Source: Lunularia cruciata (lineage: Eukaryota; Streptophyta; Marchantiopsida; Lunulariales; Lunulariaceae). From it: DNA of 64,000 nucleotides. The stretch is from NCBI GenBank assembly GCA_948567375.1, contig OX419760.1:15562001-15626000 (forward strand). The letters run 5' to 3'. A program made the translations under genes and the position numbers. Under the pieces are notes generated by a model. That model was not told where the DNA came from and did no database searches. It saw nothing but the letters and a program-made list of their open reading frames with translations. Positions 1 through 64,000 of this stretch are shown piece by piece (positions within the stretch are counted from its first letter, which is position 1; every line of letters begins with the position of its first letter).

Positions 1-938
1 GAGTGAATTATCAAAAGAGGAAGGGCTGAACAGAGGGTTTTCAGGAAAAGATAGAGTTTTTTGAAGGAGAAGTTTGCAGGAGTTTTCAAGAGAAAGATGA
101 AGGGCTGACAGTGGAATTTTGTGGGATAACAAAGAGTTCAGTTTCGAGGCAGCAATGTTTTTTGTGAAGTTGAAGGGAAATGACAGGAGGAGTTTTGAGA
201 GAAAGATGAAGCGCATACAGTAGGGTTTTTAGGAAAAGGACAGAGGAGTTTTTGAGAGAGAATTTTGCAAGAATTTTTGAGAGAAACAGAGGGCTGAGAA
301 TTGTAAAGGTTAGGATGAGGTAACAAAGAGGTAAGAATTGTAAAGGTTAGGATGTAAAACTTGCTTAGTTCTCCTCCTTTGTGTACATGTTTTGCCGTTG
401 AAGATTTTAGTCGGCCATTGTATTGTTTGATGCTGCTTAAGTTCCCCTTAAAAATTTATAACTGCAAGGCTTAGGATTACGATAAATTTATACTTCCTTG
501 ATGAATGTGAATCTTTAGTCCGTGAAGAGGAATAAATGAGAGGACTCCAGTCTCGGAGCTCTCAGTCTTAGTCGAGCCGCATTTCCAAGACCTATCACTG
601 ACATGATCATGATTATCTGAAAGGCCATAGACTATGATTTGTTAGAGGAATTACATCACAACCCATTGAACACAACTTAACATGGACATAACTTTAACAT
701 TGGTGATGAAGCTTGAAGAATATGATTGCGCCAATGAAGCTAATCCAAGAAGCTGTTAACCACAAGGTTACGTTTAGAAAGATCGGTAGCAAGCTGCTCT
801 AGCAAGAAGGACTGCCAGCCAAGCAAGTAGAAAGAGCGTCTGATTACAAAGGGCTTTGAACAGTTGACAAGCCTAGCAGTCTAAGCGCAAGCAGCCATGT
901 GCCTGGCGCACTTCCAAGACCAACCAATCCCCATGACA
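1..938 (+). repeat. Repeat R, copy 1, right-hand part
   Basis: Non-coding repeat entering from the left edge. The first ~350 bases are purine-rich, with variants of ggaaaagacagaggagtttt. The right half aligns by eye with 18609-19349, including a shared inverted GGACTCC...GGAGCT motif (541-560 here, 18917-18936 there) and a shared stretch ending in CCCCATGACA. Both copies stop matching right after that string, so 938 is probably the true end of the repeat. An LTR or a short non-autonomous element is possible; there is no coding evidence. Orientation is arbitrary. Confidence 0.6.
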
Positions 939-949
939 GTGTAAAAAAT

Positions 950-1325
950 GTGCAAATTCCCCTCCCAAAAAAGAAATGGCTAGCCTTCCCTCCCTCTTGG
1001 TTTGTCTTGTCAATAGCTTTCCAATGGTACCTCACCCATGTGATTCTGAGATTCTTATATGAATATTCCCTAAAAGATTCCCTCTAGTCAAAGTTTGTTT
1101 GACCAACCAAATAGGACCAAGACTTACATGTCACCCATCCAAGTACGCAATCCAATGGTGGAGCTTGCTGACATGTCACCTATAAAAGTGCCTAATCCTA
1201 GGATGGAGCTTCCTTGGAGGAGATCCTCTTTGTCATATAATAAAGAGAAGGTGTTCCTTTGGGGCGTTGGATGATTGAGTGTGAAATTTTTGTTTTCTCT
1301 CTTCTCTTGTCCTTGGAGTATTACA
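950..1325 (+). repeat. Chr-1 5' LTR, 3' part only
   Basis: Matches the solo LTR at 33901-34460 over its last ~350 bases, including the stretch around CTTTCCAATGGTACC and the end before GTATTACA. The first ~200 bases of the LTR are missing; repeat R abuts instead. A TATATAATAAAG-like stretch near 1236 could be the promoter TATA or part of the R region. The left limit is approximate because the match fades between 940 and 975. Confidence 0.7.
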
Positions 1326-1339
1326 AGGTATCAGAGTGA
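1326..1339 (+). other. Primer-binding site, Chr-1
   Basis: Directly after the LTR end comes AGGTATCAGAGTGA, close to the TGGTATCAGAGC complement of initiator tRNA-Met used by most plant gypsy and copia elements. The first T has become A. Confidence 0.75.
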
Positions 1340-1979
1340 GTGTTTTAGTCTAAGAGAGAGATCATCCTTCTTGGAAGAGCACAAACTACTAAAACCAAGT
1401 AATTTGAGGTGGAGAACATAGAGTAATTGCTAGACTTGGGAAGTGCTTTAGAGAGCGGATGGGATGGATGCATTGAGAAGATAATTTCCCACACTTAGCT
1501 TTCTATTCTTGAATCCATTCCATATCAAGGTTATGTACATCATGTGTGAGCAAATGAGAGTTTAGCTAGTTTATCATTTTGGAGCAGAATCATGGACAGA
1601 GTGATGAACTCACCAAACTTGGTGGTATACAATAGAGAGTGGGATTTGACAATCTATATTCTATTATGATGTTATGGATGTGAATGTCCCAAATCCTCTC
1701 CCTTTCAACACTCAAGTAGAAATTTGTTATGTAGTAAGACCAAAAGTGACGTTTAGAGATTTTGTGGTTAGGAATTTTGGTGAGGAGTATTATCAACAAG
1801 TGATAGCTTTTTAGGTCCCAATGGTAGTCTTGATAGTTCATGTGCCTTCTAGAATGATTATATTGACTTTGTATTGAAGTATACATTAGCAATTGAGTGT
1901 TACAAGAACCATGTATCCTTAATTGCAAGAGCTAGTGCAAGGAATGCAAGGGATGTTGAAATTTTTTTGAGAGATTAAG
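1340..1979 (+). other. Chr-1 leader, no supported gene
   Basis: The interval between primer site and gag of the chromovirus. It has many stops in all frames and no motif I recognise. The last ~130 bases before 1980 read without stops in the gag direction and may be decayed gag N-terminus. Confidence 0.5.
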
Positions 1980-2995
1980 ATGACCATGGAGGCATTACAA
2001 AGTCAAGTGCAGGTCCTTAGAAATGATCAAGCAATGCAAGAAGAAGAGCCGTCTAAAAACCCAATACTTGCAATTGAAGTACTTGGAGAGGCACTCGTGC
2101 CTACAAACCCTATCAACAATGAAGCCACATTGCTACTCCGGATGAAGAAGACTTGCAACATCGAGCCTTACAAGGGGCAACATACAATGGAAGTAGTGGA
2201 AAATTGGATCTCAAGAATGAATCAATATTTTAGATTGTTCTCAATAGAGATCATTGAGCATACTGCAAGCATGTTTTCACGTGGATACTTGACCAATAAA
2301 GCCCTTACATGGTATGATGTTTGGGAACAATCCATGTTGGAAGAAAGAAGGGAGGTCACATGGATAGTAATGCAAGAAAGATTGTTGAAGAATTTCCAAT
2401 TGGTGGATTTTGTGCAAATGGCCCAAATTTGCCTATGGGGTTGAGACAAAAGAATAACATACAAGAGTATGTGGAAGCATTTTTGGATCTACAAGTCATA
2501 ATAACTAACATGAGTCTATCAGAGGCTCTTGACAATTTCAAATAAGGGTTGAAGGAGCGGATTCACCAAGAAATCATGGTGCAAAATCCTTACACGATAT
2601 TTGAAGCCATTGCTTGTGCAAAAAGAATAGCAAGAGTATTGGGTGGAGGTGAAGGAGTAGTTCTACCTTAACATTATCAAGCAGAAATGCCACACATGGA
2701 TGGACCAATACCAATGGAATTGGGCAACCTTCAATTTTGAGATTGGAAAGCACGACCACTTCAAGGAGAGCATAGATGGGTAGAAGAACAAAGAGATGGA
2801 GTCCCACAAGGAGAAGGAACTCAAGGAGAACAACACTGTTGTTACAATTGTGGCCGTATTGGGCACATATCTACCTACTGTCATGCTTGTTTCCCTAGAG
2901 GCCCTTGGCCTTCATACAGGTGATCTTTGAACAACATGGAGAGGCACACTAAAGAGAAGGAGGTGGAAATCACTTTGGAAAACAAAGATCACTAG
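1980..2995 (+). pseudogene. gag: Chr-1 Gag (chromovirus), frameshifted
   Basis: Capsid and nucleocapsid protein of a Ty3/gypsy chromovirus. The first frame (1980-2444) shows the capsid pattern: NIEPYKG, then VENWISRMNQYF and an ALTWYD motif. The reading then shifts frame near 2400 and continues with NIQEYVEAFLDL and AIACAKRIARVL, has stops near 2543 and 2670, and ends with a CCHC zinc knuckle (CYNCGRIGHISTYC, about 2836-2880) that keeps all four ligands. The stop is at 2993. The homologous Chr-2 sequence starts inside this gene at 36996. Non-functional as it stands. Confidence 0.85.
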
Positions 2996-3085
2996 TAAAT
3001 GTACCTTGTGGCCTTACTAGCTCAATAAGAAAGCAAGGGAAGGAAGAAGACAAATGCGCAAAGGTCCCGAAAGGCAACCTCACAA

Positions 3086-5147
3086 TTGATTGTTGTGAAT
3101 GGAGTCCTAGAAGGCAATCAAGTGAGAGTATCAACGAATTTGGGAGCAATAGAGAATTTCTTGTCTCGCTTTGTTGGAATAAGATTGGGAATGGATCTAG
3201 AGAGAAAGGAGAGTGAAGAAGTAGAATTACCTAACGGGCAAACAAAGAGGATTGCATCATTACCTAGATGGGTAACACTCTCTGAAGGAGAATATCAGGT
3301 TGCAATTGAGTGGCAAGTGATACAATTAGCTCATTATAATGCAATCTTAGGCATGCCATGGATGGAGCATTACAACCCTATGGTAGATTGGAGGAAGAAA
3401 GTAGTGAGAACCTACCAATGGTCGATCATTGGGGTTAAAGAAAAATCACACAGACAAGAACTACCTCTATATGTCATAGGGACGGCAATTGTCTGTAAGA
3501 CCGATAGGAGTTTCATAGGTCTAATAAGAGAAGTCCAGAGTGCACAACTTGATGGACAAATTCTTAAGAAATTGAAGGATGTGGTGGATGAATTTCAAGA
3601 TGTCTTTCCTGATGATCTACCCTTAGGATTACCACCAAAAAGGAGAGTAGATCATAAAATTGAGACACTCCCAGGAAGACACCTCCTTGTAAGGCCCCAT
3701 ATTGCCTATCATCTCATGAGTTGGAGGAGTGTAAGTCTCAAATTGAGGAGATGCTGCAGAAAGGGTTCATCCAACCTATCATATCACCATATGGGGCTCT
3801 TGTCTTGTTTGTGAAGAAGAAGGACGGTACAATGCACATGTGCATTGATTATTGGGGTCTCAATTAGCAAACAATGAAGAACAAATACCCCTTACCTTGC
3901 ATAGGTGACCTATTTGATCAACTCCATAGAGCAAGATACTTCACCAAATTGGACTTGTAGAGCGGTTACAATCAAATCCAAATTGTAGAGGAATGTGTAC
4001 AAAATTGCTTTGAATTAGGTATGGCCACTTTGAGTATCTCGTGATGCCTTTTGGCCTCACCAATGTACCTACCACTTTCATGAGTCTAATGAATGGCATA
4101 TTTTGTCCATACTTGGATAAGCCTATTATTGTCTTCTTAGATGGCATCTTAGTATACAATTGCACGATGACAAAACAAAAATAACATCTATGAGAAGTTC
4201 TCTAGATTCTAAGACAGAATCAATTGTATGCCAAAATCTCAAAGTGCAAGTTTGGCAAGTCTGAAGTAGACTACTTGGGGCATAGAGTAAGTGCAGAGTG
4301 CATTCAAGTATTGACAAATAAAATAGAGGTCATTCAAAAATAGAGTGCCCTAGAAGATCAGACTCAACTCAAGAGCTTCTTGGGATTGACGGGATTTTAT
4401 CATAGATTTGTCAAGGACTTCTCCAAGGTTGCACAACCTTTAAAAACACTACTTGACAAGTGGAAGAAGTAGATATGGAGAACCATACAAGAGTTGGCCT
4501 TTCAAGAATTGAAAGCCACCTTGCTACATGCATCAATTTTGAAGTGATATGACACAAAATGTCCAATCAAGTTGGCTATAGATGCATCAGGCATAGCAAT
4601 AAGAGCAGTCCTACAACAAGAGTAGCATGACGGATGGCATCCAATTGCATATTTCTCTCAAAATTTATTACCAGAAGAGTGCAACTATCATACCACAAAA
4701 CAAGAAGAGCTGGCCATTGTCCTTGCAACCAAGCATTGGAAACACTATCTAGGCAAGAACAAATTTGTAGTAGAGACAAACCAAAAACCTCTAGTCTACC
4801 TAGAGACACAAAAAGATCTATCTCATTGCCAAATTTTGTGGGCAAATTGGCAACAATGCTTCAACATGACAATCACCTATGTGGAAGGTAGAAGCAACTT
4901 GCAGATGCATTCACTTGCATGCTGATGGCAAACAATTTGGTGGCAGAGGTTAAGATTAACCCTGACTTTTGGCCAGAGATTCTGGCTACTACAAAAATTG
5001 ATCCACAAATTATAGGAGTGCAATCATCCTAAGGTTTCACAAGCACCCAAGGACTCACCTTTTGTGATGGCAAATTAGAGATCTAGAATGTCCTAGAATT
5101 ATGCACCACCATTCTAGCAGAATGTCATGATTTGGCCATTGCAGGTC
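3086..5147 (+). pseudogene. pol: Chr-1 Pol: protease, RT, RNase H; integrase lost
   Basis: Chromovirus polyprotein. The protease region (3086-3400) has the active-site Asp-Ser-Gly replaced (reads STNLGAIENF), so it would be inactive. The linker ends in the family motif DEFQDVFP (about 3589-3612). RT follows in several frames: CIDYWGLN near 3840, and the catalytic box reads FLDGILVY near 4132-4155, with the second Asp changed to Gly. RNase H is recognisable around 4560-4800 (KLAIDASGIAI). The element is cut at 5147 by the AthL-1 LTR, before integrase. Numerous stops (3949, 4040, 4470, 4623). Confidence 0.85.
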
Positions 5148-5829
5148 TCTAATACCCATGTGTGTGGTATTATGATATTTAGCTTAGTATTATAATTACT
5201 TGAGAGACATTATTTATATAGAGATAAAGGATGGTTCTACATTAGTCATGATTAGCTAAAGTTAGTTATAACTAAGATAGAGTGGACCTTACTTTAGAGG
5301 AAGTGGAAAAGATGAGCACCATTATTTTGGATTCTAGTGTGTTGACTTGGTATTATTCCTAGGTGTTTGGCTTTGAGGAAAGAGTTTAGAACTCTTGGGT
5401 CCGCAAACCTTTTTGTTTTGGATTCTTCTTTAGTCCAAGGATAGCCCATGTGAGGGAATCCTTGACTTAGTGAGTGGGTCAAGATAAGATCACATGCTTA
5501 GAGAATATGCCCATGTGAATGGATATTCCTTTCTACTTTTTGACTTTACTTGACTTTAGCCTAGTAACTTGATTTACTCTAGTAATTAGTAACTTTGGTG
5601 CGTAATTATTTCACAAGTATATAAACAAGGGGTGAGGGGGTACTCATCATCCTTTCATTTGCAACTATCTCTCTCGCATTGAGTTCTTTAGTGAGCAATG
5701 TCTTGAGTTTTAGAGTATTAGCCTTGGGAGGAGTATGATGGAGTTGGGATCCTTGCCTTCTTGGTCCATAGTGCGCTACCATAATAGCCATCAGAGGTTC
5801 ATCTTGAGTGAGAGACAAGCTGGCTCACA
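5148..5829 (+). repeat. AthL-1 5' LTR
   Basis: 682 bp; starts TCTAATACCC (family TGTAACACCC with changes) and ends GGCTCACA. Aligns with the other AthL LTRs throughout. A TATATAAAC-like stretch near 5619 (aagtatataaacaagg) is a candidate TATA box shared by all copies. Confidence 0.9.
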
Positions 5830-6041
5830 TTTTTGGTTCCGTTGCCGTGACCTCTCTAGAAGGCAAGCTAATGTTCCAAGAACTATTCTTTATTAGGCAG
5901 AAGGAGGCTATGAGAGCTCACTTGGAGAGAACTGTAGGGGAGGAGAGTGCTAAACTTATGTTAGAGAACTTGGACCCATTTTTATACCCTGTAGTTCATT
6001 ATGATATCTTTGAGGTGATTTTGTACATCTTGTACACTTGA
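5808..6041 (+). CDS. Small leader ORF in AthL-1, unknown
   Basis: 77 codons, starting inside the end of the LTR and reading through the primer site. Recognisable versions lie at 17723-17956 (-) and 23453-23695 (+), with conserved pieces such as RQKEAMRAHLERT, MLENLDPF and FEVILYILYT. It may be a real small protein, an upstream ORF that tunes translation, or chance conservation in a young family. No known domain. Confidence 0.35.
   Translation: MRDKLAHIFGSVAVTSLEGKLMFQELFFIRQKEAMRAHLERTVGEESAKLMLENLDPFLYPVVHYDIFEVILYILYT
5834..5850 (+). other. Primer-binding site, AthL-1
   Basis: TGGTTCCGTTGCCGTGA, four bases after the LTR. It resembles the TGGCGCCGTTGCCGGGG complement of tRNA-Asp used by Athila/Tat elements, with CG to TT changes at positions 4-5. 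Confidence 0.7.
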
Positions 6042-6730
6042 GTGGATTTGGAGAGATTGGGTGAGGTGGATTGTAGATTTTGGGGATTAAGATGATTTTG
6101 GGCAAAATCTCAAGTTTGAGATCTGGACTTGAAATTTCTACACATGATAGCTTGGGTTATCCTTTAGTAAGCACAATTGAAATTATTGTGAGAGCTACTA
6201 TGCATAATGGGCTAGAATATTTGAAAGTTGATAGGGTAAACTACTCCCACAACTACATGCTCTTTGGAAAATTGTATAGAGTCTGCCATTTCTTCAAGTT
6301 TAAGTGGATTGTGCTAAAAATTCAGTGCATTGTTTCCTACCTTTTGACACAAAAATTAGAGAGAGATCATTCTTCCACAAGGAGTTATGAGTTTTTAAAG
6401 TGAGGGGGTGGTTTTTAGACCAAATCTGAAATATGTGTGCTGAATAGAAAGGTGCCTAGGCCAAATGACTCAATAAAAAGATCTTAAATTTTCCAGGAAG
6501 GGAGACCTAGAGCTATAATCATGTGGAAAAAGTTTCAGAGGACTATGACATACCAGTTGAGAGATTTGAGTGACATTGTGAGGAATGATCAAATTTGGAG
6601 AGTTGAGATCTCATGCATGAGGAGTTTGAGAGCAACAAAAAGCATCTTTGAGTGTTTAGATTCATCTTGGGAACATAGAGGGCATCAAGAGTAAAAATTG
6701 AGACTATGAAATGTTCCCCAAGGGTTTGAA

Positions 6731-6946
6731 GTGATTCTAGGGGTGGATTTGAGGAAAAGAGAGTTTAGAATAGAATTTGAAGAGAGTGTTGAGAGGATCC
6801 AAAAACCTACACCACTTGGAGGAAAGAGTGAGCCTAAGTGCTTTCTATGTAGAGAGAAGGGACATAAGGCAAGTTCATGTCCATTGACCTTTGAGAGCAA
6901 GAGATTGAGGGAAATGAGAAGCTTACTTGACTTGGGTTTGAGGTGA
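6731..6946 (+). pseudogene. AthL-1 CCHC ORF, truncated
   Basis: The N-terminal ~70 residues of the 157-residue CCHC protein seen whole at 16602-17075. The knuckle CFLCREKGHKASSC keeps its C, C, H and C. The reading is cut after LLDLGL by the junction with the inverted copy. Confidence 0.75.
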
Positions 6947-6955
6947 TTGTACTTC

Positions 6956-7769
6956 TTACACTCCTCATGCATGAAATCTAAACTCTGCAAAATTGACCCT
7001 TCTTCATAGTGTTAGTCAAATCTTGCAGTTGGTATGTCATAGTCCTTTGAAAATTTTCAAACTTGATCATAACTCCAGGGTGTCCCTCTTTGCAAAATTT
7101 CAAATCTTTTCATTAATCCATTTGGCCTAGCGATGTTTTTATTCAGCACACATATTTCAGATTTGGTCTTAAAACCACCCCGCTCACTTTAAAAACTTTT
7201 TATTGTCTGCTCAAGAATGATCTCTATCTAATTTTTATGTCAACAGGTACGATACAATGTACTGGATTTTCTTGGAAAGTTTCACTTCAAAACACTGAAA
7301 ATTGAAGAAATGGCAGACTTTGTACAAGTTTCCAGAGAACATGCAATTGTAGAAGTAGTTTACCCTATTAATTTTCAAAAATTCTAGCCTAGTGCGCATA
7401 GCAGCTCTCACAATAATTTCAAGTATGATTAATGAAAAATAACCCAAGCTATCATGTATATAAATTTTAAGTCTAGATCCCAAACTTGAGATTTTGCCCA
7501 AAACCACCTTAATGTCCAAAATTTGCAATCCACCTCATACAATCTCTCCAAATCCTCTCAAGTGTACAAGATGTACAAAATCACCTCAAAGATATCATAA
7601 TGAACTATAGGGTATACGAATGGATCCAAATTCTCTAACATAAGTTCAACACTCTCCTCTCCTAAAGTTCTCTCCAAGTGAGCTCTCATAGCCTCTTTCT
7701 ATCTAATATAGAATTGTACGCGGAACATTATCTTGCCTTCTAGAGAGGTATTGGCAAGGGAACCAAAAA
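6956..7769 (-). mobile_element. AthL-2 leader, inverted
   Basis: Leader of an AthL element on the minus strand, joined to AthL-1 through about 15-20 bases of filler (6941-6955). The primer site lies just left of the LTR (reverse complement of ttggcaagggaaccaaaaa, 7751-7769). It aligns in inverted orientation with 5830-6632. No coding capacity beyond the small leader ORF (7235-7528 region). Confidence 0.8.
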
Positions 7770-8460
7770 TGTGAGCTAGCCTATCTCTCACTCAAGATGA
7801 AACTCTGATGGCTATTATGGTTATAGAACATGGACTAAGAAGGTAAGGAATCCCAACTCCATCATACTCCTCCAAGGCTAACACTCCAAGACTCAAGACA
7901 TTGCTCACTAGAGAACTCAATGAGAGAGAGATAGTTGCAAATGAAAGGATAATGAGTACCTCCTCATTCCTTGTTTATAAACTTGTGAAATAGTTACACA
8001 CCAAAGTTACTAATTACTGGAGTGACTCAAGTTACTAGGCTAAAAGTCAAGTAAAGTCAAAAAGTATCAAGGAATATCTATCCACATGGGCATATTCCAC
8101 TAAGCATGTGATCTTATCTTGACCCAACCGCTAAGTCAAGGATTTCTTCACATGGGCTATCCTTGGTCTATAGAAGAATCCAAAGCAAAAAGGCTTGGGG
8201 GCCCAAGAGTTCTCAACTTTTTCCTCAAAGCCAAACACCTAGGAATAATACCAAGTCAACACACCAGAATCCAAAATAGTGGTGTTCATCTTTTCCACTT
8301 CCTCTAGAGTAAGGTCCCCTCTGTCTTAGCTATGACTAAAGTTAGCTAATCATGACTAATGTGGAACCATCCTTTATCCCTATAAAATAATATCTCTCAA
8401 GTTCTTGTAATACCAAGCTAAATATCACAATACCATACACATGCACAAATGGGTATTATA
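7770..8460 (-). repeat. AthL-2 5' LTR
   Basis: 691 bp on the minus strand. On the plus strand it reads TGTGAGCTAGCC to GGGTATTATA, where the family reads GGGTGTTACA. Directly abuts the next LTR at 8461 with no spacer. Confidence 0.9.
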
Positions 8461-9133
8461 GGCCTGTCTCTCACTCAAGATGAACCTCTGATAGCTATTA
8501 TGGTAACGCACTATGGACTTAGAAGGCAAGGAACCCCAACCCCATCATACTTCTTCAAGGCTAACACTCCAAGGCTCAAGACATTGCTCACAAGAGAACT
8601 CAATGAGAGATAGATAGTTGCAAATGAAAGGATGATGAGTACCTCCTCACTCCTAGTTTATATACTTGTGAAATAGTTACACACTAAAGTTACTAATTAT
8701 TATAGTAACTCAAGTTACTAGACTAAAAGTCAAGTAAAGTAAAAAAATATAAAGGAATATCCATCCATATAGGCATATTCTACTAAGCATGTGATCTTAT
8801 CTTGACCCAACCACTAAGTCAAGGATTCCTTCATATGGGCTATCCTTGGACTATAGAAGAATCCAACACAAAAAGGCTTGCGGGCCCAAGAGTTCTTAAT
8901 GCTTTCCTCAAAGCCAAGCACCTAGGAATAATACCAAGTCAACACACTAGAATCCAAAATAGTGGTGTTCATCTTTTACACTTCCTTTAAAGTAAGGTCT
9001 CCACTATCTTAGCTATGATTAACTATAGCTAATCATGACTAATGTAGAACCATCATTTATCTCTATATAAATAATATCTCTCAAGTATTTGTAATACCAA
9101 GCTAAATATCACAATATCACACACATGCACAAA
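8461..9133 (-). repeat. AthL LTR, truncated at both ends
   Basis: Second AthL LTR in the same orientation as its left neighbour. It lacks the first 8 bases of the plus-strand reading (TGTGAGCC) and the last ~12 (TGGGTGTTACA), stopping at CATGCACAAA where repeat R resumes. It could be a remnant of an LTR-LTR tandem left by recombination. Confidence 0.85.
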
Positions 9134-10805
9134 ATCAGATCAAAGATAGAAAATCAGAAGGAATTGAAAGGAAAGCAGAGAGGAAGAAACAAAGAAAGCA
9201 AGAAATCTTTGAAGGTGGAGTATTATTGGAAGGCATGATATAGGAGGAGAGCAAACAATATAGCTTTCATTTGTGGGTGTTGAATGTATTGTTGAACTGC
9301 TATCTGTGCATTGTGGAGCAATGGACAGAAAGCTTTTTGCTGCAGTTGTGTGATGTTGTGATACTGAGGTTGCCAAAATCCTTGGGTTATTTTATCTAAT
9401 GGTTGCTTTTGTGTGTTATTTACTTGAACAAAGGAAGTCTATAGGGAGTAATAATATGTGTTGAATAGTGGGGAAGTAGTTGTTGAAGAAGTAGTGCCCC
9501 ATGCAACCTGGGTGAGGAGAGGAAGAGAGAAGAGAAGAGGAGACTGAATATCATGAGGAGTGGAGGGATTTTGATCTTTGGAGATAGTATGATTCACGGG
9601 CTCCGTGTGGAGAAAAAATTGTTGTCTTAAATACTACATGAATGTTGCAAAGAACTGACTTGAAAGCGGTGGTTGTTGTGGGTGGTCGATTCTGCATACA
9701 TAGCAAGCAGCTACCTATTGGCTCAAGATTGACTGATTGTGACATTGGCTCAATGCTATAGAATGCCATGAAGGAGATTTTGGCACAAGTCAGACACTGA
9801 AGTTACATCAAACAGTTGGGAAAATTTGTCAGTCAACATTCTTCTCCACATGGCATCTCCTATTGGCTGCTAGTAAAAGCCTATTACTTGTCTCTATCTA
9901 CCACGAGAAATTCTTGATCTTTCTCATTGTACAGAGCACTTTCTTCAAATGGCATTCAGCGGGTTCAAGTTTTTGGACAAACAGTTGATCAATCGGGTTG
10001 AAAGAGACAAGGAGGAGGTTGGCTTGAGAAAGAGAAGGGAGAAAGGAAGAAATAGAGTAATGGTAGTGAGGACTTAATAACAAAAAGAATGAAAAGAAGA
10101 GAGAGGAAGGGTTTTTGGGAGAGTTCAAGAAAGGAATACAAGAAGACTATCGAAAGGAGAAGAAAGGGAAAAAGGAGTGACATATTGAAGGTGGGCAAGG
10201 AGAGCTATCGAGGGTTGAAGGAGAGAGGGCTTAGGGAAATTTGGGCTGGACAATGGACTCTCGTAGGGTTTTGTCCAGACAAAAAAAGAAATCTTGAAGG
10301 AGAAGGTTTGGGACCTGTGATAGGAGAAATGGTAGAGTATGGAAGAAGAGGACTTTGGGACAGAAGAGAGGATTTGAAGGAGAAGGGTTTTGGTATGGAC
10401 AGAAAAGAAATCTTGAAGGAGAAGGATTGGCTAGACAAATTGTTGTAGAGTCTTGGGCAGAGCAGTGAGAATCAAAGGCAAGACTAGACAGGTATGGAAG
10501 AGAAAAAGAGACAAGGGTATATTGAGGGTATATTTTTCTGAAAAGATGAGAGATTTGGGCAGAGTAGTGAGAATCAAATGAGAGTGACACTGGACAGGAA
10601 GAAATATCAAGAGTTGGGGTCTGGACAGGAGAAAATCTCAAGAAAGAGTTGGGTCTGGACAGGAAGGGCTTTTGAAGGATAGAAAGGATGGAGAGAAGAG
10701 TTCAAAGAAAGAGAAGGTGGTCTTGAGGGAATACTCAAAGGACTGAGCCTAGTTGTACAAAGGAGTAGAGAACTTATCAAGAAAAGAGCTTGGTTGGGCT
10801 TGGAC
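9134..10805 (+). repeat. Repeat R, copy 2, left part
   Basis: Purine-rich, non-coding. The right half (10080-10800) contains degenerate direct repeats: ggacagaaaagaaatcttgaaggagaagg-like units near 10276 and 10398, and gggcagagcagtgagaatcaaa near 10456 with a second copy near 10557. Serine- and leucine-rich ORFs on the minus strand here are by-products of base composition. The repeat continues at 18609 after the AthL-3 insertion. Its left end is lost at 9133. Confidence 0.55.
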
Positions 10806-11495
10806 TGTGAGCCGGCCTGTCTCTCACTCAGGATGAACCTCTGATGGCTATTATGGTAGCGCACCATGGACTAAGAAGGCAAGGAACCCAAACTCCATCA
10901 TACTCCTCCAAGGCTAACACTCCAAGACTCAAGACATTGCTCACTAGAGAACTCAATGAGAGAGAGATAGTTGCAAATGAAAGGATGATGAGTACCTCCT
11001 CACCCCTTGTTTATATACTTGTGAAATAGTTACGTACCAAAGTTACTAATTATCGGAGTAACTCAAGTTACTAGACTAAAAGTCAAGTAAAGTCAAAAAT
11101 TAGAAAGGAATATCCATTCACATGGGCATATTCCCCTAAGCATGTGGTCTTATCTTGACCCAACCACTAAGTCAAGGATTCCTTCACATGGGCTATCCTT
11201 GGACTATAGAAGAATCCAAAACAAAAAGGCTTGCGGGCCCAAGAGTTCTCAACTCTTTCCTCAAAGCCAAACACCTAGGAATAATACCAAGTCAACACAC
11301 TAAAATCCAAAATAATGGCTCATCTTTTCTACTTCTTCTAAAGTAAAATCCCCTCTATCTTAGCTATGACTAAATTTAGCTAACCATGACTAATATAGAA
11401 CCATCCTTTATCTCTATATAAATAATATCTCTTAAGTACTTGTAATACCAAGCTAAATATCACAATACCACAAACATGCACAAATGGGTGTTACA
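10806..11495 (-). repeat. AthL-3 3' LTR
   Basis: 690 bp. On the minus strand it starts TGTAACACCC and ends GGCTCACA. The plus-strand bases just inside (11496-11506, tttaccctcgg) give the purine-rich CCGAGGGTAAA upstream of the LTR, the likely polypurine tract. Confidence 0.92.
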
Positions 11496-11543
11496 TTTAC
11501 CCTCGGACTAAGTTTTCACTTTGTCCTCAAAGTGAAGGTCTCT

Positions 11544-12600
11544 CTACCTTCTATGGTACATCTTCAACTTATCATGGTTAATCCTATCAAAGTGTCTTCC
11601 TCCTAACTCCTTGAGATCATAGGTGTAGTTTCCCCACACCTTCTCTACTATGAAAGGTCCAAAGTACTTAGGCAAAAACTTCTTTTGCACTCTCTTGAAT
11701 CGAATGGAATCAAACAACATTACCCAATCACCTTCTTTGAAAGTCTCCACCTTCTTCTTGCCTTGCCTCTTGTCATAGCTCTCCTTTTGTTTCCTTTGGG
11801 CTTGCTCCACTCAAACCATAGCAACTGCTCTTGCCTCTTCCAACTCCATGAGTTGATCCTTCCTTGACTTCTCTGCATCACCTCCTTGTGCTTTCTTCAA
11901 TCTCCTATGAATGCTTTGGAAGGTAGGAAGATCAAAGTGAATAGGTAAGGTAGACTTAATAACTTACACCAATTGAAATGGAGAATATCTGGTTGAAGTC
12001 TTCATGGTTGTCCTATAATCCCACAAAACTGCATGAATCCTCTTGTCCCAATGATGTTTAACCCCTTCCATTTCTGCATCTTTGGCCAACATCATGCACA
12101 AGGTCTGATTGGTTCTCTCTACCAAGCCATTGGAATTTGGCTTATAGGATGTAGTTCATATATGGGTGATAGAGAAATGTCGTAGCATGGTTGTAGTAAT
12201 GCTTCATGTAAACTCTCCTCCTCTATCAGAAACCAACTCCAAAGGGCATCCAAACCTAGTGATAATGCGTTCATAAAGAAATCTACCCACTTCATCTTCA
12301 TTCTTGTCCCTCAATGGTCTAGCCTCAACCCACTTGGTAAGGTAATCAGTAACTACCACAATGTACCGATTGTTCCTTGGGGTTCTATTGAGAAGACCTA
12401 CAAAATCAATTCCCCACTTCTCAAAAGGTCCTAGCAATGGAATTGATCTAAGTGGTGGAGTGGATGTAGACTTTCTAGCAAAAGCTTGACAAACATGACA
12501 AGTTTTGCAATAATCAAGACAATCCTTGAAAATCCTCTCCAATGGTGACTTGCATCTAGAATCTTGAAAGCAGTCCCTTTCCTGCAAAGTGTCCTCCACA
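11544..12600 (-). pseudogene. pol: AthL-3 integrase, broken
   Basis: DDE integrase of the gypsy element. On the minus strand, 12599-12204 reads the zinc-finger Cys pair (CKTCHVC), the first catalytic Asp in GIDFVG and the second in SDRGGEF, then hits a stop. The region with the catalytic Glu (family VERTNQT) follows at about 12130-12090 without a long frame. The C-terminal part (11810-11544) reads SYDKRQGKKKVETFKEGDWV and ends NHDKLKMYHRR. I see no chromodomain, which fits the Athila/Tat side of the family. A frameshift near 12590 separates it from RNase H. Confidence 0.85.
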
Positions 12601-12660
12601 TACTAAACCTTCATGAAACTCCTTTTAGAGTAGCATAGACTCTTCCTTACCCACTACTCT

Positions 12661-12912
12661 TCAAAGTAGACTATCTGGTCCTTGGTGAAAAAGAATATCC
12701 TCCACCATTGTGTAAGGTCTAGATCTTGCTGCAAGGGCCTTCCTCTCCCTAGCATGCATTCCTTTTGGATAGTTACCTCTTGTCACAAAATCCAAAATCT
12801 CCTTGTACTCCATTGGAACCTCTTGAGTGATTGAGATTGTCATGAGCTCCTCATCCGGGAAGGAATCATCCATTGGCTCATCTCCATCATGATCATAGGC
12901 TCTTGATAACAA
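12661..12912 (-). pseudogene. pol: AthL-3 RNase H/integrase linker
   Basis: Continuation of pol after an in-frame TGA at 12931-12933 (Ser in AthL-4). Reads LLSRAYDHDGDEPMDD and then EFLD-type linker up to HQGPDSLL. Acidic connector between RNase H and the integrase zinc finger. Confidence 0.7.
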
Positions 12913-12933
12913 ATCAACATTTGCATGTTTCTT

Positions 12934-14043
12934 TCATGGCCTATCCTCAATGGTGTAGTCATACTCAGATAAGAGTATCATCCACCTTGCTAGTCTCCCT
13001 TCAACATTAGGCTTGTTGAAGATGTACTTTAAAGCCTTGTGATCAGTGACAATGGTGGCTTTCCCTCCAATCAAGTAGTGTCTAAACTTCTTGAGACCAA
13101 AGATCACTGCCAACCCTTCTCTCTCCGTGAGAGAGTAGTTCTTCTCTGCTGAAACCATCTGCCTACTAGCATAAGCTATTGGATGATCATGCCCATCTTG
13201 GTCTAATTGACTAAGAGTGCATCCTATAGCTACATTAGAAGCATCAGTATAGAGAATGAAAGGCTTACTCCAATCAGGTTCAGCAAGAATTGGAGCTACA
13301 ACAAGGGATTGCTTGAGCTCCTCAAAAGCTTTGAGAGCCTCCTTGTCCTCCAAAATCACCATGTAATCTACACCCTTCTTCATGTAGATGGTCAATGCAT
13401 AAGCCTTGTTGGAAAATGAGAAGATGAACCTCCTATAGTATCCAACCATCCCCAAGAATTGGCGTAACTTTGTCAAACTTGAAGGGAATGGAAGGTATGA
13501 GATTTTCCTCACCTTCTTAGGATCAACTGCTATTCCATCCTTGGAGATGATGTGCTCCAAAAGTAGACCTTCTTCACATCCAAAAATGCACTTCTTTGGG
13601 TTGAGTGATGCATTTGCCTCATCCAAGTATTGCAAGACTTTGATAAGGTTCTCAAAGTGCTCTTCCTTGCTCCCATAGACACAAAAGTCATCAATGAAGT
13701 CTCTCACAAATTTCCCAATGAAAGGTTCAAATACCTTGTTCATGAACCGTTGGAATGTGGCTGGAGCATTGCAAAGCCCAAAAGGCATGACCTTGAAAGC
13801 GTAAGTTCCCCAAGGTGTGGTGAACGTGGTGAGTTGTTGATGCTCTGGTGCAATCTTGATTTGGTTGTATCCACTATAACCATCTCCAAAACTGTACCTC
13901 TCATGACTTGCAACCTCCTCCAAGATCTCATCAATGAATGGCAATGGGTAGTAGTCCTTCTTGGTAACAGCATTGAGCTTCTTGTAATCCACACATACCC
14001 GAAGCTTGCCATTCTTTTTCTTCACAATGACAATTGGAGACAC
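12934..14043 (-). pseudogene. pol: AthL-3 reverse transcriptase and RNase H
   Basis: The longest intact stretch of pol, about 369 codons. RT palm motifs in order: LRVCVDYKKLNAVTKKDYYP, FGDGYSGYNQI, MPFGLCNAPATFQ, and the catalytic box DFIDDFCVYG with both Asp kept. The thumb has FLGMVGYYRRF. RNase H follows with FILYTDASN and the TDHKALKY motif, ending at EYDYTIEDRP before a stop. The sequence style (FIDDF, LCNAPATFQRFM) is that of the Athila/Tat branch. An in-frame TAA at 14044-14046 separates it from the upstream frame; AthL-4 has Glu there. Confidence 0.93.
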
Positions 14044-14046
14044 CCA

Positions 14047-15363
14047 TTATGAATTCTCCACCTCAAAGATAAATCCAGCCTCCTTGAGCTTATCAATCTC
14101 CTCCTTCACAACCAAAGATATTGGTGGGCTAATGCGACGTTGATTTTGGCGGATTGGTCTTGCATGTGACTCCACCTCTATCTTGTGCTCCTCCAAGGTG
14201 ACTTCCTTCAAATCCTTGTAACTAAAAGCAAACACATGGATGAACTTGCGGAAAATCTCCTCAAATCTCACCTTCTCCTCCTTGGTAACATTTGGACCAT
14301 ACTTGAGGGTAGATAACCTGCTCTCTACCTCCTCAAGTGTCAATAGTGATTTATCTGGGTCCTTCAAAACCTCTAGCTTAGGTGCAAAATCCACATCACA
14401 CAAAGGATACACATTTGAATCAGATTCAGATTCATCCTCCTCCGTGGAAGTCTCCTCTTCCATGCTTGTGTCCACACCTAAAGCTCCTTCTTCAGAATCT
14501 GATTCCCAATAATCAGAAGATGGTGTATCTGAATGTGAAGTGTTGGTGGTGTTAGTCATAGGAATTGTGACTCTATGGTTTGATGACCCAATCCTCAAGT
14601 ACCCTTTGTGCCATCGATCATTTGTGCGTGCTGCTCTCAACCATGGCCTCCCAAGAAGTAAGTCATAGCTTGAATCCTTCAAGACTTGGAAGATCATGAG
14701 ATTTTGAACTCCCATAACTGAAACTACCACTTTATCCATCACCCCTAATGGTCAAACTTGTTGCTTGTTTGCCATGCTCACCACAAATGTTGAAGGTCTT
14801 GAGTGTATCATACCCACCTTCTTCATCAACCTTTCTGACATGGCATTCATTGCTGATCCTCCATCAACCAATGCATCCTTGATGTTGTGACCATTCACTC
14901 TCACATCAATCTTGGAGGAATATTCACAAGCCTCCCATGGTGCTGGCTTGGCATCCACCACCCCCATTGATACCGGAACTTTTGCCTTCTTCTTCCTCTT
15001 GCTCCTTGTAGAACTCAAACCACCTCTAAGCTCCTTTCTCAAGGTAGGGTTCAAAGCAATTGATTGGCCCACTGTGATGTTAGCCTTGTGACTACCAACA
15101 TCCTCCAACACATTGTAGTTCCATTGTTGCTTTGAAATCAAGAAATCCTCCATCCCCAACTTCTTCCTTGGAGTCTTTGTTGTTGATGGTGTTGAGATGC
15201 GAGTGCTCCTAGTAGACATAGGAGTATCCTTGCTTGAAGTAAATCCTTGAGAAGAGTGAACATCCTCTACAAAACAAGCTCTCTTCTTCTCTTGTGCCAA
15301 AAGCTCCAAATTAAGACCCTTGGAGTTTGAGCACTCTCCCTTCTCATACTTGCTCTCAACCAC
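14047..15363 (-). pseudogene. pro: AthL-3 protease and linker to RT
   Basis: Two stretches in the same gag-pol direction, separated by a TGA at 14749-14751 (Gln in AthL-4). The first (15363-14752) holds a Ser/Thr-rich N-part, a basic patch (RSKRKKKAKV) and the retropepsin core DALVDGGSAMNAMS, where the catalytic Asp is present in a DGG context as in other Tat-type elements. The second (14742-14047) has LLLGRPWLR, the flap-side motif of the protease, then an acidic Ser-rich segment and the start of RT (ISPPISLVVKEEIDKLKEA). Confidence 0.88.
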
Positions 15364-15374
15364 ATCTATGGATG

Positions 15375-16367
15375 CTATTCCCTTACCTTTGTTGGATTAG
15401 GAGCCACTTGGGTTTCACTACCTCCCTTTTTCCCTCTATTGGCTCCCTCATAACCCCTTCCTCCATGGTAAGTGGAATTTGGGCAATTCCTTTGGATATG
15501 GCCTCTTCCTCCACAACCAAAAAAATTTCTATCATTGAAATTGTTGGCTGGTTGGCCTCCTCTATATGGATAGTTTCCATAACTCCTAGGCCCTCTCCCT
15601 ACATTCTGATCCACCTCTCTCTTCTCCCATAGTTGCACCACATTGATCTTGAGATCCGCAAGTTGTTCTGTGATGGTTTGGAGTGGATCTTTTGGTGGAA
15701 GTGCAAGAACTGGAGCTACTACTACTTGTGGTGCAACCCTTGTCACCAAAGTATCAGAAGTTTCACCATACTTGTAGCCTTGAGGAGGATGCACAACCTC
15801 TTTCACCACCAAATCACTCTCATCTCCTTCCAAACTCTCCTCCATACGAATTGCAATCTTGATAGCTTCAACCTTGGAAGAAGGTTTCTCATATCTCACC
15901 TTGCTTCTAATTTGTGGTCTCAACCGTCCCACAAAATTCTTGGTGAGCATGGCCCCTATGCCAATCATTGTAGTCTCCACATCATCCACACCCTTCCTCA
16001 ACACTATGCAAAATCTAGACTCCAACTTTTCCACTCTTTCCACATAGACTCTCACTTTCTCTCCATCTCCTTGCTTGAGAAATGTAACCTCACTCATCAA
16101 TCTCTCATGACTCTCATCAGGAAGAAAGTTCTCAATGAGTGCTGAAGTCAAAGTCTCCCAAGACTCCTCTTCCCCATCTCTCCTCTCTCTCTTTTGGTAT
16201 TCTGACTCATACCATGTAAGTGCTGCATCCTCAAAGAAATCTGGTAATAATGAGGCCCACTCATTCTTCCTCCTCTCATTGTTTCCTATGCAAGCTCTCT
16301 TGAAGTCTCTCACAAAGGCCTCCACATCTTCTCCATCCTTGCCAAAGAAAACTGGAAGTTTCCCCAT
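15375..16367 (-). pseudogene. gag: AthL-3 Gag
   Basis: About 330 residues. The capsid domain runs from FVRDFKRACIG through AALTWYESEYQKRE, TSALIENFLPDESH and FLKQGDGEKVRVYVERV, the usual plant retrotransposon gag pattern. A glycine-rich tail holds a zinc knuckle that reads FFGCGGRGHIQRNC: the last C, H and C are there but the first Cys is Phe. All other copies here share this first-position loss, so it is a family feature. A one-base difference near 15385 from AthL-4 shifts the frame and ends the ORF before protease; in AthL-4 gag and protease run on. Confidence 0.9.
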
Positions 16368-16601
16368 CTTAACCTCTCACTATCTTTCTTTCTCTCCATT
16401 TTCTTTTTCTCTTTTCTTTTCTCTCACTCTATTACTAATAGAATATATACATGACTAACACCATCTGAGAATAATCCACCCTAGGGAACACAAAAGGTTC
16501 AGGTTGCTCCAAGATTTCTATAGCAATATCAAATCCTAGAGTGCATATTAATCTAACTCTCATGGATAGTTTATCCATAAGTTGAAAGATTATCTCCATC
16601 A

Positions 16602-17075
16602 CTAATCTTGAGAACTAGCTGATGAAGGTGGTAGTATTTTTGTAGCTGTACTAAGACTCTCTCCAATATCCTTCACCAAAGTCTTCCAAAGTACTTTTAC
16701 TCCACTACACTCATGTCCTTTTGGAAGTCCTTCCACTCCACAAACCTCACACAACTCCTTGGTCTTAGATCTTCTCCCTCCTAATCTTGGTGAAGAAGGT
16801 CCAACATGCAAACCCAAGTCAAGTATGCCTCTCCTTTCCCTCAATCTCTTGCTCTCAAAGGTCAATGGACATGAACTTGCCTTATGTCCCTTCTCTCCAC
16901 ACAGAAAGCACTTAGACTCACTCTTTCCTCCAAGTGGTGTAGGTTTTTGGATCCTCTCAATACTCTCTTCAAATTCTATTGTAAACTCTCTTTTCCTCAA
17001 ATCCACCCCTACAATCACCTCAAACCCTTGAGGAACCTTGCATAATCTCAATTTCCACTCTTGATGTCCCTCCAT
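16602..17075 (-). CDS. CCHC-knuckle protein upstream of gag in AthL-3
   Basis: 157 codons, intact, between leader and gag on the same strand. It has a classical CCHC knuckle (CFLCGEKGHKASSC, about residues 55-68) and a second Cys/His cluster (CEVCGVEGLPKGHEC, about 110-124). No capsid-like helices are evident. Versions occur at 6731 (+), 24329 (+), 60075 (+) and, badly decayed, at 55780-56240 (-). An extra small nucleic-acid-binding ORF in front of gag is not standard for gypsy elements. It could be an RNA chaperone or packaging factor, or a split-off part of an ancestral gag; function unknown. Confidence 0.65.
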   Translation of the reverse strand: MEGHQEWKLRLCKVPQGFEVIVGVDLRKREFTIEFEESIERIQKPTPLGGKSESKCFLCGEKGHKASSCPLTFESKRLRERRGILDLGLHVGPSSPRLGGRRSKTKELCEVCGVEGLPKGHECSGVKVLWKTLVKDIGESLSTATKILPPSSASSQD

Positions 17076-17456
17076 GTTCCCAAGATGAATCTAAACACTC
17101 AAACATGCTTTTTGTTGATTTCAAACTCCTTATGCATGAGATCTCCACTCTGCAGAATTTACTCTTCCTCACAATGCCACTCAAATAGCCCAACCTGCAT
17201 GTCACAATCCTCTCAAATTTTGCACACTTAATCTTAATTTTAGGATTTCTCTCTCCGCAAAATTTCAGATGTTTTCATTTAGCCATTTGGCCTAGACACC
17301 TTTCTATTCAGCACACAATTTTCAGATTTGGTCTGAAAACCACCCCCCTTACTTCAAAAACTTATAACGCCCTACAAAAAACCGATCTCTCTCTGATTTT
17401 TGTGGCAGCAGGTAAGATACAATGCAATTAATTTGCTTGGAAATTTTCAGCACAAT

Positions 17457-17956
17457 TCACTGAAAATTGAAGAAATGGTAGACTCTGTACAATTTTCCAG
17501 AGAGCATGCAGTTGCGGGAGCACTTTACCCTATCAACTTTCAAAAATTCTAGACCAGTGCGCATAGTAGCTCTCATAATTATTTCAAGTGTGCTAACTGA
17601 AAGATAACCCAAGCTATCATGTGTAGAAATTTCAAGTCCAGATCTCAAACTTGAGATTTTGCACAAAATCACCTTAATCCCCAAAATCTGCAATCCACCT
17701 CACACAATCTCTCCAATTCCTCTCATGTGTACAAGATGTACAAAATCACCTCAAAGACATCATAATGAACTACAGGGTATACAAATAGATCTTGGTTCTC
17801 TAACATAAGTTCAGCACTCTCCTCTCCTAATGTTCTCTCCAAGAGAGCTCTCATAGTCTCCTTCTGCCTAATGTAGAATTGAACACGGAACAGTATCTTG
17901 CCTTCTAGAGAGGTCCCGACAACGGAACCAAAAATGTGAGCCGGCCTGTCTCTCAC
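17457..17956 (-). CDS. Two small leader ORFs in AthL-3, unknown
   Basis: Two 77-78-codon frames on the minus strand, 17723-17956 and 17457-17693. The first starts inside the LTR end and crosses the primer site. Both have recognisable counterparts in the other AthL copies, but there is no known domain. They may be upstream ORFs in a long leader and not protein genes. Confidence 0.35.
17914..17930 (-). other. Primer-binding site, AthL-3
   Basis: On the minus strand TGGTTCCGTTGTCGGGA, four bases inside the 5' LTR. It matches the tRNA-Asp type (TGGCGCCGTTGCCGGGG) with a few changes. Confidence 0.75.
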
Positions 17957-18608
17957 TCAGGATGAACCTCTGATGGCTATTATGGTAGCGCACCATGGAC
18001 TAAGAAGGCAAGGAACCCGAACTCCATCATACTCCTCCAAGGCTAACACTCCAAGACTCAAGACATTGCTCACTAGAGAACTCAATGAGAGTGAGAGATA
18101 GTTGCAAATGAAAGGATGATGAGTACCTCCTCACCCCTTGTTTATATACTTGTGAAATAGTTACGTACCGCAGTAACTCAAGTTACTAGACTAAAAGTCA
18201 AGTAAAGTCAAAAAGTAGAAAGGAATATCCATTCACATGGGCATATTCCCCTAAGCATGTGGTCTTATCTTGACCCAACCACTAAGTCAAGGATTCCTTC
18301 ACACGGGCTATCCTTGGACTATAGAAGAATCCAAAACAAAAAGGCTTGCGGGCCCAAGAGTTCTCAACTCTTTCCTCAAAGCCAAACACCTAGGAATAAT
18401 ACCAAGTCAACACACTAAAATCCAAAATAGTGGTGCTCATCTTTTCTACTTCTTCTAAAGTAAAGTCTCCTCTATCTTAGCTATGACTAACTTTAGCTAA
18501 CCATGACTAATATAGAACCATCCTTTATCTCTAAATAATATCTCTTAAGTACTTGTAATACCAAGCTAAATATCACAATACCACACACATGCCCAAATGG
18601 GTGTTACA
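17935..18608 (-). repeat. AthL-3 5' LTR
   Basis: 674 bp, plus-strand reading TGTGAGCCGGCC to GGGTGTTACA. Nearly identical to 10806-11495. The main differences are loss of about 16 bases after GTTACGTACC near 18169 and a 4-base duplication in GAGAGTGAGAG near 18090. Confidence 0.93.
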
Positions 18609-19349
18609 GGACAGGGGTAGAGGAGAAACCATCAAAGGATAGATAGGATTTGCTGCAGCAGGAGAATTCTTGATGTGGGTTTGGCAGAATAGAGAGTTAT
18701 CATGTTGTGAAATATTGTTAGAACTTATTTGTGCTTGGTTATATTCTTTCCTGCTTGAGCAGTTGTAGAAGCTCAGGTGTTTCATTGTATAGTTTGGAAC
18801 TGTTTGGCTTCTCCAAGTGTGTTTACAAATTGCAAAGCTTGCCATTGTGGTGAACACTATGTGGTCCTTGGTGAGTGAATCCATCCATTCTATCCTATAA
18901 AAAGTGTTAGGGGAAGAGGACTCCATTTTTGGAGCTACCAATCCAACTTATGCAAATGGATCAAGTCACTGATTTGGTTGCATGGATTTGAGTTTGGCTG
19001 TACAATTTGTGGCCAGTTCTATAGTTCCAACCAAGCCTAGTTCTACAAACTCTACCAGGCCAGAAAATGATAAACCCAATAATAATAGACCATGAACCTT
19101 AGCTAGTGAGTGATACATGAAGGACATTAGTAATCCAAGAAACTCAACACAAATAGTCATTGAGAAGAGTCTACATCCAAGATCAACCATAGGCAAGTTG
19201 CTCCAGAAAAAAGGCTAATGCTATCAGATCTAAGAGTAGAGCCAGCGTCAAATTGCCGGAAAGCTTCCGAGTCACTGACAACTAAGGCAGCCCAAGTGCA
19301 AGCAGCCAGGTGCCCGGTGCATTCTTGAGACCATACAATCCCCATGACA
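18609..19349 (+). repeat. Repeat R, copy 2, right part
   Basis: Continuation of R after AthL-3; it starts with the GGAC duplication. It aligns with the right part of R copy 1 and ends at the same CCCCATGACA (19340-19349). The bases beyond belong to gypsy H, inside the DVFP motif that precedes its RT, so R is an insertion in H. Confidence 0.65.
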
Positions 19350-19470
19350 CCGGAAACACATCTGCAAACTCCTGAACTATCTGATCAACCATTGCTTGAT
19401 GAGGCTCTTGACCCTCCTTAGGTTGTCCTTATGCAATTGGCTTGATTTACACCGTGAAAACAAACTTATC

Positions 19471-19650
19471 TTCCTCCAAAGCTTGCTCTATGGCTACTTC
19501 ACTAACAAAATTCCCATCTAGGGACTCATCTCTCTTCAAAGCTTGCTCCATGGCTACCTTCTTGGTAAACTTCTCATCTTGGGACTCACCTTCCTTCAAG
19601 GCTTGCTCTATGGCTACCTTCTCAACAAACTTCCCATCTTGAGACTGGCT
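19471..19650 (-). repeat. Three 60-bp tandem repeats in the H linker
   Basis: Three units of 60 bp starting at 19471, 19531 and 19591. On the minus strand they encode a 20-residue repeat of the type QALK-GESQDEKFTKKVAME, in frame over 74 codons (19447-19671). Lies between protease and RT of element H. Confidence 0.85.
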
Positions 19651-19659
19651 ATTCTTAGG

Positions 19660-21250
19660 TGTCTTACTCAAAGGTACCAGACAACCTAATCAGAAATTCC
19701 TACTATGGTGTTGTACTTGAATTTGTCATCAGGTCCAATCAAATTGAACCTTATGATATTCAAGCCAAGGTAGTCATAGAATGATATCATAATGTAGAGG
19801 TACCACTACAAACCTCATACACTCCAAATACTCCTTCACAATATTAAAGGTAACAAGATTTGAGGTACGGAATGCAAAATCCTTTTTACCATCCGCCATC
19901 ATCAATCTACTTCCAATTATTGGCTTGATAGGAATACCAATTTATTTTCTACCTATATAGACATACAATTCTTTGAACAAATCAACCAAAATCCTACAAC
20001 CTTGATTAGATATCATACCTTGCAAGTGATGCAAACTTGCATAGGTCAAGCCTTCAATCCATCAAAACTAATCAAGCTCCTAGTAGGCGGCTCACAATCT
20101 CTTGTTGGGATTCCTTATTTCCTTGATCATTTTTCTCTACAAACTCCATCTAGGTGACTTGTCAAGATCATCCATTCTTAAGTGGACATTCAACAATGCA
20201 ATGTCCCAATTGGCAACCATAAAAACAACCACCATTTTGTTGTAGTTTTTCTCTATCTATAGTGCCAAGTGGTCTCCGTTGAATAGCATCAATCTCCATT
20301 GGTGTTGGCTCTTCCACCTGTGTGTAATGCATCGGTAGATTTTATTGAGGTGGAGGTCAAGACAAAGTTGTTGCAACCAAGGAATCAAAACATGTGGCCA
20401 ACTGCATGGTTTCCTTTAAGTGTTGTGGCTTTTCCATGGTTACCTCTAATTTGCTTCTTGACTTCAAGCCTCTCACAAATTGATCTAGAGCTTCACCTTC
20501 CAATATATCTAGAGTTTGCATGATGGTGTTCTGGAATTGTGTGATGTAACTTCTTATAGAGCCAATCTATTTTCAACTTTGCCAATCTATCCCATGTAGC
20601 TCATGTGGCATTTATAGCTTGGAATCTACTAATTACTGCACTCTTGAATTTTCCCACATCAAGATTGGTGCAACAATTTGTCATTCAACTTGCTCTACTT
20701 AAAATTGTCACCATAGCTTTGCTACTCCATCCAATTGGCTAGAGGCCAAAAGAATCTAGTTTTGCTCATCTTGAATATTGGTAGTTTCAAAATAACATTC
20801 ACAATCAAACACAAAAATTCTCCACTACTCTCAGGAGATTCTTGCCTTTGAATACCTTGGATTTAGGAAATTGGATTTGATCTTCTCCTTCTCAAATTGC
20901 TACCTTCTCTACATAGATATCATGCTCTTGTCATTGATGATCTCATTCATCTAACAATCAAGTAAGGTGCTTGATTTGTTGTTGTATAGCAATGATAACC
21001 TTGGGTATTGCCGCTATGGTTGCTACTCTATCACACCACTCCTAATCTATCTAATTTATTAACACATAAAAGCTGCACGTCCACAATTCTCTATATGTTA
21101 CATCGGACGCACCAAGGGTTCTTTAGATAAAGTGATCATGTACAAAAAATCTTGTCTAAAACATGAAGTGATGGATTGTGTGAAATGATGCTTGGGTAGT
21201 ACTTGGACACAAAAATCCCAATGGTTTGATGGAAGTGGATTTGGTGATCC
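19660..21250 (-). pseudogene. gag: Element H Gag and protease remnant
   Basis: Decayed coding sequence on the minus strand. Gag pieces can be read around 20300-20900 (YITQFQNTIMQTLDILEGEALDQ split in frames, then LEVTMEKPQHLKETMQLAT). A zinc knuckle follows at about 20178-20235 (GCFYGCQLGHCIVEC), with spacing altered by one residue before the second Cys. Protease-like sequence occupies 19700-20050 (ILVDLFKEL, then an MADGKK region). No frame is open through. Confidence 0.65.
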
Positions 21251-21271
21251 ATAAATTCCATCCATCCCATT

Positions 21272-21287
21272 CCTACTTTGATACCAA
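21272..21287 (-). other. Primer-binding site, element H
   Basis: On the minus strand TTGGTATCAAAGTAGG directly after the LTR end (TTTTACA). Initiator tRNA-Met type. Confidence 0.75.
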
Positions 21288-21390
21288 TGTAAAAGACCAA
21301 GACCAAGGAGAGAAATAAGAGAATGGAAGCTCATATTGGGACACTTGAATGAGAGAAACTTTGAATGCCTAGCATGAACTTTGGCTTTGG

Positions 21391-21398
21391 TATTTATA
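21391..21398 (-). promoter_or_regulatory. TATA box in the H LTR
   Basis: Minus strand TATAAATA (CTCTATAAATACC). It lies about 100 bases before the LTR end and about 20 bases downstream of the nearest GAA/TTC box, as expected for a core promoter. Confidence 0.65.
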
Positions 21399-21419
21399 GA
21401 GAGCATACAAGGCTCTTGA

Positions 21420-21596
21420 GAAGCTTCTCAAGAAGCTTCCTTGAGTTGCTTTCTTGGAGTGCAAGCCAAGTTTATTGGAAGCTTCTCTAGAAGCTACCTA
21501 CTTGGGGCATGCAAGCTAAATTAGTTAGAAGCTTCTAGAAGCATCCTTCTAGAAGTTACCTACTTGAGGTGCAAGCTAAGCTAGTCGAGAAGCTTC
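21420..21596 (-). promoter_or_regulatory. Heat-shock-element-like cluster in the H LTR
   Basis: Repeated GAAgcTTC palindromes. The best is 21528-21540, GAAgcTTCtaGAA, a perfect three-unit nGAAnnTTCnnGAA site, followed by TTCtaGAA at 21547-21554. Paired sites with 4-base gaps lie at 21420-21439 and 21478-21492, and one at 21589-21596. All are upstream of the TATA box in the sense of transcription. Heat-shock factors bind such arrays; heat-activated plant retrotransposons such as ONSEN carry them in the LTR. Whether this one responds is inference. Confidence 0.65.
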
Positions 21597-21680
21597 CCAA
21601 AAAGCTTCCTAAATACTTTTGGAATATTCTAGGCTAATTTGGCCTATTTGCTACTTTGTTAGCCCTAACTAACTTCAACA

Positions 21681-22318
21681 CTAAACTCCATATTGTTATA
21701 GTTGTGGATGAGGTCTCCTTACCAAATCCAGATGCCATTACTCTCTCCTCCACCATGTTGAGCTTATTAAGCTCAGCCAGACCAAAGACCAAAGTAGGCA
21801 AAGTAGCATATAACAACGTAGCATCACGGACTCTATGTTGCAACTCCTTGTCCAAAATCCCATACCAAAATTGGACTGCTTGGGCATCAATAACTCCTTG
21901 AGTAAAATTAATCAGCTTAAAATGATGGAGATATAATTTGGAGACCAATACTATCTCCATAGATCAATCTCATCCAAGTGGACTCTCTTGAACTCATGAT
22001 TGTAATCCATTGGTGGACCCTTCAAGTGTTGAAAGAATCCCTTCTATGCCATGAAGAGTGTGAACAAAGTCAAGTTCTACATCTATTGCAAATCACACCA
22101 ACTATCAAACTCTTGGATGAAGTCATCCAATTCAATGGTACCTATTGTACCAGAGTCATGCTTGGGATCTTTGGAGGCATCATAAATCTCATCCATATCT
22201 CACAATAATGGTGCAGACGTACCAAATACACTCTCAATTGAATCAATTCTTGTGTCAAACTGCAACTTAGAGTCAATCTCTTCCCTCACCAAGACCTAAG
22301 ATATAGATTGATACCAAA
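21681..22318 (-). pseudogene. gag: Gypsy element K: primer site and gag fragment
   Basis: Minus-strand remnant. The primer site TTTGGTATCAATC (22306-22318) follows an LTR end GAGTGACA. Gag pieces then read leftward: LDDFIQEFDSW near 22120, FKRVHLDEIDLW near 21965, and VQFWYGILDKELQHRVRDAT, ending KLNMVEERVM (21900-21740). It is interrupted by the H LTR at 21680. Confidence 0.6.
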
Positions 22319-22786
22319 TGTCACTCTAGGTAGACCCATTGCATACTACAATGCTATCTCCTTTGGAATCCCTAAAGAACTCTATCATGACAAACGAACC
22401 ATAAATTGCAAATTGCAATCATAACTACCACAAATACCCCACCAAGAATCACCATCAAGTACCAACACCGCCAACCAAATGTCACCTACTAATGTAACTC
22501 TAACTAAAATAACTACTCTAGGAGAAATGGCAACTTGTAACCTACCATCACAACATGTAGTTTCATGATATACAGGTCATCACTTCTTGCATCACCGGAT
22601 GGTAATATAGGTAGTCTGATTGATCATCACTCCAATTTCACTACCAAAAGCACACCAGAGCACCAATGCTCTAAAGTCAAAGCACCTCACACAAACATGG
22701 TGCACAAACAAGAAGTAGAGAATGGAGGAGGTCTAATCATAAGAAGGCTAAACAAAAACCTTCCATCTCATAAATCAACACTGGAC
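22319..22786 (-). repeat. Element K LTR, partial
   Basis: Non-coding sequence after the K primer site; the plus strand starts TGTCACTC. It is cut at 22786 by the AthL-4 LTR, so its full length is unknown. The call rests on position and the terminal TG only. Confidence 0.45.
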
Positions 22787-23474
22787 TATAATACCCATTT
22801 GTACATGTGTGTGGTATTATGATATTTGACTTAGTATTACAAATACTTGAGAGATATTATTTATATAGGGATAAAGGATGGTTCCACATTAGTCATGATT
22901 AGCTAAAGTTAGTCATAGCTAAGATAGAGAGGACCTTAATTTAGAGGAAGTGGAAAAGATGAGCACCAATATTTTGGATTCTAGTGTGTTGACTTAGTAT
23001 TATTCCTAGGTGTTTGGCTTTGAAGAAAGAGTTGATAACTCTTGGGCCTGCAAGCCTTTTTGCTTTGGATTCTTCTCTAGTCCAAGGATATCCTATGAAA
23101 ATGAATCCTGGACTTAGTAGTTGGGTCAAGATAAGATCACATGCTTAGTGAAATATGCACATGTGGATGGATATTCCTTTATACTTTTTGACTTCACTTG
23201 ACTTTTAGCCTAGTTACTTGAGTTATTATGGTAAATAGTAACTTGGTGCATAACTATTTCACAAGTATTTCACTAGAGGTGAGGATGTGCTCATCATCCT
23301 TTCATTTGCAACTATCTCTCTTATTGAGGTCTCTAGTGAGCAATGTCTTGAGTGTTGAAGTGTTTGCCTTGGAGGAGTATGATGGAGTTGGGGTTCTTTG
23401 CCTTCTTAGTCTGTAGTGCACTACCATAATACCCATCAAAGGTTCATCTTGAGTGAGAGACATGCCAGTTCACA
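22787..23474 (+). repeat. AthL-4 5' LTR
   Basis: 688 bp, starting TATAATACCC (TGTAACACCC with G to A and C to T changes) and ending AGTTCACA. The degraded primer site TGGTCCGTTGTTGGGA lies at 23489-23504, about 10 bases further in than in other copies because of a small insertion. Confidence 0.9.
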
Positions 23475-23695
23475 TTCTCAAGAGGTCTTGGTCCGTTGTT
23501 GGGACTTCTCTAGAAGGCAAGATAATAATCCGCATTCAATTCTACATAAGGCAGAAGGAGGCTATGAGAGCTGACTTAGAGAGAACATTAAGGGAGGAGA
23601 GAGCTGAACTTATGTTAGAGAACCAAGACCCATTCCTATACCTTGTAGTTCATTATGATATCTTTGAGGTGATTTTGTACATCTTGTACACATGA
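23453..23695 (+). CDS. Small leader ORF in AthL-4, unknown
   Basis: 80 codons across the LTR/leader junction, counterpart of 5808-6041 and 17723-17956. It keeps RQKEAMRADLERT, MLENQDPF and FEVILYILYT, with a small insertion near the start. Function unknown. Confidence 0.35.
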   Translation: MRDMPVHILKRSWSVVGTSLEGKIIIRIQFYIRQKEAMRADLERTLREERAELMLENQDPFLYLVVHYDIFEVILYILYT

Positions 23696-24328
23696 GAGGA
23701 TTGGGAGAGATTGTGTGAGGTGGATTGCAGATTTTGGGGATTAGGGTGATTATGGGCAAAATCCCAAGTTTGAGATCTAAACTTGAAATTTCTACACATG
23801 ATAGCTTGGGTTGTCCTTTAAAATCATTGTGAGAGCTACTATGTGCACTAAGCTAGAATTTTTGAAATTTGATAGGGTAAATTGCTCCCGCAACTACATG
23901 CTCTATGGAAAATTATAAAGAATCTACCATTTCTTCAATTTTTAGTGGATTTTTCTGAAACTTTTCAAGAATATTTAGTGTCTTATATCCTACCGTTTGA
24001 CACTAAAATTAGAGAGAGATCATTCTTGCGCAAGGAGTTATGAGTTTTTAAAGTGAGGGGGTGGTTTTTAGACCAAATCTGAAATATATATGCTGAATAG
24101 AAAGGTGCCTAGGCCAAATGACTCAATCAAAAGATCTTCAATTTTGCAAGGAGTGACGCCCTAGAGCTATGATCACATGTGAAAAGTTTTAGAGGACAGT
24201 GTCATACTTGTTAAGAGATTTGAGTGACATTGTGAAGAAAGATCAATTCTATAGAGTTGAGATCTCATGGATGAGGAGTTTGAGAGCAACAAAAAGCATT
24301 TTTGAATGTTTAGATTCATCTTGGGAAC

Positions 24329-24801
24329 ATGGAGGGACATCAAGAGTGGAAATTGAGGCTATGCAAGGTTCCCCAAGGGTTTGAGGTGATTGTAGGGATG
24401 GATTTGAGGAAAAGAGAGTTTAGAATAGAATTTGAAGAGAGTGTTGAGAGGATCCAAAAACCTACACCACTTGGAGGAAAGAGTGAGTCTAAGTGCTTTC
24501 TATGTGGAGAGAAGGGAAATAAGGCAAGTTCATGTCCATTGACCTTTGAGAGCAAGAATTGAGGGAAATGATAAGATTACTTGACTTGGGTTTGCATGTT
24601 GGACCTTCTCTACCAAGATTGGGAAGGAGAAGATTTAAGACCAAGGAGTTGTGTGAGGTTTGTGAAGTTGAAGGACTTACAAAAGGACATGAGTGTAGTG
24701 GAGTAAAAGCACTTTTGGAAAATTATGTAAAGGATCTTGGAGAGAGTCTTAGTATAGCTACAAAAATACTACCACCTTCATCAGCTAGTTCTCAAGATTA
24801 G
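24329..24801 (+). pseudogene. AthL-4 CCHC-knuckle ORF, frameshifted
   Basis: Counterpart of 16602-17075. The knuckle reads CFLCGEKGNKASSC, so the metal-binding His is Asn. A frameshift at about 24560 separates the second half (24559-24801), which keeps CEVCEVEGLTKGHEC and the C-terminus PPSSASSQD. Unlikely to work. Confidence 0.75.
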
Positions 24802-25025
24802 TGATGGAGATAATCTTTCAACTTATGGATAAACTATCCATGAGGGTTTGATTAATATGCACTCTAGGATTTGATATTGCTATAGAAATCTTGGAGCAAC
24901 CTGAACCTTTTGTGTTCCAAGGATGGAATACTCTCAAATGGTGTTAGGCATGTACATACTCTATTAGTTATAAAGTGAGAAAAAAGAAAAGAAAAAGAAA
25001 AATTGAGAGAAAAGAAAGATAGTGA

Positions 25026-26515
25026 GTGATTAAGATAGTGGAACTTCCGGTTTTATTTGGCAAGGATGGAAAGGATGTGGAGGCCTTTGTGAGAGACTTC
25101 AAGAGAGCCTGCATAGGAAACAATGAGAGGAGAAAGAATGAGTGGGCCTCATTATTTCCAAATTTCTTTGAGGATGGAGCACTTACAGGTATGAGTCAAA
25201 ATACCAAAAAAGAGAGAGGAAAGATGGGCAAGAAGAGACTTGGGAGAGTTAGACTTTAGCACTCATTGAGAATTTTCTTCTAGATGAGTGTCATGAGAGA
25301 TTGATGAGTGAGATTACCTTTCTCAAGCAAGGAGATGGAGAGAAAGTGTGATTTTATGTAGAAAGACTGGAAAAGTTAGAGTCTAGATTTTGCAAAGTGT
25401 TGAGGAAGGGTGGGGATGATGTGGAGATTACTATGATTGGCATAGGAGCCATGCTCACCAAGAATATTGTGAGAGGGTTGAGACCACAAATTAGAAGCAA
25501 GGTGAGATATGAGAGACCTTCTTCCAAGGTTGAAGCTATCAAGATTGCAATTTGTACGGAGGAGAGTTTGGAAAGAGATAAGAGTGATTTGGTGGTGAAG
25601 AAGGTTGTGCATCCTCCTCAAGGTTACAAGTATGGTGAAAATTTTGATACTTTGATGACAAAGGTTGCATCACAAGTAGTAGTTGCTCTAGTTCTTGCAC
25701 CCCTACCAAAGGATCCACTTCAAACCATTATTGAACAACTTGTAGATCTCAAGATCAATGTAGTGCAACTATGGGAGAAGAGAGAGGTAGATCAAAATGT
25801 AGGGAGAGGGCCTAGGAGTTATGGAAAATATCCATATAGAGGAAGCCAATGTGCTAACAATTTCAATGATAGAAATTATTTTGGTTGTGGAGGAAGAGGC
25901 CATATCAAAAGGAATTTCCCGAATTTCCCAAATTCCACTTACCATGGAGGAAGGAGTTATGAGGGAGCCAATAAAGGGAAAGAGGAGGGAAATGAAACCC
26001 AAGTGGCTCCTAATCCAAACAAATGTAAGGGGATGTCATCCATAGATGTGGTTGAGAGCAAGTATGAGAAGGGAGAGTGCTCAAACTCCAAAGGTCTTCA
26101 TTTAGATCTTTTGGCACAAGAGAAGAAGAAATCTCATTTTGCAGAGGATGTGCACTCTTCTCAAGGATTTACTCCAAGCCAAGATACTCTTATGCCTACT
26201 AGGAGCACTTGCACAAGCACTTCAACACCATCAACAACAAAGACTCCAAGAAAGAAGTTAGGGATAGAGGACTTCTTGATATCAAAGCAACAATGGAACT
26301 ATAATGTTTTGGAGGATGTTTGTAATCATAAGGCTAATATCATAGTGGGCCAATCGATTGCTTTAAATCCTACTTTGAGAAATGAGATCAGAGGTGGTTT
26401 GAGTTCTACAAAGAGCAAGAGGAAGAAGAAGACAAAAGCTCCAATATCAATGGGGGTGGTGGATGCCAAGCTAGCACATGGGAGGCTTGTGAATATGCCT
26501 CCAAGATTGATGTGA
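25026..26515 (+). pseudogene. gag: AthL-4 Gag and gag-pro junction
   Basis: The N-terminal capsid part is at 25026-25259 (FVRDFKRACIGNNER), then frameshifts. From 25397 a 372-codon frame carries the rest of gag and runs without a stop into the protease N-region (SSIDVVESKYEKGECS), which shows that gag and protease were one ORF in the ancestor. The knuckle is damaged (YFGCGGRGHIKRNF). Stop at 26513. Confidence 0.85.
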
Positions 26516-27278
26516 GAGTGAATGGTCATAACATCAAGGTTGCATTGGTTGATGGAGGATCAGCAATGAATGCCATATCAAAAAGGTTAATAAAGACGTT
26601 GGGTATGATACACTCAAGACCTTCAACATTTGTGGTAAGCATGACAAACAAGCAACAAGTTCAACCAATAGGGATGATAGATAAGGTGATAGTTTCAATT
26701 ATGGGAGTTCAAAATCTCATGGCTTTCTAAGTCTTGAAGGATTCAAGCTATGAATTACTTCTTGGAGGCCATGGTTGAGAGCAGCATGCACAATTGATAG
26801 ATGGCACAAAGTGTACTTGAGGATTGGACCATCAAATCATAGAGTCATAGTTCCTATGACTAACACCACCAACACTTCACATTCATATCCATCATCTTCT
26901 GGTTATTGATTATCAGATTCTGAAAAAGGAGCTTTAGTTGTGGACACAAGCATGGAAGAGGAGATTTCCACAGAGGAAGATGAATCTGAATCTGATTCAG
27001 ATGTATATCCCTTGTGTGCTATAGATTTTGCACCTAAGCCAGAGGTTTTGAAGGACCGAGATAAATCACCATTGACACTTCAAGACATAGAAAGGAGGTT
27101 ATCTACCCTCAAGTATGGTCCAAATGTTACCAAGGAGGAGAAGGTGAGATTTGAGGAGATTTTTGCAAATTCATCCATGCGTTTGCTTTCAATTACAAGG
27201 ATTCAAAGGAAGTCACCTTGGATGAGCACAAGATTGAGGTGGAGTCACATGCAAGACCTGTGCACCAAAAGCAACATC
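26512..27278 (+). pseudogene. pro: AthL-4 protease and linker
   Basis: The protease core reads VALVDGGSAMNAIS (catalytic Asp kept). A stop at 26728-26730 and a deletion in the LLGRPWL motif follow near 26765. The acidic Ser-rich linker continues at 26940 (STEEDESESDSD). The reading is cut at 27278 by CC-F1 and resumes at 30362. Confidence 0.8.
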
Positions 27279-30200
27279 TGTGACAACCCGACAAATATCA
27301 CTTTTGCAGTAATCAGGTAAGTAAAGTTTATTCCCGTAGAGATACTGATCAGAAATGTCCAAATACAAAGTCAAAAGTCACCATGCAATTCTTCTTGGTT
27401 GCATCTTTAGCTCTCAAGTAGAAACCACACCAAGAAGAGAGTAACAAGCAATGATTTGCAATCTCGTCATGAATTAACACTCCTTAATCACAACTCCATC
27501 AAAACTTTCCAAACAATCTTGATTGTGATGATTCAGGCTCTCCCTAAAATAAAAATTCATTGCAAAATGACTTTGCCTCAGAATTGTGTTCTACTCCTCC
27601 ACTTAAGGCATACTTTCCTCAATCAAAATTGCTTCACATCAACTTTGCGCTGCACTCACAAATGCAAAATACTACCAACACTACAATTCTTCTCAAATCT
27701 GTCAAAGCAATGCTTTGATTGCACGTCACTCAAGATCAAACACACAGAATGCTTGAAGATCAAGGTTGTGGAATCCAACATCCAACACACTCTGACTTGC
27801 ACTTCAAAATTCTCCAAACACTCACAAGCACATACATAAAGTTGATACTCAAAATTAAGCACAAACAACGAGCACTGCTTCACAACACTTTGCTTTATTT
27901 ATTCTTAGAAATAATGAGCATTGAACAACATTTTCCTCCAAATGCCTCCTTTAAATAGTGAAGCAAATGATAGTTACTAATAACTACTATGACAACTCAA
28001 CAATATCACTTTTGTGGTAATCAAGTAAGTAAAGTTTGTTCTCGCAAAGATACTAGTCAGAAATGTCCAAATACAAAGTCAAACAGTAACATGTAGTTCT
28101 TCTTGGTTACATTTTTAATCTCTCAAGTAGAAACCACACCCAGAAGAGAGTAACAAGCACTGATTTGTAGTCTTGTCATGAATTAACACTCCATAATCAC
28201 AACTCCATCAAATCTTTCTAAACAATCTTGATTGTGATGATTCAGGCTCTCCTAAAAACGACACTTCACTATAAAACAACTTCACCTCAGAATTGTGTTC
28301 CACCCCTCCACTAAAGGCACAACTTCCTTGATCAAAATTTCTTATCATCAACTCAGCGCTGCACTCACAAATGAAGAATACTACCAACACTACAATTCCT
28401 CTCAAATCTGTCAAGGCATTGCTTTGATTGCACTTCATTCAAGATCAAACACACAAAATGAAGATCAAGGTTGCAGAATCCAACATCCAAACACATTGAC
28501 TTGCACTTCAAATTTCTCCACACACTCACAAACACACACACAAATTTGACACTTGAAATTAAGCTCAAGCGACGAGCACTGAAAACAACATTTTGCTTTA
28601 TCTATTCTCAAAAGTTATGAGCACTAAACAACATTTCACTGCAAATGCTCCCCTTAAATATTGAAACAATTGACAATTACTAACAACTATATTGTTCTAC
28701 AACAACTCTAAAAACCTAGAGATCCAAATTGACAATGCAACTCTTCATATCTACCTCTCCAAGTCTCAAAACTATTTCTAATCTGATCCAATGTCAATCC
28801 TTGTCATCGGCTTTCAAACCCGATGATCTTCCTATCACTTCTCCTTCTTTGGATATATTTGATTCTACTAATTCCTTCACTATTTCTACTATTTCTTCAC
28901 TAAGAACTACAATTGAGGTCATAGGTAATCCATCTACTTCTTTATCTCTTGATCCATTCTTCTCTAATGTCTCCAATAACAAGTCCAAAGTACCCTCTTC
29001 CGGCATTTGACCTCCTTCTTCTTCTTTTTCTTCCTTTGATACAAAGTAAGCTTCTTCGGGTTTGATCCAATCCAAGTTCTTCTTCCTCCAATACAAAGTT
29101 GACTTCCTCAAGCTTGATAAAAACACAGGTTTCCACTCATTTCTTCTCCATTTGGTTTCAATTTGGTTTCAACAAGGCACTTCTTCTTCAAAACTCGTCC
29201 AAAATGAAAAATGTGGGTACCACAACTATACCATTTCCTAACAACTCTTATAACTTGAAGATCCAAAATGAAAATGTACCTCTTCATATCTACCTAGTCA
29301 AATCTCAAATTTGTTACTACTCCAATCCAATGTCTACTTTTTCCTTGGCTTCCAATCCCAAAGTAACCTCCTATTACTTCTCTTTCTTTGGGTCTATCTT
29401 CAACTACTAAATCCTTCATTATTTCTACTACATCTTCACTATGAATTACAATTACACTAGAAGGTAATCTATCTAACTCTTTATCTCTCGACCCACTCTT
29501 CTCTAATGGCTCAAAAAATTGATCCAAAGATACCTGCACTCCTACCTCTTACTTTGGATCTAACTACTATCAATTCCTTTGCTAATTCTATTATATCTTC
29601 ATCAAGAATTGTAATTGAAAGCTCATATGAGTGCATTATCTATGTCTTCAATTTGTAACCCACTTTCCCCTTATTGCTCATGAAACTGACCCGAAGACAC
29701 TTACAATTAGACCTTGCACTTTGGGTTCATTCACTACTACTATTTCTCTTCTAATTCAATCCTCTCTTCAATCAGAATTGAAATTGAAGTCATGGGTATC
29801 TTAAATATCTTCTTTACTTACTCTAACTTCCTCTAATACCTCTGGCACAATTCCCATAGTCACTTTCAATGCAATCCGAGGTCTGACTACCTTGGATTTA
29901 GTCACCTTCATTCTGAGGCAAAGAAGTTTCTAACCCAAAGTCGTAGAGACCCAAAGACACCAACCCGAAGACACTAAACTACTTTGTATATCTATAGGAG
30001 AAACTTCAAATGCTTGTAACTTCTGCTCCAAACCTCCAAACTCTACAATTTTGGTAGCAGTGGAAAGCCCTAAACAAGAAGCTTCCAACGAGATGTAACA
30101 TGCTTGATTTGGACATGTTGTCATTGAGATACAGCTCCTGCAAGAATCTTGATCTACAATTTCCATTCCTCTTTTGGGTCTGCACTCCTTCGGGTCTGAT

Positions 30201-30356
30201 CCAATCCAAGTACTTCTTCCTCTTACATGAAGTTGACTTCCTGGGCTTGATCAAAACACAAGTTTCCCTTCATTTCTTCTACATTTGGTTTCAATTTGGT
30301 TTCAACAAGGCACTTCTTCTTCAAAACTTGTCCAAAATGAAAAAGTGGGTACCACA
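27279..30356 (-). mobile_element. CC-F1, short CC element (1.84 kb without its insert)
   Basis: Inserted in AthL-4 with a perfect 5-bp duplication ACATC (27274-27278 and 30357-30361). The plus strand starts TGTGACAACCCG and ends AGTGGGTACCACA. Minus-strand order: 5' end at the right, a short remnant of the CC ORF C-terminus (29294-29539, EKSGSRDKELDRLP), then the conserved ~750-base 3' region. It is itself interrupted by CC-F2 at 27988-29224. Much shorter than the 3.75-kb copies, so an internally deleted or divergent derivative. No LTR. Confidence 0.85.
27988..29224 (-). mobile_element. CC-F2, 1.24-kb CC derivative nested in F1
   Basis: The plus strand starts TATGACAACTC and ends ATGTGGGTACCACA. 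It is flanked by ACTAC (27983-27987) and ACTAT (29225-29229), a 5-bp duplication with one change. The F1 sequence resumes beyond it at the matching point. The minus strand holds the C-terminal ORF part (28794-29126, LLETLEKNGSRDKEVDGLP) and the 3' region. Its 5' end closely resembles that of F1 (the shared TTTGGTTTCAATTTGGTTTCAACAAGG direct repeat). Confidence 0.87.
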
Positions 30357-30361
30357 ACATC

Positions 30362-31724
30362 GCCTTAGCCCACCAATAGCTTTGGTTGTAAAAGAGGAGA
30401 TTGATAAACTCAAGGAGGCTGGATTTATGTTTGAGGTGGAAAATTCAGAATGGATGTATTCAATTGTGATTGTGAAGAAAGAAAATGGCAAGCTTTGGGT
30501 ATGTGTGCATTAAAGGAAGCTCAATGTTGTTACCAAGAAAGACTACTACCCATCACCATTCATTGATGAGATCTTGGAGGAGGTTGCAGGTCATGAGAGG
30601 TATAGTTTTGGAGATGGTTATAGTGGATATATCTAAATCAAGATTTCACCAGAGCATCAACAACTCACCACATTCACCACACCTTGGGGAACCTATGCTT
30701 TCAAAGTCATGCCTTTTGGGCTTTGCAATGCTCCAACCACATTCCAATGGTTCATGAACAAAAGATTTGAACCTTTCATTGAGAAATTTATGAGAGACTT
30801 CATTGATGACTTTTGTGTCTATGGGAGCAAGGAAGAGCACTTTGAGCACCTAATCAAGGTCTTGCAACGCTTGGATGAGGCAAATGCATCACTCAATCCA
30901 AAGAAGTGCATTTTTGGATGTGAAGAAGGTCTACTTTTGGGGCACATCATTTCCAAGGATGGAATAGTAGTTGATCTTGAGAAGGTGAGGAAAATGTCAG
31001 ACCTTCCATACCCTTCAAGCTTGAAAAAGTTACGACAATTCTTGGGGATGGTTGGGTACTATAGGAGGTTCATCTTCTCATTTTCCAACAAGGCTTATGC
31101 ATTGACTATCAACATGAAGAAGGGTGTAGATTACATGGTGATTTTGGAAGACAAGGAGGCTCTCAAAGCTTTTGAGGAGCTCAAACAATCCCTTCTTGTA
31201 ACTCCAATTCTTGCTAAACCTGGTCTGAGTAAGCTCTTCATCCTCTAAACTAATGTTTTTAATGTAGCTATAGGATGCACTCTTAGTCAATTAGACCAAG
31301 ATGGGTATGATCATCCAATAGCTTATGCTAGTAGGCAGATGGTTTCAACAGAAAAGAACTATTGTGTCATAGAGAGAGAAGGGTTGGTAGTGATCTTTGG
31401 TCTCAAGAAGTTTAGACACTACTTGATTGGAGGGAAAGCCACAATTTTCACGGATCACAAGGCTTTGAAGTACATCTTCAACAAGCCTAATGTGGAAGGG
31501 AGGCTAGCAAGGTGGATGATACTCTTGTATGAATATAACTACACCATTGAAGATAGGCCAAGCAAGAAACATGCAAATGCTGATTTGTTATCTAGGCCCT
31601 ATGATCATGATGTAGATGAGCCAATGGATGATCCTTTCATGGATGAGGAGCTCATGAAAAACTTAATCACTCAAGAGGTTCCAATGGAGTACAAGGAGAT
31701 TGTGGATTTTGTGATAAGAGGTAA
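30362..31724 (+). pseudogene. pol: AthL-4 reverse transcriptase and RNase H
   Basis: Resumes after F1 with LSPPIALVVKEEIDKLKEA. RT carries stops at 30511-30513 and in GYSGY near 30636. The catalytic box DFIDDFCVYG (about 30799-30828) is intact, as is FLGMVGYYRRF. RNase H has a stop at 31246-31248, and the first catalytic stretch reads LFIL-stop-TNV where AthL-3 has FILYTDAS, so its first Asp is lost. TDHKALKY remains (31453-31476). The frame then reads RPSKKHANADLLSRP without the stop seen in AthL-3. Confidence 0.9.
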
Positions 31725-31729
31725 CTAGG

Positions 31730-32704
31730 GAGAGGAAGGCCATTGCAGCAAGATCTAGACCTTACACAATGGGGAAGGTATTCTTCTTCACCAAGGAGGA
31801 GATGGTCTACTTCAAAGAGCAGTGAGTAAGGAACCGTCTATCCTACTCATAAAGGAGTTTCATGAAGGTTTAGTGTGTGGAGGACACTTTGCAGGAAAGA
31901 TGACTACTTTCAAGATTTTAGATGTAGGTTACTATTGGAGAGGGATTTTCTTGGATTTTCTTGATCATTGCAAAATTTGTTATGTTTACTAAGCTTTTGC
32001 TAGAAAGTCTACTTTCACTCCACTACTTAGATCAATTCTATTGCTAGGACCTTTTGAGAAGTGTGGAATTGATTTTGTAGGTCCTCTCAATAGAACCCCA
32101 CAATTGGTATATTGTAGTAGTTACTAATTATCTTACCAAGTGGGTTGAGGCTAGACCATTGAGGGACAAGAATGAAGATGAAGTTGGGAGATTTCTTTAT
32201 GAACACATTATCACTAGGTTTGGATTCCCTTTGGGGTTAGTTTTTGATAGAGGAGGAAATTTTATAGGAAGCATCACTACAGCCATGCTATGACATTTCT
32301 CTATCACACATAGAGTAACTACATCCTATAAGCCAAATTCCAATGGTTTGGCATAGAGAACCAATCAGACCTTGTGCATGATGTTGGCCAAAGATACAGA
32401 AATGGAGGGGGCTAAACATCATTGGGATAAGAGGATTCATGCAATTTTGTGTGAGTATAGGACAACCATGAAGACTTCTATCAGATATTCTCCATTTCAG
32501 TTGGTATATGATATTGAGTCTACCTTACCTATTCACTTTGATCTTCTTACCTTCCAAAGCATTCATAGGAGATTGAAGAAAGCACAAGGAGGTGATGCAG
32601 AGAAGACAAGGAAGGATCAACTTATAGAATTGGAAGAGGCAAGAGCAGTTGCTATGGTTTGGGTGGAGCAAGCCCAAAGGAAACAAAAGGAGAGCTATTC
32701 TCTT
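31730..32704 (+). pseudogene. pol: AthL-4 integrase, decayed
   Basis: The zinc-finger region reads EFHEGLVCGGHFAGK and CKICYVY; the last Cys of the CxxC pair has become Tyr. GIDFVGPLN is visible at 32067-32093, then frameshifts. The C-terminal half (32372-32731) reads CMMLAKDTEMEG and RYSPFQLVYDIES, and breaks at KESYS where the 3' LTR fragment begins. Confidence 0.8.
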
Positions 32705-33015
32705 GAAAGGATATTTCTTTATACTTGTTGACTTTGCTTGAATTTTAGCCTGGTTACTTGAGCTACTATGGTAAATAGTATCTTTGGTGCATAACTATTT
32801 CACAAGTATATAAACTAGGGGTGATGAGGTACTCATCATCCTTTCATTTGCAACTATCTCTCTCATTGAGTTATCTAGTAAGCAATGTCTTGAGTCTTGG
32901 ATTGTTAGCCTTGGAGGAGTATGATGGATTTGGGGTTCTTTGCCCTCTTAGTCTATGGTACGTACCATTATAGTCATCAAAGGTTCATCTTGAGTGAGAG
33001 ACATGCAGTCTCATA
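32705..33015 (+). repeat. AthL-4 3' LTR, 3' part
   Basis: Matches the last ~310 bases of AthL LTRs, from GGATATTTCTTTATAC to GCAGTCTCATA (family GCCGGCTCACA). The junction with integrase at 32704 marks a deletion spanning the end of pol and the first part of the LTR. Confidence 0.85.
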
Positions 33016-33900
33016 GGATTAACTCTACTACCATTTGGCATTTGACATAATAGGGGTTTTTTTTATCTACTTTGTAAGCTACAAGGATCACCAAGAATGA
33101 GATGAAATATTCTCTTGCCAAAATATGATGTAAATCCTCCACAAAATCTGACATAAAATCTAACATAAAATTTGACATAAATCTCTAGAGTTGGCTGACT
33201 GCCAAATCCTTTGCTAAATCTTTACTTGAGCCAAATTGGAAAGGTGGGGATTTTCATATCTCTAATTTGTGTGAATGAATTCTCAACTCCACCTTTGATT
33301 TTACCTTTTGAGCTCAATTTGTACCAAATTAGTCCTTCTTTCACCTCCTGAGCTCAAAACAAACACTATTGCTTGAAATTGACTCTCTTTGACTCCAAAT
33401 TTGGCCAATGCTTCTACACATGATCACACTTAGTGAAAACTGAACTATGATCAAGGTACCACCATCCACTAGGCTTGGTGATACCACCAACACCCTCATT
33501 TCCTACACCCAAATTCCCCCTAACTCTGACTTCTCTAATGTAATCAGTTTGTTTGCAACTCAAATCACACTCAATTAGATCAATACTTGATTTATCACTC
33601 AAAAATCTACCAACAACAAGGCATTGATTACATTCAAGTCACATCCACTCTAGCTAAGAGATTCTAGGTGATGTTCATCGGTTTTCTATCCACTCTAGAC
33701 AAAAACTCAAAGGCTCAACATCAAAGAAGTGAGCTCTCTAGAGCTACACTTCCAGGGTATACCTCTGATCTTGACCTAGATCTACAACTCTAATGGTCCT
33801 ACTAATTGCACACCCAATGGTGTGAATGTACAAGTGATGGTGAGCTCCACCATGTAGTCAAATAGGAAATCTATCTGTCAATCAGTAGTCTATGAGTAAC
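33016..33900 (+). other. Unassigned sequence, no supported gene
   Basis: About 0.9 kb with stops in all frames. It contains three 12-bp direct repeats AAAATCTGACAT (33143-33178). A minus-strand frame at 33414-33602 (62 codons) has no recognisable domain. Probably an old, decayed repeat. Confidence 0.4.
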
Positions 33901-34460
33901 TGTAACACCAATAGGATGATAGATGATCTAGAGATGAAATTTGGTTTGGTAACATCTAGAAGGATGTTATACATGATGGACTTAGTAGATAAGCTAGAAG
34001 TAGCACCAAAAGAGCACTTCTACTAATAGGGCAAAAACAAAAAATAGCCTAAAAACTTTAAATCCATTTTTGGAGGCCTAAATGATGACTTAGGCCTAAA
34101 AATTGATAGGCTTGCCTTCTCCCACATGTTTTTTCTTGTCAAGAGCTTTCCAATGGTACCTTATCCATATGATTCTGAGCTTCCTACAAGAAGATTCTCT
34201 TAAGATTCCCTTTGATCAAACACATTTGACCAACTAGATAGGACAAGGACTGACATGTCACCCATCCAAACAACTAATCCAAATATGGAGCTCACCGACA
34301 GGTCACCAATCCATGTATCTGATCCAAGGGTGGAGCTTCCTTTGAGGGGATCCTCTTTGCTATATAATAAAGAGAAGACGTTCCTTTTGGGCATCAAAGG
34401 ATTGAGTGTGAAATCTTTGTTTTCTCTCTTGAAGAGTTCTCTTGTCCTTGAAGTGTTACA
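33901..34460 (+). repeat. Chr solo LTR
   Basis: 560 bp, TGTAACACCAATAGG to GAAGTGTTACA. The start matches the Chr-2 3' LTR at 44467 and the end matches the Chr-1 5' LTR at 950-1325. TATATAATAAAG lies near 34360. The flanks (GTAAC and ATAAG) are not a clear duplication, so it may be a recombinant or have decayed flanks. Confidence 0.8.
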
Positions 34461-35876
34461 ATAAGTGCCAAAATACTCATGACTACCAACATTACTACTC
34501 TAGAGTTAGAGCAATCTAGGTGTGACACTACAAATAGCATGATATATTAGATCTTTATGTGCTTGGTTCTCTTTTGGAATTAGGGACTATGCACCAACTT
34601 GTAGCACTCTGATTTTTTGTGTACATTAGAGTTGGACCATCTTGTCAAAACTACAGTTCCTTGAGTGACCTATAGAGCCATATAGCTTCTTTGGTAGCTA
34701 AACATGTTGCTCTATACTTTGCCTCTATGGTAGAAGCAACATTGCATGGTTGTTGTTGGCTACTCCAACCTAATGGCCCACCATTCATCATGAATATGAA
34801 ACTACTAAATGGCTTTCTATTGTCTAAGTCATCCACAAAATCAGCATCACAATATCCAACTAGTGTATTAGAAGCATCAAAACCTCCACTATATTCTAAT
34901 ACATAATCCAAAGTACCTTTGAGGTACTTGAAAATTCTCTTCACATTGTTCTCTAGTGTTGAGATGAAGGATAAGAACTGAATTTTGCCACTATGCTAAC
35001 AACATAAGCCATGTCAAGTCTTGTATTTAGCATAACATACATTAGACATCCTATCTTGTATTTAGCATAACATACATTAGACATCCTATTGCTTCTTGGT
35101 AGGGTGCTCTAATTGGTTTTCTTTCTTCCACTTGTAATCTAACATTCGGATATGCAAGAGTAGTGACTCTATATGCATCTCCAAGATTGAACCAATTTAT
35201 AATTGACTTTACATTTCTTTCTTCAATCAATCTAATTTTGAGTTTCTCTATCACAAAAAATCTGAATTCCTACATAGCATTTCTTTTCTCCATGTGTAAC
35301 TTCAAACTTCTACTAAAGTGATCTAACATAGTAGCAATGTGAGATTTATATTTCTGCCAAATCAGTGCATTGTCTACAAAGATAATAACAATTACTCCAA
35401 ATTCATAATACACACAAGGATCAAAAAGTGATTCTTGCACCTCAGCCTCACTAGGAAGACATCAAAATTCTAGTTCTAGTTCATTAAGGTTTGCTTCAAG
35501 CCACAAACACTCTGGCAATCTGCAAACACTCTTCTCCTTTTCAACTTCTATGTATAATTGTGGTTGCTCCTTGTAAATTTCCTCCTGCAAATTTCTATTA
35601 AGAAAAGTTGTCTTGAGGTCAAATTGTGCAAATCTCTATGTCTTTCACTATAGCTAGTGAAAGAATAGATTTGATGGAATCAGACTTAATTATAAGAGAA
35701 ATTTTTTTCCTCATAGTCAATTCCTACAAGCTACGTATCTCCCTTGTCGATAAGTCTAGCCTTGTGCCTTGAGATGTTGCCATTAGCATCAAGCTCAGCT
35801 CTTATAACCCATTTATGTTAGTTTTTATAACCTATTCTTTTACTATTTTTTTCCCTTCATGTTAGATTCCAAGTCA
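34461..35876 (-). pseudogene. pol: Ty1/copia RT-RNase H remnant
   Basis: On the minus strand from right to left in coordinates: RT start (KWVIRAELDANGNISRHKARL near 35830-35770), the middle of RT, and the catalytic YVDD box changed to FVDN (IIFVDNALIW, about 35350-35385). Then APYQEAIGCLMYVMLNTR (35051-35100), and RNase H at 34651-34944 (FKYLKGTLDYVLEYSG, GYCDADFVDD, WSSQQQP, EAKYRA). The very end KRTKHIKI lies near 34545. The order RT then RNase H with these motifs is copia. No LTR is seen. Bounded by the Chr solo LTR on the left and CC-G on the right. Confidence 0.85.
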
Positions 35877-36307
35877 ATGGTACTCACATTTTTTGTTTTG
35901 GTTTCCTTTGATAAAGTTTTGAAGAAGAAGTGCGTTTGTAAAGCCAAAGGGGGGCTAAACAAGGAAGAAATGTGAAGAATTGTGTGTTTGGCATAAACCC
36001 AAACTTGACCTCAGGTCAAGTCCTAAGGACTAGGGTGGACAAGAGAAAAATATGAAGACAAGGACTTCATATTGGGTAGTGCAACCTGATCCAAAAAAAA
36101 CTATAACCCTATAACAAACTTCTTCGGGGTCAGCTAATCAAGAAAGTACACGAGAAGAAAGTGACTACTTTGGGATCAAGAAGTTCTTTATAGTGATAGG
36201 AAACAACTTTGTAGAATCAGTGAGTGACATGGAGCAACAACTGGAGAATGGCCGACCAGCGAAGGACTAAAAAAGCAAGATTTCTACAAGGAAGCACCAC
36301 AATGTCC
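35877..36307 (+). mobile_element. CC-G, 5' end fragment of a CC element
   Basis: Starts AATGGTACTCACATTTTTTG, aligning with the CC 5' end TGTGGTACCCACATTTTT, and continues TTTTGAAGAAGAAGTGCG as in F1 and F2. It is cut after 431 bases by the AthL solo LTR. The left flank is copia sequence. No ORF remains. Confidence 0.65.
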
Positions 36308-36995
36308 TGTGAGCCGGCCTGTCTCTCACTCAGGATGAACCTCTGATGGCTATTATGGTAGCACACCATGGACTAAGAAGGCAAGGAACCCGAACTCCAT
36401 CATACTCCTCCAAGGCTAACACTCCAAGACTCAAGACATTGTTCACTAGAGAACTCAATGAGAGAGAGATAGTTGCAAATGAAAGGATGATGAGTACCTC
36501 CTCACCCCTTGTTTATATACTTGTGAAATAGTTACGTACCAAAGTTACTAATTACCGTAGTAACTCAAGTTACTAGACTAAAAGTCAAGTAAAGTCAAAA
36601 AGTAGAAAGGAATATCCATTCACATGGGCATATTCCTCTAAGCATGTGGTCTTATCTTGACCCAACCACTAAGTCAAGGATTCCTTCACATGGGCTATCC
36701 TTGGACTAAAGAAGAATCCAAAACAAAAAGGCTTGCGGGCCCAAGAGTTCTCAACTCTTTCCTCAAAGCCAAACACCTAGGAATAATACCAAGTCAACAC
36801 ACTAAAATCCAAAATAGTGGTGCTCATCTTTTCTACTTCCTCTAAAGTAAGGTCCCCTCTATCTTAGCTATGACTAACTTTAGCTAACCATGACTAATAT
36901 AGAACCATCCTTTATCTCTAAATAATATCTCTTAAGTACTTGTAATACCAAGCTAAATATCACAATACCACACACATGCACAAATGGGTGTTACA
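36308..36995 (-). repeat. AthL solo LTR with unmatched flanks
   Basis: 688 bp, TGTGAGCCGGCC to GGGTGTTACA on the plus strand, very similar to the AthL-3 LTRs. The left neighbour is CC-G (flank TGTCC) and the right neighbour is the middle of Chr-2 gag (flank GACCA). A simple solo LTR would have the same sequence on both sides. Confidence 0.9.
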
Positions 36996-37006
36996 GACCA
37001 ATACCA

Positions 37007-37291
37007 ATGGAATTGGGCAACCTTCAATTCTGGGATCAAGGAGCACGACCGCTTCAAGGGGAGCATGGAAGGGTAGAAGAACAAAGAGATGGAGCCCCAC
37101 GAGGAGAAGGGACTCAAGGAGAACAACGCCGTTGTTACAATTGTGGCCGTATTGGGCACATATCTACCAACTGTCGCACTCATTTCCCTAGAGGCCCCTG
37201 GCAATCGTACAGGCAATCTTTGAATAACATGGAGAGGCACATTGAAGAGGAGGAGGTGGAAATCACTTTGGAAAACAAAGATCGCCAGTAA
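37007..37291 (+). pseudogene. gag: Chr-2 Gag, C-terminal part
   Basis: 95 codons with the zinc knuckle CYNCGRIGHISTNC (all ligands kept), ending LENKDRQ. The capsid part is missing because of the junction at 36995. Confidence 0.85.
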
Positions 37292-37389
37292 ATGTACCTC
37301 ACGGCCTTACTGGCTCAATAAGGAAGCAAAGAAGCAAGGGAAGGAAGAAGAATAATGCACAAAGATCCCAAAAGGCAACCTCACAATTG

Positions 37390-39169
37390 ATTGTCGTGAA
37401 TGGAATCCTAAAAGGTAATCAAGTGAGAGTATTAATAGATCCGAGAGCAATAGAGAATTTCTTGTCTCGCTCTGTTGCAATAAGATTGGGAATGGATCTA
37501 GAGAGAGATGGGAGTGAAGAAGTAGGGTTACCTAATGGGCAAACAGAGAGGATTGAATGATTACTTAGAAGGGTAACCCTCTCTGTAGGAGAATATCAGG
37601 AAGCAATTGAGTGGCGAGTGATATAATTGGCTCGTTATGATGCAATTTTAGGCATGGCATGGATGGAGTAGTACAACCTTATGGTGGATTGGAGGAAGAA
37701 AGTAGTGGAACCCACCAATGGTCAATCATTGGGGTTAAAGAAAAATCACATAGGCAGAAATTGCCCCTATATGTCACAAGGATGGCAACTATCTATAAGA
37801 CCGATAGATGTTTCATGGGTCTAATAAGAGAAATCCAGAGTGCACAACTCGATGGACAAATTCCTGAGAAATTGAAAGATGTGGTAGATGAGTTTCAAGT
37901 TGTCTTTCCCGATGATCTACCCTCAAGATTACCACCAAAAAGGCAAGTAGATCACAAAATTGAGACACTCCCAGGGAAGATACCTCCTTGTAAGGCCCCA
38001 TATTGCCTATCACCTCATGAGTTGGAGGAGTGTAAGACTCAAATTGAGGAGATGTTGCAGAAAGGGTTCATCCAACCTAGCGTATCACCATATGGGGCCC
38101 TTGTCTTGTTTGTGAAGAAGAAGGATGGTACAATGCGCATGTGCATTGACTATTGGGGTCTCAATCAGCAAATAGTGAAGAACAAATACTCCTTACCTCA
38201 CATGGATGACCTGTTTGATCAACTCCATGGAGCAAGATACTTCACCAAATTGGACTTGTAGAGCGGTTACAATCAAATCCAAAATGCATAGGAGGATGTG
38301 TAAAAACCTACCTTTTGAACCAGGTATGGCCACTTTGAGTATCTTGTGATGCCTTTTGGCCTCACCAATGCACCTACCACTTTCATGAGTCTAATGAATG
38401 ACATATTTTGTCCATACTTGGATAAGTCTGTTATTGTCTTCTTGGATGATATCTTAGTATATAGTAGCATGATGACAAAACACAAATAACATCTACGAGA
38501 GGTCCTCTAGATTCCAAGACAGAATCAATTGTATGCCTAAATCTCAAAGTGCGAGTTTGGCCAGTTTGAAGTAGACTACTTGGGGCATAGAGTAAGTGCA
38601 AAGGGCATTCAAGTATTGATAGATAAAATAGAGGTCATTCAAAAATGGACTGCCCCAGAAGATCAGACTCAACTTAAGAGCTTCTTGGAGTTGACGGGAT
38701 TCTATCGTAGATTTGTCAAGGACTTCTCCAAGGTTGCACAACCTTTAACCGCACTACTTGGCAAGGGGAAGAAGTGGACATAGGGAACTGCACAAGAGTT
38801 GGCCTTTCAAGAATTGAAAGCCGCCTTGCTACATGCACCAATCTTGAAGTGGTATGACCCAAAACGTCCAATCAAGTTGGCTACAGATGCATAAGGCGTA
38901 GCAATAGGAGCAGTCCTACAACAAGAGTGGCATGAAGGATGGCATCCAATTGCATATTTCTCTCAAAAGTTGTTAACGGCAGAGTGCAACTACCACACCA
39001 TATAACAAGAAGAGTTGGCCATTGTTCTAGCAACCAAGCATTGGAAGCACTATCTGGGCAAGAAGGCATTTGAGTAGAGACAGACCACAAACCTCTAGTC
39101 TACCTCAAGACGCAGAAGGATCTATCTTGTCGCCAAATTTGGTGGGCAGAGTGGTGACAACACTTCAAC
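37390..39169 (+). pseudogene. pol: Chr-2 protease, RT and RNase H
   Basis: The protease active site reads LIDPRAIENF (Asp kept, Ser-Gly replaced by Pro-Arg). Stops lie at 37558 and 37624, with a frameshift near 37680. RT (37659-38760): DEFQVVFP, then [12 protein letters not shown], and the catalytic box FLDDILVY intact (about 38436-38459), with ELTGFYRRFVKDF further on. Stops at 38259 and 38289 interrupt it. RNase H around 38870-39070 reads LATDA-stop-GVAIGAVLQQ. Confidence 0.88.
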
Positions 39170-40403
39170 ATGACAATCACCTATGTGGAAGGTAAGAAGC
39201 AACTTGCAGATGCATTCACCCGCATGCCAATGGCAAACAACTTGGTGGTAGAGGTTAAGATTAACCCTGAATTTTGGCCAAAGATTCTGGCTGCTACAAA
39301 AACTGATCTACAGATTGTAGAAGCGCAATCATCCAAAGGTGTCACCAACACCCAAGGACTCACCTTTCGGGATGGTAGATTATGGATCCCAAATGTCTCA
39401 GAATTACACACCACCATCCTAGCGGAATGTCATGATTTGGCCATTGTAGCTCATGTCAAAGTGGACAAGACCTAGGATGCAGTCAAGCGCCATTACTATT
39501 GGCCCAAGATGAGCAATGATGTGATGGACTACGTGCGTAGCTGCCTACTTTGTCAACAAAACAAAGCTTCTAATCAAGCTCTTGCATGGCTCCTTCAACC
39601 TCTCCCCACTCCTACCCAATGTTGGGAACAAGTGAGTATGGATCTCGTCTGTGAATTACCCAAGACCACCTCATGGTTTGACTTCATCATGGTCTTTGTG
39701 GACCGGCTCAGCAGAATGATTCATGTACGCCCTACCACCAAGGAGGTGACCGCTCCACAACTAGCTCAATTATACTTAGATGCAGTCTTTGCTCACCTTG
39801 GCTTGTCTAGAGTACTCATCACTGATAGAGGCACCCAATTCACTAGTTTGTTTTGGCAAACACTCTTTGGTTTCTTCAAAACCAAGTTGACCATGTCCAC
39901 AGCTTACCACCCACAAACAGATGGCCAAACAGAGCGGGCTAATCACATGATTGAAGACATGTTATGCGACTTCACCTTAGAAGAACAAGAGAGGTGGGAC
40001 ACCCTTCTCTCGTTGGTGGAATTTGCTGACAACAATTCAGTGAATGCATCCACCCAGGTCACTCCGTTCTTCCTCATGTATGGTGAGCATCTCTTCACAC
40101 CTTCTAGCCTGATGAAGATCCGTCTTGTGGCTACCAAGGTTGATGCAATCAACACATTTGTTTCTAAAATCCAACAAGGTGTAGAGAGCGCCAAACACAG
40201 ATTACAGATTGTGCAAAATCGACAAAAGCAGTATGCTGATGCACACTATAGGCACATGGATTTCAATGTTGGGGATCAAGTGTGGCTATCAACAACCAAC
40301 CTCACATTACTTGGACCTCGTAAGCTCAGACCTCGTTTTATTAGGCCTTTCTCAATTCTTTGTTGTGTCGGCACGGTGGCCTATCACCTTGAGCTACCAC
40401 CAC
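39170..40403 (+). pseudogene. pol: Chr-2 integrase core
   Basis: One stop (39473) splits two long frames. The first (39170-39475) ends RNase H and starts the zinc-finger His pair (AECHDLAIVAHV). The second (39509-40408) has CLLCQQ, the catalytic residues in SMDLVCELP, TDRGTQFTS and TDGQTERANHMIED (D, D, E all present), and the C-terminal GDQVWLST and GTVAYHLELPP. The CC-A insertion cuts it here; the frame continues in phase at 44143 once one ACCAC copy is discounted. Confidence 0.92.
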
Positions 40404-43400
40404 TATGACAACCCGGCAAATATCACTTTTGCGGTAATTGAGTAAGTAAAGTTTGTTCCCGCAGAGATACGAGTCAGAAATGTCCAAATACAAAGCAAAG
40501 TAACAATTTAGTTCTTCTTGAGTTCTTCTTTAGTCTCTTAGGTAGAAACCACACCCAGAAGAGAGTAACAAGCACTGACTTGTAGTCTTGTCACAAATTA
40601 ACACTCCTTAATCACAAATCCTTCAATTCTTTCCAAACAATCTTGATTGTGATGATTCAGGCTCTCCCGAAAACGGCACTTCACTGCAAAACAACTTTGC
40701 CTCAGAATTGTGTTCCACCCCTCCGCTGAAGGCACAACTTCCTCGATCAAAATTGCTTCACATCAACTTTGCACTACACTCACAAATGTAGAATACTACC
40801 AACACTACAATTCCTCCCAGATCTGTCAAGGCATTGCTTCGATTGCACTTCACTAAGGATCAAACACACAAAATGAAGATCAAGGCTGTGGAATCCAACA
40901 TCCAACAAGCACTCTAACTTGCACTTTGAATTTCTCCACACATTCACAAACATAAACACAAAGTTGATACTCGGAATCAAGCTCAAGCGACAAGCACTAC
41001 TTCACAACACTTTGCTTTATCTATACTCAAAAATAATGAGCACTAAAAAACATCTGACTGCGAATGCCACTCTTAAATAGTGAAGCAATCGACAGTTCTA
41101 ACAACTACACCGTTCTACAAAAACTCTTCTAACCTGCAGATCCGAAATGACAATGCACCTCTTCATATCTACCTCTTCAAATCTCAAATCTGTTACTAAT
41201 CCGATCTGATGTCTACTTCTTCCTCGGCTTTCAAACCTGAACCCGAAGTAATCTTATTTCCTACTATCTTTTCCTCGGGTTTCAGATCTTCTACTTCTTC
41301 TACTAGATCTAGCAATTCTCTTTCCTGATCTGAAATATCACTAATGGGTAATCTATCTAACTCCTTATCTCCCGACCCACTCTTCTCTAATGTCTCTGAT
41401 GGTAACTCTGAAGACATTTGGACTCCTATGTTATCTACTTTGGGTTTTGCTCTAACATCCTTCCAAAGTTTTTTTTACTCTATTTTCACTAAGTCTAATC
41501 TAATTGAAATGTTATCCTCTACCTCTAAAACCTTTCTGTCTACACGAGTTCTTAGTTTTATTAACAAGGCATTCATCTCAGTGTCTTTTGCTTGTCTGTG
41601 CCTCGTCTCCTGCACCAACAGCTTTAACTTGTGTAGTCGTGCTTCTTCAATTCAAATGCTGGCTTCTGTACTTAACATCACGTTCACCTTGAGGACTATC
41701 TCCTTCAATGGCTCCAATCTTGTCTTCCTTTCTTGATCCCGATCTGCAAGCCATTCTTCTCGTTACATCGCCAACTCTGCCTTGAACTCGGCTTTCACCG
41801 TCTCCTTCTCCTTCTCCTTCTGTACAACTTTTTCTTCCTGATTACGAAGTAACTCTTGTAATCTTTCTTCTTCTCTATACCGCGTAACCAACTCTCTTTG
41901 CCAGAGTTGCTTCTTCTCCTCCATACTCTCCATCACTCTATCGAGCTCTTGATCCTTTGCTGCTCGCCATAACATGGATTACTTCTACTCTTGAATCAAC
42001 AAATTGTTGCTTCAAGATTTTGAATTCAGCTACCTATCTCTCTCTTGCTATGTCACTTTTCTTCACAAGATCCTCTCAATAATTTACTTCTCTCTTCAGG
42101 TCTTCAATTACCTGACTTCTCTCTACTGCTTCCGCTTGCAGTACTTCTCTCTCCTCCTCACCTTGGGTTATACTTTTCTTCAACTCCAAGTTCTCTTCTT
42201 CTAATCTCGATAAGACCTACAAAACAGTCTTCACCTCTGGACAAGTCGACTGCATCTCCTTCTTCTTGTACTCCAATTTCACCAACAGAGGACACACCAC
42301 CTCTCGCAAGTAATCTACTCCATCACTGGCAACTACTTCCGCCCGCGGAGTGGTCTCTCTTCTGTCCTCGTGTTCTCTTGATACTCGCCTTCTTCTCTGG
42401 AGTCTTCGTATCAAGATTGATGCCTCACTTCTTGAGCTTTCTTCTACCTCTTTCTTCATGTTACTCGGCCCCGCTTCACACTTCGCCTTACATCTCGAGT
42501 GCACCCCTCGCTGCACTGCGATCTTCCTTTCCTCGGGCACCGGAACTTTGTTTTCCAATGGCAAGTTGTCTTCGGCCTCCAACTCAGCTTGCACTTCTTC
42601 TTCTTCTTTGTTAGCTGTTGGCACCGATGTCATCTCTCCTCCTTCTTCACTGTCGCTGCTCATATCTCCACTCTGCAATGTCAGCTCAGGTTCCTCCTCA
42701 TGTTTTGAGTCCTCCGTCTTGAGCTTGGCCTCGCCTTTTGAGTCTTCATCTTCCGACTCAATTACCACCATACTTTGCCTCGGGTTACTTCTCTATATCT
42801 TCCATCTTCTTTGTCGGGGTACTCACTATGACCTCCACGTTCTTTCCTATCTTTGCGTAGTAGTTGTCGGTGCTCCGGATTTGGAGAATGTACTACTGCT
42901 CCTCAACATCCACCTCCTTTCGCACATCAGGATGGAAGTGCAACACCATCCGAGTCCGCTCCACCGAGGTCAGTAAATTGAGCCTAAGGTAGAACTGTGC
43001 TGCAAACGGCACAATGTAGTGTGGAGGCAACTTATCCCGCAAATTCCACACCATCTGCCTTGTTCTCCCGTGAAAACACCTCGCCCAATTGATAGGTTCT
43101 CCTGCAAACAACTTATGGAAGAACATTGCTTGGTGTTTCATCACATAAGTCGTTCTCTCTGGCTTCAAGATTGCCATGAGAGCACTCACGATCCCTCTCT
43201 TCACTGGATCCTTGTAACTCTCAACTTTGTACCCATTCTTTGTTCTTTTCGATGAGAAGGCATCTCTCACCTCTTGCGTCTCTTGGGCTATCTCTCCTTT
43301 CCCCAAGAACATGGCTCCCTGCTCCAAGCTTGCCTCCTTCCCGAGTACAAGTCTCCAATCCGACTCTGTCTAGCGAGCTGGATTTCCTCTCTTCACTTCT

Positions 43401-44137
43401 TCCTCGGGTCCATCGAGACACTTACTCTCAATGATTTCTGTCATGAATCCTGGAAAACTCACGTTCCAATTCCATGCCAGAAATGTGATCCGAAGTTGGC
43501 TCAAGACTTTGATCCTCGCTATCACATCTAATCTCCGAATTGCATGATTTCTCATTGCAAATTTGGAATTCTTCTTCCCTCCTCCCATCTCTTCTACTTT
43601 CTCACTTTCTCTTGATTTCACTCTTGCGACTTTGCCCTTGTGCACTAACATGAGTCCAACTCTATTCCCCTTTCCCCAATCACCTACAAGGCGACTCCTC
43701 AACGGCAAAGGAAAATTGCTCAACATTTCGTTGTTGCAGTTTTGAGTTTTATGGAGCTGAGCTTCTTTGTATTCCGTCACTTTGAGTTCCTACCGAGAAA
43801 TCACACCTCCAACATGCACCTGTCACTGTCAATCAACCTTTGCGCGTATGAGCCGCCAGTTTTCAAACGGCCCCTTCTTGAATTTCTCGCCCCGACGAAA
43901 GGTTGTTAGACTGTCTTCACCTCGGGTTGAGCTCCCCCCAATCCAAAGACAATTTACTTTGGGTTGTATGCTGATAGGACATTTCCGAGTACTTTGCCTT
44001 ATGACCCGAAGTCACTTTACTTTGGGTTTCATCCCAAAGACTCCTTTCTTTGCTTTCTTCGGCCATACAAGCGCAATCCGACTTCTCTATACAACTTCTT
44101 CTCCTTTATTTTGAAAAAAAAAAATGTGGGCACCACA
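40404..44137 (-). mobile_element. CC-A, full-length CC element (3.73 kb)
   Basis: Minus-strand orientation. The plus strand begins TATGACAACCCGG and ends TGTGGGCACCACA. It is flanked by a perfect 5-bp duplication ACCAC (40399-40403 and 44138-44142). The first and last several hundred bases do not resemble each other, so there are no LTRs, and beyond TGTG there is little terminal inverted repeat. It holds the CC ORF (43588 to 41196) and a ~790-base 3' region next to the left end. Confidence 0.92.
41196..43588 (-). pseudogene. CC-A coiled-coil ORF, broken
   Basis: Same protein as CC-B. Start at MGGGKKNSKF (43588). The N-terminal conserved domain continues through 43327-42893 (GYKVESYKDPVKRGIVSALM, FFHKLFAGEPINWARCF). 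The acidic middle lies at 42771-42217 (VIESEDEDSKGEAKLKTED), with the coiled coil in pieces at 42200-41440 and the C-terminal tail at 41417-41196. Frameshifts near 42790 and stops at several points. A TGA at 41652-41654 falls at the same codon as in CC-B and CC-D. TATA-like CATAAAAC at 43747-43754 lies about 160 bases upstream of the start. Confidence 0.85.
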
Positions 44138-44142
44138 ACCAC

Positions 44143-44453
44143 ACATGAAGATCCATCCAGTGTTCCATGTCTCCCTACTATGTAGATATGCTCCCCGATC
44201 AGGCCAGGGTCATTCCACACAAGACATTCAACCTTGTCGGTCACTCATTGATGGCACAAAGGAATATGAAGTGGAGCGGATTCTCCAAAAATGCATGCGT
44301 GTTACTCACCATCCACGGGTGGAATATCTAGTACAATGGAAAGGTTACCCCCTCTATGAAGCAACATGGGAGCCCACTGCCAATTTGGCACATGCACCGG
44401 TGTTGGTGCAAGCATTTGAACAACAATTGCACAACGAGGACATTGCATCTTAA
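44143..44453 (+). pseudogene. pol: Chr-2 integrase C-terminus with chromodomain
   Basis: Reads HMKIHPVFHVSLL, a linker, then the chromodomain EYEVERILQKCMRVTH, VEYLVQWKGYP and EATWEP (about 44268-44376), ending at the TAA at 44451. The aromatic residues of the methyl-lysine cage are at least partly present (Tyr, Trp, Trp). Chromodomains steer chromovirus integration to particular chromatin. It is the 3' half of the integrase split by CC-A. Confidence 0.92.
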
Positions 44454-44466
44454 AAGGAGGGAGGTC
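44452..44466 (+). other. Polypurine tract, Chr-2
   Basis: AAAAGGAGGGAGGTC directly before the LTR start TGTAATACC, the usual primer for plus-strand DNA synthesis. Confidence 0.75.
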
Positions 44467-44690
44467 TGTAATACCAAGAGCTAGCCATATGATCTAGATG
44501 TGAAATTTGGTTTGGTAACATCTAGAATGATGTTATACAGGATGGTTTAAATAGATAAGATAGAAGTATCACCAAAAGAGTACTTCTACTAATAGGGCAG
44601 AAACCAAAATAGACTTGAGAACCTTAGAACCAATAGTTAGACATATGATTTAAAGGTGAGAATTGGTTTGGTAACATCTGGGAGGATGTT
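44467..44690 (+). repeat. Chr-2 3' LTR, first part
   Basis: Starts TGTAATACCAAGAGC and aligns with 33901-34080 of the solo LTR. An internal partial repeat of TTTGGTTTGGTAACATCT occurs near 44507 and again near 44660. Cut at about 44690 by AthL-5. Confidence 0.8.
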
Positions 44691-45188
44691 GTGGCTTTCC
44701 CTCCAATCAAGTAGTGTCTAAACTTCTTGAGACCAAAGATCACTACCAACCCTTCTCTCTCCATGACAAAGTAGTTCTTTTTTGTTGTAACCATTTGCCT
44801 ACTATCATAAGGTATTGGATGATCATGCCCATCTTGGTGTAATTGACTAAGAGTGTATCCTATAGCTACACTAGAAGCATCAGTGTAGAGGATGAAGGGC
44901 TTACTCCAATCAGGTTTAGCAAGAATTGGGGTTACAAGAAGGGATTGCTTGAGCTACTCAAAAGCTTTGAGAGCCTCCTTGTCTTCCAAAATCACCATGT
45001 AATCTACACACTTCTTCATGTAGATGGTCAATGCACAAGCCATGTTGGAAAATTAGAAGATGAATCTCCTGTAGTACCCAACCATTCCCAAGAATTGTTG
45101 TAACTTTGTCAAGCTTGAAGGGAATGGAAGGTCTGAGATTTCCTCACCTTCTCAAGATCAACTACTATTCCATCCTTGGAGATGATCT
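44691..45188 (-). pseudogene. pol: AthL-5 RT-RNase H, distal part
   Basis: Minus-strand remnant homologous to 13060-13545 of AthL-3. It covers the RNase H start (complement of the FILYTDAS region near 44880) and the RT thumb (GYYRRF near 45070), and stops at the GATCT flank of CC-B'. Several in-frame stops. Confidence 0.8.
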
Positions 45189-45574
45189 TGTGGTACCCGC
45201 ATTTTTGTTTTTTTCATATTTCTGAAGAAGAAGTGTACAGAAGAAGTCAAATTGTGCTTGTATGGTAGAAGAAGGCAAAGAAAAGTGTCCTCAAGGTGTA
45301 ACCCAAGGTAAAGTGACTTCATGTCAGAAGGTGAGGTACTCGGAATTGCCCTGTCAGCATACAACCCAAAGTAAGGTGACTTTGTCTCAGAGGTGCTCAA
45401 CGCAAGGCAAGGATAGTGTAACAACTTTACTTTGGGGCAAGACATTTAAGAAGGAACCATTCACAAAACCGGTGGTCATATGCATGAAGGACAATTGATA
45501 ATGACAAGAGCATGCAAGAGGTGTGATTTCTTGGTAGAAACTCAAAGTGAAGAAAGACGGAGGAGACACGCCAC

Positions 45575-45582
45575 TATAAAAT
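45575..45582 (+). promoter_or_regulatory. Candidate TATA box of CC-B'
   Basis: TATAAAAT, about 386 bases from the element start and 173 bases before the MGGG start. The spacing matches TATAAAAA in CC-B (47245-47252). Confidence 0.5.
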
Positions 45583-46970
45583 TTGGGCTAGAGACGAAGT
45601 GATGACAAGCACTTTTGAATCACCATTAAGAAGTCATCTTGCAGGAGATTGTGGGAAGGCACACTAGTGTATCAAGAGGAAGTCAAGAGAGTTAATCCGG
45701 GAATCCATTGGAAGAATAATCCCCAACCCAGAGTGGAAGAGAGAAAGATGGGAGGTGGGAAGAAGAACTCCAAATTCATAGTGAGAAATCTTGCAATTTG
45801 GAGGTTAGATGTGATTGCAAGAATTGAGGTCATGAGCAGGCTTCGGATCACATTCTTGGCATGGAATTGGAATTTTAGTTTTCTAGGTTTCATGACTGAG
45901 ATCATCAAGAGTAAGTGTCTTGATGGCCCTGAAGAAGAAGGGGAGAGAGAAAATCCGGATTGATGGACAGAGTCAGATTGGAGATTAGTACTCAGGAGAG
46001 AAGCAAGCACAGAGTAGGGTGCCACGTTCTTGGGGAAGGGAAAAGTAGCCAAAGAAATCCAAGAAGTGAGAGATGCCTTCTCTTTGAAGCGCACAAAGAA
46101 TGGCTACAAGTGGAGAGCTATAAGGATCCTGTCAAGAGGGGGATTGTGAGTGCTCTAATGGCAATCTTGAAGCCGGAGAGAATGACTTATGTGATGAAGC
46201 ACCAAGCAATGTTCTTCCATAAGATGTTTGCAGGAGAGCCGATTAATTGGGCAAAGTGTTTCTATCAGAGGACTTGATAGACTATGCAGAATTTGTGAGA
46301 CAAGTTGCCGCCACATTACATTGTGCCATTTGTAGCCCACTTCTATCTAGGGCTGAACTTGCTCACTGCAGTAGAAAGACACAAGATGGTAACCCATTTC
46401 CGCCTAGACTTGCGAAGAGATGTTGATGCAGAGGAGCAACAATACATCTTGCAAATCAAGAGTAGTGACAAGAACTACGAGCAAACGGGGCAGAGTGTGC
46501 AAGTGAAGGTGAGTACTCCAAAGTCAAAGAAGAGGAGTCAACAAGGAGAAGAAGAAGAAGTAGAGAAAGCGCGACCTCGGAAAGCTAGAAAGGTGAACCT
46601 GAGGAGAGAACTGGTGGTAATTGCATCACCAGACAAAGAATCGGAAGGGGAGGCTGAGTGCAAGTCTAAAGGCTCAGAGAAGGAGGAAGAACCCAAGTTC
46701 ACACTTCACAGTGGGGACACAAGTAGTGCCAATGATGAAGGAGTAGAGATGCAGTTGGTACCCAAAGAGGAGGAAGCCAAGATGGAGACTAAGGAGAAAG
46801 GTAACTCAAAACTAGAAGACAAAGTTCTAGAGCAGGAGGAAAAGAGAGTAACAATTCTATGGTGCCCACATTTTTTGTTTTTTTCCAAAATAAAGGAGAA
46901 GAAGTGTATAGAGAAGTCGGATTGCGCCTGTATGGCCGAAGAAGACAAAGAAAATTGTCTTTGGGGTGAA

Positions 46971-46994
46971 ACCCGAAGGAAAGTGACTTCGGGT
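46971..46994 (+). other. Inverted repeat in the CC-B 5' region
   Basis: ACCCGAAG (46971-46978) and CTTCGGGT (46987-46994) around an 8-base spacer. A second pair CGAAG...CTTCG lies at 47037-47054. Related CCGAAGT...ACTTTGGGT strings recur in the CC-A 5' region (43915-44035). Confidence 0.6.
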
Positions 46995-47244
46995 CATAAG
47001 GCGAAGTACTCTGAAATGCCGTGTCAGCATACAATACGAAGTAAATTGTCTTCGGCTCGGGGGGAGCTCAACCCAAGGCAAAGACAGTCTAACAACCTTT
47101 CGTCGGGGCAAGAAATTCAAGAAGAGGCCGTTTCAAAATTGGCGGCTCATACGCACGAAGGTGGGGTGACAGTGACAGGTGCATGCCGGAGGTGTGATTT
47201 CTCGGTAGAAACTTGAAGCAACGGAAGACGAAGAAGTGCAACTC

Positions 47245-47252
47245 TATAAAAA
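47245..47252 (+). promoter_or_regulatory. Candidate TATA box of CC-B
   Basis: TATAAAAA, 387 bases from the element's 5' end and 165 bases upstream of the MGGG start codon. The same spacing is seen in CC-B' and roughly in CC-A. Confidence 0.5.
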
Positions 47253-47409
47253 TTGAAACTGCAACGATGAAATCTCAAGCAATTTTCCTTTGCCGTTGAG
47301 GAGTCGTCTTGCAGGTGATTGGGGAAAGGGAAATAGAGTTGGACTTGTGTTAGTGCGTAAGGGAGAAGTTGAGAGAGAAAAATTGAGAGACCAAAAGAAA
47401 GCAGAAGAG

Positions 47410-49845
47410 ATGGGAGGAGGGAAGAAGAACTCCAAATTTGTAGTGAGAAATCATGCAATTCGGAGATTAGATATAGTAGCGAGGATCGAAGTCTTGAGCT
47501 GACTTCGGATCACTTTTCTGGCATGGAACTGGAACGTAAGTTTTCCAGGATTCATGATAGAAATCATCGAGAGTAAATGTCTCGATGGTCCCGAGGAAGA
47601 AGGGAAGAGAGGAAATCCGGCTCGCTGGACAGAGTCGGATTGGAGACTTGTACTCGGGAAGGAGGCAGGCTCGGAGCAGGGAGCCACATTCTTGGGAAAA
47701 GGAGAGATAGCCCAAGAAACATAGGAGGTGAGAGATGCCTTCTCGTCGAAGAGGACGAAGAATGGGTATAAAGTTGAGAGCTATAAAGACCCAGTGAGGA
47801 GAGGAATTGTGAGTGCACTAATGGCCCTCCTGAAGCCGGAGAGAACTACCTATGTGATGAAACACCAAGCGGTGTTCTTTCACAAGTTATTTGCAGGAGA
47901 ACTGATAAATTGGGCAAGGTGCTTTCACGGAAGAACAAGGCAGATGGTGTGGAATCTGCGGGATAAGTCGCCTCCACACTACATCATACCATTTGCAGCC
48001 CATTTTTACCTCAGGTTAAATCTGCTCAATGTGGCGGAGCGTAATCGAATGGTGTCTCATTTCTATCTTGATTTGAGAAGAGAAGTCGACACGGAGGAGC
48101 AACAATACATTCTCCAAATCTGGAGCACAAACGATTACTACGCGAAGACAGGGAAGAACGTGGAGGTCGTTGAAAGTATCCCGACGAAGAAGAGAACTTG
48201 GCAAGCAGAAGCCAAAGAAAACAAGACACCTCGGAAAATGCAGAAAAATAACCCGAGGCGAGGAATGGTGGTGATTGAGTCGGAAGATGAAGACTCAGAA
48301 GGCAAAGCTGAGCTCAAGATGAAGGACTCGGACCGTGAGGAGGAACCTGAGCTGATATTGCAAAGTGGAGATACAAGTTGTGACAGTGAGGAAGGAGGAG
48401 AGATGACATCGGTACCAGCGGCTGAAGAATACGAAGAAGAAATGCAAGCCAAAGTAGAAACCAAAGACAATGCGGTGCTGGAAGACGAAGTACCAGTGTG
48501 CGAGGAGAAGAAGATCGTAGTACAGCGAGGAATTCGCTTGCAATGTAAGGCGAAGTGTGAAGTGGGACCGAGTAGAGTGAAGGAAGAAGTAGAAGGAAGC
48601 TCGGGCAATGAGGCATCGATTCCGATACAAAGACTCCAGAGAAGAATGCGAGTATCGGGAGAACACGAGGAAAGAAGAGAGACCACTCCGCGGGAGGACG
48701 AAGTTGTCAGTAATGGAGTAGATTACCTGCAGATGGTAGTATGCCCGCTGTTGGTGAAGATGGAGAAGAAGAAGAAGGAGATGCAGTCTTCTTGTCCAGA
48801 GGTAAAGACTGTGTTGCAGGTCTTATCAAGATTGGAAGAAGAAAACTCGGAGTTGAAGAAGAGTATAACCCGAGGAGAGGAAGAGAGAGAAGTACTGCGA
48901 GCAGAAGCAGTCAAGAGGAGTCAGGTAATCGAAGACCTGAAGAGAGAAGTGAGTTATTGAGAAGATCTTGCAAGGAAGAGTGACATCGCAAGGGAGAGAC
49001 AGGTAGCGGAGCATGAAATCTTGAAGCAGCAGTTTGCTGATTCAAGAGTCGAACTCATCCATGCTATGGCGAGGGTAGCATCGAAGGATCAAGAGCTCAA
49101 TCGAGTGATGGAGAGTATGGAGGAGAAGAAGCAACTTTGGCAGCGAGAGTTGGCTGCGAGATATAGAGAAGAAGAGAGATTACAAGACTTACTTTGTAAT
49201 TAGAAAGAGAAGGTTGCACAGAAGGAGAAAGAGAAGGAAGCGGTGAAGGCCGAATTTGAAGAAATATTGGCAATGTATAGAGAAGAATGGCTCGCAGATC
49301 GGGAACGCGAACGCAAGACAAGATTGGAGCCATTGAAGGAAATCGTCCTCAGAGTAAACGTGATGTTGAGTACAAAGGCCAGCGTTTGAATTGAGGAGAC
49401 GAGATTGCACGAGTTAAAACTGTTGGTGTAGGAAACGAGGCGAAGACAAGCAAAAGATACAGATTTGAATGCCTTGTTGATTAAATTGAGAACTCGTGTA
49501 GATAGGAAGATCTTAGAAGTAGAAGACAATATCGCGATTAGATTAGACTTAGTGAGAATAGAGTTAGAAAAGCTTCGGCAGGATGTTAAGGCAAAACCCA
49601 AAGTAGATAACATTGGGATCCAAATGTCTTCGGAGTTGCCCTCAGAGACATTAGAGAAGAGTGGGTCGAAGGATGAGGAGTTAGATAGATTACCCACTAG
49701 TGCAATTTCAGATCACGAAAGAGAATTGCTGGATCTGGTAGAAGATGTGGGAGATCTAAAACCCGAGGAAAGAATAGTAGGAAGTAAGATTACTTCGGGT
49801 TCGGGTTTGAAAGCCGAGGAAGAAGTAGACATTGGATCGGAGTAG
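47410..49845 (+). pseudogene. CC-B coiled-coil ORF, 811 codons, six stops, no frameshift
   Basis: Best copy of the CC protein. One reading frame from MGGGKKNSKF to VDIGSE, broken only by stops at 47500, 47722, 48958, 49201, 49387 and 49429. Residues ~1-240 form a conserved globular region (LRITFLAWNWNVSFPGF, VESYKDPVRRGIVSALMALL, FFHKLFAGELINWARCFHG, PPHYIIPFAAHFYLRLNLL). Residues ~255-400 are basic then strongly acidic (VIESEDEDSEGK). About 440-670 is heptad-type coiled coil (RLEEENSELKKSI, KEKEKEAVKAEFEE), then an acidic tail. No gag, protease, RT, integrase or known transposase motif seen. The N-terminal region recalls, weakly, plant transposon-associated domains of unknown role. Confidence 0.85.
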
Positions 49846-50645
49846 TAACTGATTTGAGATTTGAAGGGGTAGATATGAAGAGGTGCATTGTCATTTCGGA
49901 TCTGCAGGTTAGAATAGTTGTTGTAGAAACGGTATAGTTGTTAGAACTGTCAATTGCTTCACTATTTAAGAGTGGCATTCGCAGTATTATGTTGTTCAGT
50001 GCTCATTATTTCTGAGAATAGATAAAGCAAAGTGCTGTGAAGCACTTTGCGTCGCTTGAGCTTGAGCTTGATTCCGAGTATCAACTTTGTATTTGTGTTT
50101 GTGAATGTTTGGAGAAATTCGAAGTGCAAGTCAGTGTGCTTGTTGGATGTTGGATTCCACAGCCTTGATCTTCATTCTGTGTGTTTGATCCTGAGTGAGG
50201 TGCAATCAAAGCAATGCCTTGACAGATCTGAGAGGAATTGTAGTGTTGGTAGTAATCTGCATTTGTGAGTGCAGGGCAAAGTTGATGTGAAGCAATTTTG
50301 ATCGAGGAAGCTATGCCTTCAATGGAAGGGTGGAACACAATTCTGAGGCGAAGTCGTTTTGCAGTGAAGTGCCATTTTCGGGAGAGCCTGAATCATCACA
50401 ATCAAGATTGTTTGGAAATAATTGATGGAGTTGTGATTAAGGAGTGTGAATTTGTGACAAGACTATGCGTCAATGCTTGTTACTCTCTTCTGGGTGTGGT
50501 TTCTACCTGAGAGACTAAAGAAGAACTCAAGAAGAACTGAAATTGTTACTTTGCTTCGTATTTGAACATTTCTGACTTGTATCTCTGCGGGAACGAACTT
50601 TACTTACCCAATTATCGCAAAAGTGATATTTGCCGGGTTGTCACA
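49846..50645 (+). other. CC-B conserved 3' region, non-coding
   Basis: 800 bases downstream of the ORF stop, without a convincing frame. It is strongly conserved in CC-A, B', D, F1 and F2, including the short copies that have lost most of the ORF. This suggests that it carries cis sequences needed for mobility, or a 3' UTR. Confidence 0.6.
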
Positions 50646-52674
50646 AATTCAGAGGGGAGTTTGTTCTAGACGAAGAGCAAAGTATGAAGCAAGGCCGATT
50701 AAGGTAAGAGAAGTGGAGAGTGGATGTTTGGGGAGCAACAAATCCATTCCCATAAGGCGATTGCAGCTAAGAAGGCAAGAGTTGGGTGAGGAAGAGAAGA
50801 AGAAAGAGATATGTTTGCAAGCCAAAGTAATCCCAAGTGAAGGAGTAGAATATCTACGGGAGATTGTGTGCCCGTTGTTGGTGAAGTTGGAGCACAAGAA
50901 GAAGGAGATGCAGTCAAAGTGTCTGGAGTTGAAGACAATATTGTAGGTGTTAGCTCAACTAGAAGAAGAGAACTCAGAATTGAAGAAGAGTGTAATCTAA
51001 GGTGAGGAGGAAAGGGAAGTGTTACAATTAGATGCCGTAGTATAGAATCAAGTAATTGAGAACTTGAAGAGAGAAATGGGGAGTAGAGAGAGAATAATAG
51101 AGCAAATTGTCATAGCCAAGGAAGGACAAGTAGTTGAGTATGAAATCTTGAAACATCAATTTGTTGATTTGAAATTAGAGATTATCCATGCTATGGCAAG
51201 AGTAGCAAAAAAGGAGCAAGAGCTTGATAGAGTGATGGAGAGTGTAGAAGAGAAGAGCGGCTCTGGCAAAGAGAGTTGACAGTGAGATGTAGAGAGGAAG
51301 AGAGATTAAGAGAGTTACTTTGCAATCTGGAGGAGAAGATTGTGCAAAAGGAGAAGGAGAAGGAGACTGTGAAAGCCGAGTTCAAAGCAGAATTGGCAAT
51401 GTATCGAGAGGATTGGCTTGCAGATCTAGAATGGGAGAGAAGAATGAGACTGGAGCCATTGAAGGAGATAGTAACAAAGATGAACATTATGTTGAGTACA
51501 AGGAGGAGAAATGTGAAGGATAAAGATTTGAGTGCTTTACTTATCAGTCTCAGAACTTGTGTAGATAGGAAGATATTGGAAGTGGAAGAAAATATCACTA
51601 TTAGATTAGACTCAGTAAAATAAGAGATAGATAAACTTTAGAAGGATGTAAAAGCAAAACCCAAAGTAGATGGCATAGGAGTGCAGATATCTTTGGAATT
51701 ACCATCAGAGATATTATAGAAGAGTGGGTCGGAAGACAAAGAGTTAGAAGGATTACCCACTAGAGGAATTGTAGATCAGGAAGGAGAAGTGTTAGAATTA
51801 GTGGAGGAATTAGTAGATGTGAAGTTAACCCGAGGAGAACCCGAGGAGAAAGTTGTAAGTGAAGTTACTTTGGGTTTGGAAGCCGAGGAAGAAGTAGACA
51901 TCGGATCGGAGTAGAAACAATTTTGAGATAAGAAGAGGTAGATATGAAGAGGTGCATTGTTAGTTCAGATCTACAGGTAGGAAGAGTTGTTAGGAAATGG
52001 TATAGTTGTTAGTGACTGTCATTTGCTTCACTATTTAAGAGTGGCATTCACAATATTATGTGTTTAGTGCTCATAATTTCTGAGAATAGATAAAGCAAAG
52101 TGTTGTGAAGTAATGCTTGTCGTTTAAGCTTGATTCTGAGTATCAATGTTGTGTTTGTGTTTGTGAGTGTGTGGAGAAATTTGAAGTGCAAGTCAATGTG
52201 TTTGTTGAATGTTGGATTCCGCAGCCTTGATCTTCATTCTGTGTGTTTGATCTTGAGTGGAGTGCAATCGGAGCAATGCCTTCATAGATTTGAGAGGAAT
52301 TGTAGTGTTGGTAGTATTTTGCATTTGTGAGTGCAGTGCACTGTTGATGTGAAGCAATTTCAATCGAGGAAGTTGTGCCTTCAGTGGAGGAGTGGAACAC
52401 AATTCTGAGGCAAAGTTGTTTTGCAGTGAAGTGCCATTTTTTGGAGAGCCTGAATCATCACAATCAAGATTGTTTAGAAAGATTTGATGGAGTTGTGATT
52501 AAGTGTGACAAATTGAAATAACAAGACTACGAGTCAGTGCTTGTTACTCCTTTGTGGGTGTGGTTTCTACCTGAGAAATTAAAGAAGAACTCAATAAGAA
52601 CTACATTGTGACATTTGACTTTTTATTTGGACATTTCTGACCAGTATCTCTGCAAGAACAAACTTTATTGACTT

Positions 52675-52714
52675 GATTACCACAAAAGTGATATTTATCA
52701 CTTCTGTGGTAATC
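52675..52714 (+). other. Inverted duplication at the CC-B' 3' end
   Basis: GATTACCACAAAAGTGAT (52675-52692), a 4-base loop, then ATCACTTCTGTGGTAATC (52697-52714), matching in 17 of 18 positions. The second arm is absent from the other CC ends, so it is a local snap-back duplication. Confidence 0.8.
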
Positions 52715-52736
52715 TTTGCCAAGTTGTCACAAATGT

Positions 52737-53290
52737 GGACAAAAATTAGACCTTCTTCACATCCAAAAATGCACTTCTTTGGGTTGAGTGATGCATTTGC
52801 CTCATCCAAGCGTTGCAAGACCTAGGTGCTCAAAGTGCTCTTCCTTGCTCCCATAGACACAAAAGTCATCAATGAAGTCTCTCATAAATTTCCCAATGAA
52901 AGGTTCAAATACCTTGTTCATGAACCGTTGGAATGTGGCTGGAGCATTACAAAGCCTAAAAGGCATGACCTTGAAAGCATAAGTTCCCCAAGGTGTGGTG
53001 AATGTGTTGAGTTGTTGATGCTCTGGTGCAATCTTGATTTGGTTATATCCACTATAACCATCTCCAAAATTGTACCTCTCATGTCTTGCGACCTCCTCCA
53101 AGATCTCATCAATGAATGACAATGGGTAGTAGGCCTTCTTGGTAACAATGTTGAGCTTCTTGTAATCCACATATACTCAAAGCTTGCCATTCTTTTTCTT
53201 CACAATCACATTAGGAGACACCTTTTTTGAATTCTCCACCTCAAAGATAAATCTAGCCTCCTTGAGCTTATCAATCTCCTCCTTCACAAC
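52737..53290 (-). pseudogene. pol: AthL-5 reverse transcriptase, N-terminal part
   Basis: Minus strand. KLNIVTKKAYYPLSF, FGDGYSGYNQI, MPFRLCNAPATFQ (Gly to Arg) and DFIDDFCVYG with both catalytic Asp, then a small deletion near 52825 and KKCIFGCEEGL up to the CC-B' insertion. Stop in VCVDY near 53175. Confidence 0.85.
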
Positions 53291-54530
53291 CAAAGCTATT
53301 GGTGGGCTAATGCAATGTTGCTTTTGGCAAATTGGTCTTGCATGTGACTCCACCTCTTGTGCTCCTCCAAGGTGACTTCCTTTAGATCCTTGTAACTAAA
53401 AGCAAACACATAGCTGAACTTGTGGAAAATCTCTTGAAAACTCACCTTTTCCTCCTTGGTAACATTTGGACCATATTTGAGGGTAGATAACCTCATCTGT
53501 ATCTCCTTAAGTGTCAATGGTGATTATCTGGGTCCTTCAAGATCTTTGGCTAAGGTGCAAAATCCATAGCACCCAAGGGATACACATCTAAATCAGATTC
53601 AAATTCATCTTGCTCCATGGAACTCTCCTCTTCCATGCTTATGTCCATACCTGAAGCTCCTTCCTTAGAATTTGATTCCCAATAATCAAAAGATGGTGTA
53701 TCTAAATGGGAAGTGTTGGTGGTGTTAGTTAAAGGAATTGTGACTCTATGGTTTGATTGCCTAATCCTCAAGTATCCTTTGTGCCATCACTAATGTGTGA
53801 TGCTCTCAACCATGGCCTCCCAAGAAGTAAGTCATAGCTTGAATCCTTCAAGACTTGGAAAGTCATGAGAGTTTGAACTCCCATAATTGAAACTAACACC
53901 TTATCCATCACCCTACTGGTCAAACTTGTTGCTTGTTTCCCATGCTCACCACAAATATTGAAGGTCTTGAGGGTATCATACCCAACTTCTTCATAACCTT
54001 TCTGACATGGCATTCACTACAGATCCTCCATCAACCAATATATCTTTGATGTTGTGACCATTCACTCTCACATCATTCTTGGAAGCATATTCACAAGCAC
54101 CCCATGGTGTCGTCGGCTTGGCATCCAGCACCCTTGATATTGGAGCTTTTTCCTTCTTCTTCCTCTTGCTCCTTGTAGGACTCAAACCACCTCTAAGTTC
54201 CTTTCTCAAAGTAGGATTCAAAGCAATCTATTTTCCCACTATCATGTTAGCCTTATGACTACCAACATTGTAGTTCCATTGTTGCTTTGAGATCAAGAAG
54301 TCCTCTATCTCCAACTTCTTCCTTGGAGTCTTTGTTGTTGATGGTATTGAAGTGCTTGTGCAAGTGCTGCTTGTAGGCATAGGAGTATCTTGGCTAGGAG
54401 TAAATCCTTGAGAAGAGTGCACATCCTCTACAAAACAAGATCTCTTCTTCTCTTGTGCCAAAAGATCCAAATAAAGACCTTTGGAGTTTGAGCACCCTCC
54501 CCTTCTCATACTTACTTTCAACCACATCTA
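53291..54530 (-). pseudogene. pro: AthL-5 protease and linker
   Basis: Fragments in order on the minus strand: Ser/Thr-rich N-part (54527-54228), DILVDGGSVVNAMS protease core (54013-54080), LLLGRPWLRA (about 53810-53840), the acidic linker (53771-53550) and the RT approach (53517-53296). At least four frameshifts or stops. Confidence 0.8.
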
Positions 54531-55529
54531 TAGATACTATCTCTTTACCTTTGTTTGGATTAGGAGTCACTTGGGTTTTACTATCTCCATCTTTCCTTCT
54601 ATTGGCTCTCTCATAACTCCTTCCTCCATGGTAAGTGGAATTTGGGCAATTTCTTTGGACATCGCCTCTTCCTCCACAACCAAAAAAATTTCTATCATTG
54701 AAATTGTTTGTTGGTTGGACTCCTCTATATGGATAGTTTCCATAACTCCTAAGTCCTCTCCCTTCATTCTGATCCACCTCTCTCTCCTCCCATAGTTGCA
54801 CCACATTGATCTTGAGATATGCAAGTTATTCTGTGATGGTTTGAAGTGGATCTTTTGGTGGAGGTGCAAGAATTGGAGCAACTACTACTTGTGGTGCAAC
54901 CCTTGCCACCAAAGTATCAGAAGTTCCACCATACTTGTAGCCTTGAGGAGGATGCACAACCTCCTTCACCACCAAATCACTCTCATCTCCTTCCAAACTC
55001 TCCTCCATACAAATTGCAATCTTGATAGCTTCAACCTTGGAAGAAGGTTTCTCATATCTCACCTTGCTTCTAATTTGTGGTCTCAACCTCCCCACAATAT
55101 TCTTGGTGAGCATGGCCCATATGCCAATCATAGTAGTCTCCACATCATCCCCACCCTTCCTCAACACTATGTGAAATTTGGACTCTAACTCTTTCACTCT
55201 TTCTACATAGACTCTCACTTTCTCTCCATCTCCTTGCTTGAGAAAGGTAACCTCACCCATCAATCTCTCATAACTCTCATCTAGAAGAAAGTTCTCAATG
55301 AGTGTTGAAGTCCAAATCTCCCAAGACTCTTCTTGCCCATCTCTCCTCTCTCTCTTTTGGTATTCTAACTCATACATGTAAGTGCTGCATCCTCAAAGAA
55401 ATCTGGTGATAATGAGACTCACTCATTCTTCCTCCTCTCATTGCTTCCTTTGCAAGCTCTCTTGAAGTCTCTCACAAAAGCCGCCACATCTTCTCCATCC
55501 TTGCCAAAGAAAACCGGAAGTTTCCTCAT
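54531..55529 (-). pseudogene. gag: AthL-5 Gag
   Basis: Starts MRKLPVFFGKDGED at 55529. A frameshift near 55377 is followed by a long capsid stretch (55377-54826; FLKQGDGEKVRVYVERV, IGIWAMLTKNIVG) and the Gly-rich tail with FFGCGGRGDVQRNC, where the knuckle His has become Asp. The knuckle is therefore dead in this copy. Confidence 0.83.
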
Positions 55530-55779
55530 CTTAACCCCTCACTATCTTTCTTTTCTCTCAATTTTTTCTTTTTTTCTTTTTTTCTCTCTCTATAACTAAT
55601 AGAGTATATACATGACTAACAAAATTTGAGAGTACTCCACCTTAGGGAACACAAAAGGTTTAGTTTGCTCCAAGATTTCTTTAACAACATCAAATCCTAG
55701 AGTGCATATTAAATGATCTCTCATGGATAGTTTATTCATAAATTGAAAGATTATCTCCATCAATAATCTTGAGAACTAG

Positions 55780-56240
55780 CTGATGAAGGTGGTAGTATTT
55801 ATGTAGCTGTACTAAGACTCTCTCCAAGATCTTTCCCCAAAGTCTCCAAAAATGCTTTTACTCCACTACCCTCATATCCTTTTGGAAGTCCTTCCACTCC
55901 ACAAACCTCACACAACTCCTTGGTCTTAGATCTTCTCCCTCCAAATCTTGGTTAAGAAGGTCCAACATGCAAACCCAAGTCAAGTAAGCCTCTCCTTTCC
56001 CTCAACCTCTTGCTCTCAAAACTCAATGGACATGAACTTGCTTTATGTCCCTTCTCTCTATATAGAAAGCACTTAGACTCACCCTTTCCTCCAAGTGGTG
56101 TAATTTTTTGGATCCTCTAAATACTCTTTTCAAATTCTATTCTAAACTCTCTTTTCCTCAAATCCACCCCTACAATCACCTCAAACACTTGGGGAACCTT
56201 GCATAGCCTCAATTTCCACTCTTGGTGACCTTCCATGTTC
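55780..56240 (-). pseudogene. AthL-5 CCHC ORF, badly decayed
   Basis: Minus-strand counterpart of 16602-17075, recognisable from the C-terminal PSSAS region (55780-55800) to the EGHQEWKLRL start near 56235. Multiple frameshifts. Confidence 0.65.
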
Positions 56241-57127
56241 CCAAGATGAGTCTAAACACTCAAACATTTTTTTTGTTGCTCTCACAGTCCTCATGCATGA
56301 GATCTCAACTCTACAAAATTGACCTCTCCTCACAATGTCACCCAAAATATCTCAACTGGTATGTAGCAGTCCTTTGAAATTTTGCGCACATGATAACAAG
56401 TCTAGGGCATCTCTCCATGCAAAATTTCAAATCTTTTCATTTTGTCATTTGGCCTAGGCACTTTTCTATTCAGCACACATATTTCAGATTTGGTCTGAAA
56501 ACCACCCCCCTCACTTTAAGAACTCATAACTCCATGCGCAAGAATGATCTCTCTCTAATTTTTGTGGCATAAGGTATGATATAATGCACTAAATGCTATT
56601 GAAAATTTTCAGAAAATTCTACTAAATTTGAAGAAATGGTATACTCTATATAATTTTCCAGAGAGCATGCAATTGCAAGAGCAGTTTACCTTATTAACTT
56701 TCAAAAATTCTAGCTCAGTGTGCATAGTAGCTTTCACAATAATTTGAATGTGCTAATGGAAGGACAACCCAAGCTTTCATGTGTAGAAATTTCAAGTTTA
56801 GATCTCAAATATGAGATTTTGTCCAAAATCTCCTTTATCCCCAAAATCCACAATCTCTCCAAATCCTCTCATGTGTACAAGATGTACAAAATCACCTCAA
56901 AGATATCATAATGAACTACAAGATATACAAATGTGTCCTGCTTCTCTAACATAAGTTCAGTGCTCTCCTCCCCTAATGTTCTCTCCAAGTGAGCTCTCAT
57001 AGCCTCCTTCTGCCTAATGTAGAGTTAAACACAAGATAGGCAAGATAATGTTCTCTAAAAGGCAAGATAATGTTCCTACGGAACATTATCTTGCTTTTTA
57101 GAGAGGTCCAAGCAATGGAACCAAAAA
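56241..57127 (-). other. AthL-5 leader and primer site
   Basis: Non-coding leader. The primer site is on the minus strand at 57107-57123 (TGGTTCCATTGCTTGGA). Just inside it is a perfect 15-bp inverted repeat, GCAAGATAATGTTCC (57062-57076), TAC, then GGAACATTATCTTGC (57080-57094), plus a direct repeat of GGCAAGATAATGTTC at 57039. Other AthL leaders lack it. Confidence 0.75.
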
Positions 57128-57821
57128 TGTGAGCCGGCCTGTCTCTCACTCAAGATAAACCTCTAATGGCTAGTATAGTGGCACACCATGAACTAAGAAG
57201 GCAAAGAACTCCAACTCCATCATACTCCTCCAAGGCTAACACTCCAAGACTCAAGACATTGCTCACTAGAGAACTCAATGAGAGAGAGATAGTTGCAAAT
57301 GAAAGGATGATGAGTACCTCCTCACTCCATGTTTATATACTTATGAAATAGTTACACACCAAATTTACTAATTATTGGAGTAACTCAAGTTACTAGGCTA
57401 AAAGTCAAGTAAAGTCAAAAAGTAGAAAGAAATATCCATCCATATGGGCATATTCCACTAAGCATGTGATCTTAACTTGACCCAACCACTAAGTCAAGGA
57501 TTTCTTCACATGGGCTATCCTTGGACTATAGAAGAATCCAAAACAAAAAAAGGCTTACAGGCCCAAGAGTTCTCAACTCTTTCCTCAAAGCCAAACACCT
57601 AGAAATAATACCAAGTTAACACACTAGAATTCAATATAGTGGTGCTTATCTTTTCCACTTCCTCTAAAGTAAAGTTCTCACTATCTTAGCTATGACTCAC
57701 TTTCACTAATCATGACTAATGTAGAACTATCCTTTATCTCTATATAAATAATATCTCTCAAATTTTTGTAATACCAAGCTAAATATTATAATACCACACA
57801 CATGCACAAATGGGTGTTACA
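57128..57821 (-). repeat. AthL-5 5' LTR
   Basis: 694 bp, plus strand TGTGAGCCGGCC to GGGTGTTACA. More substitutions against the AthL-3 LTRs than 36308-36995 has. The right flank is CC-E. Confidence 0.92.
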
Positions 57822-58531
57822 AGGCCAAAGAACTTTGGGTGGAGGAAATTAGTCAGAGTAAGCACTCAAAGGCAATGAGGGAAGATTTGGTGAATTGTCC
57901 AGAGAAAGAAAAGGAGAAAATGGCATTTGTCAATGTGCTAGAGGGTGAAATTGATGATGCACAAGTGGAGCTGATACATTCGAAGGCAAGTGTAGTAGTG
58001 ATGAAGCAAGATTTGGAGAGTCTAAGGAAGAAGGCAGCCGATAAAGATCAAGCTTGGCAGCAGGAGTTGATAGAGCATAGTTGGGAGGAAGATTGATTGC
58101 AAGGATTGTTGAGGGTGACAAAAGATCAACTCGTGTTGAATCGACAAGAGAAAGAGGCTATGAAGGCTGAATTTGAGGACGAGTTGCAAATGTATCACAA
58201 TGAACTGGCAGAAGAAATAAAGAAGGAGAAGGTAGAGTCAGTGGTAGAATTTGACATAGTAGCGGCAGTGGCAAATGAGATGAAGGTGTTGCTTAGCACT
58301 AAAGTCAAAGGAAAGTTGGAAGAAGGCAAGCTACACGAGTTGAAGTTGTTTGTGCAAGAGATGAGGACAAGGAAGGCAAAGGACACTAAATTGAACAATT
58401 TGTTGATTTGTTTGCAAGATCATGTAGATAGGAAGATGTTAGAGGTAGTAGACAATGTCCATCTCAAATTAGATCTTGTTAGATCAGACTTGGATAGACT
58501 TCATAGTGAGGTAAAATTAGCAAGGAAGTCC
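57822..58531 (+). pseudogene. CC-E, coiled-coil fragment of a diverged CC element
   Basis: The plus strand reads 57839-58096, then, after a TGA at 58094-58096, 58097-58530 in the same frame. It aligns with the coiled-coil part of the CC-B ORF: VELIHSKASVV, KDQAWQQELIEH, KEAMKAEFEDELQMYHNEL, LHELKLFVQEMRTRKAKDT and DHVDRKMLEVVDNV. It has no stop at the site of the TGA shared by A, B and D. Both ends are cut by AthL LTRs in opposite orientation. Confidence 0.8.
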
Positions 58532-59221
58532 TGTAACACCCATTTGTGCATGTGTGTGGTATTGTGATATTTAGCTTGGTATTACAAGTACTTAAGAGAT
58601 ATTATTTATATAGAGATAAAGGATGGTTCTATATTAGTCATGGTTAGCTAAAGTTAGTCATAGCTAAGATAGAGGGGACCTTACTTTAGAGGAAGTAGAA
58701 AAGATGAGCACCACTATTTTGGATTTTAGTGTGTTGACTTGGTATTATTCCTAGGTGTTTGGCTTTGAGGAAAGAGTTGAGAACTCTTAGGCCCGCAAGC
58801 CTTTTTTTTTGGATTCTTCTATAGTCCAAGGATAGCCCATGTGAAGAAATCCTTGACTTAGTGGTTGGGTCAAGATAAGACCACATGCTTAGAGGAATAT
58901 GCCCATGTGAATGGATATTCCTTTCTACTTTTTGACTTTACTTGACTTTTAGTCTAGTAACTTGAGTTGCTACGGTAATTAGTAACTTTGGTACGTAACT
59001 ATTTCACAAGTACATAAACAAGGGGTGAGGAGGTACTCATCATCCTTTCATTTGCAACTATCTCTCTCTCATTGAGTTCTCTAGTGAGCAATGTCTTGAG
59101 TCTTGGAGTGTTAGTCTTGGAGGAGTATGATGTAGTTTGGGTCCTTGCTTTCTTAATCCATGGTGCACTACCATAATAGCCATTAGAGGTTCATCGTGAG
59201 TGAGAGAGAGGCCGGCTCACA
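58532..59221 (+). repeat. AthL-6 5' LTR
   Basis: 690 bp, TGTAACACCC to GGCTCACA. Primer site TGGTTCCATTGCCGGGA at 59226-59242, the copy closest to the tRNA-Asp complement in its second half. Confidence 0.93.
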
Positions 59222-60074
59222 TTTTTGGTTCCATTGCCGGGATCTCTCTAGAAGGCAAGATAATGTTCCGTGTTCAATTCTACATTAGGTAGAAGGAGGC
59301 TATGAGAGCTCACTTGGAGAGAACATTAGGAGAGGAGAGGGCTGAACTTATGTTAGAGAACCAAGATACATTTGTATACCCTGTAGTTCATTATGATGTC
59401 TTTGAGGTGATTTTGTACATCTTGTACACATGAGAGGAATTGGAGAGATTGTGTGAGATGTATTGCAGAATTTGGGGATTAAGGTGATTTTGTGCAAAAT
59501 CTCAAGTTTGAGATCTAGACTTGAAATTTCTACACATAATAGCTTGGATTATCTTTCAGTTAGCACACTTAAAATTATTGTGAGAGCTACTATGCTCACT
59601 GAGCTAGAATTTTTGAAAGTTAATAGGGTAAAGTGCTCCCGCAACTGCATGCTCTCTGGAAAATTGTACAGAGTCTGCCATTTCTTCAATTTTCAGTGAA
59701 TTTTCATTTCCTTGAAAATTCAATGCATTGTATCCTACTTGCTGCAACAAAAATTAGAGAGAGATTGTTCTTACTCAAGGAGTTATAATTTTTTGAAGTG
59801 AAGGGGGTGGTTTTGAGACCAAATCTGAAATATGTGTGCTGAATAGAAAGGTGTCTAGGCCAAATGGCTCAATGAAAAAATCTGAAATTTTGCAGGAAGG
59901 GACGCCCTAGAGCTATGATCAAGTGTGCAAAATTTCAAAGGACTGCGCTATACTCATTGGGAGATTTGAGTGACATTGTGAGGAAGGGTCAATTCTGTAG
60001 AGTGGAGATCTTATGCATGAGGAATTTGAAATCAACAAAAAGCATGTTTGAGTGTTTAGATTCATCTTGGGAAC

Positions 60075-60910
60075 ATGGAGGGTCATCAAGAGTGGAAATT
60101 GAGATTATGCAAGGTTCCCCAAGGGTTTGAGGTGATTGTAGGGGTGGATTTGAGGAATAGAGAGTTTACAATAGAATTTGAAGAGAGTGTTGAGAGGCTC
60201 CAAAAACCTACACCACTTGGAGGAAAGAGCGAGTCTAAGTGCTTTCTGTGTGGAGAGAAGGGACATTAGGCAAGTTCATGTCAATTGACCTTTGAGAGCA
60301 AGAGATTGAGGGAAAGGAGAGGCTTACTTGACTTGGGTTTGCACTTACATGGTATGAGTCAGAATACCAAAAGAGAGAGAGGAGAGATGGAGAAGAGGAG
60401 TCTTGGGAGACTTTGACCTCAGCACTCATTGAGAACTTTCTTCCTAATGAGAGTCATGAGAGATTGATGAGTGAGGTTACATTTCTCAAGCAAGGAGATG
60501 GAGAGAAAGTGAGAGTCTATGTGGAAAGAGTGGAAAAGTTAGAGTCCAGATTTTGCATAGTGTTGAGGAAAGGTGGGGATGATGTGGAGACTACAATGAT
60601 TGGCATATGGGCCATGCTCACCAAGAATTTTGTGGGAGGGTTGAGACCACAAATTAGAAGCAAGGTGAGATATGAGAAACCTTCTTCCAAGGTTGAAGCT
60701 ATCAAGATCGCAATTCTATGGAGGAGAGTTTGGAAGGGGATGAGAGTGATTTGGTGGTGAAGGAGGTTGTGCATCCTCCTCAAGGCTACAAGTATGGTGG
60801 AACTTCTGATACTTTGGTGGCATGGGTTGCACCACAAGTAGTGGTTGCTCCAATTCTTGCACCTCCACCAAAAGATCCACTTCAAACCATCATAGAACAA
60901 TTTGCGGATC
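60075..60910 (+). pseudogene. gag: AthL-6 CCHC ORF fused by deletion to Gag
   Basis: The CCHC ORF starts at 60075 and keeps CFLCGEKGH before a stop (60267). After the deletion at about 60343, capsid sequence follows: 60413-60760 (TSALIENFLPNESHERLMSE, EKVRVYVERVEKLESRF) and, after a 1-base shift, 60718-60910 (MEESLEGDESDLVVKEV to IIEQFADL). CC-D then interrupts it. Confidence 0.8.
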
Positions 60911-63900
60911 TATGACAACCCGGCAAATATCACTTTTGTGGTAATTGGGTAAGTAAAGTTTGTTCCCGCAGAGATACGAGTCAGAAATGTCCAAATACAA
61001 AGCAAAGTAACAATGTAGTTCTTCTTGATTTCTTCTGTAATCTCTTAGGTAGAAACCACACCTAGAAGAGAGTAACAAGCACTGATTTGCAGTCTTGTCA
61101 CAAATTCACACTCCTTAATCACAACTCCATCAAATCTTTCCAAACAATCTTGATTGTGATGATTCAGGCTCTCCCGAAAACGGCACTTCACTGCAAAACA
61201 AATTTGCCTCAGAATTGTGTTCCACCCCTCCACTGAAGGCACAACTTCCTCGATTGAAATTGCTTCTCATCAACCTCACACTACACTCACAAATGCTGAA
61301 TACTACCAACACTACAATTCCTCTCAGATCTGTCAAGGCATTGCTCCAATTGCAATTCACTCAGGATCAAACACACAGAATGAAGATCAAGGCTGTGGAA
61401 TCCAACATCCAACAAACACACTGACTTGCACTTCAAATTTCTCCAAACACTCACAAACACAATCACAAAGCTGATACTTGGAATCAAGCTCAAGCGACAA
61501 GCACTGCTTCATAGCACTTTGCTTTATCTATTCTCAAAAATAATGAGCACTGAACAACATTAGACTGCGAATGCCACTCTTAAGTAGTGAAGCAATCAAT
61601 AGTTATCTTCCTAATGTACCTCCTCCTAACAACTCTACAAACTTGCAGATCTGAAAAAACAATGCACCTCTTCATATCTGCCTCTTCAAATCTCAAATCT
61701 GTTTCTACTCCAATCCGATGTCTACTTTGTCTTCGGCTTTCAAACCCGAACCCAAAGTAAATTTACTTCTTACTACTCTATCCTTGGGTTTCATATCTTC
61801 TACTTCTTCTACCAGATCCAACAATTCTTTTTCCTGATCTGAAATTCCACTAGTGGGTAATCTATCTAACTCCTCATCTCTCGACCCACTCTTCTCTAAT
61901 GTCTCCACTGGTAACTCCAAAGACATTTGTACTCCTATGTTATCTACTTTGGGTTTTGCTCTAACATCCTTCCGAAGCTTTTCTATCTCTATTTTCACTA
62001 AGTCTAATCTAATTGAAATGTTGTATTCTACTTCTAATATCTTCCTGTCTACACGAGTTCTTGACTTAATCAACAAGGCATTCAAATCAGTGTGGTTTGC
62101 CTGTCTTTGCCTTGTCTCCTGCACTAACAACTTCAACTCGTGCAGTCTCGTCTCTTCAATTCAAATGCTGGTCTCTGTACTCAACATTGCGTTCATCGTG
62201 AGGACTATCTCCTTCACTGGCTCCAATCTCATCTTTCTCTCTCGCTCTCAATCTGCAAGCTAGTCCTCCCTATACATCGCCAACTCCTCTTCGAACTCGG
62301 CTTTCACCGTCTCCTTCTCCTTCTCCTTCTGAACAACCTTCTCCTCCTGACTCCGAAGTAACTCTCGTAATTGATCTTCTTCTCTGTATTGTGCCGCCAG
62401 CTCTCTTTGCCAGAGTTGCTTCTTCTCCTCGACACTCTCCATCACCCTATCGAGCTCTTGATCCTTCGCTGCTACTCTTGCCATAACATGGATTACTTCT
62501 ACTCTTGAATTAGCAAACTACTGCTTCAAGATTTCATACTCCGCAACTTGTCTCTCCCTTGCTATGTCAATCTTCTTCACAAGATCCTCTTGATAACTTA
62601 CTTCTCTCTTTAGATCTTTGACAACCTGACTTCTCTCTACTGCCTCCGCTTGCAGTACTTCTCTTTCCTCCTCACCTCGGGTTATACTCTTCTTCAACTC
62701 CAAGTTCTCTTCTTCTAATCGCGCTAATACTTGCAATACAGTCTTTACCTTTGGACAAGTCGACTGCATCTCCTTCTTCCTATGCTCCAATTTCACCAAC
62801 ATTGGGCACACCACCTCCTGCAGGTACTTTACTCCATCTCTCGCAACTACTTCTTCCTGCATAGAAATCTCCTTCCTTACCTCTTCTTCACCCAATACTC
62901 ACCTTCTCCTCTGCAGTCTTCATATCGGAATTGAAGCCTCACTTCTCGAGCTTTCTCCTACCTCTTCCTTTACTTTACCCGGCCCCGCTTCACACTTCGC
63001 CTTACGTCTTGAGTGAACTCCTTGCTATACTACGATCTTCTTTTCTTCAGGCACAGTTACTTTGTCTTCCAACTGTGTGTTGTCTTCGGCTTCCATCTCA
63101 GCTTGCACTGCTTCTTTGTAGTCGTCAGCTGCTGGTGCCGATATCATGTCTCCCCCTTCATCACTATTGCTACTCGTATCTCCACTCTGCAGCGTTAGCT
63201 TAGGCTCCTCCTCATGTTCCGAGTCTTCAGTTTTTAGCTCGGCATCTTCTTCTGAGTCTTCGTCCTCCGACTCAATTACCACCATACCTTGCATTGGGCT
63301 GCCTCTCTGCGTCTTCCGAGGTTTCTTGATGTCGTCGGCTTCACCTTGCCGACCCCTCTTCTTTGACTTCGGAGTACTTGCTTCTATCTCCACGCTCTTA
63401 CCCGTCTTCATGTAGTACTCATCCGTGCTCCGGATTTGAAAAATGTACTGCTGTTCCCCCACGTCGACTTCTCTTCTCAAGTTGGGATGGAAGTGAGATA
63501 CCATTCTGTTTCACTCTGCCAAATTGAGCAAATTCAACCCAAGGTAGAAATGTGTTGCAAATGGCCGATGTAGTGTGGAGGCGACTTACTTGCAAATTCC
63601 ACACCATCTGTCTTGTCCTCCCATGGAAGCACCTCGCCTAATTAATAGGTTCTCCTGCAAACAACTTATGGAAGAACACCGCTTGGTGTTTCATCACATA
63701 AGTTGTTCTCTCCAGCTTCAAGATTGCCATGAGAGCACTCACGATCCCTCTCTTCACTGGATCCTTGTAACTCTCAACCTTATACCCATTTTTTGTTCTC
63801 TTTGAAGTGAAATCATCTCTCACCTCCTGAGTCTCCTGAGCTATCTCTCCCTTCCCCAAGAACGGGGCTCCCTGCTCCGAGCCTACCTCCTTCCCGAGTA

Positions 63901-64000
63901 TGAGTCTCCAATCCGACTCTGTCTAGCAAGCCGGATTTCCTCTCTTCTCTTCTTCCTCGGGTCCATCAAGACATTACTCTCGATGATTTCTATCATGAAC
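60911..64000 (-). mobile_element. CC-D, CC element running off the window
   Basis: The plus strand starts TATGACAACCCGG after flank GGATC (60906-60910), and continues with the 3' region and the ORF on the minus strand to the window edge. At least 3.09 kb; the right terminus and second duplication lie outside. Confidence 0.88.
61705..64000 (-). pseudogene. CC-D coiled-coil ORF, partial and broken
   Basis: C-terminal tail and stalk at 62136-61705 (LVQETRQRQANHTDLNALLI ... DKVDIGLE), coiled coil at 62895-62260, basic/acidic middle at 63504-63025 (TPKSKKRGRQGEADDIKKPR, VIESEDEDSEEDAELKTED), N-terminal domain at 63859-63500 (GYKVESYKDPVKRGIVSALM, FFHKLFAGEPIN). TGA at 62161-62163 shared with A and B. 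Other stops and a frameshift near 63560 are private. The start codon lies outside the window. Confidence 0.85.

Follow-up and report, generated by a model that had tools for sequence, protein, structure and literature searches.

The ~3.75-kb units that recur in a 64-kb window of the Lunularia cruciata genome (the whole stretch of DNA analysed) are, judging from the full-length elements found elsewhere in that genome, the long terminal repeats (LTRs) of a Ty3/gypsy retrotransposon, and a protein gene of 811 codons lies within them. The usual view is that LTRs regulate without coding for protein and that a solo LTR is no more than a dead remnant; in this family, the LTR bears a conserved gene together with a candidate promoter of its own. 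The reading we favour, with a probability of roughly 0.7, is that of a giant-LTR Ty3/gypsy element carrying a selected gene in U3, which would be transcribed from a separate promoter and would encode an accessory protein.

Giant LTRs in the window

The initial annotation had listed five units of ~3.75 kb with TG...CA ends and 5-bp duplications, and had proposed that they were either solo LTRs of a giant-LTR retrotransposon or a self-contained transposon with unequal ends. This description holds for CC-A, located where an integrase frame of another Ty3/gypsy element ends, and for CC-B: both have TG...CA-type ends (one end being mutated in each) and perfect duplications (Table 1). CC-B' is a single older unit, with a DNA identity to CC-A of 74-83% over the longer aligned pieces; its flanks GATCT/AATGT match at three of five bases, a target duplication being plausible, not clear. 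The F1 and F2 units do belong to the family and do have duplications, one perfect and one at 4/5 bases, but they fall short of the announced length: the outer LTR totals ~1.84 kb (30356-29225 plus 27987-27279) and is interrupted by the nested one of 1.24 kb. Both have about the last 1 kb in common with the CC unit and lack most of the ORF; they are shorter relatives of the giant LTR. Of the gene region, the nested copy has kept roughly the final 70 codons, and the rest is absent. It also has the downstream TATA motif described below, and TATAAA was not found in it.

All complete insertions in the window are single units, as had been stated, and a repeat search of the window detected no direct repeat of at least 40 bp inside any one unit. 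The motif TGTGGTGCCCACA matched more often than chance predicts, five times with up to two mismatches (0.9 expected, no shuffle reaching five), and GGGTTGTCACA four times with up to one mismatch (1.24 expected, two shuffles reaching four), the latter being the weaker signal.

Table 1. Features of the giant-LTR family in the window and a full-length element in the source genome
Feature	Position	Strand	Description
Outer F-type LTR, 3' part	27279-27987	-	Downstream TATA motif present; outer duplication GATGT/GATGT
Nested F-type short LTR	27988-29224	-	1237 bp; ATAGT/GTAGT (4/5 bases)
Outer F-type LTR, 5' part	29225-30356	-	Duplication GATGT/GATGT shared with 3' part
CC-A	40404-44137	-	Complete solo giant LTR, 3734 bp; GTGGT/GTGGT on element strand (ACCAC on +)
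LTR-gene copy in CC-A	41196-43588	-	From ATG to TAG; frame disrupted by stop codons and frameshifts
CC-B' 5' part	45189-46857	+	Older subfamily LTR, split by CC-B
CC-B	46858-50645	+	Complete solo giant LTR, 3788 bp; AATTC/AATTC; inserted into CC-B'; gene ATG at 47410
Longest open segment of LTR gene in CC-B	47725-48957	+	411 codons
CC-B' 3' part	50646-52731	+	End ...GTTGTCACA, flank AATGT
Further partial giant LTR	60911-63999	-	CC-A positions 691-3734; runs past window end
Full element, source genome	C6:56577390-56600837		TGATTTTTGGTGCCGCTGCCGGGGA after 5' LTR; TTTGAGGGAGGGGATA then 3' LTR; outer flanks GTACA/GTACA

Full-length elements in the source genome

A search of the 566-Mb source genome with the 5' end of the unit scored 40 places among 4436 first-look candidates, one of them being the window's own, and these match its first 338 bases at an identity of at least 93%. 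The family is very abundant: 1842 junctions between the LTR and the primer-binding site (PBS) and 1563 between the polypurine tract (PPT) and the LTR were counted, with none for the reversed-pattern controls. As the giant-LTR proposal anticipated, units occur elsewhere in direct pairs around a primer site, gag-pol and a polypurine tract. The elements are ordered LTR-PBS-gag-pol-PPT-LTR and measure ~13.7 kb, with LTRs of ~3.78 kb each and an interior of ~6.2 kb; the PBS is presumably complementary to tRNA-Asp. Five direct pairs were examined, three of which are bounded by perfect 5-bp duplications (GTACA, AGAGG and AGAAG). In the tabulated C6 element, LTR identity is 94.2% for the main piece of 3584 bp and 91% for the last 203 bp; another C6 pair, with 6154 bp between its LTRs according to their coordinates, shows 94.3% identity over 2780 bp, the 3' LTR being truncated. 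Elements A (AGAGG/AGAGG), B and C (AGAAG/AGAAG) have LTR-LTR differences of 4.94%, 2.35% and 4.57%, respectively, and B is without a clean duplication because its 3' LTR end is altered.

The domain order is gag-protease-RT-RNase H-integrase. Pfam cut-offs are passed by the zinc knuckle, RT, RNase H and H2C2; matches to the gag core, the protease and rve fall short of them. In the tabulated element, the gag zinc knuckle exceeds the cut-off, the protease match is weak, and a frame of 450 codons matches RNase H-integrase proteins; this frame belongs to a 2980-bp stretch that shares 93.9% identity with a sister copy's pol, and RT, RNase H and integrase domains were called in the sister copies L014 and L022. 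A chromodomain was not found in the C-terminal segment of the integrase of copy L023, which gave only a weak SH3_Tf2-1 match. The full elements contain gag-pol and thus are not non-autonomous LARDs. The relatives found for pol suggest a liverwort host. Taken together, the PBS, the PPT, the gag-RT-RH-INT domains and the duplications identify the ~3.75-kb units as LTRs of a Ty3/gypsy retrotransposon. Solo LTRs comprise 11 of 20 units fetched elsewhere, in addition to the complete copies in the window, and most likely derive from recombination between the two LTRs of an element.

A gene under selection inside the LTR

The 811-codon ORF noted initially is intact in one genomic LTR, and the copies in the window are broken. 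The gene runs in the sense orientation from about position 552 to 2981, wholly within the LTR. Its start codon is present in all 26 aligned copies, of which a single one stays open for the 811 codons, the gene being broken in 25. In loci chosen by an exact junction alone (the first four listed of each type), the gene or a relative, at 39-82% amino acid identity, was present in 4/4 PPT-anchored and 4/4 PBS-anchored cases, and the ORF lay 3' of the PPT-LTR junction in all four of the former. Relatives of the gene occur in diverged LTR subfamilies. The pol frame of copy L023 extends to the PPT, and therefore no space is left for the ORF between the two.

In the 26-copy alignment, codon positions 1, 2 and 3 hold 242, 182 and 405 shared variants, as against 116, 132 and 110 singletons (p = 6e-9), and differences within the LTR pairs of elements A, B and C (88/99/78) show no third-position excess. 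Transversions alone are 1.88-fold at position 3. Compared with older subfamily copies, the gene has a dN of 0.20-0.27 and a dS of 1.3-1.7 (0.20 and 1.39 for the 5' part of CC-B', 0.20 and 1.31 for its 3' part, both against the CC copy L026), that is, a dN/dS of ~0.15 between subfamilies, while the other two frames yield 0.85-1.15. These values were counted from position 411 or 414, and therefore include the stretch 414-551, which has no coding pattern; a start codon at 414 was dropped in view of that and of the conserved ATG at 552. The substitution patterns thus indicate purifying selection on the gene while the lineages replicated, and none was detected after insertion.

When indels were recounted with each distinct gap pattern taken once, their lengths did not discriminate: multiples of three make up 10/31 inside the gene and 5/31 outside in 19 copies (p = 0.24), and 11/36 and 9/44 in 26 copies (p = 0.31). 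A first count made against one reference copy (29/55 inside vs. 4/58 outside) was withdrawn as coding support: it had been inflated, for the most part by 19 differences of six bases, which probably go back to a single event in that copy. In five pol stretches, the third-position excess is 1.27-fold and diversity is below that of the LTR gene, a pattern for which the model gives no explanation.

The encoded protein

No relatives of the LTR protein were recognised in Pfam or among PDB sequences, and Pfam gave no match to the plant mobile domain, Transposase_28 or the ATHILA ORF-1 domain; its matches to YwqJ-deaminase and ELL were weak. Protein-database searches with a 462-residue open segment (E up to 0.001, word-limited) and with an alignment of eight open segments (E up to 0.01, scoring the best 8000 candidates by shared words) returned no match, while the pol frame used as control gave 1066. 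Transposon genes are often omitted by annotators, and this lack of database relatives is weak evidence for that reason. The protein is strongly charged and is laid out as an N-terminal region, an acidic linker and a charged tail. Heptad periodicity as high as that of the middle segment appeared in 42 of 1000 shuffles (913 for the N-terminal and 686 for the C-terminal segment). The highest 19-residue hydropathy means in three open segments were 1.45, 1.15 and 0.71, all under the 1.6 usually taken as the threshold for a membrane segment. A tentative guess is that the protein is an accessory retrotransposition factor, perhaps nuclear, whose role may resemble that of additional-ORF proteins in other retroelements. 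More speculatively, the gene might have entered the LTR when a PPT arose upstream of an ORF originally located between pol and the LTR.

Candidate promoter motifs and a proposed transcription model

TATA motifs are found on both sides of the gene: TATAAAA at position 387, kept in 24 of 26 copies, and a downstream motif at about 3100, which reads TATTTAAG in 13 of 19 copies and TACTTAAG in six. From these motifs we infer the placing of R, U5 and both promoters. Genomic RNA is probably transcribed from the downstream motif; the gene would then fall in U3 and lie 3'-terminally in that RNA, beyond pol and the PPT. The upstream motif would serve a distinct mRNA for the gene, with ~135 nt of leader, and with such a promoter of its own any LTR, whether 5', 3' or solo, could be a source of the protein. 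It is conceivable, albeit doubtful, that every LTR, solo ones included, is a portable gene cassette, able by itself to transcribe the gene for an element protein that acts in trans. If so, LTR recombination would delete gag-pol and yet leave a source of the protein, maybe raised relative to gag-pol.

Alternative explanations

An unpaired unit with an ORF resembles a new transposon, hence the second option of the initial annotation. The single state of the window's complete units and the lack of internal repeats would agree with it, but units paired around PBS-gag-pol-PPT, with duplications on the outside, rule it out and leave it practically no probability. That the gene is a captured passenger or a chance open frame, with no function in the element, might be argued from its broken state in most LTRs, from the failure to find known relatives and from indel lengths that do not support coding. 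This is strongly contradicted by the third-position excess seen in shared and not in private variants, by the dN/dS between subfamilies and by the 8/8 junction-anchored loci that have the gene or a relative; transversions, LTR pairs, the other frames and the flanking LTR stretches likewise contradict a chance ORF or mutation artefact, and we regard the proposal as very improbable. The same low standing applies to an envelope-like protein that happens to sit in the LTR: its sense orientation and place after pol match the env-position ORFs described for plant elements (PMC7264820), but there is no strong membrane segment and the protein is strongly charged.

A more serious question is which TATA motif serves the genomic RNA. 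If it were the upstream one, the gene would lie in R/U5 and would open the genomic RNA as its first cistron, ahead of gag. The upstream motif is indeed closer to a TATA box and well kept, and a leader of this length to the conserved ATG would suit a capped mRNA. However, F-type LTRs with no TATAAA and without most of the gene have inserted, with duplications matching at 5/5 and 4/5 bases, and these keep the downstream motif; moreover, the genomic RNA would hold the gene twice and R would be very long. An upstream genomic promoter is consequently deemed unlikely, and the reading with the gene in U3 is preferred.

Comparison with known systems

The L. cruciata genome has been reported to be enlarged by Ty3/gypsy families in bursts, and the parts of that account available to us describe neither LTR structure nor an LTR gene (PMC9985172). 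Giant-LTR non-chromoviruses, with LTRs of up to about 5 kb, share with the present family the very long LTRs, the Ty3/gypsy pol and the 5-bp duplications, a likeness of traits and not a clade placement; an LTR protein gene is not mentioned in the portions seen (PMC6317226). In our case, most of the 3.8-kb length is due to the gene inside.

Plant elements with additional ORFs (aORFs/eORFs), such as Grande gene23, Retand/RIRE2 TRP28, the Ogre plant mobile domain and Athila ORF1 (PMC7264820), some with their own promoter and nuclear location (PMC7264820, PMC6317226, PMC11963269), likewise keep an extra gene beyond gag-pol across copies, often without outside relatives. As far as these sources were seen, such genes occupy the internal region, most of them following pol and preceding the 3' LTR; the gene described here, being part of the LTR, is duplicated in each element and retained in solo LTRs, surviving LTR recombination. 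Additional ORFs are also on record for rotifer elements (PMC5408684). Cer1 CERV of C. elegans is an accessory LTR-retrotransposon protein with predicted long helices and no obvious relatives beyond its host group, and its spliced mRNA has exons in common with gag; CERV resembles the LTR protein by description only, in the part of the source consulted (PMC10309623).

In literature judged largely on titles and the beginnings of abstracts, MMTV was found to have an LTR-internal ORF, and no plant element was. MMTV sag is a sense protein gene inside the LTR with a separate U3 promoter, P2, according to the part of the source seen (PMC9412291), and the upstream TATA motif would parallel the latter. 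MMTV is a vertebrate retrovirus with env, whereas the present element is a plant Ty3/gypsy with 811 codons in a 3.8-kb LTR, a protein matching no Pfam family above cut-off and a two-promoter use proposed from its TATA motifs. Repeat annotation that assumes non-coding LTRs may misclassify such elements, for which the giant LTR of L. cruciata would offer a plant counterpart to the MMTV U3 gene.

Solo and Paired Giant LTRs

The source genome (566 Mb in 74 contigs, eight large ones accounting for about 558 Mb) was searched, and 40 places were scored of 4436 first-look candidates, one of them being CC-A, a complete repeat unit of the window. Twenty stretches were fetched from these places, selected from those matching CC-A best in its first 338 bases, which skews the sample towards CC-A-like copies. 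Judged by their flanks, 11 of the 20 hold solo units (eight with perfect duplications, three matching at four of five bases). In six of the 20, the purine tract TTTGAGGGAGG(A/G)G(A/G)TA abuts the unit start, in two TGATTTTTGGTGCCGCTGCCGGGGA lies directly 3' of the unit, and one is truncated. The former is the polypurine tract (PPT) and the latter the primer binding site (PBS), which we take to resemble the tRNA-Asp type.

On one contig (C6), two units in the same orientation lie 20 kb apart, the first with the primer site, the second with the purine tract, and with outer flanks GTACA and GTACA. The interval holds a zinc knuckle of gag, a weak match to aspartyl protease and a pol stretch. A 450-codon frame of this pol stretch matches RNase H-integrase proteins, and as a whole it shares 93.9% identity with pol in the fetched stretch L023; in the sister copies L014 and L022, domains of RT, RNase H and integrase were identified. 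This element carries nested insertions: an F-type unit (a short LTR relative) sits within its 5' LTR, gag contains a ~690-bp unit, and a large element precedes the PPT. Its two LTRs share 94.2% identity in their main 3584-bp piece and 91% in the final 203 bp. A second C6 pair, its 3' LTR truncated, has 6154 bp between LTRs that are 94.3% identical over 2780 bp. Three further pairs (elements A, B and C), picked from exact junctions among the matches listed (first 100 per search), are separated by 6170, 6171 and 6192 bp, with LTR divergences of 4.94%, 2.35% and 4.57%; A (AGAGG) and C (AGAAG) have perfect outer duplications, and the 3' end of B is altered. Genome-wide, at most three mismatches being allowed, 1842 LTR-PBS and 1563 PPT-LTR junctions were counted, diverged subfamilies included, against 0 matches for the reversed patterns used as control. 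In L023 the pol frame extends as far as the PPT, and therefore there is no room for another ORF between them. Among named relatives of pol, those from the liverwort Riccia sorocarpa score best (67%); proteins of Marchantia polymorpha and Calypogeia fissa rank lower, with metagenome proteins interspersed. In the available text of PMC9985172, Lunularia cruciata is noted for Ty3/gypsy bursts.

Units of the Window

The initial annotation had proposed a family of ~3.75-kb units. CC-A and CC-B are indeed complete (3.73 and 3.79 kb), each with a perfect 5-bp duplication, and CC-B' stands as a third, older unit of ~3.76 kb interrupted by CC-B, its flanks matching at 3/5 bases. F1 and F2 do not have the proposed length: they measure 1.84 and 1.24 kb and have only about the last 1 kb in common with the CC units. 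The F-type LTR found in L018, inserted within another LTR, shares ~74% identity with the 5' portion of the outer F unit in the window; F-type LTRs, too, were thus probably mobile.

CC-A appears to have inserted at the end of an integrase frame, which stops at the CC-A edge. A ~690-bp stretch of the other Ty3/gypsy element occurs about ten times in the window. The distant LTR-protein relative adjoins a repeat of that element; it is probably the remnant of a further LTR subfamily.

Features of the window, of the giant LTR and of fetched stretches
Feature	Position	Strand	Remarks
CC-A	window 40404-44137	-	
CC-B	window 46858-50645	+	
CC-B'	window 45189-46857, 50646-52731	+	
Partial unit	window 60911-63999		extends past window edge
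Other Ty3/gypsy element	window 11775-18609, 22786-33018, 44689-45186, 52733-60911		several nested copies; hosts giant LTRs and F units
Other Ty3/gypsy element, gag	window 15375-16376, 54826-55377		
Other Ty3/gypsy element, pol	window 12934-14751		
Integrase of another Ty3/gypsy element	window 39476-40405	+	Pfam matches rve, H2C2, SH3_Tf2-1
Distant LTR-protein relative	window 57881-58564	+	38-41% amino-acid identity to middle and end
LTR landmarks	LTR 552 (ATG), ~2979 (stop), ~3775 (end)		
F-type short LTR	L018 7269-8475		antisense, within 5' LTR of full-length element
Diverged LTR subfamilies	L030 849-1313, L033 240-701		39-46% amino-acid identity (main match)

A Conserved Gene inside the LTR

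In 19 complete copies, a third-position excess runs from ~480-570 to ~3000 of the LTR, with little elsewhere except one flanking 180-base window (1.5-fold). When seven further LTRs were added, the ATG at 552 was present in 26/26 copies and the coding start was placed there; the stretch 414-551 had no coding pattern in these 26. The excess is 1.88-fold for transversions only. Comparison with older copies of the subfamilies (CC-B' and a copy in L011) gives a dN of 0.20-0.27 and a dS of 1.3-1.7, against ratios of 0.85-1.15 in the other two frames, and the median dN/dS among the 19 copies is 0.27. One LTR of element B is open across all 811 codons; the other 25 of 26 are broken.

Variants common to at least two of the 26 copies fall at codon positions 1/2/3 as 242/182/405, versus 116/132/110 for singletons (Fisher p = 6e-9), a set that includes LTR pairs of one element, by which some post-insertion variants change class. 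In the 19 copies, free of known LTR pairs and counted from 414, the figures are 185/147/303 and 135/152/164 (p = 2e-4). Differences within the LTR pairs of elements A, B and C are distributed 88/99/78. Selection on the gene thus operated during element replication, none being detected after insertion.

Indel lengths were dropped as coding support. Counted against one reference copy, multiples of three made up 29/55 inside the gene and 4/58 outside, a count that tallied single events repeatedly; for distinct gap patterns the difference was not significant (10/31 versus 5/31 in 19 copies; 11/36 versus 9/44 in 26). Since this evidence is secondary to that from substitutions, confidence in the readings is unchanged.

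A less biased view came from loci chosen solely by exact junction (the first four listed per search). All four PPT-anchored loci encode the N-terminal part of the gene past the junction (72-82% amino-acid identity), and in all four PBS-anchored loci the sequence ahead of the junction codes for a relative of the gene's middle or end (39-80%), DNA similarity to CC-A being limited to 187 or 587 bases in two of these. Because the diverged subfamilies in L030 and L033 have the primer-site junction in common, the gene inside the LTR is probably old.

Third-position difference is 0.144 for the LTR gene (LTRs of L014, L022, L023 and L012) versus 0.079 for pol, whose sample (L014, L022, L023, L024 and L029) comprises largely the same elements; the pol third-position excess in these five stretches is only 1.27-fold. 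It looks as if LTR and pol histories differ; the gap may stem from recombination among LTR lineages or from the LTR gene having had the longer history.

The LTR protein gave nothing above the Pfam cut-off, nothing in PHROGs at E 0.01 and no accepted match to PDB sequences at E 0.1 or 1, where the sole row (E 0.54) was taken as chance; none of the protein-database candidates that were scored proved to be a relative. A strong membrane segment was looked for and not found, and a heptad pattern in the middle part is marginal.

TATAAAA stands at LTR position 387 in 24/26 copies and, at ~3100, TATTTAAG in 13/19 and TACTTAAG in 6/19. Both F-type LTRs of the window retain the downstream TATA motif, and TATAAA is absent from both. 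The downstream motif would thus act as the genomic promoter and the upstream one as the gene promoter, which would place the LTR gene in U3.

Comparison with Known Systems

The additional ORFs of plant elements are described, in the available text of PMC7264820, PMC6317226 and PMC11963269, as lying in the internal region, whereas here the gene is inside the LTR. In this it resembles MMTV, whose Sag sits in U3 with its own promoter (PMC9412291, available text). Set against both, the element therefore follows the usual replication scheme of Ty3/gypsy elements but carries a conserved gene within its LTR.
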